Both the position numbers and the translations under genes were made by a program. Positions 1 to 64,000 of a DNA stretch of 64,000 nt are shown here, piece by piece (the first letter of the stretch is position 1; every line of letters begins with the position of its first letter). Where the stretch lies: contig NGBS01000590.1 of the NCBI GenBank assembly GCA_002245135.1, forward strand, positions 1 through 64,000. Direction: 5' to 3'. Under the pieces are notes generated by a model that was given only the letters and a program-made list of their open reading frames with translations, was not told the DNA's origin and made no database searches. The DNA is from Proteromonas lacertae (lineage: Eukaryota > Sar > Bigyra > Opalinata > Proteromonadidae).

Positions 1-387
1 TTAAACCTTCCCTTCAATAATCTTTCCGATTTCTCGTAATTTGGAGATGATACGATGACAGGAACCCATAGACATATAAGGCATTACAATCCATAGATAA
101 TTCTTCGTGACGAAGCTTGCATAACACTCTAAAACATTTGGATGTTTACAGCTCTTCATTGTCGCTACCTCTTTTTGGATATCTTCTAAAGAGATTGACA
201 AGTTATCAAGGTTTAAATCTTTATAGCGACTGTTTCTCCTTTGGTTGGACAAAACGCTTTATAAACACTAGCAAAAGCTCCCTAGCATAAAATACTCAAT
301 AGTTTAATATACTTTTCCAATCAATCCATAAAGAGTATAAGCCTCTTCAGCTACAGGCCATTCATTGCTATCTATTGTATCTGCCAT
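1..387 (-). CDS. STE20-family protein kinase (OSR1/SPAK-like), 5' part
   Basis: N-terminal lobe of a serine/threonine kinase, cut by the window edge. The ATG at 387 opens a short leader (MADTIDSNEWPVAEEAYTL), then an intron at about 300-330 interrupts the glycine loop, whose second half reads GAFASVYKA. The VAIK lysine follows. The segment SISLEDIQKEVATM then HPNVLECYASFV matches the N-lobe of germinal-centre-kinase VI proteins (OSR1, SPAK, fray), where the equivalent region sits between the lysine strand and the hinge. One T appears to be missing in a T-run near 225, which breaks the frame between VAIK and LNLDNLS. OSR1/SPAK kinases act in osmotic and ion-transport signalling below WNK kinases; whether that role holds here is inferred. 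It diverges from OLA1 over 155 bp. Confidence 0.75.
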
Positions 388-542
388 TAACAAAATAGAA
401 GAGAATAAAAAATGTTTTCAAGCCTGTTTTGAGTGAAAAAAAGTGGCTTTCATTCACCTTTTGATTGGATAAAAACTGGCCAAACTCAACTTTTTGCCCG
501 AACTCACTCAAACTTTCATTCAATTTGATTTTTTGCTTTAAA

Positions 543-1793
543 ATGCCAAAAAAAGATAAAGATGAGGAACCTAAAAAACATGTTGTATTAGGAAGACCAG
601 GTATATCTGAAAACATTAATTTTTATAGGAAACAATGTGAAAATCGGAATTGTTGGTTTGCCAAACGTAGGTAAATCATCATTCTTCAATACACTTTCAA
701 AATTAAATGTATTTATAAATGATAATATTGTAATAATTTTAGGTTGCAGCTGAGAATTACCCTTTCTGTACAATTGAACCAAATGAAGCACGTGTAGCAG
801 TTCCAGATAAAAGATTCGACCAATTATGTGATTTTCACAAACCAAAAAGTATTGTTCCAGCAGCATTAGCAGTTACTGATATTGCTGGTTTAGTGAGAGG
901 TGCTTCCGAAGGTGCAGGTTTAGGTAACGCTTTCTTGTGTCACATATTCGAGCATGTGATGCCATTTATCATGTAGTTAGAGCATTTGATGACCCAGATG
1001 TTACTCATGTTGAAGAATCTGTAGATCCAATAAGAGATATGCAAATTATCCATGATGAATTATTAAAGAAAGATATCGAAACAATTGACAAGCAATTGAA
1101 AACATGGAGAAAGTAGTTTTAAGAGCAAATAATTCAAAAGAAAAGAAAGATGAATATGCAATTTTGAAGAAGATTCGAGAATATTTAGACCAGAATAAAG
1201 ATATAAGAAGTGGTAATTGGGATGCTAAAGAAATAGATGTATTGAATAATTACTATTTATTAAGCTCAAAACCAATGATTTACTTGGTTAATTAAGTGAA
1301 AATAATTACATTAAAAAGAAAGGCAAATGGTTATTACCCATTAAAGAATGGATTGATAAAAGAGGAAATGGTGAAACAATGATTCCATTCAGTGCAAAAT
1401 TTGAAGAAAAAGTTTTGAGTTTTGGAACACCAGAAGAAGTGGAAAGTTTTTATAAAGAAGTTGGTGCAAAAACTGTTTTACCGAAAATCATTAATTTTGG
1501 TTATCATGCTTTGAATTTAATTCATTTCTTCACCGCTGGTCCTGATGAAGTTAAATGTTGGACTATTAAACAAGGAACTTTAGCTCCACAAGCTGCTGGT
1601 GTAATTCACACAGATTTTGAACAAGGTTTTTATTTGTGCTGAAGTTTATTCATTTGAAGTATTTTTACAATATAAAAATGAAGCTGCAATTAAAGCTGCT
1701 GGTCAAATGAAACAAGAAGGTAGAAAATATGAAGTAAAAGATGGTGATATTATCTTCTTCAAATTTAATGTCACTACTCAAAAGAAGAAGTAG
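543..1793 (+). CDS. OLA1: Obg-like ATPase OLA1 (YchF family)
   Basis: Cytosolic translation-associated P-loop ATPase of the YchF family. Start codon 543 gives [12 protein letters not shown], then LGRPG, the P-loop [25 protein letters not shown], the switch [19 protein letters not shown], the ATP-specificity motif NLSE and the TGS-domain ending with [11 protein letters not shown]. Two introns are clear: 601-628 (28 nt, phase 1) and 709-742 (34 nt). Four frame breaks disturb the ORF, near 945 (2 extra nt), 1090 (one A missing), 1292 (one T missing, inside NLSE) and 1629 (one extra T). All lie in short homopolymers or an AT repeat, and the protein is otherwise complete and conserved, so I treat them as probable sequence errors rather than decay. 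It faces the PKG gene tail to tail. Confidence 0.92.
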
Positions 1794-1984
1794 AATTTTT
1801 GATTAAGTAACATATTTTGTATTATTTTATGGGGTTATAAAGTGAAATCAAATCGAATTTACAAAATATAAAAACAAATTGGAATATTATTATTAATAGA
1901 ATTATATAAATAAATATTAAATAATTTATTTGAATAAAAGTCATACAATAGGGGAATAGAAAACATATAAAAAATACTTTTTCC

Positions 1985-5093
<3,109 letters not shown>

Positions 5094-5313
5094 TCTCGAT
5101 TTTTTATAAAACGATAAATTTATCAAACCAAAATCGAGCTGAATTTTCAGTTTTTTTTTTATTTCTCGTTAAAGGAGAAGCTATTTTCTTATTTTTTAAT
5201 GATCAAACTTTATATGTATTATATATTACCTTTTAAGTGATAGTAATGGAGAAAATAAACCCATACAAAACAGAATATTAAACTAATTATATAAAAAATA
5301 AATATTAATTATC

Positions 5314-5768
5314 CTAACCGCTACATTCTTTACCATTTCCTAATTTCTTACCACAGTGACTGCAGTAATGTGTTCTATTAGAATATTATAAACAAATAAG
5401 TAATACGGTCTTCTGAATGCAGGAATACATAATAGAATGCATGAGAAGAACACAATGATAAAGAATAAAGCACAAACTAATGCAGCTCTATGGAAAACAT
5501 ATTACAAATATTTAATCATACAACATAGGACCAACTTGACGTCTTACTTCTGTTGGACCAACATAATGACAATATGGACATTCTACCACAACTGGTCTAT
5601 TATTAAAAATAACAAGAATATAACATACGCTGGTCCAAATGCAACATCATTCACTTGAAGAGCAGCTGCTTGAGTACTTGGTTGCATAGCAAGTGGTTGT
5701 TGAACAACTACACTTGTTGGTTGTGTTGTTGTTGTTGAAGTTGTAGAAACTTGTTCAAATTCTGGCAT
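5314..5768 (-). CDS. LITAF-domain membrane-associated zinc protein
   Basis: About 113 residues in three or four short exons, all spliced by 29-34 nt introns without frame breaks. A T/Q/P-rich N-terminus (MPEFEQVSTTSTTTTQP) precedes the LITAF domain: first zinc knuckle VVVECPYCHYVG (C-x2-C), a hydrophobic helix with paired cysteines (LVCALFFIIVFFSCILLC), then the second knuckle HYCSHCGKKLG and the stop at 5314. LITAF/CDIP-type proteins sit on the cytosolic face of endosomal membranes as monotopic zinc proteins and help in lysosomal trafficking. Separate exons hide it from a simple ORF view. High confidence in the domain; the cellular role is by family analogy. Confidence 0.85.
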
Positions 5769-6143
5769 TATTATAAGTAATGTGAAAATGAGGAATAAAA
5801 CCAATCACACTTTCAATAACATGATATATGATGTGATATATGTGATACGAAGCAATAACCGCTAGTATGGTGAATCATAGTGATAAGTATTGTGATTAAG
5901 TTAGGATAAGAATAAAAAATGTTTTATTTGTTAATAGATATACTTAAATAGATATGAAAGCATAATCCAAATTAATAACTGTATAAATGGATAATTTTTA
6001 CCTGTAAATATAATTCCAAACTCATTAATAAATACATGAAACTATTATAATAATTAATCAATCATTGAATCACTCTAAAAATGAAAAAATCATTTACTAA
6101 TATGTTTGACTACTGTTTGAGACACAGTTCATTTATAAAAAGA
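5769..6143. other. intergenic region between divergent genes
   Basis: AT-rich sequence between the LITAF gene (-) and the first legumain gene (+). It presumably holds both promoters. An in-frame upstream ATG at 6081 could extend the legumain by 21 residues, but the signal peptide begins at 6144. No conserved element was recognised. Confidence 0.5.
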
Positions 6144-7448
6144 ATGAATAAATTTCTCATTATCGCTCTACTTTTATGTGTTGTTTCAGCTGACACTTGG
6201 AATGTTATTGTCGCTGGATCATACCAATACAAAAATTATCGTCATCAAGCTGATGCTTGTCACAATTATCAAATTTTAAAACGAAATGGTATTCCTGAAG
6301 ATCATATAATCTTGTTTATGTATGATGATGTTGCTTATGCTGAAGAAAATCCATTTAAAGGACATTTATATAACCAAATTGGTGAAGATCCTGAAGATGT
6401 ATACGATGGATGTAAAGCTTCCTACACTGGAAAGAAGATCACTCCAGAAGTATATTTAGCAGTATTGATGGGAGATGTAGAAAAAGTTCGAAATTTGACA
6501 GGAATAGAAAACCCTCCAGTGTTAAGAAGTACAAAAGACGATTTAGTATTTCTATCTTTCTTTGATCATGGTTCTGAATTAGTCGTAGGCTTTCCCGATG
6601 ATCACTTACACGCTGATGATCTATTACATACCTTTGAAGAAATGCATGCTAAAAACAGTTATAAGAAATTAGTATACTATATGGAAAGTTGTCAATCTGG
6701 ATCAATGTTTGAAAATATCTTACCAACTAATCTCAGCATTTACGCAACAACTCCAACTCATCCATATGAACCATCTTGGGGATATTATTGTGATGGTTTA
6801 ACTAAGGGTGTGTATATGGAGACTTGTATGGGTGATTTATTTGCTTGTACTTGGATGGAAAAGGCTGATGAACATGATAAAAATGAAACATTATATTCTC
6901 ATTTCCAATTCATATTGAAGAATGTAACTAAATCTCATCCTCAACAATATGGTGATTTAACATTCTTAAATGATTCTTTATGGGATTATTTAGGAACTAA
7001 AGACAACAAAGAGAATGTTGTTCCAAATAAGAAACATTTAAGAAACAATAAGAAAGAAGAAATAATTCAAATTCCAATTGACAGTACAGCTGCAACAATC
7101 AAATATTTACATAATAAATTAAGTCATGCTAAAAGTGTAGAAGAAAAACGAAAAGTAGAGATGATGATGAATGAAGAAGAAGAAATGAGACGAGATATAA
7201 ATTTGAAATTTATGAAAATCATAAAGAAGTTGAATTATGAAAATTATGGTGCAATGAAGAAAGTTCGACAACCATCTCATTTAAGACATTGTTATTATAA
7301 AGCGATTGATACATATCGAGATAATTGTGGTTTTAACGAATATGCTTTCAACTATTATCACAGTTTGATGAATTTATGTTCTTTTGAGAATGGTAAGTCT
7401 GAAAATATCGTTAATGCTATTAAATCAGTATGTTCAAAAAGTAATTAA
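6144..7448 (+). CDS. legumain-like asparaginyl endopeptidase (C13), active-type
   Basis: Lysosomal or secreted cysteine protease cleaving after Asn. From ATG 6144 the protein starts with a clear signal peptide (MNKFLIIALLLCVVSA), then DTWNVIVAGS and NYRHQADACHNYQ, the hallmark first strand of C13 peptidases. The catalytic dyad is intact: His142 in FFDHGS and Cys183 in YYMESCQSGSM. The C-terminal prodomain ends with the conserved cysteine pattern HCYYKAIDTYRDNCGFNEYA and SLMNLCSF. Its length (434 aa) is normal for legumain. It is uninterrupted, has no visible intron and lies 73 bp upstream of a second, degenerate legumain in the same direction. Likely made as a self-inhibited zymogen activated at acid pH, as known for the family. 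Confidence 0.93.
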   Translation: MNKFLIIALLLCVVSADTWNVIVAGSYQYKNYRHQADACHNYQILKRNGIPEDHIILFMYDDVAYAEENPFKGHLYNQIGEDPEDVYDGCKASYTGKKITPEVYLAVLMGDVEKVRNLTGIENPPVLRSTKDDLVFLSFFDHGSELVVGFPDDHLHADDLLHTFEEMHAKNSYKKLVYYMESCQSGSMFENILPTNLSIYATTPTHPYEPSWGYYCDGLTKGVYMETCMGDLFACTWMEKADEHDKNETLYSHFQFILKNVTKSHPQQYGDLTFLNDSLWDYLGTKDNKENVVPNKKHLRNNKKEEIIQIPIDSTAATIKYLHNKLSHAKSVEEKRKVEMMMNEEEEMRRDINLKFMKIIKKLNYENYGAMKKVRQPSHLRHCYYKAIDTYRDNCGFNEYAFNYYHSLMNLCSFENGKSENIVNAIKSVCSKSN

Positions 7449-7521
7449 TCGTAAGAACATTTTGTTATTGTTGTTTTTGATGTTTTTAATATTAATAAAC
7501 GAATATATTTTTATAAATAAA

Positions 7522-8877
7522 ATGTTGTTTTTCGTTTTTCTCGTGATATTAAGCTTTGCTTCTGCTTATAATTATGCGTTACTAATAGTTGGTACTAAAG
7601 GTTATCCAAATTATCGTCATCAAGCTGAAGCATGTAGATTAGGCCATATGCTTCTTGATAAAGGGATTAAGTCGCCTCATTTAGTTATATTTTCTTACAA
7701 TGATGCAGTTAATGCAGATGAAAACCCTTTCAAAGGTGAACTATATTCTGATCCAGATTCAAATAAAGAATTGTATAGTGGATGTGACATTGATTATTCT
7801 GGTGACAATGTTAATGCTATGAATATAATAGATGTTCTATTAGGAAGATCATCCAATATTGAGAAATTTAGTGGAATGAAAGAAGCTAAAGTGTTTAATA
7901 CAACAAATAATGATAATATATTTATAGCTTATTTTGGTGAAGGTGATAATAATAGTTTATATCTACCCAATTCAAAATTAGGAATTAATGATTTAATCGA
8001 TACATTTAAGGTTATGTATAAGAATAAGTTGTATAATGGAATATATTTATTAATACAATCAACTGGATCTAATTATATAATGGATAATTTACCAGATAAT
8101 ATGAAAATATATAGTTTGACATCTTCCACTTCAAATCCAATTTTCTGCTCAATTAATGAAGAGTCAGTCAAAATAAAGAGAGCAATAATGAATACATGTT
8201 TAAATGATTTATTAATATATAAAATAATACGATTTTATGAATTACATAATGGAATAGTGTTGATCAAAGAAATGTATAATGAATTAAAAAATCAAAATAT
8301 TTCTCTTCTTATTGAGAATGGTGATTTAAAAAGAATGTCCAATTATCCAATTGATATGTTTTTAGATTCAAATTATGGCAGAGAATTTGAAAATAAATAT
8401 ATTGATAGTTTCAATGTTCAGAAACGAACAGATTTAGCATCAGAGAATAATGGTTTATTTAATGAAGTAAAAGGCATGCCACAACGTGATGTAAAATTAT
8501 TTACACTAAATAGAATGTTTAATAATACAGTAGATGAAAAGAGAAAAGAAACATTAATGCAACAGATTAAAGAAGAAGAACACTATATTAATATTACAGA
8601 TGTGAGATTTACTGAATTGGTGAAGTATGTTGTAAAGTCTAAAGATCCCTTAGTTATTGATCATTTGCTATCTCAACAGAAGAACAAAAGAAGTGATGAC
8701 AGAAGGTGTTATTATGATATGGTGAAGAAATATATCAAGCAATGTGGACCTTCTAAGGAGTATGCTTTGCATTATTATCATGTGTTGATTAATATTTGTA
8801 ATTATCTGTATGGAGATGTTGAAGAGATAAGTAGAGGTATTGATGATGTTTGTCAAAGGTTGAAATTATTTAATTGA
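7522..8877 (+). CDS. legumain-like pseudoprotease (both catalytic residues lost)
   Basis: 451 residues from ATG 7522, chosen because it starts a good signal peptide (MLFFVFLVILSFASA). The fold is kept: YNYALLIVGTKG, NYRHQAEACRLGHML, ENPFKGELYSDP and the full C-terminal prodomain with RCYYDMVKKYIKQCG and VLINICNYLYG. The active-site motifs are gone: the DHG histidine loop reads YFGEGDN (Glu140 in place of His) and the ES/AC-x-SGS cysteine loop reads LIQSTGSNY (Gln179 in place of Cys). The reading frame is open over the whole length, unlike many neighbours with indels, so it looks maintained. It may be an inhibitor, chaperone or substrate trap for active legumains encoded next to it; that is inference. 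It reads in tandem with the active gene 73 bp upstream. Confidence 0.88.
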   Translation: MLFFVFLVILSFASAYNYALLIVGTKGYPNYRHQAEACRLGHMLLDKGIKSPHLVIFSYNDAVNADENPFKGELYSDPDSNKELYSGCDIDYSGDNVNAMNIIDVLLGRSSNIEKFSGMKEAKVFNTTNNDNIFIAYFGEGDNNSLYLPNSKLGINDLIDTFKVMYKNKLYNGIYLLIQSTGSNYIMDNLPDNMKIYSLTSSTSNPIFCSINEESVKIKRAIMNTCLNDLLIYKIIRFYELHNGIVLIKEMYNELKNQNISLLIENGDLKRMSNYPIDMFLDSNYGREFENKYIDSFNVQKRTDLASENNGLFNEVKGMPQRDVKLFTLNRMFNNTVDEKRKETLMQQIKEEEHYINITDVRFTELVKYVVKSKDPLVIDHLLSQQKNKRSDDRRCYYDMVKKYIKQCGPSKEYALHYYHVLINICNYLYGDVEEISRGIDDVCQRLKLFN

Positions 8878-8958
8878 TTGTTATTTAATGAGTTTTTTTG
8901 TTTTTTAATTATGAAACGAATCTATTTTTGTAATGCAAAATAGAATATAATTCTTTTG

Positions 8959-10422
8959 ATGAAAAAAAGAGAAAGAACTGAGATGGATGAAGAAATAAAA
9001 AAGTGTTTTTGTATTTCTTTATGTATTTATTTATTAGCTGAAAATGAACAAACAATCTTATCAAGAAGTGGTCCTATTTTCGGTGATGAAGGAATGCAAG
9101 CTATTAAAGATTCATTTGTTATTATAGTAGGACTTGGAGGAGTTGGTATAATTACTTTAATTATGTTGTAGGAAGTCATGCTACAAATATGATTGCTAGA
9201 TCAGGAGTAAGAAAGATTAGAATAATTGATTTTGATGTATTGACTTATTCATCCTTGAATCGACATGCTGTAGCCACTTTAGTTGATGTTGGCAAAGCTA
9301 AAGTATTGATTTACATTTAATTTATATATCCATTTAGGTTGATGTCCTTAAGAACTATATATTCCAATTTTCTCCATTCTGTGAAGTGGATGCAAGAAAT
9401 GAAATGTTCTGTGAAGAAAAAGCTGAAGAATTATTATCAGGTAATCCTACTTATGTATTGGATTGTATTGATGATGCAAATACTAAAATTAGTTTAATTT
9501 CATATTGTTTAAATCATAATATTCCCATCTTATCATCCTTAGGAGCTGCAGCTAAAATTGATCCTACAAAAATATATATTGGAAATCTACAAAATGTTAG
9601 AAGTATTTTTCTATTTTCTATTCTTTTAATTAGATGATGGTTTAGCAAGTAAATTGCGTTTTAAATTACGAAAATGTTGTCCAAAATCATTAGAAGAATT
9701 AGAAGTAGTATATAGTAGTGAATCGCCAGTAATAAGTCTACTACCATTAGATAACAAATCAAAAGTATAATTTTATTATTTTATTTATTTATTTATTTAA
9801 TTATTAGGATGAAGCTCCACAAAATAGAGGAGGTCATGAATATATGAGAACAAGAATATTACCAGTACTTGGGACAATTCCAGCCATATTTGGTCAAACT
9901 ATGGCAAACCATGTAATTAATCAAATATCAAAGTTGAAATATATGCCATCTGCAGCTCCACATATAGGAAAAGATATTCGTATAATTGTATTATTTTAAT
10001 TGTTATTTAATAGGATGTAAATTATATTCACATCTATTACAAAGAGAACAAAATATATATAAAAGTGAGTATATTTTGATTCTTTTATTTTTTTTGTAGT
10101 ATGAATAATATCAATTTCAACCAATGGGATATTGATTATATAGTTCAAGAAATATGGCATCATCGTTCACCAATCAGTGGAGAAGCATTAGGTGTAAGAT
10201 TAATGGAATTAGTAAGATGGGATAAAGATAAACCATCTGATTGTACTAATTTAGTGTTAATGACAAAGGATGAAATGATCAAACATGATAATATGAAATC
10301 ATTAGATGAATATGATAGTGAAATTGTATATTATTGTTATTATTTTATATTAGAGAAAGAAAATTGAAGATAGACTTACTTTAGTTGGAAATTGGGAAGC
10401 TAGAAGTAGAGGTGAAATTTAA
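8959..10422 (+). CDS. tRNA threonylcarbamoyladenosine dehydratase (TCD1/2, TcdA/CsdL family)
   Basis: E1-like enzyme that cyclises t6A to ct6A at position 37 of ANN-decoding tRNAs using ATP. Assembled across eight introns, all clean: 9011-9037, 9146-9171, 9303-9337, 9603-9633, 9765-9807, 9980-10013, 10069-10099 and 10326-10353 (26-43 nt). Motifs in order: RSGPIFGDEGMQAI, the nucleotide loop GLGGVGSHAT split by the second intron, DFDVLTYSSLNRHAV, DCIDDANTKISLI, SLGAAAKIDPTKI, then GTIPAIFGQTMANHV and the long eukaryotic C-terminal part with YIVQEIWHHRSPISG, ending LVGNWEARSRGEI. No frame break was found. The yeast homologues are attached to the mitochondrial outer membrane; no membrane segment is obvious here. 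It converges with the third legumain, 47 bp apart. Confidence 0.93.
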
Positions 10423-10450
10423 AATAACAAGAAAATTTAAAAATAATAAT

Positions 10451-10763
10451 TTCTTATTCTTACAATTATTTAATATGGTAAACTTTTACAAACTTCTTTC
10501 ATTGAATCTATTATTGAAGAACTCTTCCCATCACTGAAGTCACATAAATTCATTAACACAGGATAATATTTTAAAGTATATTCACGAGTTTTACCACAAT
10601 AGTTCTTTCGAGCTTCAATCAACTCATAATAACATTCTTTATTAGCAGAATAAGATGGACCACTATTCAATATTTTAGATTTCATTTTCTCATTTCCTCC
10701 TGTCACTTTATTCACCAATAAATTAAATCGATTATCAGTTACTCGACGATAATTTTCTTCTTC
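10451..10763. repeat. duplicated legumain 3' end, copy 1
   Basis: About 313 bp almost identical to 11877-12190, spanning the last ~95 codons, the stop and the start of the 3' flank of two tandem legumain genes. Only a few differences were seen (for example CC/CCC near the stop and ATTTTC/ATTCTC). Upstream of this tract the two genes diverge sharply. Confidence 0.85.
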
Positions 10764-11790
10764 ATTAAACATTGATAAATATTTACTTCTCTCTTTTTCA
10801 TTTTTACTTTCACTTAATTTATTCTTTAAGAATGTCATATAAACATCTTGACTTTTTACAGCTCTTGAATAGGATTTTATTCTAGGATTTCTTACTTCAC
10901 CTCTTAATGATTTTCGATTGTTATTATTTCCATTTCCAATAAAATCCCAAATTGATTCATTCAGCCATTTTAAATCACCAAATTGTTGAGGATGACTCAT
11001 ATCTGTTCCTTTTAATATTATCTTTCCATTGATCTTTCAAATTTTCATCTTTCTTGTTTAAATCTGTATCTTCCATCCATACTACTGAGAATAAATCTCC
11101 TAAACAAGTGTCGATATATTGTCCTTTAACTATTTCATCACAATAAGCAGCCCAAGATGATTCTTCAGCATTTGAAGCTGTTACTGCATAAATGTTCATA
11201 TTATCTCGCATTTCTGCAAACATACTTCCACTATAACAAGCTTCCATATAATACACTATCTTTTTATACATCTTTTTATTTTGCATAATTCTAAAAATAT
11301 TCATTAAATCCTTTGACTTAAAATCATCATCCAAATCGGGAAAACATAACACATCAGGTGCACCATGATCAAAGAATGATAAGAATACTGTATCTTCTTC
11401 TGTACTTTTTAACACTACTGGATCTTTAATTCCTGTTACATTTCGAATTGTATCTACATCTCCTGTCAAAACAGCTTTATAAACTGTTGGATTTACATCC
11501 TTCATTCGATAAGTAGCTTTACAGCCTTCATAAACATCTGGAGGGTTTTCACCTGGTTGATTGTATAAATGTCCTCGTAATACATTGTTAGGATCATTTG
11601 CAATATCATCATATGATATTAAGATGATATGATCTTCTGGAATGCCATGTGCTTTATGAAGTTGATAAGAATGACAAGCGTCAGCTTGATGACGGTAGTT
11701 CCAATAACAGTATGATCCAACTAAAATAACAGCCCATTGATCACAAGAGACAACTGCCAATAATGCAATATAGAAGTAAATAAACTTCAT
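10470..11790 (-). CDS. legumain-like asparaginyl endopeptidase, active-type
   Basis: Signal peptide MKFIYFYIALLAVVSC from ATG 11790, then DQWAVILVGSYCYWNYRHQADACHSYQ. Catalytic His is in SFFDHGAPD and catalytic Cys in YYMEACYSGSM; the prodomain contains ECYYELIEARKNYCG and VLMNLCDF and the protein ends SLPY. One frame break near 11010, in a TATTAAAAGG stretch, splits the ORF between the catalytic domain and the linker before SHPQQFGDLKWLNES; the rest aligns with the other legumains without gaps, so an indel error or a very recent lesion is likely. Its 3' end is nearly identical to that of the next legumain gene. A TCAAGCC element lies about 30 nt upstream of the ATG. Confidence 0.9.
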
Positions 11791-11876
11791 TTTTAAAAAT
11801 GAGACACAAACTTATTTTAGGCTTGATTAAAAAATATTTAACAAGTTATTAGAATATAACGAATTTAATAATATTT

Positions 11877-12190
11877 TCTTATTCTTACAATTATTTAATA
11901 TGGGTAAACTTTTACAAACTTCTTTCATTGAATCTATTATTGAAGAACTCTTCCCATCACTGAAGTCACATAAATTCATTAACACAGGATAATATTTTAA
12001 AGTATATTCACGAGTTTTACCACAATAGTTCTTTCGAGCTTCAATCAACTCATAATAACATTCTTTATTAGCAGAATAAGATGGACCACTATTCAATATT
12101 TTAGATTTCATTCTCTCATTTCCTCCTGTCACTTTATTCACCAATAAATTAAATCGATTATCAGTTACTCGACGATAATTTTCTTCTTCT
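11877..12190. repeat. duplicated legumain 3' end, copy 2
   Basis: Partner of the tract at 10451-10763. The boundary at 12190 is abrupt: beyond it the linker between protease and prodomain differs in nearly every codon. Such a patch is typical of gene conversion rather than of uniform divergence after duplication. Confidence 0.85.
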
Positions 12191-13216
12191 TTTAGTGTTG
12201 ATATTAACTCAGATTTATACTTTTCATTATTAGATGATTGGATCATACTCTTTAAAGTATACATATATACGTCTCTACTACTAATCTCAGATTTAGGTGA
12301 TTTTATTCTGGGATTTCTTATTTCACCTCTTAATGATTTTCGATTGCTATTATTTCCATTTCCAATAAAATCCCAAATTGATTCATTCAACCAACTAAGT
12401 TCTCCTATCTGTTGAGGAGAACTTCTTGTAACTCCTTTTGTTATAATATTCCATTGATCTGATAGTGTTTCATCTCTCTTATTCAAATCTGTATCTTCCA
12501 TCCATACAATTGAAAATAAATCTCCTAAACAAGTGTGATAATTCTCTCCTCTTACTGTATCAGTTTTATCACAATAAGCCGCCCATGATGATTCATCTCT
12601 AGTAGCGGCTGTAACTGCATATATGTTTAATCCATCTACTCCGTTAAACATACTTCCACTATAACATGCTTCCATATAATATACCAATTTCTTGTACATT
12701 TTTTTATAGTACATTTTATGTAGAGTAGTTACTAACAAATCATTACTTAATTCTGAACCATCTGGGAAACAAATTATATATGGACCACCATGATCAAAGA
12801 ATGTTAAAAACACTGTGTCGTTCTCATTACTTTTTCAAAACTGGAGGATTGGTTCTTCCTGTTAAATTCTTCACTGTATCTACATCTCCTGTTAAAACAG
12901 CTCTATAGACTGCTGGAGTTACTTCATTTTCTCTATAGGATATTTCACAACCGTCATAAACATCGGGAGGATTATCACCTGGTTGATTATAAATATGTCC
13001 AGGGAAAGGATTAGCACTATGATTAGCAATATCATCATATGCTAATAAAATAATATGGTCTTTTGGAATTCCATGTGCTTTATGTACTTGATAAGCATGA
13101 CAAGCGTCAGCTTGATGACGATAGTTAAACCATGTATGTGAACCTGCTAAAATCACAGCCCACTGGTCAGCTGATACTAATATGGCTGATAAGAAGAAAA
13201 AAACTAAAATTTTCAT
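11895..13216 (-). CDS. legumain-like asparaginyl endopeptidase, active-type
   Basis: Paralogue in tandem with the previous gene. The start at 13216 opens the signal peptide MKILVFFFLSAILVSA; the upstream in-frame ATG at 13273 would place a basic stretch before it and is less likely. NYRHQADACHAYQ, the His loop TFFDHGGPY and Cys loop YYMEACYSGSM are all present. Two homopolymer shifts occur: one extra A near 12833 (VLK-SNENDTVFL) and one extra C near 11901. Without the second, the protein would end SLPY with a TAA at 11895-11897, exactly like its sister; as written the frame runs on to 11827. It has the same prodomain, and TCAAGCC lies about 35 nt upstream of the ATG. Confidence 0.9.
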
Positions 13217-13425
13217 TTTAGAATTGAATGTGGAACACAAACCTTTTCTTGGCTTGATCTTTTTTCTTTTCATTATGATTAATATTTTATGATAAACACA
13301 CTAATTTAATAATCAACATAATCTTGATGTTAAAATATTTATATTTTTTTCAATTTTAATGATTCATAATTCATAAATTTCTTTATTACATATAACTTGA
13401 ATATTTGAAGTATACATGCATTTTA

Positions 13426-14829
13426 TTAGTGTATAGCTTTAGAATATAATATTTGTCCTGATAATTGAGTTATTAGAGGTAAAAATAAATCTAAGTGTTT
13501 GGAAATATCAATATTATCTAAATGAATTACAATAACAAGAATTATACTAAATTCCAATGCTCTTGGATTGATTAATTTCATTATATCAAGCAAATAATTC
13601 ATTCCTTCTTCACACAAACAATAACACTCTGGATCAATTTGAAGATAATCTCTATTAAAAATTAGACCTTCTATATCAAATATCATTTCATCTAAATAAC
13701 ATCCTTCATTTACTTCACATTTATGATAAATTTGGAACTTCAGTTTATCTTTAATTATATTCTCATGAAAATAATCTTCTCTATATAACTTCATCATCAA
13801 TAATAATGCTAATCTAATTTCATTTGGATTAGTGTTGTATACTTCTATCATTTCATCTCTTGTTTCTTCCCATACATCACTGATAACATAATATATTAAT
13901 GGAAATATAATTGGAAATTTAATAATTGAACTATCACCATTAAATATTATATCTTTTCTTTCTTCACATATTATCAAGCAATCTATTTTATCTTTCATTA
14001 TCTCACTCATTTTTATCATCTCTTTTCTCAATTCTTTTAAACATGTCCTATCTTCACTCTTTACTTTAAACACTCTATCAATCATTTCTTTCATCATTTT
14101 ATCACATTCTACATCTAAACTGTAATTACATTTCACAATATTCTCTTTGGTTTTTTTCATATTATCATCTTCATTAAATGGTAATTTCTTATAAATCATT
14201 TCATATAATATACATCCAATTGACCAAATCACACTTCGATCATCACATTCATATCCATTCAATTCTTCTGGGCTTTTAAAGCATATGTCATATAACTCTC
14301 ATTTCTTCTTCTTTTCTCAATTCATTTAAACTATAATCACAAATTTTTACTCCACCATTTTCTTCATAAATCACATTACTACTCTTTAGATTGTTCACCA
14401 TCACATTATATTCACTTATTACAATCAAGATGTCACATATACTACATATTATATTACATATATCAACTTTTGAAAAGGCTTTACTTTGAATTATCTCTTC
14501 TAAATCCTTTGAGTAAAATTCTCTTCTAATATCACATATTCACCTTCTTTATCCTTTCTAAGTATTTTAAAAGGATAGACGAAGGGTAAACAACAATCTA
14601 ATAATAATGTGTGTGTATCGCAAAACTTCAATACTATCTTTTCTTTTATTCCATTAGTATTTAAAAATTTTATAACTTTCATATCATTTTGATAATGTAA
14701 AACCAAACTTACTTCATTTTTACTCTTTTCTTTTCTCTCTTTTAGCTGCAAATATATAATCAACAAAAATACTAGAGTATCAGATGGTAATATCGAGGAT
14801 ATAATGTCAACCACACTAGATGTCATCAT
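13426..14829 (-). CDS. protein-kinase-like pseudokinase with unknown C-terminal domain
   Basis: About 460 residues when three or so small frame breaks (near 14515, 14290 and 14275) are bridged. The kinase C-lobe is recognisable from the order of its motifs, but they are degenerate: the HRDLKxxN loop reads VMVNNLKSSN (no catalytic Asp), DFG reads CDYS and APE reads SPE in FKSPEELNG. The helix-F motif SVIWSIGCILYEMIYKKLPF is well kept. The N-lobe (from ATG 14829) has no clear glycine loop. After the kinase-like domain come about 180 residues rich in Ile, Leu, Glu and Tyr with no family I recognise. It is probably a catalytically dead scaffold or regulator; decay to a pseudogene is the alternative. 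Confidence 0.6.
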
Positions 14830-14930
14830 TTTTAATTTTCTGAAAATATAGCCGTTTCAAATTTTATTTTACATTACCGATGTAATTTATATCTTCTTTA
14901 CCATCTTCTTAAAATAACCATTTCTCTTTA

Positions 14931-15144
14931 ATGGACGAAAAAAACTATTAGTATTTTATTCATATTTGATTTTAGTGGCTATCTAACCCCGAATGTGCCT
15001 TTAAATGAACCAAGAGTTATTTCTATACCTCAATTAGTTGAAATGACAGGTATTTAGACCATTTTATTAGCTAATAATAATTAATTAGAAGCACAAAAAA
15101 TTGACAGACTAAGAAAAGTACTGACTGAGTATTTTTTAATATAA
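14931..15144 (+). CDS. small two-intron gene, ~50 aa, unknown function
   Basis: Found by splicing: ATG 14931 reads MDEKNYY, intron 14951-14975 (25 nt), then GYLTPNVPLNEPRVISIP and QLVEMTE across intron 15050-15088 (39 nt), then AQKIDRLRKVLTEYFLI and TAA at 15142. Both introns have the local GTA...TAG form and both junctions keep the frame, which is unlikely by chance. The C-terminal half looks like a short amphipathic helix. No family recognised. It diverges from the pseudokinase gene over about 100 bp. Confidence 0.5.
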
Positions 15145-15364
15145 CTGACGTATATATTGATAGCATGGGCTTATCAATTGATGACATTACTTCACAAGTG
15201 CAAATAACGTATAAAATACTACCGACGTACGCTATATTGTTCATTCTTTACGATTTCAGTATAAGACGACATGACAGGACAAATGTGAAGTATTAATTAT
15301 ATAGCTTATACTTAACATATATACCATAAATAGTGAGCACCTAGATTCGACTATAAAATTCATA

Positions 15365-15949
15365 ATGTCTTCAATTCAAACAACAGCACCATCTACATCT
15401 AATCCTTTATCGACAAATAATTTCATTAGTCAAGAATTCCCAATGAAAGATATAATTACTTATACAAGACCGCATAATACAAATTCATCGGATTATACTA
15501 TAACTCCTATTTCTCAATCTTCTTTTTCTGGTTATAATAACACTCGTCATCGTGAAAGATCAAAGTCTCCCAGTTATGATAGTGATGAAGATAATTACCA
15601 TCATAATACTAGTCACAGACACAATCGCAGCAGATCACCGCCTTTAGGAAGAAGAAAAAGAAGAAATAGTGGAAGTGAAACAGTAGATGTTACTAATTAT
15701 CATTTACCCTCTGAAGTTGAGAATTATTATCTTGATTTAGTAAAGAAGGGAAGGATAGAGAATAACATATTGAATGGAGAATGCTTTGAAGAAATTAAAA
15801 GTTTAGGATCGAAAGGAATTGAAGTATTAAGAGCATTTTCTGAGTGTAATATGAAGAAAATAAGAAAACCAATTCCTTATTTTTTGCAAATTGTGAAAAG
15901 ATGTAAAAAAGGTAGTTTGCTTTTAGATGGTAATAAAAAAAGAGAATAA
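15365..15949 (+). CDS. RS-rich nuclear protein, unknown family
   Basis: 194 residues, single exon. The first third is S/T/P-rich; residues about 60-105 are Arg/Ser/His-rich (RHRERSKSPSYDSDED, HRHNRSRSPPLGRRKRR), as in splicing-associated RS proteins and containing nuclear localisation signals. The C-terminal 80 residues form an ordered helical segment (VENYYLDLVKKGRIENN, GIEVLRAFSECNMKKI) that resembles the helical NURR domain at the N-terminus of hnRNP Q/R (a similarity by eye only). Probably RNA-processing related. Confidence 0.6.
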   Translation: MSSIQTTAPSTSNPLSTNNFISQEFPMKDIITYTRPHNTNSSDYTITPISQSSFSGYNNTRHRERSKSPSYDSDEDNYHHNTSHRHNRSRSPPLGRRKRRNSGSETVDVTNYHLPSEVENYYLDLVKKGRIENNILNGECFEEIKSLGSKGIEVLRAFSECNMKKIRKPIPYFLQIVKRCKKGSLLLDGNKKRE

Positions 15950-15963
15950 TTACAATATATTAA

Positions 15964-15989
15964 GAAATATATATATATATATATATATT
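15964..15989. repeat. (AT)n microsatellite between convergent genes
   Basis: Uninterrupted AT dinucleotide run just after the RS-rich gene, in the 71 bp separating it from FEN1. Confidence 0.8.
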
Positions 15990-16020
15990 AGATATAATGA
16001 ATAATAATTATTATTTTAAT

Positions 16021-17303
16021 CTATTTTCTACTTCTTTTAACATTCTTCTTTTTTGCTGAATTTTTTGAATCAACTGATTTTCGTTTAGTTCCAGGAATTA
16101 TAGTGAAATAATTATCTACTCTTTGTTGACAAGCTTTTCCTCTTGCTGCGATTAGTTTTTCTATAAATCTTTTAATTCTTTCTTCATTAAATCCTTTTTC
16201 TTTACATAAAAACTCTATCATTCCATCAACATTAGGTTGACACCAAGTCAACTGAATTTCACATGCTGGTTTAACTTCAGCATTTGAAAACATCAATCTA
16301 CTTTCTTTATACAAAAATGGTTGTGGAACTACATACTTTGTTTTATCAATATTCTTTAATACAGTTTCAATATTGTGGTATTTCTGTATTAATTTCAATG
16401 CTGTTTTTGCTCCAATTCCTCTGATTGAATCACAATAATCACAACCACATAATATACAAAAATCAATAAACTCATCTTTAGTCAAATGCAAACCTTCTAA
16501 TACTTTATTATAATTGAATTCTAATATTGGTAATTTCTTACTTTCTGCACTTGTTAAATGTCGCAATAAAAGAGGAGTTTGATGTGTCAAACTATCCATA
16601 TCTTCACTTGCCATTCCATCAACCTATATATATATATTTAAAAATAATAATAATATACTAATCCACCTTTCACTAATTCAGCACATTGTGCTTCTGCTTC
16701 ACAAGGAGCTTCAACAACAGGAATTCCCATTAATGAGAGTAATATCTTACACTCTACGTTGTGTTTATCATCCATATGAACTATTCTTTTACTATATTTA
16801 TCTATATCTTCTAATGAACCTGATTCTTTGGCTGCTTCTAGTTTTTCTTCAGCATCATCTCTTACTTCTTTTCTTCTTTTCAACTATATATAATTTAAAT
16901 CATATTTTTATGTCTATATAAAATACTTCTCCTCCTTTTAATTCTGGTGGCTTTCCATCAAATACAAATACTGGTTTAATTCCCTTTTCCATTAATTTAA
17001 CTGTTCTACTTAAAATACCTTGTAAATGACTATTGATAGTTATTAAATAAATCAAATATTTATACCTTGTTACTTCACCTTCTGCATTTGTCAACATGAG
17101 TGAGCCATAATTTGAATCACCTGCATTTGATCTCACAGCAACCTATGTATAATATCAGAAACATTAAATAATACGAGAAACTGATATATTGTCATTGAAG
17201 CATCAATTGCTATTTTACATCCAGTATATTGTTCTACAGTTGTCTCTTTCATTGCTTCAGGACATTCTGAAGTTATTAGTTTTGTTAATCCCTTAATACC
17301 CAT
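16021..17303 (-). CDS. FEN1: flap endonuclease 1
   Basis: Structure-specific nuclease that removes 5' flaps during Okazaki maturation and base-excision repair. Begins [10 protein letters not shown] at 17303; the N-terminal amine after Met1 is part of the active site. Metal ligands are visible in order: [44 protein letters not shown] and [16 protein letters not shown] (helix-hairpin-helix/K+ site). The C-terminus carries a PCNA-interacting box QQRVDNYF and a basic tail. Four short introns, for example after KGGL (about 16615-16655). No frame break noticed in the exons I joined. An E2F-like site lies about 30 bp upstream of the ATG. Confidence 0.95.
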
Positions 17304-17331
17304 TCTATTTTGTTATGAAAATTTCGCGCCA

Positions 17332-17342
17332 ATTTATTGTGT
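17332..17342 (-). promoter_or_regulatory. E2F/DP-like site upstream of FEN1
   Basis: On the coding strand of FEN1 the sequence reads TTGGCGCGAAA, matching the E2F consensus (TTTSGCGC in either orientation), about 30 bp upstream of the start codon. In a genome this AT-rich a GGCGCG hexamer is rare, and FEN1 is a classical S-phase E2F target in other eukaryotes. Function is inferred. Confidence 0.6.
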
Positions 17343-17445
17343 ATTATTTTGTATTTTTCATAATTCATCATATACTAATTTTCATAACTAAACAAATAGT
17401 AAAAACAATAAATTATAACAAACATAAAAGGAAAATCTTTATAAA

Positions 17446-18476
17446 TTAATAAGGCTTTGCTACATTCAAAGATAAAGCTTTCATAAACTTCTGTGTAATA
17501 ATTTCTCTCTCAACACTTACATCATAGAAAAATCTCAATTGTGGTACTCTTCTCACTTCAATTAATTGACTCAATGTATATCTCAATCCAGGCTTGATCT
17601 TCTCCAAAGCTTGAGCAGCAGCTAGCTCCACTGGACTTAGTTTTCTCTGTTGATAATTAGAAGAATACGCATATCTTTCTCGATCATTCAATGCATTATA
17701 ATCCACTCTATATTTCTTGTTATACTTCTTCAGTTTATTATAACTTTCTAATTTCTGTTGTCATAGTACCATCAGCTATACCATAATACTTCATATCATA
17801 AGCTCTTGCTGTTTTTTCAACTTCTTTTGGAATATACCACATTATTGAAGCAAGACTAAAATCTCTTGTTAAATTCACAGCACTTACTTCTACATAATCA
17901 TTATATGGTCTTAATGGACCATTTACACGGTTACTGTGTAGTTCAGAATTTAATATTTCATAGATATCTTCAGCTAAATTTCTTTTACGAATTTCTTGAC
18001 GTTTTGAATTAAGATGTTTGTTGGATTTTACTTTTCTTCTTTGGAGTTTTGATACACCACTTAATTCATCTAATTCTTTATATCCTTGTTTTACATGATT
18101 TTTATAAGATTTACTTGATTTGTTTGGTTTATTGTCTTCTGATGGATACAATTTGTTTACTTGATTTTCAAAATATTTCACTTTGTCAAATATATCTGGT
18201 GAAAGTAATGATTGATTCAATCCTTCACCAATTGACGAGATTGGTGAGACAGAATTTGTATTCAAATTATTTATTGGATTTATTTTTGAACTGGATTCTG
18301 TTAAATTTTGAAATGCTCTGACAATATCTTCTGCATCTTCATGGTTATTTCCTGATCGGTTTACTATAACAATAAAATATTTCTATACTTGATGTAAAAC
18401 CTCTTCTTATTTGGTTTGCTGCTAATGAAAATGCTTTAATATTCGTTAGCCTGTGAAACTGAAAAAATTCAATCAT
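17446..18476 (-). CDS. RBFA: mitochondrial ribosome-binding factor A
   Basis: Small-subunit maturation factor of organellar ribosomes. From ATG 18476 the first residues MIEFFQFHRLTNIKAFSLAA followed by NQIRRGFTS form an Arg-containing amphipathic mitochondrial presequence. After one intron (about 18360-18385) and a low-complexity linker, the RbfA KH-like domain follows: RQEIRKRNLAEDIYEIL, VNLTRDFSLASIMWYIP, then RYTLSQLIEVRRVPQLRFFYD and VSVEREIITQKFMKAL, the RVPQLRFFYD strand being diagnostic. One extra A near 17742 breaks the frame between EIR and SYNKLKKYNKK. The long N-terminal extension and an inserted basic stretch make it about twice the bacterial length. Shares a 90 bp divergent promoter with the repeat protein to the right. 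Confidence 0.85.
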
Positions 18477-18565
18477 TACAAAAAATATATTCGTTTAACT
18501 AAAATCCAATCAATTTCTTCTTTTTTTCATACTTTTTTTTCTAAAGATACTGATAGTTATCAATC

Positions 18566-20121
18566 ATGACTTCAATAAAGATCCCACCACCACCGCTTGA
18601 TCTAAGTGACAGTAATGACTTACCTTTTGACCAAAACCTACCATTGTCAGCTTCACATCGTCTTGAGAAATCTAAGATTAGAATTCCTTTACCTGAAGAG
18701 TTAAAAAAAGAAAAAAAGGTTCAATTAACCCCAGAACAGAAGAAAGAGAATAATCGTAAAGCCAAAGGTATGTTTATTGTTTAATATGTTCTATAGAATC
18801 AGCTTCTCGTTTATATGATGATGCAAAGGAAAGAGAGGTATAACTATATTACGTCAACCCATTTTATAATTTTCTTTATTAATAGAAGAGACTCAAAGAA
18901 AAAGGAGAGAAAATTCATAATGCAGAATGTTCATTCAAACCTGCTATTAGTGAAAAATCTAAGAAAGTCACTAGAAAACACGATGTTGCAACAGATTTAT
19001 ATCTCAAAGGTAAAGAACATGATAAGAAGATAAAAGAACAACAAGAACAAGCCAAAAAAGAATATTCATTTCATCCAACAATAAACAATAATTATAAAGA
19101 CACAAGATATACCAAGAAACCAGTAGTAGAGAGAATATATGAAAAGGCTAATGAAGATAGTTTAAAGAAGAAAGAGAAAGAAAAGAAATTAGAAGGTGAA
19201 ATGTATAAAGAATGTACTTTTAGTCCATCCATTACATCGTATTAAGAAATATATTTATAAAAATTTTATTATTTCTTTTAAATAGGAAATCAGAGAAATT
19301 AGCTAAAAATGAAGATCAAATAGAAGTTCATAAAAGACTTTACGAAAGAGCTAAAAATTCAGCAGAAAAAAAGAAACAATTAGAAGAAGAACAACGTGAA
19401 GCTGAACTTCAATCATCACATCATGTCTCCAAAACAGCAGTTTCATCCTCACAGAAGTTATATAAAGATGCTGAAAAGAGAAAACAAAAACAGAAGAAAT
19501 TGAAAGAAATATTAGAAGAGAAAGAAATGGAAGGAGTTACATTCAAACCTCAAACAAATAAGAAATCTTCTAAATTAAGAACAGATACAGTATATATATA
19601 TATATATAATATTATATATTTATTCTATTTAGTTAAATGTTTGGGACAGATTAACTACCTCTGAACGACTTCCAGGTCCAACAGTTCCCGAACCTACCTT
19701 CAAGCCTCAAATTAATGAAAAGAGTAAGAATATGGCTAGAAGTAGTATATATGCAAATAATAGAAGTAATAATAAGGGAAATTCACCAAAACATTTAAGT
19801 AAAGATTTATCAGCTTCATCACCAAATCCATTGAATAAGAATAAATCATCTCCAACTGCAGTATATAAGAGCAAAGTTCCTCATCAAGTTGGATTATCTC
19901 ATCCTGTCAGTATTCCAGATGCAGCTCCTCCTATTGTGAATGAGTATAGTAGTGATAGTGATAGTAATAATCATAAGCCATTAGTTGAACCAACTATTGA
20001 TTATAATCTGAATGATGATGATAATCAATCTAGAAGTAGTAGTGGAAGTAGTAAAAGTAGTTATAGTAGTAGAAGTGGATCAATATCTAGTAGTTTAAGT
20101 GGATCTAGTAATCACTTATAA
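18566..20121 (+). CDS. charged F-x-P-x-I repeat protein, probably cytoskeletal/flagellar
   Basis: Built of five exons, fully open when spliced; introns include GTATG...TAG near 18768-18797, one at about 18838-18885 (48 nt), one at about 19238-19285 and one at about 19589-19631. A proline-rich start (KIPPPPLDLSD) leads into repeated units of the form (C/T)-F-x-P-x-I-(N/S) ... RLYxxA...KKKxLE: ECSFKPAIS, YSFHPTINN, CTFSPSIT, VTFKPQTN, TFKPQINEKS, alternating with RLYDDA, RIYEKA, RLYERA and KLYKDA. Lys/Glu-rich helical linkers separate them. The C-terminus is a Ser/Asp/Asn low-complexity tail. Repeats of this type occur in conserved uncharacterised proteins of flagellated protists; no enzyme motif is present. 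Function unknown. Confidence 0.75.
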
Positions 20122-20285
20122 ATTCCAATAAAGGAATAATCGTTTAAGAGTAATTAAATGAAATATATTTGTATAAATACTTATATAGACACTTTTTATA
20201 TATATTATTAAAATGTTTGTTTTATTAATATCCCTATAAAACTCATAATAATTTATTTATAATAATAAAATAAGAATATTTTTAA

Positions 20286-21616
20286 TTACACAGAAACTTG
20301 TCGTTGTACTTCACAAGCTGCACCATAAAAACCTTCAAAACATTTACATAATCCAGTTGATTGATCACATAAACCTCTTGATGAACATTCATATACTTTA
20401 GTATCAGTATAATATTTATCTGCTTTTGTAATTACTAGTATTTCATTACTTGTGCTTTCTGGTAGTGGTATATATGTTGTATTTTCATGTGGATATGTTC
20501 CTGGCTCAATTGTATCCCATGTACCAGTTGGTTCAGTATCTGCTCCTTTTACTATTTCCACTACATTAAATGTTGATTCTTTGAATTGCTCATAATTTGT
20601 ATATTGAATATCAATTGTAATTGCTAATTTTCCAACATTATCATCATAATATTTATCATTTGGACCTGCACTACCACTTACTTTAGTTGGTGCAACTCCA
20701 GTTTCACATTGGATTTTAACAGTTGATTGTGATATTGGTGGAATTGTTTGAATTGCTCTTCTTATTTCTTCTTGATATGTTAATTGATTTGATTTTGAAC
20801 TAGTTCCTTTGTCATCAGTTTTGCTATTACTACAAATAGTACTTAATTCCCTTGCAGTAACCATTGGAGATTCATATTTAACACCATCAAATTCAAGTGT
20901 ATAATAATGATCAACAATTTTAGTTGGAACTGGAGATAATGATCTATAGATAGTATGATTATGAGGTAATGTATAAGTGTATTTCATTATATTAACCTGT
21001 TTATCAATAGGATCAGCTCCTTTTGGACAAACTCTCAAACTACAATCATATCCACTATATCCAGCATCACATAAACATGTATAATATGAATCTAATTCCC
21101 AACCACATAGTTTGGGAGTTGTTTCTGTTTGTCTTCTTCTACTTGAAACACATACACCTTTGCCAGAACATGGAATTCCTGCAGTTGCGGTTGGACATGA
21201 TTTTCTTTGACATGCACTACCTTCATAGCCTGGGAAACATTCACATTCACCTGTTTCTCTATTGCAAAGTCCTTCATTAGAGCATTCTGCATAATCGTGA
21301 TTTCTATTTTCATTTACTACTCCTTTTAAATTTTCAACTTGACCGAAATCAGGGTACCATTCTGTTTTTACTTGTTTATCATCTATTTGACCATCGTGAT
21401 TAAGATCACCTAAAATTAAATCTATAAATGCATTTCCATATGGACAAGCTCCTATTTCATGAATAATACATTTATACTATTTGAGCAGTCAGCACCTCCC
21501 CATCCTGGGTAACAAACACATTTATCTTTTTCTCCACATGTGCCATGTCCATTACAGAAATTATTGCATGCAGTTGTATAAGCTATAATAATTAGGAAGC
21601 AGTAAAAAGCTTTCAT
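20286..21616 (-). CDS. secreted EGF-repeat protein, stramenopile mastigoneme-like
   Basis: Signal peptide [16 protein letters not shown] from ATG 21616, then the first EGF unit [19 protein letters not shown] and [16 protein letters not shown] after a 26 nt intron (about 21455-21482). A second unit reads [15 protein letters not shown] then [15 protein letters not shown], a third [10 protein letters not shown]...[19 protein letters not shown], and the last [20 protein letters not shown] near the C-terminus. Between the third and last units lie about 200 Ser/Thr-rich residues forming an unassigned domain. The CPYG...ECSN-G-C-RETGEC-CFPGY arrangement is the one typical of stramenopile tubular-hair (mastigoneme) and Sig-type proteins, known from established families. 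Likely on the flagellar or cell surface. No membrane anchor at the C-terminus. Assignment to hairs is inference. Confidence 0.75.
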
Positions 21617-21822
21617 TTTAAAAAAATTATGTTGAAATAACTTGATGAAGGTTTGTCAATTTTATTTTGACAAAAACTATGAATAAAACAATTTTAACCT
21701 TTAATAACTTATTAATATATTTACTAATATGATAATAGTTTTATAAAAACAAATAAATTGAAAAAATGAAGATTGGTGTGAATAATAAAAAAAAAACATA
21801 ACATCATATAAACAATATTATT

Positions 21823-22334
21823 TTATTCAATATTATCAAGCAAACCTTCTTTATGAACATTAATTGCTTCTTCTTTTCTCTTTGGTCCTGTAAATATTGT
21901 TTTTATATCTAAAGTTCCTTCATTTTCACGATACATTAATATCCCAATGATTAAATTCAAAAATTTACAAAATGAACAAAGTGAGAAAAGTGTATAACCA
22001 AACGCTACTCTATTTCCTGGTAATCTACCATATCTTTGTTGTTCACTGATGAAATTACCTAAGATACAATTCAATTAAATATTATATACCATCTAAAATC
22101 ACTATAAACCAACTCTCAATAATTGATGCAGTGTAAACTGTTAGATAACTATTTATATCATCAACAAATATCATACAATAGCATCCACGAATGTGTATAT
22201 CTTGTTGTAAGAATAACTCCAGCAAGTGCCAATATTGTATCATATTTTGGAATAAATGGATCAGTAGCCGATAAAATTGATAGAATAAGAGTCAATAATG
22301 ATAATTTATAGAATCTATCTGCGTTAACACCCAT
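21823..22334 (-). CDS. small multi-pass membrane protein, unknown
   Basis: Three exons splice cleanly (28 and 31 nt introns near 22135-22165 and 22052-22083) to about 150 residues: MGVNADRFYKLSLLTLILS, a second hydrophobic stretch around TILALAGVIL, a third around YTASIIESWFIVIL and a fourth around FSLCSFCKFLNLIIGIL, followed by a charged tail (GPKRKEEAINVHKEG). Hydrophobicity suggests four membrane helices with the tail in the cytosol. No family recognised. Shares a 90 bp divergent promoter region with VPS37. Confidence 0.7.
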
Positions 22335-22424
22335 TTTAAAAGATTTTTAAAAATCAGAGACTAATTAAATAGGTTTTATATATGTTATAAGCCTCAACTA
22401 GTTTTTGTTGTTTTTCTAATCTGC

Positions 22425-23406
22425 ATGAGTGTTAAAAGTCAAATAGATAGTTTCTTACTATCATACCCGGAAGCTACAATAGATACAGCATATGGTAATG
22501 TTTATGTTTTGAATCAACAACAATATGGCTTTACACTTTGTATAATAATTCGTTTTAATCATTTTATAGACATTACTATTCATAGTAACTTCCCAAACAC
22601 ACCAGCATATTTCAGACTATCTCCTGTAGTAAATATACCTTATGTTGAAGCTAATGGAAATTTAGCATATGGCATATTTGAACATTTAAGAATACCACCC
22701 AATACTGATTTAGCTCTTACTGTGAGGTCAATTTTGAATTATGTAACTCCATATTATGGTCATCACTCCAATGTAATCTCTCCAACACCATCACCACCTG
22801 CATCTACTGTTATTCCAGGGATGCAGCAATTTAATAACAATGCAAAGATGACTTTACAACCTCATAATCAACAATTAGATGCAAATGATTGTCTTTTACC
22901 ATTAGTATAATACTAATTGTAATCTTATGCAATAGAATATATCATATAATCAAATTAGTACTAATAGTTGTTATCCTGAAGAATTAAATCATTTACTCTC
23001 TCATCCAACTGAAACTGGCATTATATTCAAACATGTCAAGCCATTTTCAATTTATTATGATAAATATGTATTTCTTAGACACCAGTATTTCCACACAAAT
23101 TTGAAGAATATAAAGTTGATTGAAGAAATTAAACAACTACAAAATCAAATGAAACAATTAGAAAATGAAATTAATACTAAAATACAACAATGCAATGCAA
23201 TTAGATCAAATAACAATCAACAGCAGATATCACCAGAACAACAGTGTAATAATATAATCAACCAAGAAAGAGAGAATTGTAGTTATATAATGAAACAAAT
23301 ATCATCAGATATGCCGGATAATGCAATTAAGAATTTATTTGATCAATATCTTGAACATTCAGTTAATTATAATAAAACTAAAGTAATTCAACAACTAATT
23401 CAATAA
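22425..23406 (+). CDS. VPS37: ESCRT-I subunit VPS37 (VPS37A-like)
   Basis: N-terminal UEV-like domain (SFLLSYPEATIDTAYGNVYV, then ITIHSNFPNTPAYFRLSP, PYVEANGNLAYG and RSILNYVTPYY), a Pro/Gln linker, then a Mod_r domain: YPEELNHLLSHPTETG, NLKNIKLIEEIKQLQNQ and a coiled coil to the end. VPS37 holds TSG101 and VPS28 together in ESCRT-I, sorting ubiquitinated cargo into multivesicular bodies. Intron 22540-22569 is 30 nt, a multiple of three without stop, so it is invisible in the ORF; removing it restores the UEV strand FTLYITIHSNFP. A second intron is 22905-22935. No frame break was found. Confidence 0.8.
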
Positions 23407-23513
23407 TTTAATATATGTTTTGTTTTATACATACATCAATTTGATGAAAGAAACAGAATTATCAATATTACATAAAACACTATCTTCTTTGTAAGAGATT
23501 AATAACCCAAAAT

Positions 23514-26368
23514 AATGTTAAATAATACAACATGCGAGTCAGATGATAAGTATATCACTTTTTTACAGTATTTAGACCTCAAATTATAAAATTTCATACT
23601 GAAGGAGATAAATTATCTATTGTGTTGAATGAAGATGATATAAATAATATGTTAAACTCAAAAATGCTGATGAAAGTTTCAAATTTACAGACTAAGAATA
23701 AATTTACTGTAATTTCGTATTTATGTGATTCTATTATTATATATCAATAGAAATGGATTAGATAAATGTGATAAGCCTAAAAATGTTGAAACTGTTTTAG
23801 ATGGCTGTTTTTCTGATGGAAGTCATATTTGGAAATGTTGTATTATGTTATCAAGTCAAATATCAACATTTATTTATAACACAACAAGCCAAAATTTTAG
23901 AATAAATGAAACTGTTAATCTAATTCCTAAATATGATGGAGGTTTTTGTAAGTTTACTGTTAATCCTGGTATATTGTTGTATGTTATTTATATATAGATT
24001 TGCCAAATGGTTTATCTATTGATGAAAATACAGGAATCATCAGTGGAGTGTGTTTATGTGAATCAAATAGAACAACTTATACAGTGATGTGTAAAAACAA
24101 TACAAGTCAAAACCAAGTGGATTTAACATTAAGTGTTGGAGTATTAACAAAGTTTTCTTATTCAAAGAAAAATGTATTAATTGGTTTAAATACTGACTTT
24201 TGTTTTAAACCTGAGTTTGATGGTGATAATTGTGAATTTACTTCCACTCCAAGTATATTTATATTTGTTTATATATATAGATCTTCCTTATGGCTTATAT
24301 TTAGATTCCACAAACTGGTATTATAAGTGGTAAAGTAAATTTCACTCAAGATACTACCAAATATATAATAAAATGTAAGAATAATACAGCAAAGATGTAT
24401 TTTCAATTGAATTTAACAGTGATTTCTTTAACTCAATTCGATTATAAACTAGAGAATAATACAAAGAGATTTCTATTAAATGAATTAGTAGAATTAGAAC
24501 CAATCTTTGATTCAATCAATTGTTCATTTACTATTGATAAAGGTATTTGTTATATCTTTCATTCATATAGAATTTACCAAATGGTTTATCATTTGATTCA
24601 AACACTGGCAAAATCTCAGGAAGATGCAGTGAATTATCTAAACAAGAAGAATATACCATAACCTGTAATAATGGATTTTCATCATTACAATGTACATTGA
24701 AATTATCAATTGGTGATTTAACCACATTTACTTATCCTAAATATTTGATAAAAGCTAAAAAAGGAGAATATATAGAATTAATTCCAAATTATGATGGTGA
24801 AATGTGTAGTTTTAGTATTTTAGAAGGTAATTTATTCGAAGGATTAGAATTGAATCCAACAAATGGAATAATCAATGGAAAATGTGATTATATTAACAAA
24901 GCAAAAGAATTTACAATAATTTGTTCAAATTCAACTGGATTTCTTGATTATAAGATTACATTATCAATAGGTGAATTGAGTTTATTTAAATATGATAAGA
25001 GTGTTGTTGAAATTAATAAACTTCGAAGAAATACATTTAACACCTGAGTATGAAGGAGATGATTGTGAATTTAGTGTTAATCAGAGTATGTTTTTATTTA
25101 CTTATGTTGTTTATAGAACTTCCATTTGGATTAATATTAGACAAGAAAACTGGTGAAATAACAGGAAAATGTAAAAAAGATAAAGAAAAGAGTGATTATA
25201 TTATTACATGTGACAATGGAATTGATAAACTTGAATTTACTTTACAAATTACTGTTTCTTCAATATCATTCATTAAATATGAACAAAATGAATTTATTCT
25301 ACATATAAATGACGAATATATATTTGAACCAATACATGATGGTTTTAACTGTAAATTTTCATCAGATCCAGGTATTTATGATGTTATAATAATATGTAGA
25401 ACTTCCTGATGGTTTATCATTAGATGAAAACACAGGAATAATTAGTGGAAAATGTCTAACAACTCAGGATTCAAAAGAATATGTGATTTGTTGTGAAAAT
25501 GATTATAATGCTGAGATATGTACAATAAAAATATCTATTGGAGTATTAACAAAATTTGAATATCCAAAATATGATATATATCTGAATTGTGGCGAAGATA
25601 TGGAAATGATTCCTGCTTGTGATGGAGATGAATGTGAATTTAGTGTAGAACCAGAATTGACCTAATGGCATAACACTAAACACAACGAATGGTGTAATAA
25701 GTGGGAAATCTGATTGTCTTCAACTTAAAAAATGTTATGAAGTGAAATGTATAGATATGATAAACATAAGTAGAGTAAAGACATATAAAATTTACATAAC
25801 AATTGGAGAAATAACCTCCTTCATATATCCAACATATGATTATCATTTTAGTACTGACAATAAGAATATAGAAATAATTCCAAAAGAATTGATAGGTAGT
25901 AAATGTAATATTTATTCAATTCCAGATTTACCAAATGGATTAACAATAAACAATGAGAATGGAATAATTAGTGGTGAATGTAATGAAATTTTAAAAGATA
26001 AGTTATTCACAATAATTTGTAAAAATGATATTTCCCAAAGAGATTATGGTATTCATATTACTACAGTTGAACCAATTACATATTTCAGATATATGGATGA
26101 TAAGTATAGATATTATGGAATAATAAACGATGATATTCACATTAAAGCAGAATATGATGGAAGTGATTGTAAATTCTATATTGCTCCTGAGTACAAACTA
26201 CCAACTGGTTTATATTTGGATGAAAGTAGTGGAGATGTAGATGGAAAATTTGAAGAAATAGTAGATGATTTGAGATGTAAGATTATTTGTGAGAATGAAT
26301 TTAGCAAGAGAGATTATATATTGGAGTTTGATGTAAGTTCTGATTGTATGGTTTTGCCATGTAGTTAA
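23514..26368 (+). CDS. tandem He_PIG-like (putative Ig) repeat protein
   Basis: After a short N-terminal region (introns 23550-23575 and 23717-23750) come nine repeats of about 85-95 residues, each with the plan T-x-F-x-Y-P ... PxxDGxxCxFS ... LPNGLxLDxxTGxISGxC ... YxIxCxN ... LxLSIG. This is the pattern of cadherin-like putative-Ig (He_PIG) domains; two or three cysteines per unit are conserved. Repeats start near 23860, 24145, 24430, 24715, 24985, 25260, 25550, 25810 and 26080. Repeats 1, 2, 3, 5 and 6 hold an intron at the same codon. Frame breaks lie near 24320, 24575, 25022 and 25655. No signal peptide or membrane helix is visible, so extracellular location is not supported. Related single repeat occurs in the gene at 33569-35658. 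Confidence 0.75.
23863..26360 (+). repeat. nine tandem ~280 bp units, five containing an intron at the same site
   Basis: Introns 23969-23997, 24253-24280, 24543-24570, 25086-25116 and 25372-25399 (28-31 nt) all sit in phase 1 directly before the LP-x-GL strand of their repeat. Repeats 4, 7, 8 and 9 read through the site without an intron. Confidence 0.8.
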
Positions 26369-26490
26369 TGATTATAAAATGTTAATGACTAACAGCATTT
26401 GAAATGTAAATGATAATTATATTATATTTTATTATGAATAAAACTCTTATTACATCAACATATAAATAGCTATAAAAAAACAAAATTGTC

Positions 26491-27209
26491 TTATCTTTCA
26501 ATTAGTTGAATAACAACAGGAATATTTCCAAGCTTATCGTGATCTATATTACAATGATATATTCCTATCTCTATTTAAACAATACAATAAACAATATTCT
26601 ATCAATACTATTAATTTCTTTAGTATCATTCTCTAAATGGATATTCTCCCCTGATAATGTAAAATTGTATTTTTTATTAAACCAAGCAGCAATTTGATCA
26701 CATCTAAATAATAATAAGTGATATATTTGTACTTCAAAGTGGAATTTAGAGTTTTATCTGGTTTTAATTGTCTTTTAAAAACAGCTCTTGTATTTGATAT
26801 TGTATTTCTATATAATATACATAAAAATTATTCATATACTTTTGATGGATCAGTTGTTTCATATGAATGAACTCCTTTTGTTTTTCAAGCTAATAATATA
26901 AATCATTTTTACAATTTAATACCTGAGTCTCATCAAAATATTCACTAACATTCTCTGGAGTTGCATATACGGCAATTCCTTTAGGTAACTAGATTTGAGT
27001 AAGACCATTCACATATACTAAATAATTTCTCATATAACCAGCAGCAACTTTCACTTTAACTCCTGATACCCCTAAATTTGGTGTTTCTTTCATCAACACC
27101 TACTTCAACTTTTCTTGTTCTATTTTTGTATTAATAAAGCTAAAATATACACATTTCTGGTATATATTGCCAATAAATTGCATGGCTTAGCTTTTAAAAA
27201 CAAATTCAT
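26491..27209 (-). CDS. MRPL9: mitochondrial large-subunit ribosomal protein bL9m
   Basis: Hidden in seven small exons. From ATG 27209: MNLFLKAKPCNLLAIYTRN (presequence-like), VTRKVEV, VLMKETPNLGVSGVKVKVAA, GYMRNYL, a 30 nt intron, then LPKGIAVYATPENVSEYF. The GYxRNYLLPKGxAVxATPEN signature defines bL9. The C-terminal domain follows: TLNSTLK, CDQIAAWFNKKYNFTLSGE, NIHLENDTKEINKIGIYH and CNIDHDKLGNIPVVIQL, ending at 26491. Introns are all about 29-38 nt. Two single-base shifts are needed (an extra G near 27093, a missing A near 26895). It implies a translating organelle. Divergent from SPAG17 over about 50 bp. Confidence 0.85.
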
Positions 27210-27260
27210 TTATAATTCCAAAATAATATTCGTTTCTAAAATCGTTTTTTTAGTTTCAAA

Positions 27261-30200
27261 ATGGAATCTGAAGCGAAGGAGCAGCAATTCAAGTAATAGA
27301 GATGATGGTGGTGTTAAATATAAAGTATTTTCTATTGGTTTAATATGTTTAGATACCTGAATGGAAGACCTATGTGGTAATGTATGATATGCAAGATAGT
27401 CATGATCCAAAATTAAAGAGATTGTTGAAAAAATATAGCACAGAAATGATTGAAAATATAAATGGACATAAAACTCCAAGATCTGTTGGAAATTTTGTTC
27501 TAATAGATAGAGAATGCATAGATCCTGATAATACACGAAGTGCAGAACGAAAAGCAGATATTTTATCAACAATAATAGAAAATGACAGAAGAACTCATTT
27601 TGGTGAAGAAGAACTGTTACCTTATGAACAACCACCTGAATCTCCTGCAGACCAAAAAAAGAAAAAAGGAAAATCATCAGCACCACCAGCTAAATCAAAG
27701 ACATCCAAAAAAGGAAAAGATGAATCAAAATCACCTCCTAAATCTCCAAAAATGAATAAAAAATCAAAATCAGATAATCAGCCAGAGCTTGAAAATGCAA
27801 ATCAAACTAATGAAACACAACAACCAGAAGAAAATGAAAATAAAAATGAAAAAAATGAAGAAGATATTTTATTCCCATACAATGAAATTGAAGATAAACC
27901 ATATGTTCCAGATAGAATATTTATATTAACAAATTACCCACAAAATGAAGAAGAATATAATGAATTAGTAAAACGACATTTATTACAAGCGATTTTATAT
28001 TTAACAGAACCACGAAGGGTAGTTAATTCAACAATAGTTCCACAATCAATTCCAATGATTCAAGTAGATGAATTTGATTTTAATTTAAGTGAAAAGAATA
28101 TAATAAAAACTATTAGAAATAATGAGAATAATAATTTTATAACAAATATACAAGAAATTCCAGAAATCAATTATCAATTAGATCAAAAAGATGATATTCC
28201 AATAGAAGAAGAAAAAACAGAAGAAGAATTGAAACAAGAGGAAGAAGAAAGACTTCGAAAGGAAGAAGAAGAAAGACAAAGAATAGAAGAAGAAGAACGA
28301 AAGAAGAAAGAAGAAGAAGAAGAAGCTGAACAAGAAAAATCAAAGAAAAGAAAAAGTGTAGCAAAAGATAAAAAAGGAAAAACTAAAGAAATAGAAACAC
28401 CTGAAATTGATATTGCCGAAGAAATGAGAAAGAAAATTGGAATATTTGTACAACCAACTAAAATTACACCATCTTTTATGTTATCTACAATAATAAAATG
28501 TTATTATGATAATATAAGTAATGAAGATTATAGAAATATGATATTTTTACAATTTCCAGTTGATAAATCGTTAGAAATAGAAAAACAAGCAAGATCATAT
28601 GATGAAATTGATATGTAATAGTGGAATGCAATATTATAAATATCAAAAATGGAGATTTGAATTACCCATGTTTCTATCTGCTACAAGTGTAAGTGATAAT
28701 AATAATAAAGATGAAAATCTGAATAATGAAAATCCAAATGAAGAAGAAAATAAGAAAAATGATACAAAAGGAAAGAAAGAAGATAAATCACCAGCTGGTA
28801 AAGGTAAAAAAGGGAAAAAGGGAAAAGAAGAACCAATAGAAGAAGAAAAACCACCAGAAATAATAGAAGAAAAGAAAGAAGATGAAAATGAAAAGAAAGA
28901 AGAAGAAAAACCACCTGAGAATATTCTAGAAACAAGAGTATATAAAATATACCAAGATTATAATTCAAGAATAAAGTTTCATTATAATGATTTAATAACC
29001 TTAATGATTACAATGATCGATAGTGTAGCATATGAATGTATTGATAAAGCAATGGATTTACAATTACATCCACCTCCAGTAGAAGAACAAGAAACAAATC
29101 CAACAGAAAATGAAGAAAATAAACAAAATGAAGAAAAGAAAGAAGAAGAAGAACCTACAGTTGAAGTTGTAGAAGAAGAAGAAGAAGATGGAAAGAAAGG
29201 GAAAAAAGGGAAAGATAAAAAAACACCAGCCAAAACACCTAAAGCACCAGCAAAAGATAAAAAAAGAGAAAGCAAAATAGGTAAAAAAGGAAAGAAAGGA
29301 CAAGAAGAAGAAGAAGAAAATAAAGAAGAAGAAAAACTACAGATTCCAGTGATAAGAGCTCCTCCTCCATTAGAACCAGCTAAACCTGTACCACCATTAC
29401 CACCAGAGACACAAATGTGGAGAACACCAGAAAATATATTAAAATCATATTCAAATTTAAAACCAGATGAATCTGTAATAAATTTACTATCAAATGAACA
29501 TATAGACTATAATCAAAAGAGTAAAACAATATATGAAAGAAATGAAATATTGAAATTAATAATTGAATGTAATTTAGATGTGAGAGAAAATGGATTGAAC
29601 TATTATAACTTATATGGAAATAATTACTTAGAAAAAATCACATCATTGATAGATTCATTACCAATTCCTGGATTTTCATTAGAAAATTTCCCTCCAGAAG
29701 ATGTAAGAATAGATAGAGAGAAATTAAATATATATTTTACAAAACTCCATTATTATTCTGATTATCCAATTAATGAATTAAGAATGAATGATTTAATATT
29801 ACAATTTGAAGATTATATTAATATAATCGATCCAAATGCGAAAGAAATATGGAAGTTTAATAATCGAAGATATATCGAATATTTAGATGAACAATGTCTT
29901 AAACAAACAATCAATGAATTATATAAACATCCATTATCAATCTATTTGAAATATTTGCCTCAATATGATCTATTATTACTATTAAATCATTATAATACTC
30001 CTCATAGTCGATTTACTGTAATTAAAGATACAACACTTCCATTTGATGATTCTCATTTACCTACATTCCAACAATATTATAATTACATATTAGAAAATTC
30101 ACAAGGAAATGAAGAAGCAATAGTTCCAATTAAAAGTCATATAGTAACAACAACAGGTGAAGATTTACCAATTGATCCAGAACAACAACAATTACATGAA

Positions 30201-33128
30201 CATAAATTTATATTTCCATCTGATCATAGTTTAATCGAATTCCAACCGAAAAGAATCAATGTTTCTTATTATAACTTTAATTTTGGCTTAAAACCAACCA
30301 ATGAAAAGACAATGGAACATATAGTAAGTAAAGAAGAACCAAAATATGAAACTCTTTCATCTTTTTATATGAACTTCAATGAAGGTAGTTCATTATATTA
30401 TCAAGCTGGTTATCCAATGCCTGGAAAGAATGATGGATATGATAGTATATTAATGACTTACAATGAAATGAATGGAAATGAATATGATGTATATAGTCAT
30501 GGAATGATTAATATAAACAGTATTAGAGGTAAAGATGAATTGAATGAATATTGTCGACAATGGTGTGGAAATGGAGATATGATTGTTTATTATTATTATA
30601 AAGAACCAGAAGTTGAAGGAGAAGTAAAAGAAGATGAGACAAAAGAAGAAGTGAAAGAGGAGGTAAAGGAGGAGGTAAAAGAAGAAGTGAAAGAAGAAGT
30701 GAATAAAGAAGAAAATGAAAATAAAGAAGGAGAACAAACTACAGAAACAACAGGAGAAGAAGAAGAAGAAGAAGGACAACAACAAGATCCTCAGCCAAAT
30801 GAAGAAGAGAAAGAGAAAGAAGAAAATAAGCCAAAATTCTCCAAGATGATATATCATTATGATGGAAGTGTCACAATAGATGATCCATTACAAGAATTAA
30901 CAGTATATGAAAGTGGAGAGCAATATTTAATAGTAAAAGAAACAGGAGAAGAAGGTGAAATAGACCCAATTGAAGTATTTGAATATGATGATGACGAAAA
31001 TAACTGTAAGATAATAGCAAGACAAAATATATTTGGTGAATCTTTATCAATTGAATATATAAATGAAAATATAGTGAGAACTATCTATCATGATGGAACA
31101 AATATATTCTTTGATAAAAAGAAAGATATGAAATATTATTACCATCCATTTTATGGCACTGTAATATTGTATAATGATCACAATGAAGTATGTTTAAAAC
31201 ATCAAAATGGTATTAAATGCCCAATGAATTTAAGTGGAATAAATCCTCGATATAAGTGTTATACTTTAGATGGAACATTATTAAGAATGAATTATGACAC
31301 AAGAGTAATAGCGAAATATAATGGAGTATTAGAATGTTTAAGATATGATAAAACATTAATCAAAGGAAATGATGGTGGATTAATAGAAGTAATATATGGG
31401 AAGAATAATCGACCATCTTATGAAAATGATAATAGTAATAAAGAAGAAGAAGAAAATGAAAATGTTCCACCTAGTGCTAGAGAACAATCTGATCATACCA
31501 TAGGTAATTATATATTTAATTTCAACGAAGGATATATGGATTTCCATGATCCAGAATATAATCATTATCATATTGATTATAATGGTGAACATATAGTAGA
31601 ATTGACTGGTATATTGAGTGGTTGTGTTACAGAAACATGGATAGATAATCCATTACAACCACAATTGTTTATATTAAAGAGAGATGGAAGTGGTTATGAA
31701 TTGTTAAGAAATAATGATATAGAAGAATATAAACGAAGTGTTGAATACCACAGTAATTGTCAGAAAAGGATTGATAGTGATGTTTGTATAGAAAGTGGTG
31801 AAATTGGTAAGAATAAGTCAATAACATATGAATGGGAGTTAGGTGTAGATAGAGATGAGTTGTATGAAGTATATAATAAATGTAAATTACCAATAAAAAT
31901 CCGTTATTATGAAAATATGAGAATAGATCATCCATTTACCTATAAGATATATAGAACATTCTATGAAATAAATCCATTTGATGAAAATGACAGAAATCAT
32001 TTGAAAAATATAATCAATGAATATCGTGAACATATGCAAAAGATTGAGAATGATTATATAAAATATACAGTTGATATTCCTGAAGAAAAAGATGAAAATA
32101 AAACTAATGAAATATCATTAAAAATCCAATCAGTTAGAAAGAAAAGAGCGAAGCATTTAAGACATGAAGAAAAGAGAAAAGAAAGAGAAGAAAAAATGAA
32201 ATTGAAAAATGAAAGAAAAAGTATGTTGGAACAAAAAGCTAAAGAAGAATATCAAGAGAAAATCAGAAAATCACAAATGTGGACTAGTCCGCTTCAAAGT
32301 ACTTCAGTAAGTCAAGATGGAAGTAGAATGTTAAATAGTCAAGCAATTAAAGAAGAAGATGAAGAAGGAGAAGGTATTATAAATAAAGAAAACAGTTCAA
32401 TGTTATTATCAGATGGAAAGAGTAAAAGAGTTGTTAATAGTGATAATAATTATTGGAAATCTGGAATATCACCAAGTGTTGATAGTTTACCATCTGAAGA
32501 GAGATTTAAGAATAGCAGTAATAATGATGATGATGAAGAAGATAAAGATAAACATGTGAAACCATTTGATGGTACAGTAATGAAAGAGAATAATGATAAA
32601 AAAGCAGATTCTTCAGAAGAAGAAGAAGATGATGATGATGAAATATTACCATCAGTTGCATCATCATCTTCATTCTCCAATAGAAATTTGAGAAATAATA
32701 CAAATCGACCTGAAAGAATCAATTCATCTGACGAATTAAATGAATTAAGAACTCACAGCAGTAGAAGAATAAAAGATCGATTAGTAAATGGAGAGATACA
32801 AGAAATATCTGATTTTATTTTTGATAAATATGAAATTGATTTTGGTAAAATTAAAGTTAATAGTATAGCAAATGAATGTTTTATTGCTCAGAATGTTGGT
32901 TATTTGAGTTATAGATTGAGAGTTGATCATCCGAAACAGATAGCTAATCATAAGAGAGATGAAAATTATTTGACTTGGAGTTTAGACAGTACAAAAGCTT
33001 CTCCAGGAATGAAAATACATTTGAAAGTGAAATTAGTTGCAAATTGTGTTTGTAGTTTTAATGATTATGTTGAAGTTGTTAGTACTCATTCAAGATTTCA
33101 TTTAATAGTAAAAGCAGAAATAGTTTAA
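27261..33128 (+). CDS. SPAG17: SPAG17/PF6-like central-pair apparatus protein
   Basis: Giant acidic, Lys/Glu-rich axonemal protein, about 1,940 aa. The order resembles SPAG17/PF6 of the C1a projection: an N-terminal conserved block (IPEWKTYVVMYDMQDSHDPK after intron 27325-27352), KKGKK/EEEE low-complexity segments, a conserved middle (PETQMWRTPENILKSYSNL, HIDYNQKSKTIYERNEIL), repeated Tyr/Gly-rich beta motifs around 30300-31700 (YHYDGSVTIDDP, IYHDGTNIFF, IDYNGEHIVEL), and an MSP/ASH-like domain at the end (YEIDFGKIKVNSIANECFIA). The C1a projection controls ciliary beating with calmodulin-binding partners. A frame overlap at 28599-28618 and another near 27290 break the ORF; I regard them as indels in one gene. 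Exact start uncertain. Confidence 0.8.
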
Positions 33129-33568
33129 TTAACTAAAATATTTTTATTTGTTTTATACCAGGGTTGGATGGGTTTGATATATTTGACTCTCCTCATTGCA
33201 ATTTAAAAAGTATTCTTTTGATAAGAACAATCTTGCGTAATAATTTATAGTCCAAAATAAGTGTGGATGAATGGCTATATAGATTAGATTATAATATCTA
33301 GAATATGGGAGAAATGACATTTTGCCAAAATAATCTGAAGTTATACTACATTTCTGAAACTATTTTTTTTATGTTGATGCTATCTATCAACATTTTTATT
33401 CGTTTTTAATACCATAAAACCATCAAATATACATTTAAATATATTAGAGATTTATCCCCTTTCAATAACTCAAATATGAAACGATGGATAGAAGCAAAAG
33501 CTGTATAACAAGTTTATAATATGATTTAGTTTTACTTAATATTTTATAAATTATTAACTATTACTGAA
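33129..33568. other. convergent intergenic region
   Basis: 440 bp of AT-rich sequence between the 3' ends of SPAG17 and the BTB-SPRY gene. I see no ORF, RNA gene or repeat of note in it. Confidence 0.5.
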
Positions 33569-35658
33569 TTAATCTTTATGAGAAACTGATAATAATTCAA
33601 GTGAAGTGTTTTGGTATAATAATTCAGCATATGTATATAATGGATAAGGTAAATCTTTAACAAGTAAAACAGGAGATGAATTATTATGACTTATCCAAAA
33701 TTCTCTTTTATTCATATCAACAATCACTTCATAAATTGAACCATCTCCATGATTATTGAAATGAGGATTTGAAGTAACAACTCTTCCAATATGACAATAA
33801 TAAGTAATATCTTTACTTTTACCATAACGTGCATAATAATTACATGTTGTTGATTGATAATGAATATCATAACCAGAATATGTATTATTAGTTGATAATC
33901 CTAACATCATATCATTATATTTATTTCCATTTTGATAAAATTGATATTTGATATGATAAACTCCATTTTCCATTTTCAAATTCAAATAACAATGATTCCA
34001 CCATTCATCTGTATTTGTTATTAATTTTCCATTATCTGATACTTCTATTTCATCACTTTTGTTTAATTCTATGAATTTTATATCATCAAATTCTAATGAT
34101 ATTTTGAATTTCTTTTCATTTAGAATATTCTTACAGATTATTTCATATTCTCTCTTTTCCATTTCTTTATTCACTTTTCCATCAATTATTCCACTCTCTT
34201 TATTTAACATTAAACCATCAGATAATGAAGGATTGATTGAAAATTCACATCGATTTCCAGCAAATGAAGGAGTTATTGATATTTCTTCATAAACACTATA
34301 TGAATATTCTGATTGAGGATATGAAAATGATGTGATTTCTTTTGTTTTTAATTCACTCAATAATTCTTTGTCTTTCATTATTTTTATCATTTCTTCTTCT
34401 TCTTCAAAACTCAATTTATTCTCTTTTATATATTCTATTAATATATCTTTGGACTTTGAATTTAAACAATTATCTTCATTCAATATTCTAAAAAGAATCT
34501 CTTTTCCACATATTTCTTCTATTATTGAAATATTCTTTTTATCATCAACAAACAAACATAAACATTTCATTGTTCGATTTCTTTTATTCTCATTGTATTC
34601 CATACATAATCTATCCAATAGATTTCTCTTTTCGATATTTGAGATATATTCTATTTATATATATTTTTAGTATTTATACTTTCCTTTTTCATATTTTTAT
34701 ATTTCATTATCATCAATACTATTTCCATCATTTTTATATTATTCATTTCTAATATACACATTATTTCATCATTCAATTCTTCTTCTTTTATTCTATCCAA
34801 TATTCTTTTTTCTTCTTCATTAAAGTCTTCTTCTTCATTATCTTCATTGTAATTGTTGATTATTACATTTTGAATTCTCTCATCTTTTATTAAATATATT
34901 TCTATATGATTTTTACATTCATTTTTCTTTAATTCTATTTTCATTTCTTTCAACATTTCTTTATTCTCTTTTTCTATCTCATTCTCTTTTATCTTTTCAC
35001 AATCGATATCTTCTTCTATCAATTGCTTAAAATCATCTTCTATCTCTTTATTATCATTGTTATTCTTTTGGAATTTATACCATTCTAATAAGCGATTTAA
35101 TAACCATAACTCATTCACTATTATCACATCTTTCATATTTAATATCTCAATCAAATTATTCATTTCTAATCTCAACAAATATTCATTCTTATATAAATAT
35201 TTATATCCTCGCTTTTCTATTTCCATATTTTTCAAGTCTTCTATCTCTCTCAAACATCCACCAAATACATTAAAAATATGAATTAATTTCATTAATACTT
35301 CATCATCTATATTATTCTTCATAAATTCATAACAATTATTTATTATCTCTTTTTCACAATAACATAAACAAAACATCAACACTTCACATACACTCTCTTT
35401 ACAGATTATCAATTCACCACCACTGTAGTATTTCTCCATCTCATAATAGCCAATTTCTTCGATTTCTTCATATAACTCTAAAACTCCAACAAACTCACGA
35501 TCTAACAACAGTTTCTTTAATGTTTCATTTCCATTCACTAAAATTGACTTGATTGACATTATTTGATTATCTCCAATCTTCACTTCTATATCACCAAAAC
35601 CACTTTCAACCAATTTTCGACATAATCTATCATAAAAATAAATATAAAATATACCCAT
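33569..35658 (-). CDS. BTB - PIG repeat - SPRY-like domain protein
   Basis: About 690 residues once a 1 nt shift near 34650 is bridged (otherwise two abutting ORFs). The N-terminal part resembles a BTB/POZ fold (SGFGDIEVKIGDNQI, SIKSILVNGNETLKKLL, a repeated YYSGGELIICKESVCEVL and a BACK-like helical region to about 34800). Then one PIG repeat (TSFSYPQSEYSYSVYEE, GNRCEFSINPSLSDGL, SGIIDGKV) of the same type as in the nine-repeat gene. The C-terminal ~150 residues look SPRY-like: LGLSTNNTYSGYDIHYQ, CHIGRVV, GDGSIYEVIVDMNKREFW. BTB proteins commonly act as Cullin-3 adaptors; the SPRY and PIG parts could be the substrate side. Domain calls are by eye. Several decayed copies of the SPRY region exist in this window. 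Confidence 0.6.
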
Positions 35659-36601
35659 TATCTCTTATGCTTTTATTCACTTTTATTATCATCTTTATGT
35701 AAATATAAAACAAAAATAACGAAATTGAATTTTTATCAAAATTTTGAATAACCCAAAAATTAAAATGTGATTTAATTCAATTGCAGAAGGTGTGATAAAG
35801 ACAATAATACTCAATTATGATTTATTTATGCACATTGCCTATGATATGATGATATAAATGATGAATAGTAAGTGAGAGTGTTAGTTAGTGTTATTGAAAG
35901 TGAAATGTAATGTAAATATCTCATTGATGGTTATTAATATTTTTAATGAATTGGATGTTAATAGAAGATATAAGAGATATAGATTGAAAATTTAGGTTGT
36001 AGTGCAATAAAAAATGTTTGTAGAGTGTATGATGTAACATCGGTAGAACTATCTAATGATGATGAAACAATAGTAGTTGCAGTTGTTATTCCAGTAACGA
36101 AGAAATAAGCATAAAATGTTATGAATATTGCTTAAGTAATAAAAACAATAAATTTATATGACGAAGAAGATAAATAAAGTGATTATACTATAAAAGAAGA
36201 ATGTTTACTCAATTTGTAGTAATTAGAAGTCAAGTATTTATTTATATTTGTTATTATCTTTCCATTATTTGAAATTGATATTCCATTACTTTAGTTTAAT
36301 TCTGTGAATTTTATTGGTTTTAAACGATTTTTTAAATCATTAATTGTTTATTATGCATTTGGACTTCTTTTTGCACATTAGTTATCAGTTTTATTATTAT
36401 CTCCCAATTGGCACTTGCATTTTTATTGCTAAATGGAAAGTAGCGTTTATCCATGTTTATGTAAAAAGAAAATCAAATTTACAGAAAGAATATATGTCAA
36501 GCTTTTGAATTGAGCTTGAATCTATTCTTTTCATTTATTCTTTTTTAAACCAACAAATAAACACATAAAACGTAAATAAAAAATGTAATGACATAGAAAA
36601 A
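35659..36601. other. long gene-poor region with a decayed fragment
   Basis: 940 bp of AT-rich sequence upstream of the BTB-SPRY gene and downstream of the AXDND1-like gene. No intact ORF. It contains a short relic of the SPRY-protein linker at about 36230-36320 (listed separately). Confidence 0.5.
36230..36320 (-). pseudogene. decayed fragment of the PIG-SPRY family
   Basis: The + strand text TTTGTTATTATCTTTCCATT followed by ATTTGAAATTGATATTCCAT and TTAATTCTGTGAATTTTAT follows base for base the segment 34012-34085 of the BTB-SPRY gene (DNGKLITNT / ELNKSDEIEV / IKFIELN) with scattered substitutions and an in-frame stop. No flanking coding sequence survives. Confidence 0.6.
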
Positions 36602-39600
36602 TTAATTAAAAGCTAAATTAGGAACGTATTGTTTTCTAAAATCAATTCTGAAGTTTGGATACTTATAAACCATATCTAACACCCTATTATAATTAACATG
36701 TGAATGACCTGTCACTAATCCATCGTTTAGTTCAATCCAATATTTATCAACAACATCTTTCTTTAATTTAGGTTGCATTAAACACATCAATACAGAAAAT
36801 TGATCATAGTCAATCAAATGTTCATCTTCGTCTTTATTAACAAATAGTCTTCTATAAGATTTTATAAAATACTCTTTAAACTTCATTTCTAAGGTAGAAT
36901 ATAGATTTATCATTACCATTATAAAACTCATCCTTTCTATCTTATATTTACCGACTATCAAATATTTATCACTTATACCACTTAAAATAGTGAAATAATT
37001 TCTTATTATTTCATACCTTTTTTGACTTAATATTGAATCTACTTGGCTTTCTTCACTATTTGAAATTAATATTTTTATTAAGCTTTCTTCAGTCATTGGA
37101 TGTAATTCTCCTATCATTGTTCTATACACAAATAAACACCTAACTAAATCAAATTTCTCATAAACAATTCCTTTTTCTTTTTCTCTTTCTATATCAACTC
37201 CTATATTGCTTGTATTTAATAGATTATAACATTTTAAGAATATTTCCAATAGATTATTATTATATAATCTTTTTAAGAAACGGTAAAATAGATCAAAACC
37301 AATATAATCGTTTCTATATTTATCTAATGATTTTATAAAACATAATAATGTCAAATGAATTGGTTGGACTTTTCCATACTTCTGTAATAAATAAAACAAT
37401 GTAAAATCACTCAATTCAACCTTTACTTCATTATTCACTTTAGTTTTCATATACAATTTATTATAAGCATTCCATATTTGATAAACTAATAATATACTTT
37501 TAGACATTGAATATTCTTTAATATTCTCATAATTTGTTTTTAATTTCTTTAAACTAATTTCAAATAAATCACATAAATCTTCAAATATTTCATGATTATT
37601 ATCATTCTCATTCGTATTCTCATTGATTGATTTTGTATTCTCTTTTTCTACAATTGATAATGTTGATTCTAATGTCAAAGTACAATTATTTAAATCTAAA
37701 AGTATCTCCTTGATTATTTTCACTGTTATTATTATTATTATTATTTTCTTCTTCTTTCACCGTTATTGGAATTCTATTCTCATAATAGTTTGTATATGCT
37801 TTTAGTTTACTTTCTAAACTCTCAATTTTAGTTTCCATTTCAGCAATTTTCTTATTCTTTTCATATAATTTATTCACTAATTTCTTTTCTCGTAAAGCTT
37901 CACTAATTGCATCTCCTGTCGTTTCTATTACCTTATTATTATTATTTTTACTTTTGTTATTATTGCCTGTTTCTTCTAACACATTATTCTCTGATTTTTG
38001 TATTTGTATTAATGCTTTCTTCTTTTGCATTAATTTGTATAATGTTGAATTCATATAGCCAGGATTATTCTTCATATCATTTTCATTCATATGTTTCACT
38101 TCAATCTTAAACTCTTTATCTTTCTTTTCTTTCACTTCTCCTTCTATATCTTCCTTTTCTTCATCAACTTCTGGAGTATTATTAAATGGTAAAGATCCTT
38201 TCATCTTTTGCATCTTTGTATTAACATTATTATTCTTATCTTTAATTATTGTTTCACTCACTTTTATATCTCCTGTTCTATTCATTCTCTTCTTTGGACT
38301 TTTTGGAGGTAAACCATTGGGAGATGATGTAACTGACGATTCACTAAACACTTCGCCAACTTCAGTAATTGGATGAATAATTGAACTTAATCTTCTATGA
38401 TTTTCACTATCATTATATCTCTGTTTTATTTTATTTATCATTAGTTTCTGACTATCTGATTGGTCTGGTAATACAACATCATAATCATATATATTACTTG
38501 TTCTACTTAATCTTCTCTTACTATTATTATTATTATTGTTACCTACCATACTCTTTCTAAGGATTCTGTGATGTATTTTCTTTGGTTTTGGTGGAGGACA
38601 AACATTTTCAGATGGTTTGTATTTAATAGGAAAATGAGTCGAAACTAATTTACCACCATCATCATATATAAATGAATTATCTTTATATTGTCTATAACTA
38701 AGTGGAATGATAATGTCATAATTATAATTACTAGCATTATCTTCACTTCGAGAAAAGTCATGTAATTCACTAAATGTAGATAAATAAGATTCTCTACGAT
38801 GAGAAGGTGAAGATAATAAGGACGTTAATGATTGATATAAGTCATTATATCTTTCTTGTTTTAATAATCTGCTCATTTGTGCATGTAATACACCATCTGT
38901 ATTATCTTGTACTGATGGTATATTTAATTTTCCTAAATTCTCACCTTCTTTACTGGAATATTCACTTAGATTCATTTTGTTACTGTCTGTTGTTTCAGTT
39001 GTATTTGTTGTATCTGTACTACTTTGTTGTTTTTCATTATTTTCTTCATTATTCTCTCCTTCATTATTAATATTATTTTCTTTTAATTTACTATTCTTTT
39101 CATTCTCACTGAATATCTTAATATAATCAACTTTTTCCTTCTTTCTTCTCTTCAGTTTCTTCTTTTTATTCAATGATGAGATGATTCTTCTATGTTTCTT
39201 TACTCCCTTATTATTATCATTATTTTCATTTCCTTCATTTGGCTGTTCATTTCCATTATTAGTTGGATCATAAGTTATATCAACATGATCTACACTATCT
39301 TCATCATATACATTATTCTCATCATAAACACTACTATTGTCACTGTCAGTTTCATAATAATATTCATATTCTGATTCATCATCATCATCATCATTAATAT
39401 CATTATTATTTTCTTCACTGTTATTTCCTATTCTACCAAATTCACATTTTATTTCTTCAGCTATACTCTTCACTTCACATACTAAATCTTCAGGTTTTAG
39501 TTCATATTCTTCCATTGATGATCTCCTATTACTTTTGTTATTACTATTATTAATAATTTGATGTATTGCTTGTAATCTACTCATTCTTCTAAATTGTGTT

Positions 39601-42600
39601 GGACTAATATTTTCAGGTATTTCAATATCAGGTAATTCAGATGATAAACTCTTATCCAAATTATTATTTTCATTATATGTATTTGTCCTTGGAGCAGATC
39701 GTGGTTGAGATGGTGAAATTATTTGTTGTTGGATAATTGGTGAAGTATTTACACTATTTCTCCTTGAATTACTATTACTATGTAAAGATTTGGTGGATAT
39801 CAAAGTATCTAAAGTTCCAGGTGTTGTTGAAGACACTAATAATACAGATCTTGCACTGTTATTACGTGATTCTGAATTAATTAAGTTTTTCAACTCTGCA
39901 CTTGGTTCATAGAGTGGAGTATCATTCAATATCTGCAATTCACATTGAACTGAACAATCAACACATGTTTTTGGTATTATTGGATTCATTAAGCTGTTTT
40001 TATCTGGTAATATGGATGATCTTCCTCTTGAAGTTGGTGATGATAGTGGTGAAGGTAATGGTGAAGATGAATAAAGACTACTCTTTCGATTTAATGATAA
40101 ACGACTAGTTCTTCTAAAAGAACGACGTTTTTCTAGTTGTTTCTTTTTTTAGATTTTTTATTTTTCTGTTTTTTAGATTTATTTTCTCCATTTTTATTAT
40201 TTCCTTCTTCTCCTTCTTCTCCATTATTATTATTTTCCAAATTATTCTCATCTTCTTCATCTATTGAACTAATAGATGATAACTCATCATCTAAAATAGG
40301 TAAAGTTTTTAAAGCAGATAATGCTTTCTTATACATCTCCATTTTCTCAGGTTCATCTTTATTTTTACTTACTAACAACTCCAAACTACCAATTACACTA
40401 TCTTCAGTTATTTCACCAATAGATATATCTTTCAATGAAACGAATAGTTTTTCAGTAGTTAATAATTTTTCTCTTAATACAGTACATTGATTTAATATTC
40501 CTGCCAATTTCATTACTCTTTTCATATAACCAGAATATTGTTTAACTCCTTCAGGATTGGATGAATATAACTTATTTTCTATTTGCTGTAAGAGATTTTG
40601 TATTATTTTTGTATCTTTAAACATTTCTTTGGTTTTTGGATTTGAAACTAAATTGATATTGTCACTTATTACTGGAGTTATTGTTTCTGCGATGAATTGA
40701 AACACATTATCATAAGTACCAACAGCTGTATAAAGTGATTTCAATATGATTTTATTGAATTCTTCATCAGCTTCAATGTTAAACTGTTTAAAAAACATCT
40801 TAATAATCATCAATAAATCCACAGGTTTCTTTAATTCTGAAATTTCATTTATTAGTTTATAAGAATCATCAAAATATTGACATAATAATTTCAATAATGA
40901 ACAATTATAATTACAATGATTTACCCATATTTCCATTATTGATATTTGTTTCTTAATATCATTCTGTTCAGCTGTAGTCATTGATAATGAAGAATTTGAT
41001 AACTTATCCCTCAATTGTTTCAAATACAACTTTTGACTGTACAAATCTGTATTATAAAATTTCATTATTTTCTCCAACACTTGATAACATATTTCATAAG
41101 TAATAAATCCATTTCCTTTATTATTACTATTACTACCACTTTTTCCTTTATAATTATATTTTATATCATTCCATGTATGATAAGACATATAAGTTAACAT
41201 AAAACCAGATATTAAATTACCTATATTTGTCTTATACTTTGGCTTTTTCAATTCTTCTTTATATTTTGCATTATAATCATCAAATTCGATTAAATAAGAA
41301 TCACCAACTTCTGCTTGTATTAAATCTCTCAATTCATTCTCGTCTTTGTATTCTCTATCGCTAATTAAATCAATTACTTTTGTATCAGTTCTTATTAACT
41401 ATATATATTGATAAACAAATAATAAATAAATAACTATACATTAATTGTTTCTTCAGTTGTTCCACCAAATTTCTGTGTTTCAGTTATTCTATTTTTCAAT
41501 AAATTGATATAATCATCAGGTGAATATCTTTCATTATCCAATTCAGTTCAAAAAGTCATCAATACCATTCTCTTCACCTAACGGTTTAATTATATCATTT
41601 ATCTCTTCTTTATTCTTAATCATTCCACCTATAAATGTTTCTATTGTATGAAACTCTTGCATTAGCATTGTAAAATCTCCTTCCCACACGTTTTTATTCT
41701 TAAATTTCATTGCAGTCTCCATCTTTTCTATCTCATAAAACACATTTTTACTCTTTTCTTCTAATTTTTTCTTTTCTTTATAATAACCTTCCATTGTTTT
41801 ATCTATTGATTTTATTCTTTCTTCTCTTTCTCTTGCTTCTTCTAATAATCTTTCTTTTTCTTTCTCAGTTGGATCTTTTTCTAATTCTTCTAAACAGTGA
41901 TGATATTTTTCTACTATTTCTCTATATGCAAATTTAAGTGTGTTATATAAATGCATTGATAGTTTTATTATAGTTTCATATCTTGATCTTACTCTTTCTA
42001 ATAATATTCCACGACTATCACATTCACTGTAAACTTGACGAGTTATTTCTCTTAAGACAATATTCCATAATTTGAATTCATTATATATATTTATATTATA
42101 ATCGAAATCGTATAATAATTCACTATTATATTAAATAAAAAAATAATATTATATAATTTATACTAATGATTAATATTTGGATTTTGTAGTTTATTCATTA
42201 ATGAATTTAATACTTTCTTTGATTTCTTCAACATTAATTCTAATGTTGAATTTAAAAAAGCTACTTGATCTCTTCCATTTGGATTGGCTGAGGGAAATAA
42301 AACATTTTCAAAATGAATTGATTCTTTATCACTTTTTTTCATATTATCATTTGGTCTTGGAATTATATTTGTTGGTATTGCATGTGGTTTATATATTGGT
42401 GATTTAGAGGATATATAATAGGAAGAAGGAATAAGAGACGATGGAAGTGAAGTAGAAATTGGAGGTAAATATGGATCTGTTGATTTTAATAAACTTCGAA
42501 TGAAATATTCATCATTTCCAATACGTTCTGGAATTTTTAGTGGTTTACGAGGTGAATTAGCGAATTTTGATAGACGAGAGAGTTTTATTGTGTTGTACTC

Positions 42601-42917
42601 TTCACTGCTATGTAGCAATAATTAATTTGTGTTTTATACTTTTCTGTATTATCATCATTATAACAATATTGGGATGGAGTTTGTGGTGTATCTGTTTCGG
42701 AAGGTGAAATAGTGGTTAAAGGAGAAGTAACTAAAAGATCATTATTTGGCATTACATCTTCGGATATTTCTATTGGAGTGACAGATCTAGCTTGAGGGAT
42801 AATATATTCTTCTCTTTCTTTTCGGAGGATTTAAAACTGATTTAGGTCTAGTAATACAACCACTTGGTTGAATAGGTTGGACTTTTTAATATAGTTATAA
42901 AAATATATACAATTCAT
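36602..42917 (-). CDS. AXDND1-like axonemal protein with long disordered C-terminal half
   Basis: About 2,050 residues on one strand. N-terminal exons (ATG about 42917, tentative) give PSGCITRPKSVLNPPKRK and KIPERIGNDEYFIRSLL. A coiled-coil block at about 41700-42100 contains LWNIVLREITRQVYSECDSR and GILLERVRSRYETII, which matches the axonemal dynein light chain (p28/DNALI1-type) signature shared with AXDND1. A conserved helical region follows (LIQAEVGDSYLIEFDDYNAK, FMLTYMSYHTWNDIKY). From about 40250 to 37700 the protein is Ser/Asn/Glu-rich and disordered; the last 370 residues (to 36602) are ordered helices. Frame shifts near 42815, 41550, 40145 (A7 for A8) and 37700 separate the ORFs, and I treat them as one gene. 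The two-gene alternative for the last 370 residues cannot be excluded. Role in flagellar dynein assembly or manchette is by analogy. Confidence 0.65.
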
Positions 42918-43152
42918 TTAAGTGATAGATTGAATGAAAATTCAAAAACTGTTTCTTTGGGGTTTTTATCGAAAATAATTTTGATAAACCACATTCAAAA
43001 TCTTTGTTATCTCAGTAGCTATTATATAAATAGATTATTCAATAGGTTGAATTGTATTAAGGTGTTAAAATCATTGAATTTAAAGGTAAAAAAATAAGAA
43101 AAAAGAGTAAATTGTATAATAATAATAATAATAAAAGAATTAGTTCTTCTTT

Positions 43153-46100
43153 TTAAGCTAACATCATTGCTCCTAAACCATAAGTTATTGCTAATCGAAT
43201 CTTTTCTTCTAACATCTCATAAGTTGGATAATTTGGTAATTCAATTTGGAAAAAACAAGTATGAGCAATTGGAATATAATTTGATTCATTTTGAGGAGCT
43301 CGAATTATTTGAAATTCATTTGTCCAATGACTTCCTTTCAATGGTAATCTACTTCTTCCCCATGCAAATCGAATGAATTTTCGTCTTTCTTCATGACTAA
43401 AACTTTCCATCAATTTCCAGAAATTCTTTATTACTACATCATCTTTACGATAACCAGAATAGATTGTATGTTCTTTTAAATATTCAATATCTACTTCAGG
43501 TTTACCACTTACACACATTTCCAATTCATTTCCATTTAATAAGAATAAATAACTATTAGGAACAACACTGTATAGTCCACTTAACATTGATTTGATTTGA
43601 ATATCATATATATGTTTTATATAATTAATAATTAATTCAATATGTTTATCGCGATTTAACATCGTTATTGGTTCTTCACTTCCTTCTATATAAGTTTATT
43701 ATTTCACCTTTTTCATTTGTTATTATAAATGCTTGTTGTTTTGGAATTTCTTCTTCACTCTTAGCATTTCTAATGGCTTCTAAATTTTGATATAAATGTA
43801 AATCTAAATCACTTATATCTTCATATTCTAATTCATTTCCAGATAATAAGTTCCAAATACATTTTGGGAAGGTAAATGGTAATAAAGAATGGCTTCGAAT
43901 ACTATATCCCATTATTCGACCTACAAATTCATACATATTCAAATAACTCAATTCATTATTATAACTTGGATTTGGAACATAACAATCACTATCTATTCCA
44001 TGTTTATTCTTATTATTACTCGTTGGAATAAATAAATCAAAATGATCACTGAATAAATCTTCTACCATTTGATGTAATGATTCTCGATATGGACCACCAG
44101 CATCAATTGCACTTTCACCTGTAAAACTTACTTTATATACAAATTCTTCATCACTATTAACACACCAAATATTTTCACCATAATTGTTTAATTGATCGTA
44201 GATTTGTTTAAATACGCATTTTGATTCTAAAGCTTTACTTACTCCTCTTTCTTGACTTCGGTTTGCTAAATGTCTATCTACATTGATATATTGTCTACGT
44301 TGTTGATAAGGATTTCGTCTTAAATCGCACAAGTGTTTTCGAATGTATAAATTCTTTATTTTTGGATGGATTAAATGTTTATTCTCTTGGACTAAATTTG
44401 CAAAACTTCCTTTTATATTTAATTGAGATAAATCTATGAATTTCAATATTTCCAACATATATTCACCAAAACCAGTAGCTGTTGTGATTAGACTTCTAAA
44501 TACTTCCCATTTTGGTATATCTTTATTACCATAATCATTTACATATTTATTATATAAATCATGAAGTTGTTCTGCAGCTTCTATTGTATTATAATTTGGA
44601 TATAATTCTTTATATTCATTTGTCATATTCATCAAATGATCGATTGTTTTACTATTCTCTATTGCTAATGATAAATCATTCAACAAATCCTTCTTCTCTT
44701 CACTTATTCTTTTCAATAATTCTGTATTAATTGTATTACTAGTAGATGGTATAATTGATAGATAAAATCCAAATCTTGAATTAGCATTTGGGTTAGGATT
44801 GACTGTTGGAGGTTTGAATTCAATAGTGATTTTATTCACATCATTAAGTTGAAATTCATATTTTGTGTCATTTGATACTCTTCCTCCCCTATTTCGTTGT
44901 TGTATAAACTCTTCATAACTATCACGACTATTATTCTTATAAAATCGAATATAACCATTTCCTATATCTGTTCTAGGATCAATTATTATTAGAAAATCTT
45001 TTAAAGATTCATTCTCATATGTATAAGTGATTATATTATTATTACCAGCTACAAGTGGATGTGGAGATTCGTATGATTTGGTATAATATTCATGGATCAT
45101 TATATACTCTAAAAATGAAAGTGGTATTTTATGTGAAAAATGATAATTCTGCAAAACAGAATAAAACATTGGAATCATTTCTAATGAGATTGTTTTACCA
45201 AATATGGAAGAAGCAGACATTTGAATTAGATGACTACTGATTACTTTATATTTAGCTACACAGTATAATTCAATAATTGATTTTAATAAGTCTTTTCCTT
45301 TATTGCTATTATCTCCATTCATATTGATATTATCAATGGCATTAAATGCTTGACTAGATAATTCTTCTATTGGTTGAATAGCTGGAATTTCATCAAAGAA
45401 CTTATCATTTCTAAATAACAATGTCAATATGTGTATAATTCTAGATTTAAATGGAGCTGGAGTTTTCAAATATTCTATCAAAGCATTGTATATTTCTAAC
45501 TTAATATCATGATGCTAATAAGTTCATTAAGTTTGGTTGGCATAATAATATATTCAAAGTCCATAACGACCATTCTAAACTGGCACAAGATAAAATGTCT
45601 TTTTCACATCCCCATTCTACACCACTTAAACCAATTACAAAGAATCTATAACCCCAACAATCAGTACTATCACTATCATAACTGAAATGATAATAAACTG
45701 TATTAGAATGTACTAAAAATGATGAATATTTCCTTTGATCTACTTTATTGATAATATTTCTAAATCTTTCATCTAAACTGAAATGTCAAATTACCTCTTG
45801 GACCAATATTACATTTCTCATCAAAGAATATTCTAATTGCTTTACAATTCGGAATTCTTACTTTACCAATATAATCACTCTTACGGAAAGCAGGATGTAA
45901 TGATTCTACTATTTCATAATTCTTTGGATCACTAGTTGTAGTTGATTGTCTTAAATTCCATAATGTATCAGAGATAGTTAATGAACTAAGTGATTTCAAT
46001 ATATGATTAATTCTTTCACAAGGTGATAAATCACTATCTGTTAATATCAATTGTGAAGATGAATCATCTGTTGTTGTTGTTGTTGATACTGATGGTTGTG

Positions 46101-49100
46101 GTAATCGTTGCATTGTTGTGTCATCTGATAATTCTAATATTGATATTTCATAAGCTTGTTTTGCTTCTTCTAATGATAATCCACTATCTACCAACATCTT
46201 GATTGTTTCTTCATAGTTTGACATTTCTTCAGGTGTTTTAGCAGATGTTGGTAAAGGTGAAGGTGTAGATGCAATAACTACAGCTTCTTTTAACGCTTCT
46301 TCTACTTCAGATTGTTGCATTTCATTATTATTAGTGAGTAATAGATTGTTGTATATATTGAATGATTCTTCAAATGGTAAATCAGTAATGTTATTATTAT
46401 TATTATTATTTCTATTCTTATTGTTAATCATAGCTGTTGCATACTTTGTATCTAATGAATAACCATTACTTAATCTCTTATAATATTGTAAGAATAGATA
46501 TGGATCTTCAATCTTATATACATTAGGATTAATCTTCATTAAATGAATCAATATTTCTCTATTCACAATCTTATTCATTGCATTAGAGATAGAAACAATA
46601 TAAGATAATGTATCATTAATATTACTAATATGGTAACCAAAACTATCCTTTAATAATGACACATCACGTTTTAATAGACTATCATGAATACAAACTATGC
46701 TTGACTGATTCTGTAGTATAGTACTGAAATAACTATATCTATTCTGTTGATATAAAAACACTGCCAATATATTCTTATGTGGTTTTCCTAATGAATTGAC
46801 ATGTATAAATACAATTTGTCCTATTTTCATTGTTTCATTACCTGTATATGGAGATATAGTGTAATATTGTGACAATTTATCACTTTCATTATTTGATTCA
46901 TGTACTTCAAATAGTGAGTTAAAATCAACTTGTTGGTTCTTTCTATATATATCTTTAGTAACCGGACCTTTGAATAGACTATCTAAAAGGTTTTTATAAT
47001 TGTTTTTATTCTCTAATAACCACATAGCTGCATCATCTGGATTATTCCTTAATTCTAATGCCTTTTGAGCTAAAGCGATTGGAACCATACAGTTTTCAGA
47101 TAGTGTAATAGCAATACTATAATTGTTATTACCATTTCCACTATCATTACTATTGTCACTATTGTTGTTATGATGATGATGATGATGGCGAATTACCTTG
47201 CTTTCTGCTGTTGAGCATGTTTCTCTTGAATCATCTGTTTAACACTTCCACCAAAGTATAAATTAGCTGCAACATCTGGATTCCATTGACCTAAATCTAA
47301 AGCTATTTCAGCTTCTTCATAACTTGCACCTAAGGCTGTTAAATTGTTAATCAATTTCTTCTCTTCTTCTGTATATGTCTTTGGTTTATTACTTTCTTCA
47401 GGTGGGAAGAGATATGTAGTAACATTAGAGTGATTGATGGTGTAAAATATCTTTGAATTGAATGTTAATAAATGTGATAATTGTAGTGACGAATATGATG
47501 ATGGTAAATCTGATACAGATAAGCAAATATTCAATAATGATTTAGCAATAGATGGAAGTATATTGGATGGAATATTATTATAGTTATTATATACTTCATA
47601 TTTTAGATAACTAAATGTTAATAATGAGATTATATTGTATGATAATTGAGATGATAAACATTCTGTTAGTTTATTATCTTCTACTATTTCATCTTCATTA
47701 TTGTTAGAAGAAGAAATATCGATTTTTACTGGATTTTCTATCATATTTTCATTACAAACATAAACAGTTTGAATTAATTCCGTAATTGATGATACAAATG
47801 GTGTTTTATTCAATGGCAATGTTGGTATACACATTGATGCAATAGAACTATAAGGTAATGAATAATAATCACAAGCTTGAGGATTATATACAATTCTCAA
47901 CTTTGACTCGACTTCTCTCAAATCAATAATAGTACAATCAGACACTGTATTCTTTGTATTAACTTGTATTTTATCTCCTTTGGATAATATTGATAGATAA
48001 CCACCATGAACTGCTAATATTCCTGTTCCTATATAGATATCTTCATTTAATGTTGGTGTAAATGTACTTTTTAGTGTATTAATCATTGTATCTAAGTGAG
48101 AATGTGATATTTCATATATTAATTTTGACCAATTCTCATTATTCATGAAATATCTCAAACATTCAATTAATTTGGATGATTTCCATACCAAATTATTACC
48201 ATTATAATTACTATATGATTTAATACAATTATCATGAGAAGGCCATATCAATCCTGATGATGTATAAGGTGATTTACATTGTTTACATTGAGCTGTACCT
48301 GGTGCATTATCGGTTGAACAATACAAACATTTCCACTGTACAGAGCTATAGTATTGTGTATAGTATTGTGTTTTTACACTCAAATTATTATTGTATAATA
48401 ATATTTCACCTAATTCTAAGAGTAATAAATGAATGAATCCTTTCAGTGTATTATCATTTCCACTAATAATAAGATCAGTTAAACCATGTTGGAAACAGGT
48501 TAATATAGATACTTGGTTAGGTATTGTGGTTTTAGTGTATAATTCAGTTAATAAAGAGATGATATTGTTATTACTAATCCATTGTCTGAATGATTTCGTA
48601 TTTGCAATATGTGAAATATGACTTAATAATACTGTCAATTCTCTTGTAATTATTGATTCATCATTGGTGAATAAATATAAATCAATTTCTTTACCACTTT
48701 CTTTACTACTTGAATTGATAATTGTTTCTAATATTTGTCTATCTTCGTTATAAGGTAATGGATTGTATTGATTGTAGAAATGTAAAGATTTCTCTAATTT
48801 TGATTGGATATAAGAATATAATATATTCATATAAGACAATGATGGTTGTAATGTAATAGTAGAAGCTGCTGTAAATGACATTTTGTTGTATCTTGGTACA
48901 TCTTCATTGGTATTATTTGAATATAATGTTTCAAAAGTTGTTTCTAATGTCTTTTCATATAATCTCTTCTTTAATTCACCATCTCCATTGATACTTGTTA
49001 TTATTAATAATATCAAGTAATTACAAGTTGAATCAATATCGCAGCATGATAATATATCTTGATGTTCATTTCTATGATAAGTTGTTGTTGGAGTCAATGG

Positions 49101-52100
49101 ATCTATACTTAGTGTCTTTTTACCACCAGTTGAAGATGTATTTGTAGCTGTTGATGTAAAACTACGTGGAGGTAATGGATATGGAACTGGAGAAATTGAT
49201 GATCTAAATAATAAATTCCCTTCTTCCTCCATCATTCTTTGAGCAAAACCTTCTAATTCATTGTAATGATTATCATTATCTTCATCATTATCATTATCTT
49301 CATCTTCATTATTATTATTATTACGTTGATGGTTATGATTTCCATTTTCATCATCATCATCATCGTCTTCTTCTTCTTCTTCACCACCTTCCTCCTCCTC
49401 TTCTTCTTCGAGTGATTCATGAACTGGATTACCATTGTTGTTTTCATCTTCACTATCAATATATTCAAAGTGCATATTATCTTCACCTCTTCCTTCTGCA
49501 TTACCTTCACTACCACCACCATCATCATTTCCATCTTCTTCTTCACCATCTCTTTCATCAATTTCTATTTGACCATTGTTTAATTGCTGAAGAAAGTTAT
49601 CATCCACTATAAATTCTCTTTCTCCTTGTTGCTGTTGCTGTTGCTGTTGTTGTTGTTGTTGTTGTTGTTGTTCTACATCTTCTTCTTCTTCTTCTTCTAA
49701 TCTTTGCTGATTATCTTCTTCAATTTGTAATTGTTGTAATAATATACGGTTTCTTGTCGATTGCTGTGAAACTGCTGGTATAGTGAAAATATTACCTCTA
49801 TTCTGTGGAGGTGGAGGTTGTTGTTGTTGTTGTTGTTGTTGTTGAGATTCTGAAGCTGGTCTTACTGGCTGATTTCGTATTATCGATTCTAATAATGGAT
49901 TATTAGATAATCTAACTGAAGAATGTTGTTGTTGTAGTTGTTGTAGTTGCTGTTGTCGTTGTTGTTGTTGTTGTTCCATATTATGAAGTAATTGTTGTGC
50001 TTGTTGTAGTTGTTGTAGTTGTCGTGGTTGTAGTGTTGCTCTAGGTAATCCTCTTGGTGCAAATACATCAGGAGGAGGAATAGCACCACCACCGAAATGC
50101 CTATGTGTATCTTGTTGTTGTTGTTGTTGTGTTAGTTATTATTATTATTAGAATTTCTATTTCTATGTTGTTCTAATGTATGAATTAATCTTTCTCTCAC
50201 TTCTTCTGTTGTAGTAAAACCTCTTCTCATATTCATTATTTCACCTTCTTCACCACCACCTTCACCTTCATTATCATCCATCATACCATCATTATAATTA
50301 TCATTTTCATAATCATTATTATCGTTGCTATCTTCATAACTATTGTTAATATTTCTATAATTCCTTAATACATTAGAAAATATTCTATTATCCATTTCAT
50401 TTGGAATATTAGATCTTAAATCTACTCTATAAAAAGTACTATTAATATTATTTCTACCATTATCATTCTCACTACCAGGAACTGGAATTTTTAATAATAT
50501 AAACGCATGGTAAGCTAGTAATTTAATTATATCTTCACTGAGGTATTGCACATAATAATGAGGTGATAAACCTGGTTCAATGCCATGACTTCTCCAGAAA
50601 TTCTCAGGCAAATTGATAGAGATTAATTCAAATATTAATTCAGCTTTGTTAAAATAGTTATTAGCTACTCCATCATATAATGAACGATATAATTGTTTGA
50701 AGAACATACCTTCTATTTAAATATTAAATAATATATATACGGTTTGTAATATTTGGATTTCTAATAACAAATTTCTTATCAAATTTCATGATTTGGTTTA
50801 ATAAATCAATAATATGTGATTCTTCCAATATCCATGTATCAGATTCAGTATAATCCAATCGCTAATTCTTTAACAGATAATAGATCATCATAATATTGAT
50901 TATTGAAACAAGATAACATTGAATTCTTGAAGGAGATTAAGAAATTCATAAATTCAAATGATAAAGTGAAGTATGTTTTTGGCTTACATCCTTTTATAGC
51001 TTTTGTATAGTGATGATATGATATGATATTATCATATGTTGTAAGATTTATTCCTTCTTCAATACCAGATAAACTGTATAACAATCTATTCATTATTGTT
51101 ATATTTGAACCATCATTACTAGATAATAATTGATTGTATAACTTAAATCCCATTATTCTAAGCTTAGCTCGAATTTCTCTTCTCATTAACAATTCAACCA
51201 TTAATTTATTATTAATCATATATCCGTTACAAATATAAGATATAGCCGTTTTGATTTTATTATTCAATTCTTCAACTGTAGTATTGGATTGTTCATATAA
51301 TTCACACTGTTGTATTAACAAACATCTTTCTTCCATTTGTTTAATATAATCATAGAATGTAACTGGTAATGTAAAATTTAATCTTCTTTTCTTCATTCTA
51401 CTACCTCCTATTGAATTACTGCTTACTGGACTTGGTAATGGAGATATTGATATTTGTTCTTGTTTCTCTTGTTGTTGTGATTGTGGTAATAATTCATCAT
51501 CATCATTATTACTATTTTCATCTTTTCTATAATATTGTCTCATTTCTCTCAAGTGTTGAATAACAGTTGATAATGACAATATCAATGTTTTAATAGATGT
51601 ATAATCAAACTCAGTTTGTTGGTTTTCATTGAATATAATAAACATTTTATAGATTTCTAATGATTGTCCATATAGATAGGATAGACTACATAAAACATTG
51701 ATTATTGTAACTGATAATTCTGAGTCATTCAATAATAATTGTGGCATTATCATTGGATTGATCTGCTTAAATGCATTCACTAGAAATGACATTGTATTGT
51801 TGATATTTGAGTGTAATGAAGTACGAAGCTGATTGGTTGATACATCTTCTTTAACTATCTTAGTTTTCTCAATAAATGAAGAGTCTTCAACACTATTTTC
51901 ATCCAATAAGATTGTATCAATATATTTCTTACTATCAAATGATTGTAATAAGAATTGAATGAGTTTTGTAGATGTAATTGCTGGTAAAGATTGGAAGAAA
52001 TAAGATTGATCTGCTAATGTTAATCCTTTCAATTCAAATCTACAATTATTATTATTATTATTACATGAATGAATCATTGTGTCAAATGTATCAACATCAT

Positions 52101-54157
52101 ATTTAGCTATGTAATTATTGATGAATAGCAATATCATGTTATTATATCTCATATATGTCAATGTAGATTTATTATCTTCTTTATTATTTATTCTTACATC
52201 TAATTCTGGATAGTTTATACCACTATTATCAACTGTATGTGGAATAACTCCGATTAAATCATAATTAATAACAAATGGTAATTCACATTGGCCCATAATA
52301 TTCTTCATATTCATTAATCCATTACTAAATAATGATGAATTTAACCATACAGATGTATCTTGTTCTTCATACGATACAGTCAATGATCGAGTTAATAATG
52401 AAGCAGAATAACCACATACAAATGATATATAATCATATAAACACTCAATCTGAGTTGTTGCAGTATTATTATTAGAGATATTTAACTTCATATAATCATA
52501 TACATTGTTTCTTAATGATATTAAATCACTTGAAACAACTGAAATTAGTGGGTAAATAAACTCATCTGGTAGATTCACTAATATAAACAATATCAAGTAT
52601 AAATCAGCAGGTAATAATTGATATATCAACGTACTTTCATTATCAACAGTTTTACTCTCATTTAATCTTACAATATAATCTCTACATAGTATAATTAAAC
52701 CATCCATCATCTCTATTAATAATAGAAATTTTGATTGTATTAGTGTCAATGATTGTTCATTATGATCACATTTAGCTATTTCATAGACTATCTGAAACAC
52801 AGCTGATTCTAATATATATAAAACCAAACTTTGACTCAAACTATTATTCGAATCTTTCAATGATAATGATATTAAAGTTCTAAAGTAAATTTCTTTGATT
52901 TTGGGGTAATAAACATCTCTTTCAAATCGACACATCTCTCGAGGATCTGTTAATAATGGTTTAAATTGATCTACAATCTGATTGGATAGTATATTATCAT
53001 ATTTACTGGCATTTACTAAGATTTCTAACTTCACTCCTGGTTCAGAATAATTCATCACGTTTTCACAATAATTACTTAATATTGTTGCTAATTTCAAGTT
53101 ACTTAAGATCTTTATATTCTCTTTATAATTTGCATTAGATTCATTTGTCCAATCATTGTATTTTATAACGGTCATATTTATAATATTTTGGAGTTGTTCA
53201 AATACATCTGTATAACAGTATTGAGTTGCCTTTATATCTCTAGCAAATAGATATTTCAACTGATGATCTAATATTTTAAACAAACACACCAATAACTCCA
53301 AGTCTTCACTTGTATTATTATTAGAATTCATTATTGATTTGATATATTCTAATAATATATATAAATAGTGTGGATTATATTCAACATAATGCCATTTAGT
53401 CTCTTTTAACTCTGATATTAATCGAATGAATGTAGATATATATTGACTGTTATTATTTGTTGTGGTTAATAATGATTTATAATTACCAACTGTGTTTGCA
53501 TCAATATTAACAGTTCTCATATTCATCAAGATGTGGTTTAATAAATCTATAGACTTCTTATCTAATTGTAGTTTATTAAGATAGAATAAGAACTGTAATA
53601 AGTAAGAGACTGAACCAGTTTGAAAGATTAATATTAATATTAAATGAGTAGTTAAATTGGTTAGATTATTATTATTATTATTATTATTATTATTTAAATA
53701 ATCAAATAGATATTTAAATATATTTCTTATAATATAATCATATTTCTTTTCATCTGGCACTGTTCTATCTACTTTAACGGATCTAATTGTATAATGGGTT
53801 TGACTGGGGTTTGAGATGAATATACTAATCAACTCAATATCGTATGGTTTTCTTAATGATTCTTCCAGTATAATATTTACATATTTATCATGGATATTAT
53901 CATCATTTACTGTATAATCGATTTCTACTGGAGGAATACCGCATTCTGTTGAATAAATGATTGTTATTTTCATACTAAATGATAAAAAATATGAATATAT
54001 ATATATACTCTTTTGGTAATACATCACAATCAAATAGGAATTCGATTCTTTCTATTGGATCATTCATTCCTGTACTGGATTCACCAAACGTATAGAAAAA
54101 TGTAACATTCTTTTCATTAATTGATCTTGGTAATGATGATTCTATATAATAAATACA

Positions 54158-54189
<32 letters not shown>

Positions 54190-54925
54190 CTGAATATTCC
54201 ATTGAATGTATATTTCATAAATTTACCTGTTATTGTCTTTGCTAATGCTGATGGTTGAGAATATGCTAGAGATCTATGATGTATTATAAATATAAATATA
54301 CAGACAAAATCCAGGCAAGTTATTACCAATAACAGAATTCAATTGATTCAAGCCATTTTCATATTGTTCAGGATTTGACAGCATTTCAGCTATTATATGG
54401 AAATTTGCATTAGCTATTAAGGCATTTACTTCTCTATAGGTATGCACTTTCTTAATTCTATTATCTGCATTATCCTATTGAGATATATAACTAATTTATT
54501 GATACTATTCCCAGCTTATAGTCAGCAAACTCTGTATATATGAAACTAAGTAAGTTTGTAATTCTATAAAACACTGAAGTGCCTGGATGCTTCAGTTCTA
54601 GATGTCTCAGGATATCATTTAAGAATTCTGGATCAGTCTCTGCGCTCTGTATACCTACATCGTATTTTCGATCATGATGCTGACAAGACTTCAATGCGCT
54701 CTGATCACTTTCTTCAGCAATACCGAAATTGTTCATAATTCGCTAAATGTTAATAAAAGACCTATATACGGTTCTTATTTTCTTCATATAATCGGAGGAA
54801 TATGGATTAGATATAACACTTTTGAAAAGCAGGTTTAAGAAAGTTCCCATTGAAGATACCGTCTCAGGGGATATCTCATCAGGAGGATTTTTAATATCAT
54901 ACAGATATTGTAGAGGAGTCGACAT
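43153..54925 (-). CDS. giant HECT-type E3 ubiquitin ligase with RanBP2 zinc finger and UBA domains
   Basis: About 3,800 residues, the largest gene here. Start at 54925 (MSTPLQYLYDIKNPPDEIS); short introns near 54740-54770, 54480-54510, 54140-54220 and 54000 link the first exons. Order: helical N-terminal region (54.9-50.8 kb), polyQ/acidic/Asn-rich disordered part (50.3-49.2 kb), RanBP2-type zinc finger (WKCLYCSTDNAPG...CKQC, about 48270-48340), a UBA-like domain (ALGASYEEAEIALDLGQW, about 47300), a second UBA-like motif (MLVDSGLSLEEAKQAYEIS, about 46170), beta-rich segments with YYHFSYDSDSTDCWGYRF, and the HECT domain from about 44300. The catalytic cysteine is in PIAHTCFFQIELPNYPTYE, codon 43255-43257. 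It ends GLGAMMLA. Frame shifts occur near 45500 and 43670. UBA and zinc finger suggest it binds ubiquitin chains. Confidence 0.85.
49620..49675 (-). repeat. polyglutamine-coding CAA/CAG run in the HECT ligase
   Basis: About 16-17 consecutive Gln codons, mixed CAA and CAG. Similar shorter runs lie at about 49819-49845 and 49925-49980. Length polymorphism is likely between strains. Confidence 0.8.
54160..54189. repeat. (AT)n microsatellite in an intron of the HECT ligase
   Basis: Fifteen AT units within an intron near the 5' end of the giant HECT gene, making this intron longer than most in the window. Confidence 0.8.
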
Positions 54926-55253
54926 TACTGGATTCTAGTAAATAAAACATTAGATGTAAAAAGGAATAAGAAGAAAAAAAAGTTGAAGATGCTGAATCAA
55001 TATATATTCATACCCTTTATAACTGTAATAATATAAAATTAGCACTGATAAGCTTATTTATAACAATAGAAATCAAATGAAGAATTCCTCAAGCTGATGG
55101 TTTGAAGTGAAATTTCTTTTTTGTAATTTCTCATTTTTACATAGACAAGCCAACAAAAACAGATAGAATGTATAGAACAATAATATTAATTAGTAATAGA
55201 TGTGTTTTTATTGTGAACAAATCTTTCAAAATACTCTTCCCATCTTGGATCGT

Positions 55254-56269
55254 CTAATCATTTGATAAATAGTGTAATATACTTGGTTTTGACCATATCT
55301 GATCTAAAAAGGCTTCTTCATCCGTTTGCAGAGGAGGCAAAGCTTCATTGTTTTCTATTTCCATCTTTTCAGGACTTTCTATCTCATCTATCGTATAATC
55401 AGTACTATTAACAAACAAATATTTCATATATATATGTATATTTATACCGAATTGTCTCCATTGTAGAAGGTGACATGAAATAGTCAATATTGTCATTCAA
55501 ATTATTATTCTTAACCATTTCCAGTTGTTTTGGTAGTTTTATTGCTTTACGATTGTATTGTTGTTGTTGTTGAATTTGAATATTAGAATTTGGTGTGTAT
55601 TTACGTGATAATACTATCACAATAGTTGCAGTGACAGTTAAAAATACACCACCCTTCAGTAAATATTCTGAATACAGAGTATAGTAATTTATTATCATTG
55701 AGGATATGGCACTCACTGTATCTGATATTATTCGACGAGGTTCTACTTTATTGTATAGTTCAACAGTATCATTCGCATTCTTTTCGTAAATTACGAATTT
55801 TGTTTTGATATTATACCATATATCCTAATTCATATGAGTATATAAATTGAATAAAACTACATTTTTATCACTGATTGTAAAGCTTATTCCATCTAATGGT
55901 TCCACATAGTATTCATCACAAATACTCCTTACAGTGATATTAAAGGCTTTAAATAATTAAATAATATAACTGTACTGTATAAATATTCTAGTATAACCAC
56001 ATTTATCTCTTCTAGGCCTTTCAATGTATTATAGAAAGACCATTCATCTATGAAACTGTAATAACAGAAATATACTATCATTTAAATAATAGACATCAGT
56101 AGTAAAGCAATTGTATTGGATTTCTGACGTATTTGAACTATCATAAGTCAAATCATACAAAGCTTCAATCTCATTTGGTAATCTATTCTCATGAATTAGT
56201 AAATAGATACAAGTTATTGTGAAAACAACTGCCAAATGCTAGTAATACAACGAAGTAAACGAGTTTCAT
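55254..56269 (-). CDS. type I membrane protein, unknown family
   Basis: ATG 56269 opens a signal peptide (MKLVYFVVLLAF); one extra T near 56245 then breaks the frame into HENRLPNEIEALYDLTYDSS. Later exons give ITVRSICDEYYVEPLDGIS, DIWYNIKTKFVIYEKNAND, a membrane segment (KGGVFLTVTATIVIVL, about 55630), a Gln-rich basic cytosolic stretch and, after an intron near 55400-55445, an acidic tail ending ILHYLSND. So: lumenal N-terminal domain of roughly 200 residues, one helix, about 100 cytosolic residues. I recognise no family. The region 56050-55980 could not be joined with certainty. A TCAAGCC element is about 32 nt upstream of the ATG. Confidence 0.6.
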
Positions 56270-56368
56270 CAAGATCCTTTTTTTAATTTTCAAACTTTCA
56301 GGCTTGATGTTAAAAAACCAAAACCTATCAAAATGACTTAAAAATACAAAAATATGTTAATTTAATAT

Positions 56369-56994
56369 TTATTTACGACTACCATAAGCAGGTTTAAGAG
56401 TCTTTAAATGTTTAGGATCATATAAACAATTACCTAACACATTTCCAAAATGTCTCAAAGCTCTTTTCTTTGCATCAGTAACAGCTTCCTAAATATAAAA
56501 TCATATAAATTTCATCTTATACTTTCTTTGCTTTATCAAGTACCATTCCTCTTGTTGAACCTGTAGCTTCACCAAATCCAACATCTTCATGTGAACATCC
56601 ATCTTTCAACTCAACTCTTACTAAAGCAGTCACTCCACAATTCCAAAAGCCATTATCAGTTTTATCTAAATAATCTGTTTTTATATCTAAAACTTTGTCT
56701 GACCATGCATTAAATCTACATATGATAATATTAATAACGTAAATACCCAAAAGTTTTATTAGCAATCTCAATTGCTTTCCAACCTTCTATATATGATAAT
56801 GACACACCTCCTGGACCTTTTCTTTTGGCAACAACTTCATCACCAAGCATCATATTCAATCTCTCTGTTAATACACTGATTTCTTCATCTGTAAATGGTT
56901 GCGTTCCAAATAATGTACCGCTAGCAAATTTTCTAACATGTGATAATGATTTTAATGACTTAAAACAACGAGATGCCAATTTAGAACTTAACAT
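56369..56994 (-). CDS. RAD52: RAD52-type single-strand annealing protein, possibly organellar
   Basis: About 190 residues in three exons without frame break. After [20 protein letters not shown] comes the annealing core: [46 protein letters not shown] (split by an intron), [52 protein letters not shown] and CLYDP. This is the conserved N-terminal half of RAD52; the RPA/RAD51-binding C-terminal half is absent, as in plant organellar RAD52 proteins. The Arg/Lys/Ser-rich, acid-free N-terminus resembles a mitochondrial presequence. It pairs complementary strands in recombination and repair. Transcribed divergently from the Rtt106-like gene with only 44 bp between start codons. Confidence 0.88.
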
Positions 56995-57038
56995 GGTTTA
57001 TCAAAATAATTTATTATTTTCGCTCCAAATTATTAAAA

Positions 57039-58660
57039 ATGAGTATTCCTGATTACCTAGTACCATTGAAGCAGTTTAAATGTTTTAAACCACTCAAGCA
57101 AATGATTTCTGTGGATGAAAAGTATGAACCATATATAAAAGCTATTGTCAATGCATTAATTGAAGACTTAAAAATTAAACAGCTAGAAAGTATCATCAGT
57201 CAATATATTCCGTTGTTTTATAGATGATGTTCATGCAGATTTAATTGAAGGTATATTATTCAACTAGAGTTTTAGATATTGGTTTTTGTCAATGGGGATT
57301 GATGTCATTATCTTATCCTAAAGCCAAAGTCTTGTTTTGGTTTTTATCAGATAAAATAGTAATCACAAAAAAGCCAAATCAAATGGTAATTCAATATTCA
57401 AAGTATTATTTATCTCATTAATTTATATATTACCACAGTATTAGTAATATATATGCAATACAAAATAAATCAATTACATATCATCTCATTCATTTAATCC
57501 AACCAGTCAAATTTCAAAATAAAAGTTATAATGATATAACATTTGAATTATCCAATGAAATTGAATTAGAAGACATGATATGTTCAGGCCCACAGAAGCC
57601 AATATCACTACCTGACAAATTGAAAGGAGATGAAGATGATGTAATGATGAAATTACTTAAATCAGTAATACCAGAAGAAAAAGTAAATAATGAATTTTAT
57701 ATTATTATTTATTTAATATAGATTCATATATATCAAAAGAAAATACAGAGTATAAAATGTTATGAAAAGGTTAAATCGGGTATTTTGTATTTATTACCAA
57801 ATTGTTTTATTTTTTTATGTAATCAAGTAATCTATCACGAAATGAAAGATATATCAAAGTATATTTTTTCATTTTATTTATTTATTTAAATTAGAATTGA
57901 ATGTAACAGAAGTTCAGGGAGAAATATTGATCTAATGGTTACATTAAATGATAAAACTGAAATAATTGTATAATAATATATAAATACATTATATGTTTTT
58001 GCTTAGTTTACAATGATTTCAAGAGAAGATGCTCCTTTTATTGATGAGTATTATTTCTTATCTATTTTTACCAATAGTTTTGTGTGTCATTTCAACGATT
58101 TTGTGAAAGAAAAGAAGTCCAATGGTAAAGATGACAAGAGTAAAATTAATAACAATGATGAAGATAATAATAATGAAGAAGAAGGTGAAGAAGAGGAAGA
58201 AGAAAGTGAAGGAGATTATACATCAGATGAAGAAGAAGAAGATGATGATGATAAAGATGTAATAAAAGAATTAGAGCCAGAACCAGATGCTCTGAAATAT
58301 TTAAAAGCAGATAATGGTGAAAGTATAGATGATAGTAAAGAAGAAGAAAATGAGGAAGAAGGAGGAGAAGGTGAAGAAGAAGATGATGATGATGAAACAA
58401 ATGATGAAGATGATAATAAGAATGTTAAAGACAATAAAACAATATCTCAATCTCAAAGTCCTGTTAAACTGCATAATTTTGGAATGAATATTGGTTCATT
58501 TATAGCTAGACCTGCTCAAAAGAGATTATTATCTGAAATGCAACAGACTACCAACAAAGAAAATGCAATTGATGTAGATAGTACAACAACAACAGAAGAT
58601 GAAGAATCAAGTGAAGAAGATAATAATAATAACAAGAATAAAAAAATAAAAACTAATTAA
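57039..58660 (+). CDS. Rtt106-like histone chaperone with acidic C-terminus
   Basis: Spliced from about eight exons (introns of 25-40 nt, for example about 57196-57220 and 57252-57276). Starts MSIPDYLVPLKQFKCF. The central part contains a tandem-PH-like module: MICSGPQKPISLPDKLKG, CYEKVKSGILYLLPNCFIFL, NIDLMVTLNDKTEIIFTMIS and REDAPFIDEYYF, which is the Rtt106/Pob3-type PH pattern (known in Rtt106 and FACT subunits). The last 130 residues are highly acidic (long Glu/Asp runs) and end with a short basic patch, as in histone chaperones. A KEN box-like NKENA is present near 58555. Probably binds H3-H4 during replication-coupled assembly. Could also be an FACT-related PH protein. Confidence 0.65.
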
Positions 58661-59148
58661 ACAGCAATCGTTATATTAATCTTTTTATTCAATCAAATTA
58701 AATCATATTTGACATTCACATATTCTTTTGATATTCCATCCAATTTTATTCTTCCAATTGTTTAAAATGTTTCTAAAAATAACTTCAATTCTGATTTAGA
58801 GATATTCTCTTTCACGGTTATTGATAATTCATCTAAACTCTCAAATCTATCTTCTCTTTCATTCAATTTATCACCGTCTTTTCTTTAATTTCTGATATAT
58901 TTATAATATTCATCATTATCATATCATCTTGATGTTGAATAACAATATCCATTTCATTTCCACTCTATATTTTTTCTTATAAATATAGATGAACTAAAAT
59001 ACTTGACTATCTAATAAACTTATTGAGGATATTACATCATCTACGAAAGATTTAAAGCAAAACATTTGTCAAACTTGTTTGATGTTCCAAAAATAATAGT
59101 CGTTTATCTAATACCGTTTTTTTATTTTTGAAGTAATTTTTAGAATAA
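58661..59148. other. gene-poor interval with a possible relic ORF
   Basis: 488 bp between the Rtt106-like and roadblock genes. On the minus strand, about 58770-58955, two short frames offset by one base read MDIVIQHQDDMIMMNI and LNEREDRFESLDELSITVKE. They may be the remnant of a small gene or a short gene with one indel; the evidence is thin. Confidence 0.3.
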
Positions 59149-59597
59149 ATGGTATGTTTAGTGTAATTATTATATTATAGTCAGAAATAGAAGAGACTTT
59201 AGAGCGTATTAAAGGAAATGTTGATAAGTATAACTTGTATTTTATGTTTTTCTTCAGTTTTGTGATTACTGACTCTAGAAAGTCTGTTCTTCGTCATCAT
59301 CCAAATATGACAGATATGGAAGCCGAACAATATGCAAAATATTCTTGTGATTTAGCAGCTAAAGCTAAAAGTGCTATTAGAGATATAAATCCACTAGTAT
59401 AAATGATTTTTCATTTATTTCAAATAGAATGATTTAGAATTTCTAAGAATAAGAGCAAGAAATACAGAAATAGTTATTGCTCCAAGTATAAGTATTAGTA
59501 TATAGTTTGAATAGAAGATGATTTTATAGTAACTTTAACACAGACATGGAATCCAGCTCCTTTACCACCACCACCAACACCTGCTAATGCTATTTAA
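59149..59597 (+). CDS. DYNLRB: roadblock/LC7 dynein light chain
   Basis: Four introns of about 28-30 nt, the first directly after the start codon (ATG 59149-59151, intron 59152-59180). Spliced protein about 105 residues: MSEIEETLERIKGNVDNFVI, TDSRKSVLRHHPNMTDMEAE, YAKYSCDLAAKAKSAIRDIN, DLEFLRIRARNTEIVIAP, KDDFIVTLTQTW and a proline-rich end (LPPPPTPANAI). This matches DYNLRB throughout (MAEVEETL..., ...[20 protein letters not shown] in the family), with a shortened first beta hairpin. It is a light chain of cytoplasmic, axonemal or IFT dynein. The proline-rich tail is unusual for the family. Intron 59486-59514 contains an internal TAG that must be skipped. Confidence 0.9.
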
Positions 59598-59763
59598 TTT
59601 TTCTTAACATAATAATATTATTATTTTTTTATTGCAATTGGTGTAAGAATTATTTATATACAAAAATAAGAATTATAAAAAAACAGAAAATAATATATAA
59701 ATGAATTTTGTATTTTTTATTTAATTATTATTATTTAGAATAATTATTTCTTTTCATCTTTCT

Positions 59764-60872
59764 TTAACATGTTGAATTCAATATCTGGAAGAAAAATTCA
59801 CACTCTAAAGTACCATCTTCTTCCAAATCTGTGCAATGAACGGCATTATTCACTTTATCATGTCCATAAATAGCACGAAGAGTCTTTGGTCGTAATTGTT
59901 TAGCAATTTCTACATCATAAGGACCACAATATGTTCTAAATGTATTAACTGGGTTTTCTGCTCTAATTTCCAATGCGATTAATGCTCCACTAGTTAAACT
60001 ATCAACACATAGTGCAAATTCAGGTAAAACTCCTTTATAAACTTCAAGGAACTCATCTGCAGTAGCTCTATTAATTCTATATAACTCTATAGCAGAGATC
60101 ATAAAACCAGTTTCTAAAATAGAGTTTATTATTTCTCCTCCTTTTCCTTCTTTTAAAATATGTGGTTTAATTAAGCATAATGTGCAACTATCATATGTTG
60201 CAGATGTTTTACCAAGACGCTTTTTAAATATTAAATCAATAAGGGATTCTGCTTCATGTTCATCTGAGGATGTATATACATTTTGAGGTGGATATTTATC
60301 TCTACAGTAATTACTCCAACGATTTAAACAGTCATTTCCTAATAATTCTATTACCACAAAACTATCTTTGAAGAAGGAGGCTAATTCCATTTTGATTGAA
60401 CAGACTGTTGCTGCATCTTGAGAATCTAAATAAATCATTCTTAAATTGGATAGTACAAAACCTGAATTTTCTGCATCTGATATAATTTTTCCAATGTCAT
60501 TATATGCTGATTGATTAATAAATGTAATTGTCCTGGATTCATATGATTCTAATTCTCTTCTTGTAACTTCATCTCCGTATGATTTTACTGTCATTTGTCT
60601 TCCATAACTATAACGCATAAACACTACTAAATATACATTGGTAATGTATTTCCAATAAATAAGTCTCTTAATGATAAATCAGGGTATGGTGTTTTCTTAA
60701 GAAATTTACGATTCATTTTTGCATCAATTATTTCTATTTGATTTGTTCCAACTTCAAAAACCTACAAAATAGTCAATAATAGTCTTACCCAATAAAGTAA
60801 AATATAAGGACGATGAAGATCAGCTACTGAATCATACCATTCCATATTAAAAGCATATCTTTTGCCATCCAT
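59764..60872 (-). CDS. NME7: NDK7-like protein (DM10 plus two NDK domains), axonemal
   Basis: ATG 60872 gives the DM10 domain: MDGKRYAFNMEWYDSVADLH then RPYILLYW, FEVGTNQIEIIDAKMNRKFL and LRDLFIGNTLPIYGRQMTV (two introns removed). Then NDK domain A (SRTITFINQSAYNDIGKI...) and NDK domain B (CTLCLIKPHILKEGKGGEII ... GPYDVEIAKQLRPKTLRAIY, NNAVHCTDLEEDGTLECEFF). In domain A the catalytic His motif reads QNVYTSSDEHEAES, with Tyr in the His position, and the LRA-fg segment is missing; domain B keeps NAVH with the catalytic His. NDK7 is part of the gamma-tubulin ring complex and a doublet-microtubule inner protein in cilia. ATG choice is supported by the DM10 N-terminal strand. Confidence 0.9.
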
Positions 60873-61069
60873 TTCTACTTATTATTTAAAATTAAAAACG
60901 AAAAAAACGTTTTTCAAAATACGATTATTTTTTGTATTGTGTATTAAAAAATCAAGCCAAGTTTCTTAGAAATTAAAAAACACCCATAAAAATACAACAA
61001 ATAGGAATATGAATAAACAACAATAATTTACAGCATAGTTGGTTATGATACTGTTGAATGAAGAGTAAA

Positions 61070-61330
61070 TTAGTTTTGATGATAAACAGATAATAATTCT
61101 ACAGAAGTATGAAAATATCCTATCAAAGCATATGTATATAATGGCGAAGGTAAATCTTCAACAAGTAAAACAGGAGATGAATTATTATGAGAAATCCAAA
61201 ATTCTCTTTTATTCATATCAACAATCACTTCATAAATTGAACCATCTCCATGATTATTGAAATTTGAATTTTTATTAACAACTCTTCCAATATGACAATA
61301 AGTAATATATTCACTTTTTAATCCTAACAT
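61070..61330 (-). pseudogene. SPRY-domain fragment, recent partial duplicate
   Basis: The 86-residue ORF is a near copy of the C-terminus of the BTB-PIG-SPRY protein: CHIGRVVNKNSNFNNHGDGS then IYEVIVDMNKREFWISHN, with changes such as DLPSPLYTYALIGYFHTSVE for DLPYPLYTYAELLYQNTSLE. DNA identity is highest at 61150-61265. The upstream BTB, PIG and first SPRY strands are missing, so it is taken as a truncated pseudogene, though a short functional SPRY protein cannot be excluded. Confidence 0.65.
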
Positions 61331-62168
61331 CGTACTATCATATCTACTTCAAATTCAAATAGCAATAACTATTACTATCATTTCGTGGTAAATAGTATTT
61401 TTGAATCTTTGATATATCTTCTTACAGATATTACACAAAACTATTTTTATCCTTTATTTTCATTCTATTAATTGTTTGTCTTTTTAATAGTTGAATAATT
61501 ACATTATCTTTCACATTAACAGTATATTCATTGCATTTATGTATTACATTTTCCATTATTTTACGAACATTATTTTCAATAGCAACATATGAATAAGATG
61601 GAAAAGGTAAAACTCTCACAATTAAAAAACAAGAAATGAATTATTTTGACTTATCTAAAATACTCTTTCTATTCATATCATCTAATGTTTTATCATATTT
61701 AAAATACTGAAAATTCTTTATACCACCATTGAAAAATTTCTCATTCTGAAGGAACAACTAAATTTCACAATTATCAAACAACACTAAATGATTATAAAAA
61801 TTTTCATCTACTAGTAAATTTAATACTATAATACTATGAATAATGATAAATTTAGCACAGAACACTTCATTTTTGTTTTCTATTCACTATCACATCACCA
61901 AACTATTCATTCACTAATTTTATTTATAATCTATTCAATTAATATGGAAAAATAATAATTCCATACCTATTCAATCCAATTTCATTGTTTATAAAATTCT
62001 ATTTTGAATATATAGTCGTTTTAGTAAAATACAGATGGAATTGTATTTGAGAATAAACAACATACAGTTGATAAATAACTTATGTAATAAACGAAATTGA
62101 TCAAACAATCATCATACTCTATAACTCAACATGACAATAACACTAAAATGGTAATTAATACTCTTAAA
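61331..62168. other. gene-poor region holding older SPRY relics
   Basis: About 840 bp with no convincing intact gene. One relic of the SPRY family is recognisable at 61560-61700 (listed next). The ORF at 61431-61619 (MRVLPFPSYSYVAIENNVRK) overlaps it and appears to be decayed coding sequence. Confidence 0.45.
61560..61700 (-). pseudogene. strongly decayed SPRY-domain copy
   Basis: The + strand around 61610-61685 (ATGAATTATTTTGACTTATC then TAAAATACTCTTTCTATTC) follows 33675-33720 of the intact gene (ATGAATTATTATGACTTATC, CAAAATTCTCTTTTATTC) with several substitutions and gaps. Together with 61070-61330 it suggests tandem duplication followed by decay. Confidence 0.55.
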
Positions 62169-63329
62169 TTAAGACAAAATAATATTACCATCTTTATCAG
62201 TTTGAAAACGAGGTGTACACTTCACATGATCATAATCAAAATCAGGATCAAGCTCAAATGGCTCAACTTCATCTTCATACTCATCCTTTTCGACTACAGC
62301 AGTATTAGTAGTAGTATTATCAGAAATTAATTTTGCTGGGATAGAAGATCTCTTCACTGGAGATGTATGAACATTATTACTAAAGAAATCTTTCGCATCT
62401 AACCATTCACCTTCTTCACTGGGAATTTCATCATCATCATCATCATCATCATCTTTCATATTGCTTTTATCAACTTCTTTATTTTTATCATCAATATATT
62501 TTATATCTTTTTTATCAATAAAATTATCTATTATTACTGGCGGAATGTCTTTGGGAGTTTCGTTATATAATCTTCCATTAATTATTCCATTATCTATTGC
62601 AATTTCTTCTTCTATTTCTTCACTGTCAAATCTATTATTATTACTATTATTTTGATTATTATTTTGTTTTACATTATTTTCTTCTATTATACAATAACCT
62701 TCATCTTCACTATCATTGTCTTTTTCAAAATTATCATTCTATTGATATTTTATTATATATTTAATATATATATATATATACAACTGTATCAGGTAAGGAT
62801 GGAAATAATGTATCTGTATTAACTGATGATGGTAAATTGGTTGTTTGAGTTTTTGGATATGACAGAGAGTAAATTTCATCTTTTGGACCATCATGTAAAT
62901 GGGGGAACAATTGTTTTAATGTCGGAGTAATGTCTTCAGATGATGTAGATGAGGTTTTTGAAGAATAATCATTCGGCATCGTTTTCTAAGTAATTATTAT
63001 TGAATTACATCTATACACCTATATCTTTCACTTTATTTCGATATTTCTTTAGTTTTTCTTTAGTTTCTGGCTTAATTTCACCATTAATTGATTCTGTTGA
63101 ACGATTTCTTGAATATAAATATTAAAAAATACTGAGGTTTAGGAACAGTTATTATATTATCATCTACTCGTTTTCCACACTTTTTAGCTTCGATTGCTTT
63201 CGCAAACATAACTCTTCTTGATTCTTCTGCTTCTTTATTCATTTTCCTAATCTTTTCGAGAAATTCTGGTGGTAAATCATTTACTGGGGTTTTTATAGTA
63301 TCAAATTCATCACAAGTTGAACTAGACAT
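62169..63329 (-). CDS. acidic, low-complexity protein, unknown
   Basis: At least four exons. ATG 63329 gives MSSSTCDEFDTIKTPVNDLP and a helical segment (PPEFLEKIRKMNKEAEESRR); then RSTESINGEIKPETKEKLKK, an exon with TPTLKQLFPHLHDGPKDEIY, and a long last exon rich in Asp, Glu and Asn (EEGYCIIEE..., poly-Asp at about 62440) ending VEPFELDPDFDYDHVKCTPR and FQTDKDGNIILS. The last segment is the most conserved-looking part (DPDFDYDxVxxTPRF). No family assigned. TCAAGCC lies about 20 nt upstream of the ATG. Confidence 0.6.
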
Positions 63330-63871
63330 AATTAAAAAAATGGATTGGCTTGAAGCTTGATTAATTTTTTTTAAATTTCTTTTGTTTAATGTGGTAGATG
63401 CATGTGCATTAGTATATTCACTACTAATTAAGTGTTAAAGTATATATTGCTTTTTGTTCTAAATGCTTATCAAGTGATTTTCAGTTAATTGCATACCATC
63501 ATTTTACGAATTAAAATGTAAAATATGGGAAGAAAGATTTAAATCTTGGTTCAAAATTTGAACCTAAAGGCTTTTACTCATTTTTTACTGTTAAAATTGA
63601 AATTTGTTAGTGTATAATTTAATTATAAAGGTATGAGATGATATACAGATGTAGAAGATGATTATACACATCAAGGCGATTGATTGAATTTTCGTATCAA
63701 TTTTTCTAAAATTATTAATTTTGCTTTTTAAAAGTTGTCTTGTATATAAATTTATTGTGCATAATATCTTTGCATTGGATCACCAGTTTGCATTCTAATA
63801 ATTTTGTTATATCAAGAGAAAACTGAAAAACGCTAAGCACTTCAACCATCAGTCGACATTCAACAACAAGG
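63330..63871. other. divergent intergenic region
   Basis: 540 bp, AT-rich, between the start codons of the acidic protein and the last partial gene. Apart from the TCAAGCC element near 63350 I see nothing recognisable. Confidence 0.5.
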
Positions 63872-64000
63872 ATGATGGATGATGGATTGCCTAACATAAC
63901 ATTAATATGTTTTGCTATTAATGGTTCTAATAAAGATAATATACCTGACTTAATTCAACAAAGAAAAACTGTTGTTCGAAAGTTAATTCAATTCCAAGAG
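63872..64000 (+). CDS. 5' end of an unidentified gene
   Basis: Open from ATG 63872 (or 63875) to the window edge, 43 codons: MMDDGLPNITLICFAINGSN then KDNIPDLIQQRKTVVRKLIQ. Codon use resembles the coding regions nearby. The opposite-strand frame over the same bases is its shadow. Too short to identify. Confidence 0.5.
   Translation, partial: MMDDGLPNITLICFAINGSNKDNIPDLIQQRKTVVRKLIQFQE

Follow-up and report, generated by a model that had tools for sequence, protein, structure and literature searches.

A legumain without its catalytic dyad in Proteromonas lacertae, very probably retained as a pseudoprotease and most conserved in its prodomain

Pseudoproteases are known in many families, and the genome of Proteromonas lacertae encodes a legumain homologue, P0001, in which the catalytic His-Cys dyad is absent (Glu140 and Thr181 occupy the two positions). 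We judge this protein, with a probability of about 0.93, to be a retained pseudoprotease, given that the catalytic residues have been lost and that the gene has been retained across relatives (three sequences). Catalysis was lost in the pseudolegumain lineage long ago, and the protein is now kept by selection; it is lineage-specific and probably secreted or endolysosomal. The gene lies in the window (the whole 64,000-nucleotide stretch that was analysed, C172:1-64000), which belongs to an assembly of 50.2 Mb in 1181 contigs and has a base composition of 25-30% G+C. The HSP90 encoded in this genome has matches of 99% and 91% identity in other assemblies and, in a tree of 15 rows (14 of them chosen, mostly from stramenopiles, among 120 listed matches), groups with Placidida, Cafeteria and oomycetes, away from the single plant and the single animal row (SH-aLRT 97). 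As plant matches of the same similarity (75%) also occur, the protein places the organism only as a probable stramenopile. The pseudolegumain gene and its features are the following:

7522..8877, forward strand: pseudolegumain open reading frame P0001, 451 residues plus stop (open reading frame, domain and structure evidence)
7522..7566, forward strand: hydrophobic, signal-peptide-like N-terminal stretch, residues 1-15 (judged by eye)
7939..7941, forward strand: Glu140, replacing the catalytic His (alignments)
8056..8058, forward strand: Gln179, replacing the S1-pocket Glu (alignments; role of the Glu from parts of PMC5995516)
8062..8064, forward strand: Thr181, replacing the catalytic Cys, with Asn or Ser in two close relatives (alignments)
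8389..8451, forward strand: low-confidence linker, residues 290-310 (structure model, alignment)
8476..8874, forward strand: LSAM-type prodomain with activation helix and four Cys, residues 319-451 (profile, alignment, model)
8482..8490, forward strand: Gln-Arg-Asp of the activation peptide, residues 321-323, as in plant prolegumains

Membership of the legumain family is indicated by the Peptidase_C13 profile, with 146.2 bits for P0001 against a curated cut-off of 22.8, and by the C-terminal four-Cys LSAM prodomain, which scores 36.8 bits (cut-off 25.2). We discarded a relationship to GPI8/PIG-K, since P0001 is not closer to GPI8 than to legumain, either in sequence or in fold. The initial annotation had described a single uninterrupted frame that keeps the first-strand motif and a complete cysteine-bearing prodomain, and the frame is indeed open throughout, R32 and H33 are present in the alignment with close relatives, and Cys 396, 408, 426 and 444 are all kept (as is the Cys pair 209/226). 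Its replacement of the catalytic His by Glu140 also stands, with concurring alignments to the solved legumains 4fgu and 7fqh, to six active relatives and within a set of 94 sequences. The second replacement has to be reassigned: Gln179 had been taken for the substitute of the catalytic Cys, which is ruled out by the alignments (to solved legumains, to nine close relatives and in the 94-sequence set), where the Cys falls on Thr181 and Gln179 sits two residues earlier, at the S1 Glu. In the parts of PMC5995516 that concern the pocket, this Glu (Glu217 of AtLEG-gamma) forms the floor of S1.

Both catalytic residues are kept in 90 of these 94 sequences (alignment A2, a chosen set made up of 14 of the 35 matches of one search, 78 of the 120 matches listed, of 181, and P0001 and P0002), the exceptions being P0001, P0003, P0004 and P0040. 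P0003 and P0004, which are full-length and 77% and 76% identical to P0001, also have Glu at the His position, and carry Asn and Ser, respectively, at the Cys position. The identity of Glu140 across these three dead sequences would suit an enzyme of altered chemistry, using this residue together with the Thr/Asn/Ser position; nevertheless, the nucleophile position is different in each of them, so a common chemistry is unlikely and we regard such an enzyme as very improbable.

The gene is surrounded by other legumains, and the initial annotation had counted three active ones within 6 kb:

6144..7448, forward strand: active-type legumain P0002, His and Cys present, ending 73 bases upstream of P0001
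10470..11790, reverse strand: active-type legumain, in two frames in the assembly
11827..13300, reverse strand: active-type legumain, in two frames in the assembly

All three neighbours do retain both residues, but only P0002 is one open frame (it extends back to an ATG at 6081). Other open copies with both residues are found at C172:77149-78459 and C1140:189693-190997. A region of contig C850 is a 98-99% identical copy of the legumain region of the window, and the second pseudolegumain copy that this contig carries has one difference in 1353 bases (K169R). On the same contig there is one more P0002-type gene in tandem (C850:10714-11998; L023, L012/L013), split over frames and with a stop inside the match, and contig C171 terminates within a P0002-type gene, with many gaps. 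Between the legumains of the window, at 8944-10367 (forward strand), pieces of a ThiF/E1-like gene, also split over frames, are visible by eye.

Other legumain copies in the genome show frame changes or stops, which could speak for a decaying allele or pseudogene in the case of P0001 as well. However, P0001 is open in both assembled copies, and its two full-length relatives lack the same residues, whereas the initial annotation had named orthologues with intact His and Cys as the sign of a recently decaying allele. These relatives were drawn from predicted proteins, so that broken ones would not appear at full length in the database; additionally, for P0003, P0004, P0038 and P0041 the species pairs are unmatched and orthology is presumed, with P0003 and P0004 perhaps being paralogues. 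In a neutral simulation of drift to 77% identity, the mean number of stops was 9.3 and none of the 400 simulated pairs was stop-free. Taken with the open copies and the relatives, this makes decay extremely improbable.

The age of the loss can be read from a tree of 29 rows (excluding P0016, a very long row that meets the dead clade in a 38-row tree), where the dead clade, together with seven relatives of its lineage, is separated from 19 others by a branch with support 99/100. The stem of the dead clade measures 2.35 changes per column and its tips 0.06-0.14, comparable to what the active pairs P0002/P0038 and P0041/C1140 show at their tips (0.10-0.14). This combination of a long stem and short tips indicates that catalysis was lost, that a long period of change followed, and that the proteins then came under a constraint like that of their active sisters. 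A recent loss within the P0002 neighbour is excluded, given that P0001 is only 26% identical to P0002 and that the stem of the clade is long and separate.

The fourth exception, P0040, is likewise doubly dead (Ile at the His and Ser at the Cys position) and belongs to the same lineage, but is sister to the active-type P0039 (support 100/99 in the 29-row tree); on this tree, therefore, both residues were lost at least two times in the lineage. Its charges (-14, 0) set it apart from both the dead and the active sets, and its best match in the genome of the window is of the P0002 type (47%).

The three dead proteins differ from active legumains in where the constraint lies. Their prodomains (residues 319-451) are 86-87% identical, against 75-76% for the catalytic domains (residues 16-250), whereas in active pairs the order is reversed, with 89% in the catalytic domain and 73% in the prodomain for P0002/P0038, and 82% and 76% for P0041/C1140. 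When differing sites in the catalytic domain are set against those in the prodomain, the ratio is 1.87 for the dead set (95% CI 1.27-3.07; the three pairs are not mutually independent) and 0.58 for the active set (0.43-0.81), although for the pair P0041/C1140 alone the difference is not significant (p = 0.22). With three alternative choices of boundaries the ratios are 1.86-2.13 for the dead and 0.56-0.67 for the active set, the upper limit of the latter reaching 1.0 with the narrowest boundaries. Separate domain trees repeat the reversal (their overall lengths, 10.4 and 27.6, differ, so that pairs are to be compared within one tree only). Of the columns invariant in six active relatives, the three dead sequences all keep 14/16 in the prodomain and only 38/92 in the catalytic domain (p = 0.0008). 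P0040 and P0039, which are not an orthologous pair, show no reversal (152/235 against 42/121; distances 0.67 against 1.88). A swap of constraint from the catalytic domain to the prodomain is a simple signature of a zymogen whose inhibitory part has become the product. A small disulphide-bearing prodomain may, on the other hand, be conserved for stability alone, and the catalytic domain of the dead proteins is still 75% conserved and so must matter too.

The predicted structure of P0001, modelled as one chain, has the complete prolegumain fold, with the whole zymogen architecture in its closed arrangement. The linker follows an extra stretch that is missing from the six active relatives, and is closed by an Asn-Asn-Gly (residues 309-311) common to the three dead sequences. 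At the activation-peptide position, Gln is found in 7 of the 94 rows; in plant zymogens, according to parts of PMC7489914 and PMC5995516, the Gln of the activation peptide occupies S1. The catalytic domain of P0001 is far less acidic than those of the active relatives, and the dead prodomains are less basic than the active ones (charges of +1 to +3 against +5 to +7).

In legumains, activation peptide and LSAM form the regulatory half of the protein, which blocks the active site and, in AtLEG-gamma, keeps the zymogen in a latent dimer (PMC7489914, in part). Among the roles proposed at the outset (to regulate, to scaffold or to trap substrate), regulation fits best, because it is this regulatory part, the prodomain, that is better conserved. 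We therefore put forward, tentatively and at somewhat less than even odds, that the pseudolegumain acts in trans, via its prodomain, on active sister legumains, with partner, binding and effect all inferred. It would work through the activation-peptide and LSAM face, and two routes can be envisaged: the pseudolegumain might form latent heterodimers with active prolegumains, or an active legumain might cut the loose Asn-rich linker, freeing the LSAM module to cap active sites in trans. Either way, activation of the sister legumains would be delayed or limited. The dead prodomain is closest to that of the C1140/P0041-type active legumain (36-38%, against 21-30% for others), so that this type is the candidate partner to consider first. 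For the catalytic domain of P0001, the highest similarity is to that of P0040 (36%), a likeness that action in trans through the prodomain leaves unexplained.

The protein could instead be secreted and do something unconnected with legumain control (for example at the surface or in host contact), with only the fold being of importance. This would fit the stem of 2.35, as expected from a change of job, as well as the loss, in at least one of the three dead sequences, of 54 of the 92 family-invariant catalytic columns. It is unlikely, in our view, considering that the gene stands 73 bases from an active-type legumain, that the model retains the whole zymogen architecture and that nearly all the family-invariant prodomain columns are kept.

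The pocket bears on two further explanations, both of which would have the protein bind ligands at the cleft. The inspection of the substrate pocket that the initial annotation had called for gives a mixed picture: all three dead sequences retain the S1 residues R32, H33 and D229, but the S1 set of Arg, His, Glu and Asp is incomplete in P0001 owing to Gln179, Asn takes the place of the S2 Trp, the specificity loop before this position is 3 or 4 residues shorter, and the upper-side Ser is not retained in P0004. The preserved S1 residues would be of use to a decoy that protects the active sisters by binding cystatins or other inhibitors of legumain, and there is a precedent in Trichobilharzia regenti, where a cathepsin B paralogue without activity binds chicken cystatin (PMC7054455, in part). 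Nevertheless, the cleft that inhibitors fill is the less conserved part (the Glu, Trp and loop changes all affect it) and the better conserved one is the prodomain, which covers this cleft, so that we consider a decoy quite unlikely. The same three residues could serve a trap that binds asparagine-containing substrates or products without cutting them. Besides the changes in the S1 floor, the S2 Trp, the upper-side Ser and the loop, such a trap is at odds with the closed arrangement of the model and with a catalytic domain that keeps so few of its invariant columns next to those of the prodomain, and it appears improbable.

A second protein may be relevant to the proposed action in trans:

C41:58228-58668 (L033 2729-3169): free-standing legumain prodomain open reading frame, 146 residues, intact

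This protein begins with a stretch resembling a signal peptide, is homologous to the legumain prodomain and has no catalytic domain; in Foldseek its 30 top rows are all legumains, but with E-values of 0.009 or worse. It is acidic (charge -7), and the QRD/SRD activation-peptide segment that blocks S1 is absent from it. For mammals, an electrostatic latch is described (PMC9788469, in part); being acidic and without QRD/SRD, the C41 protein is not expected to keep an acidic active legumain bound in this way. That the lineage has made the legumain prodomain a trans control system, in which the dead legumain and the lone C41 prodomain both act on active legumains, is a doubtful extension of the proposal for P0001. 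The existence of this lone prodomain nevertheless counts, together with the reversal of constraint, among the grounds for placing control in trans ahead of the other explanations. As for precedents, CTLA-2, crammer, BCPI (I29) and Plasmodium SUB1-ProM are prodomains encoded without a protease, in parallel to the C41 protein, but they come from different protease families and have been reported as inhibitors (PMC4089206 and PMC6993865, in part); among them, SUB1-ProM is a subtilisin propeptide that occurs by itself and inhibits SUB1 (PMC6993865, in part). Among the best-ranked literature matches there was no free-standing legumain prodomain.

The schistosome legumain homologue Sm32 has Asn at the active-site Cys, as P0003 does, but this is a single replacement, with the His kept. 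Compared with legumains in general (MEROPS C13; prolegumain 4fgu, hamster 4d3y and plant VPE), P0001 is alike in its C13 domain, RHQ segment, S1 Asp, four-Cys prodomain and modelled prolegumain fold, and differs in the replaced His and Cys, in the S1 Glu to Gln change, in the extended linker, in the much less acidic catalytic domain and in the shift of constraint to the prodomain. With the latent dimer of Arabidopsis prolegumain gamma it shares the AP-LSAM module and the activation-peptide Gln, although the Arabidopsis dimer is a homodimer of active zymogens (PMC7489914, in part) and the heterodimer with a dead partner is here only proposed. TrCB1.6 of Trichobilharzia regenti is, like P0001, a dead cysteine-protease paralogue beside active isoforms, but belongs to the cathepsin B family, has Cys replaced by Gly and is a proposed inhibitor sponge (PMC7054455, in part). 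Within the best-ranked literature matches, drawn mostly from outside subscription journals, no case of an inactive legumain, and none of a maintained legumain without both catalytic residues, was found, nor was an inactive legumain in the available parts of PMC6107103, PMC4842899, PMC10892250 and PMC9499627. As far as these searches show, a control system made up of the dead legumain and the C41 prodomain, if real, would be the first example of legumains regulated by a prodomain in trans. If the reversal of constraint holds, trans control of legumains can be put to the test using small recombinant proteins, and LSAM-type binders from nature would be leads for legumain inhibitors.

Several other observations were made along the window. 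At 3190-5168 (reverse strand), several cyclic-nucleotide-binding-like stretches, split over frames, can be recognised by eye; the part 3190-3741, the only one tested, reaches 21.8 bits where 27.5 would be needed, and short GT-AG intron-like stretches are visible by eye nearby. Four long open reading frames of 767 to 1509 residues, at 28599-33125 (forward strand) and at 37686-39989, 47193-49979 and 50845-54033 (reverse strand), gave no Pfam match at E 0.001. A separate comparison of four proteins with NCBIfam yielded no match. Finally, the 2.7 kb at 33575-36248 have a second copy, 94.6% identical, further along the contig at about 64.7-67.4 kb (L025 720-3398), and a 250-base piece of L025 also matches 61074-61318 of the window.
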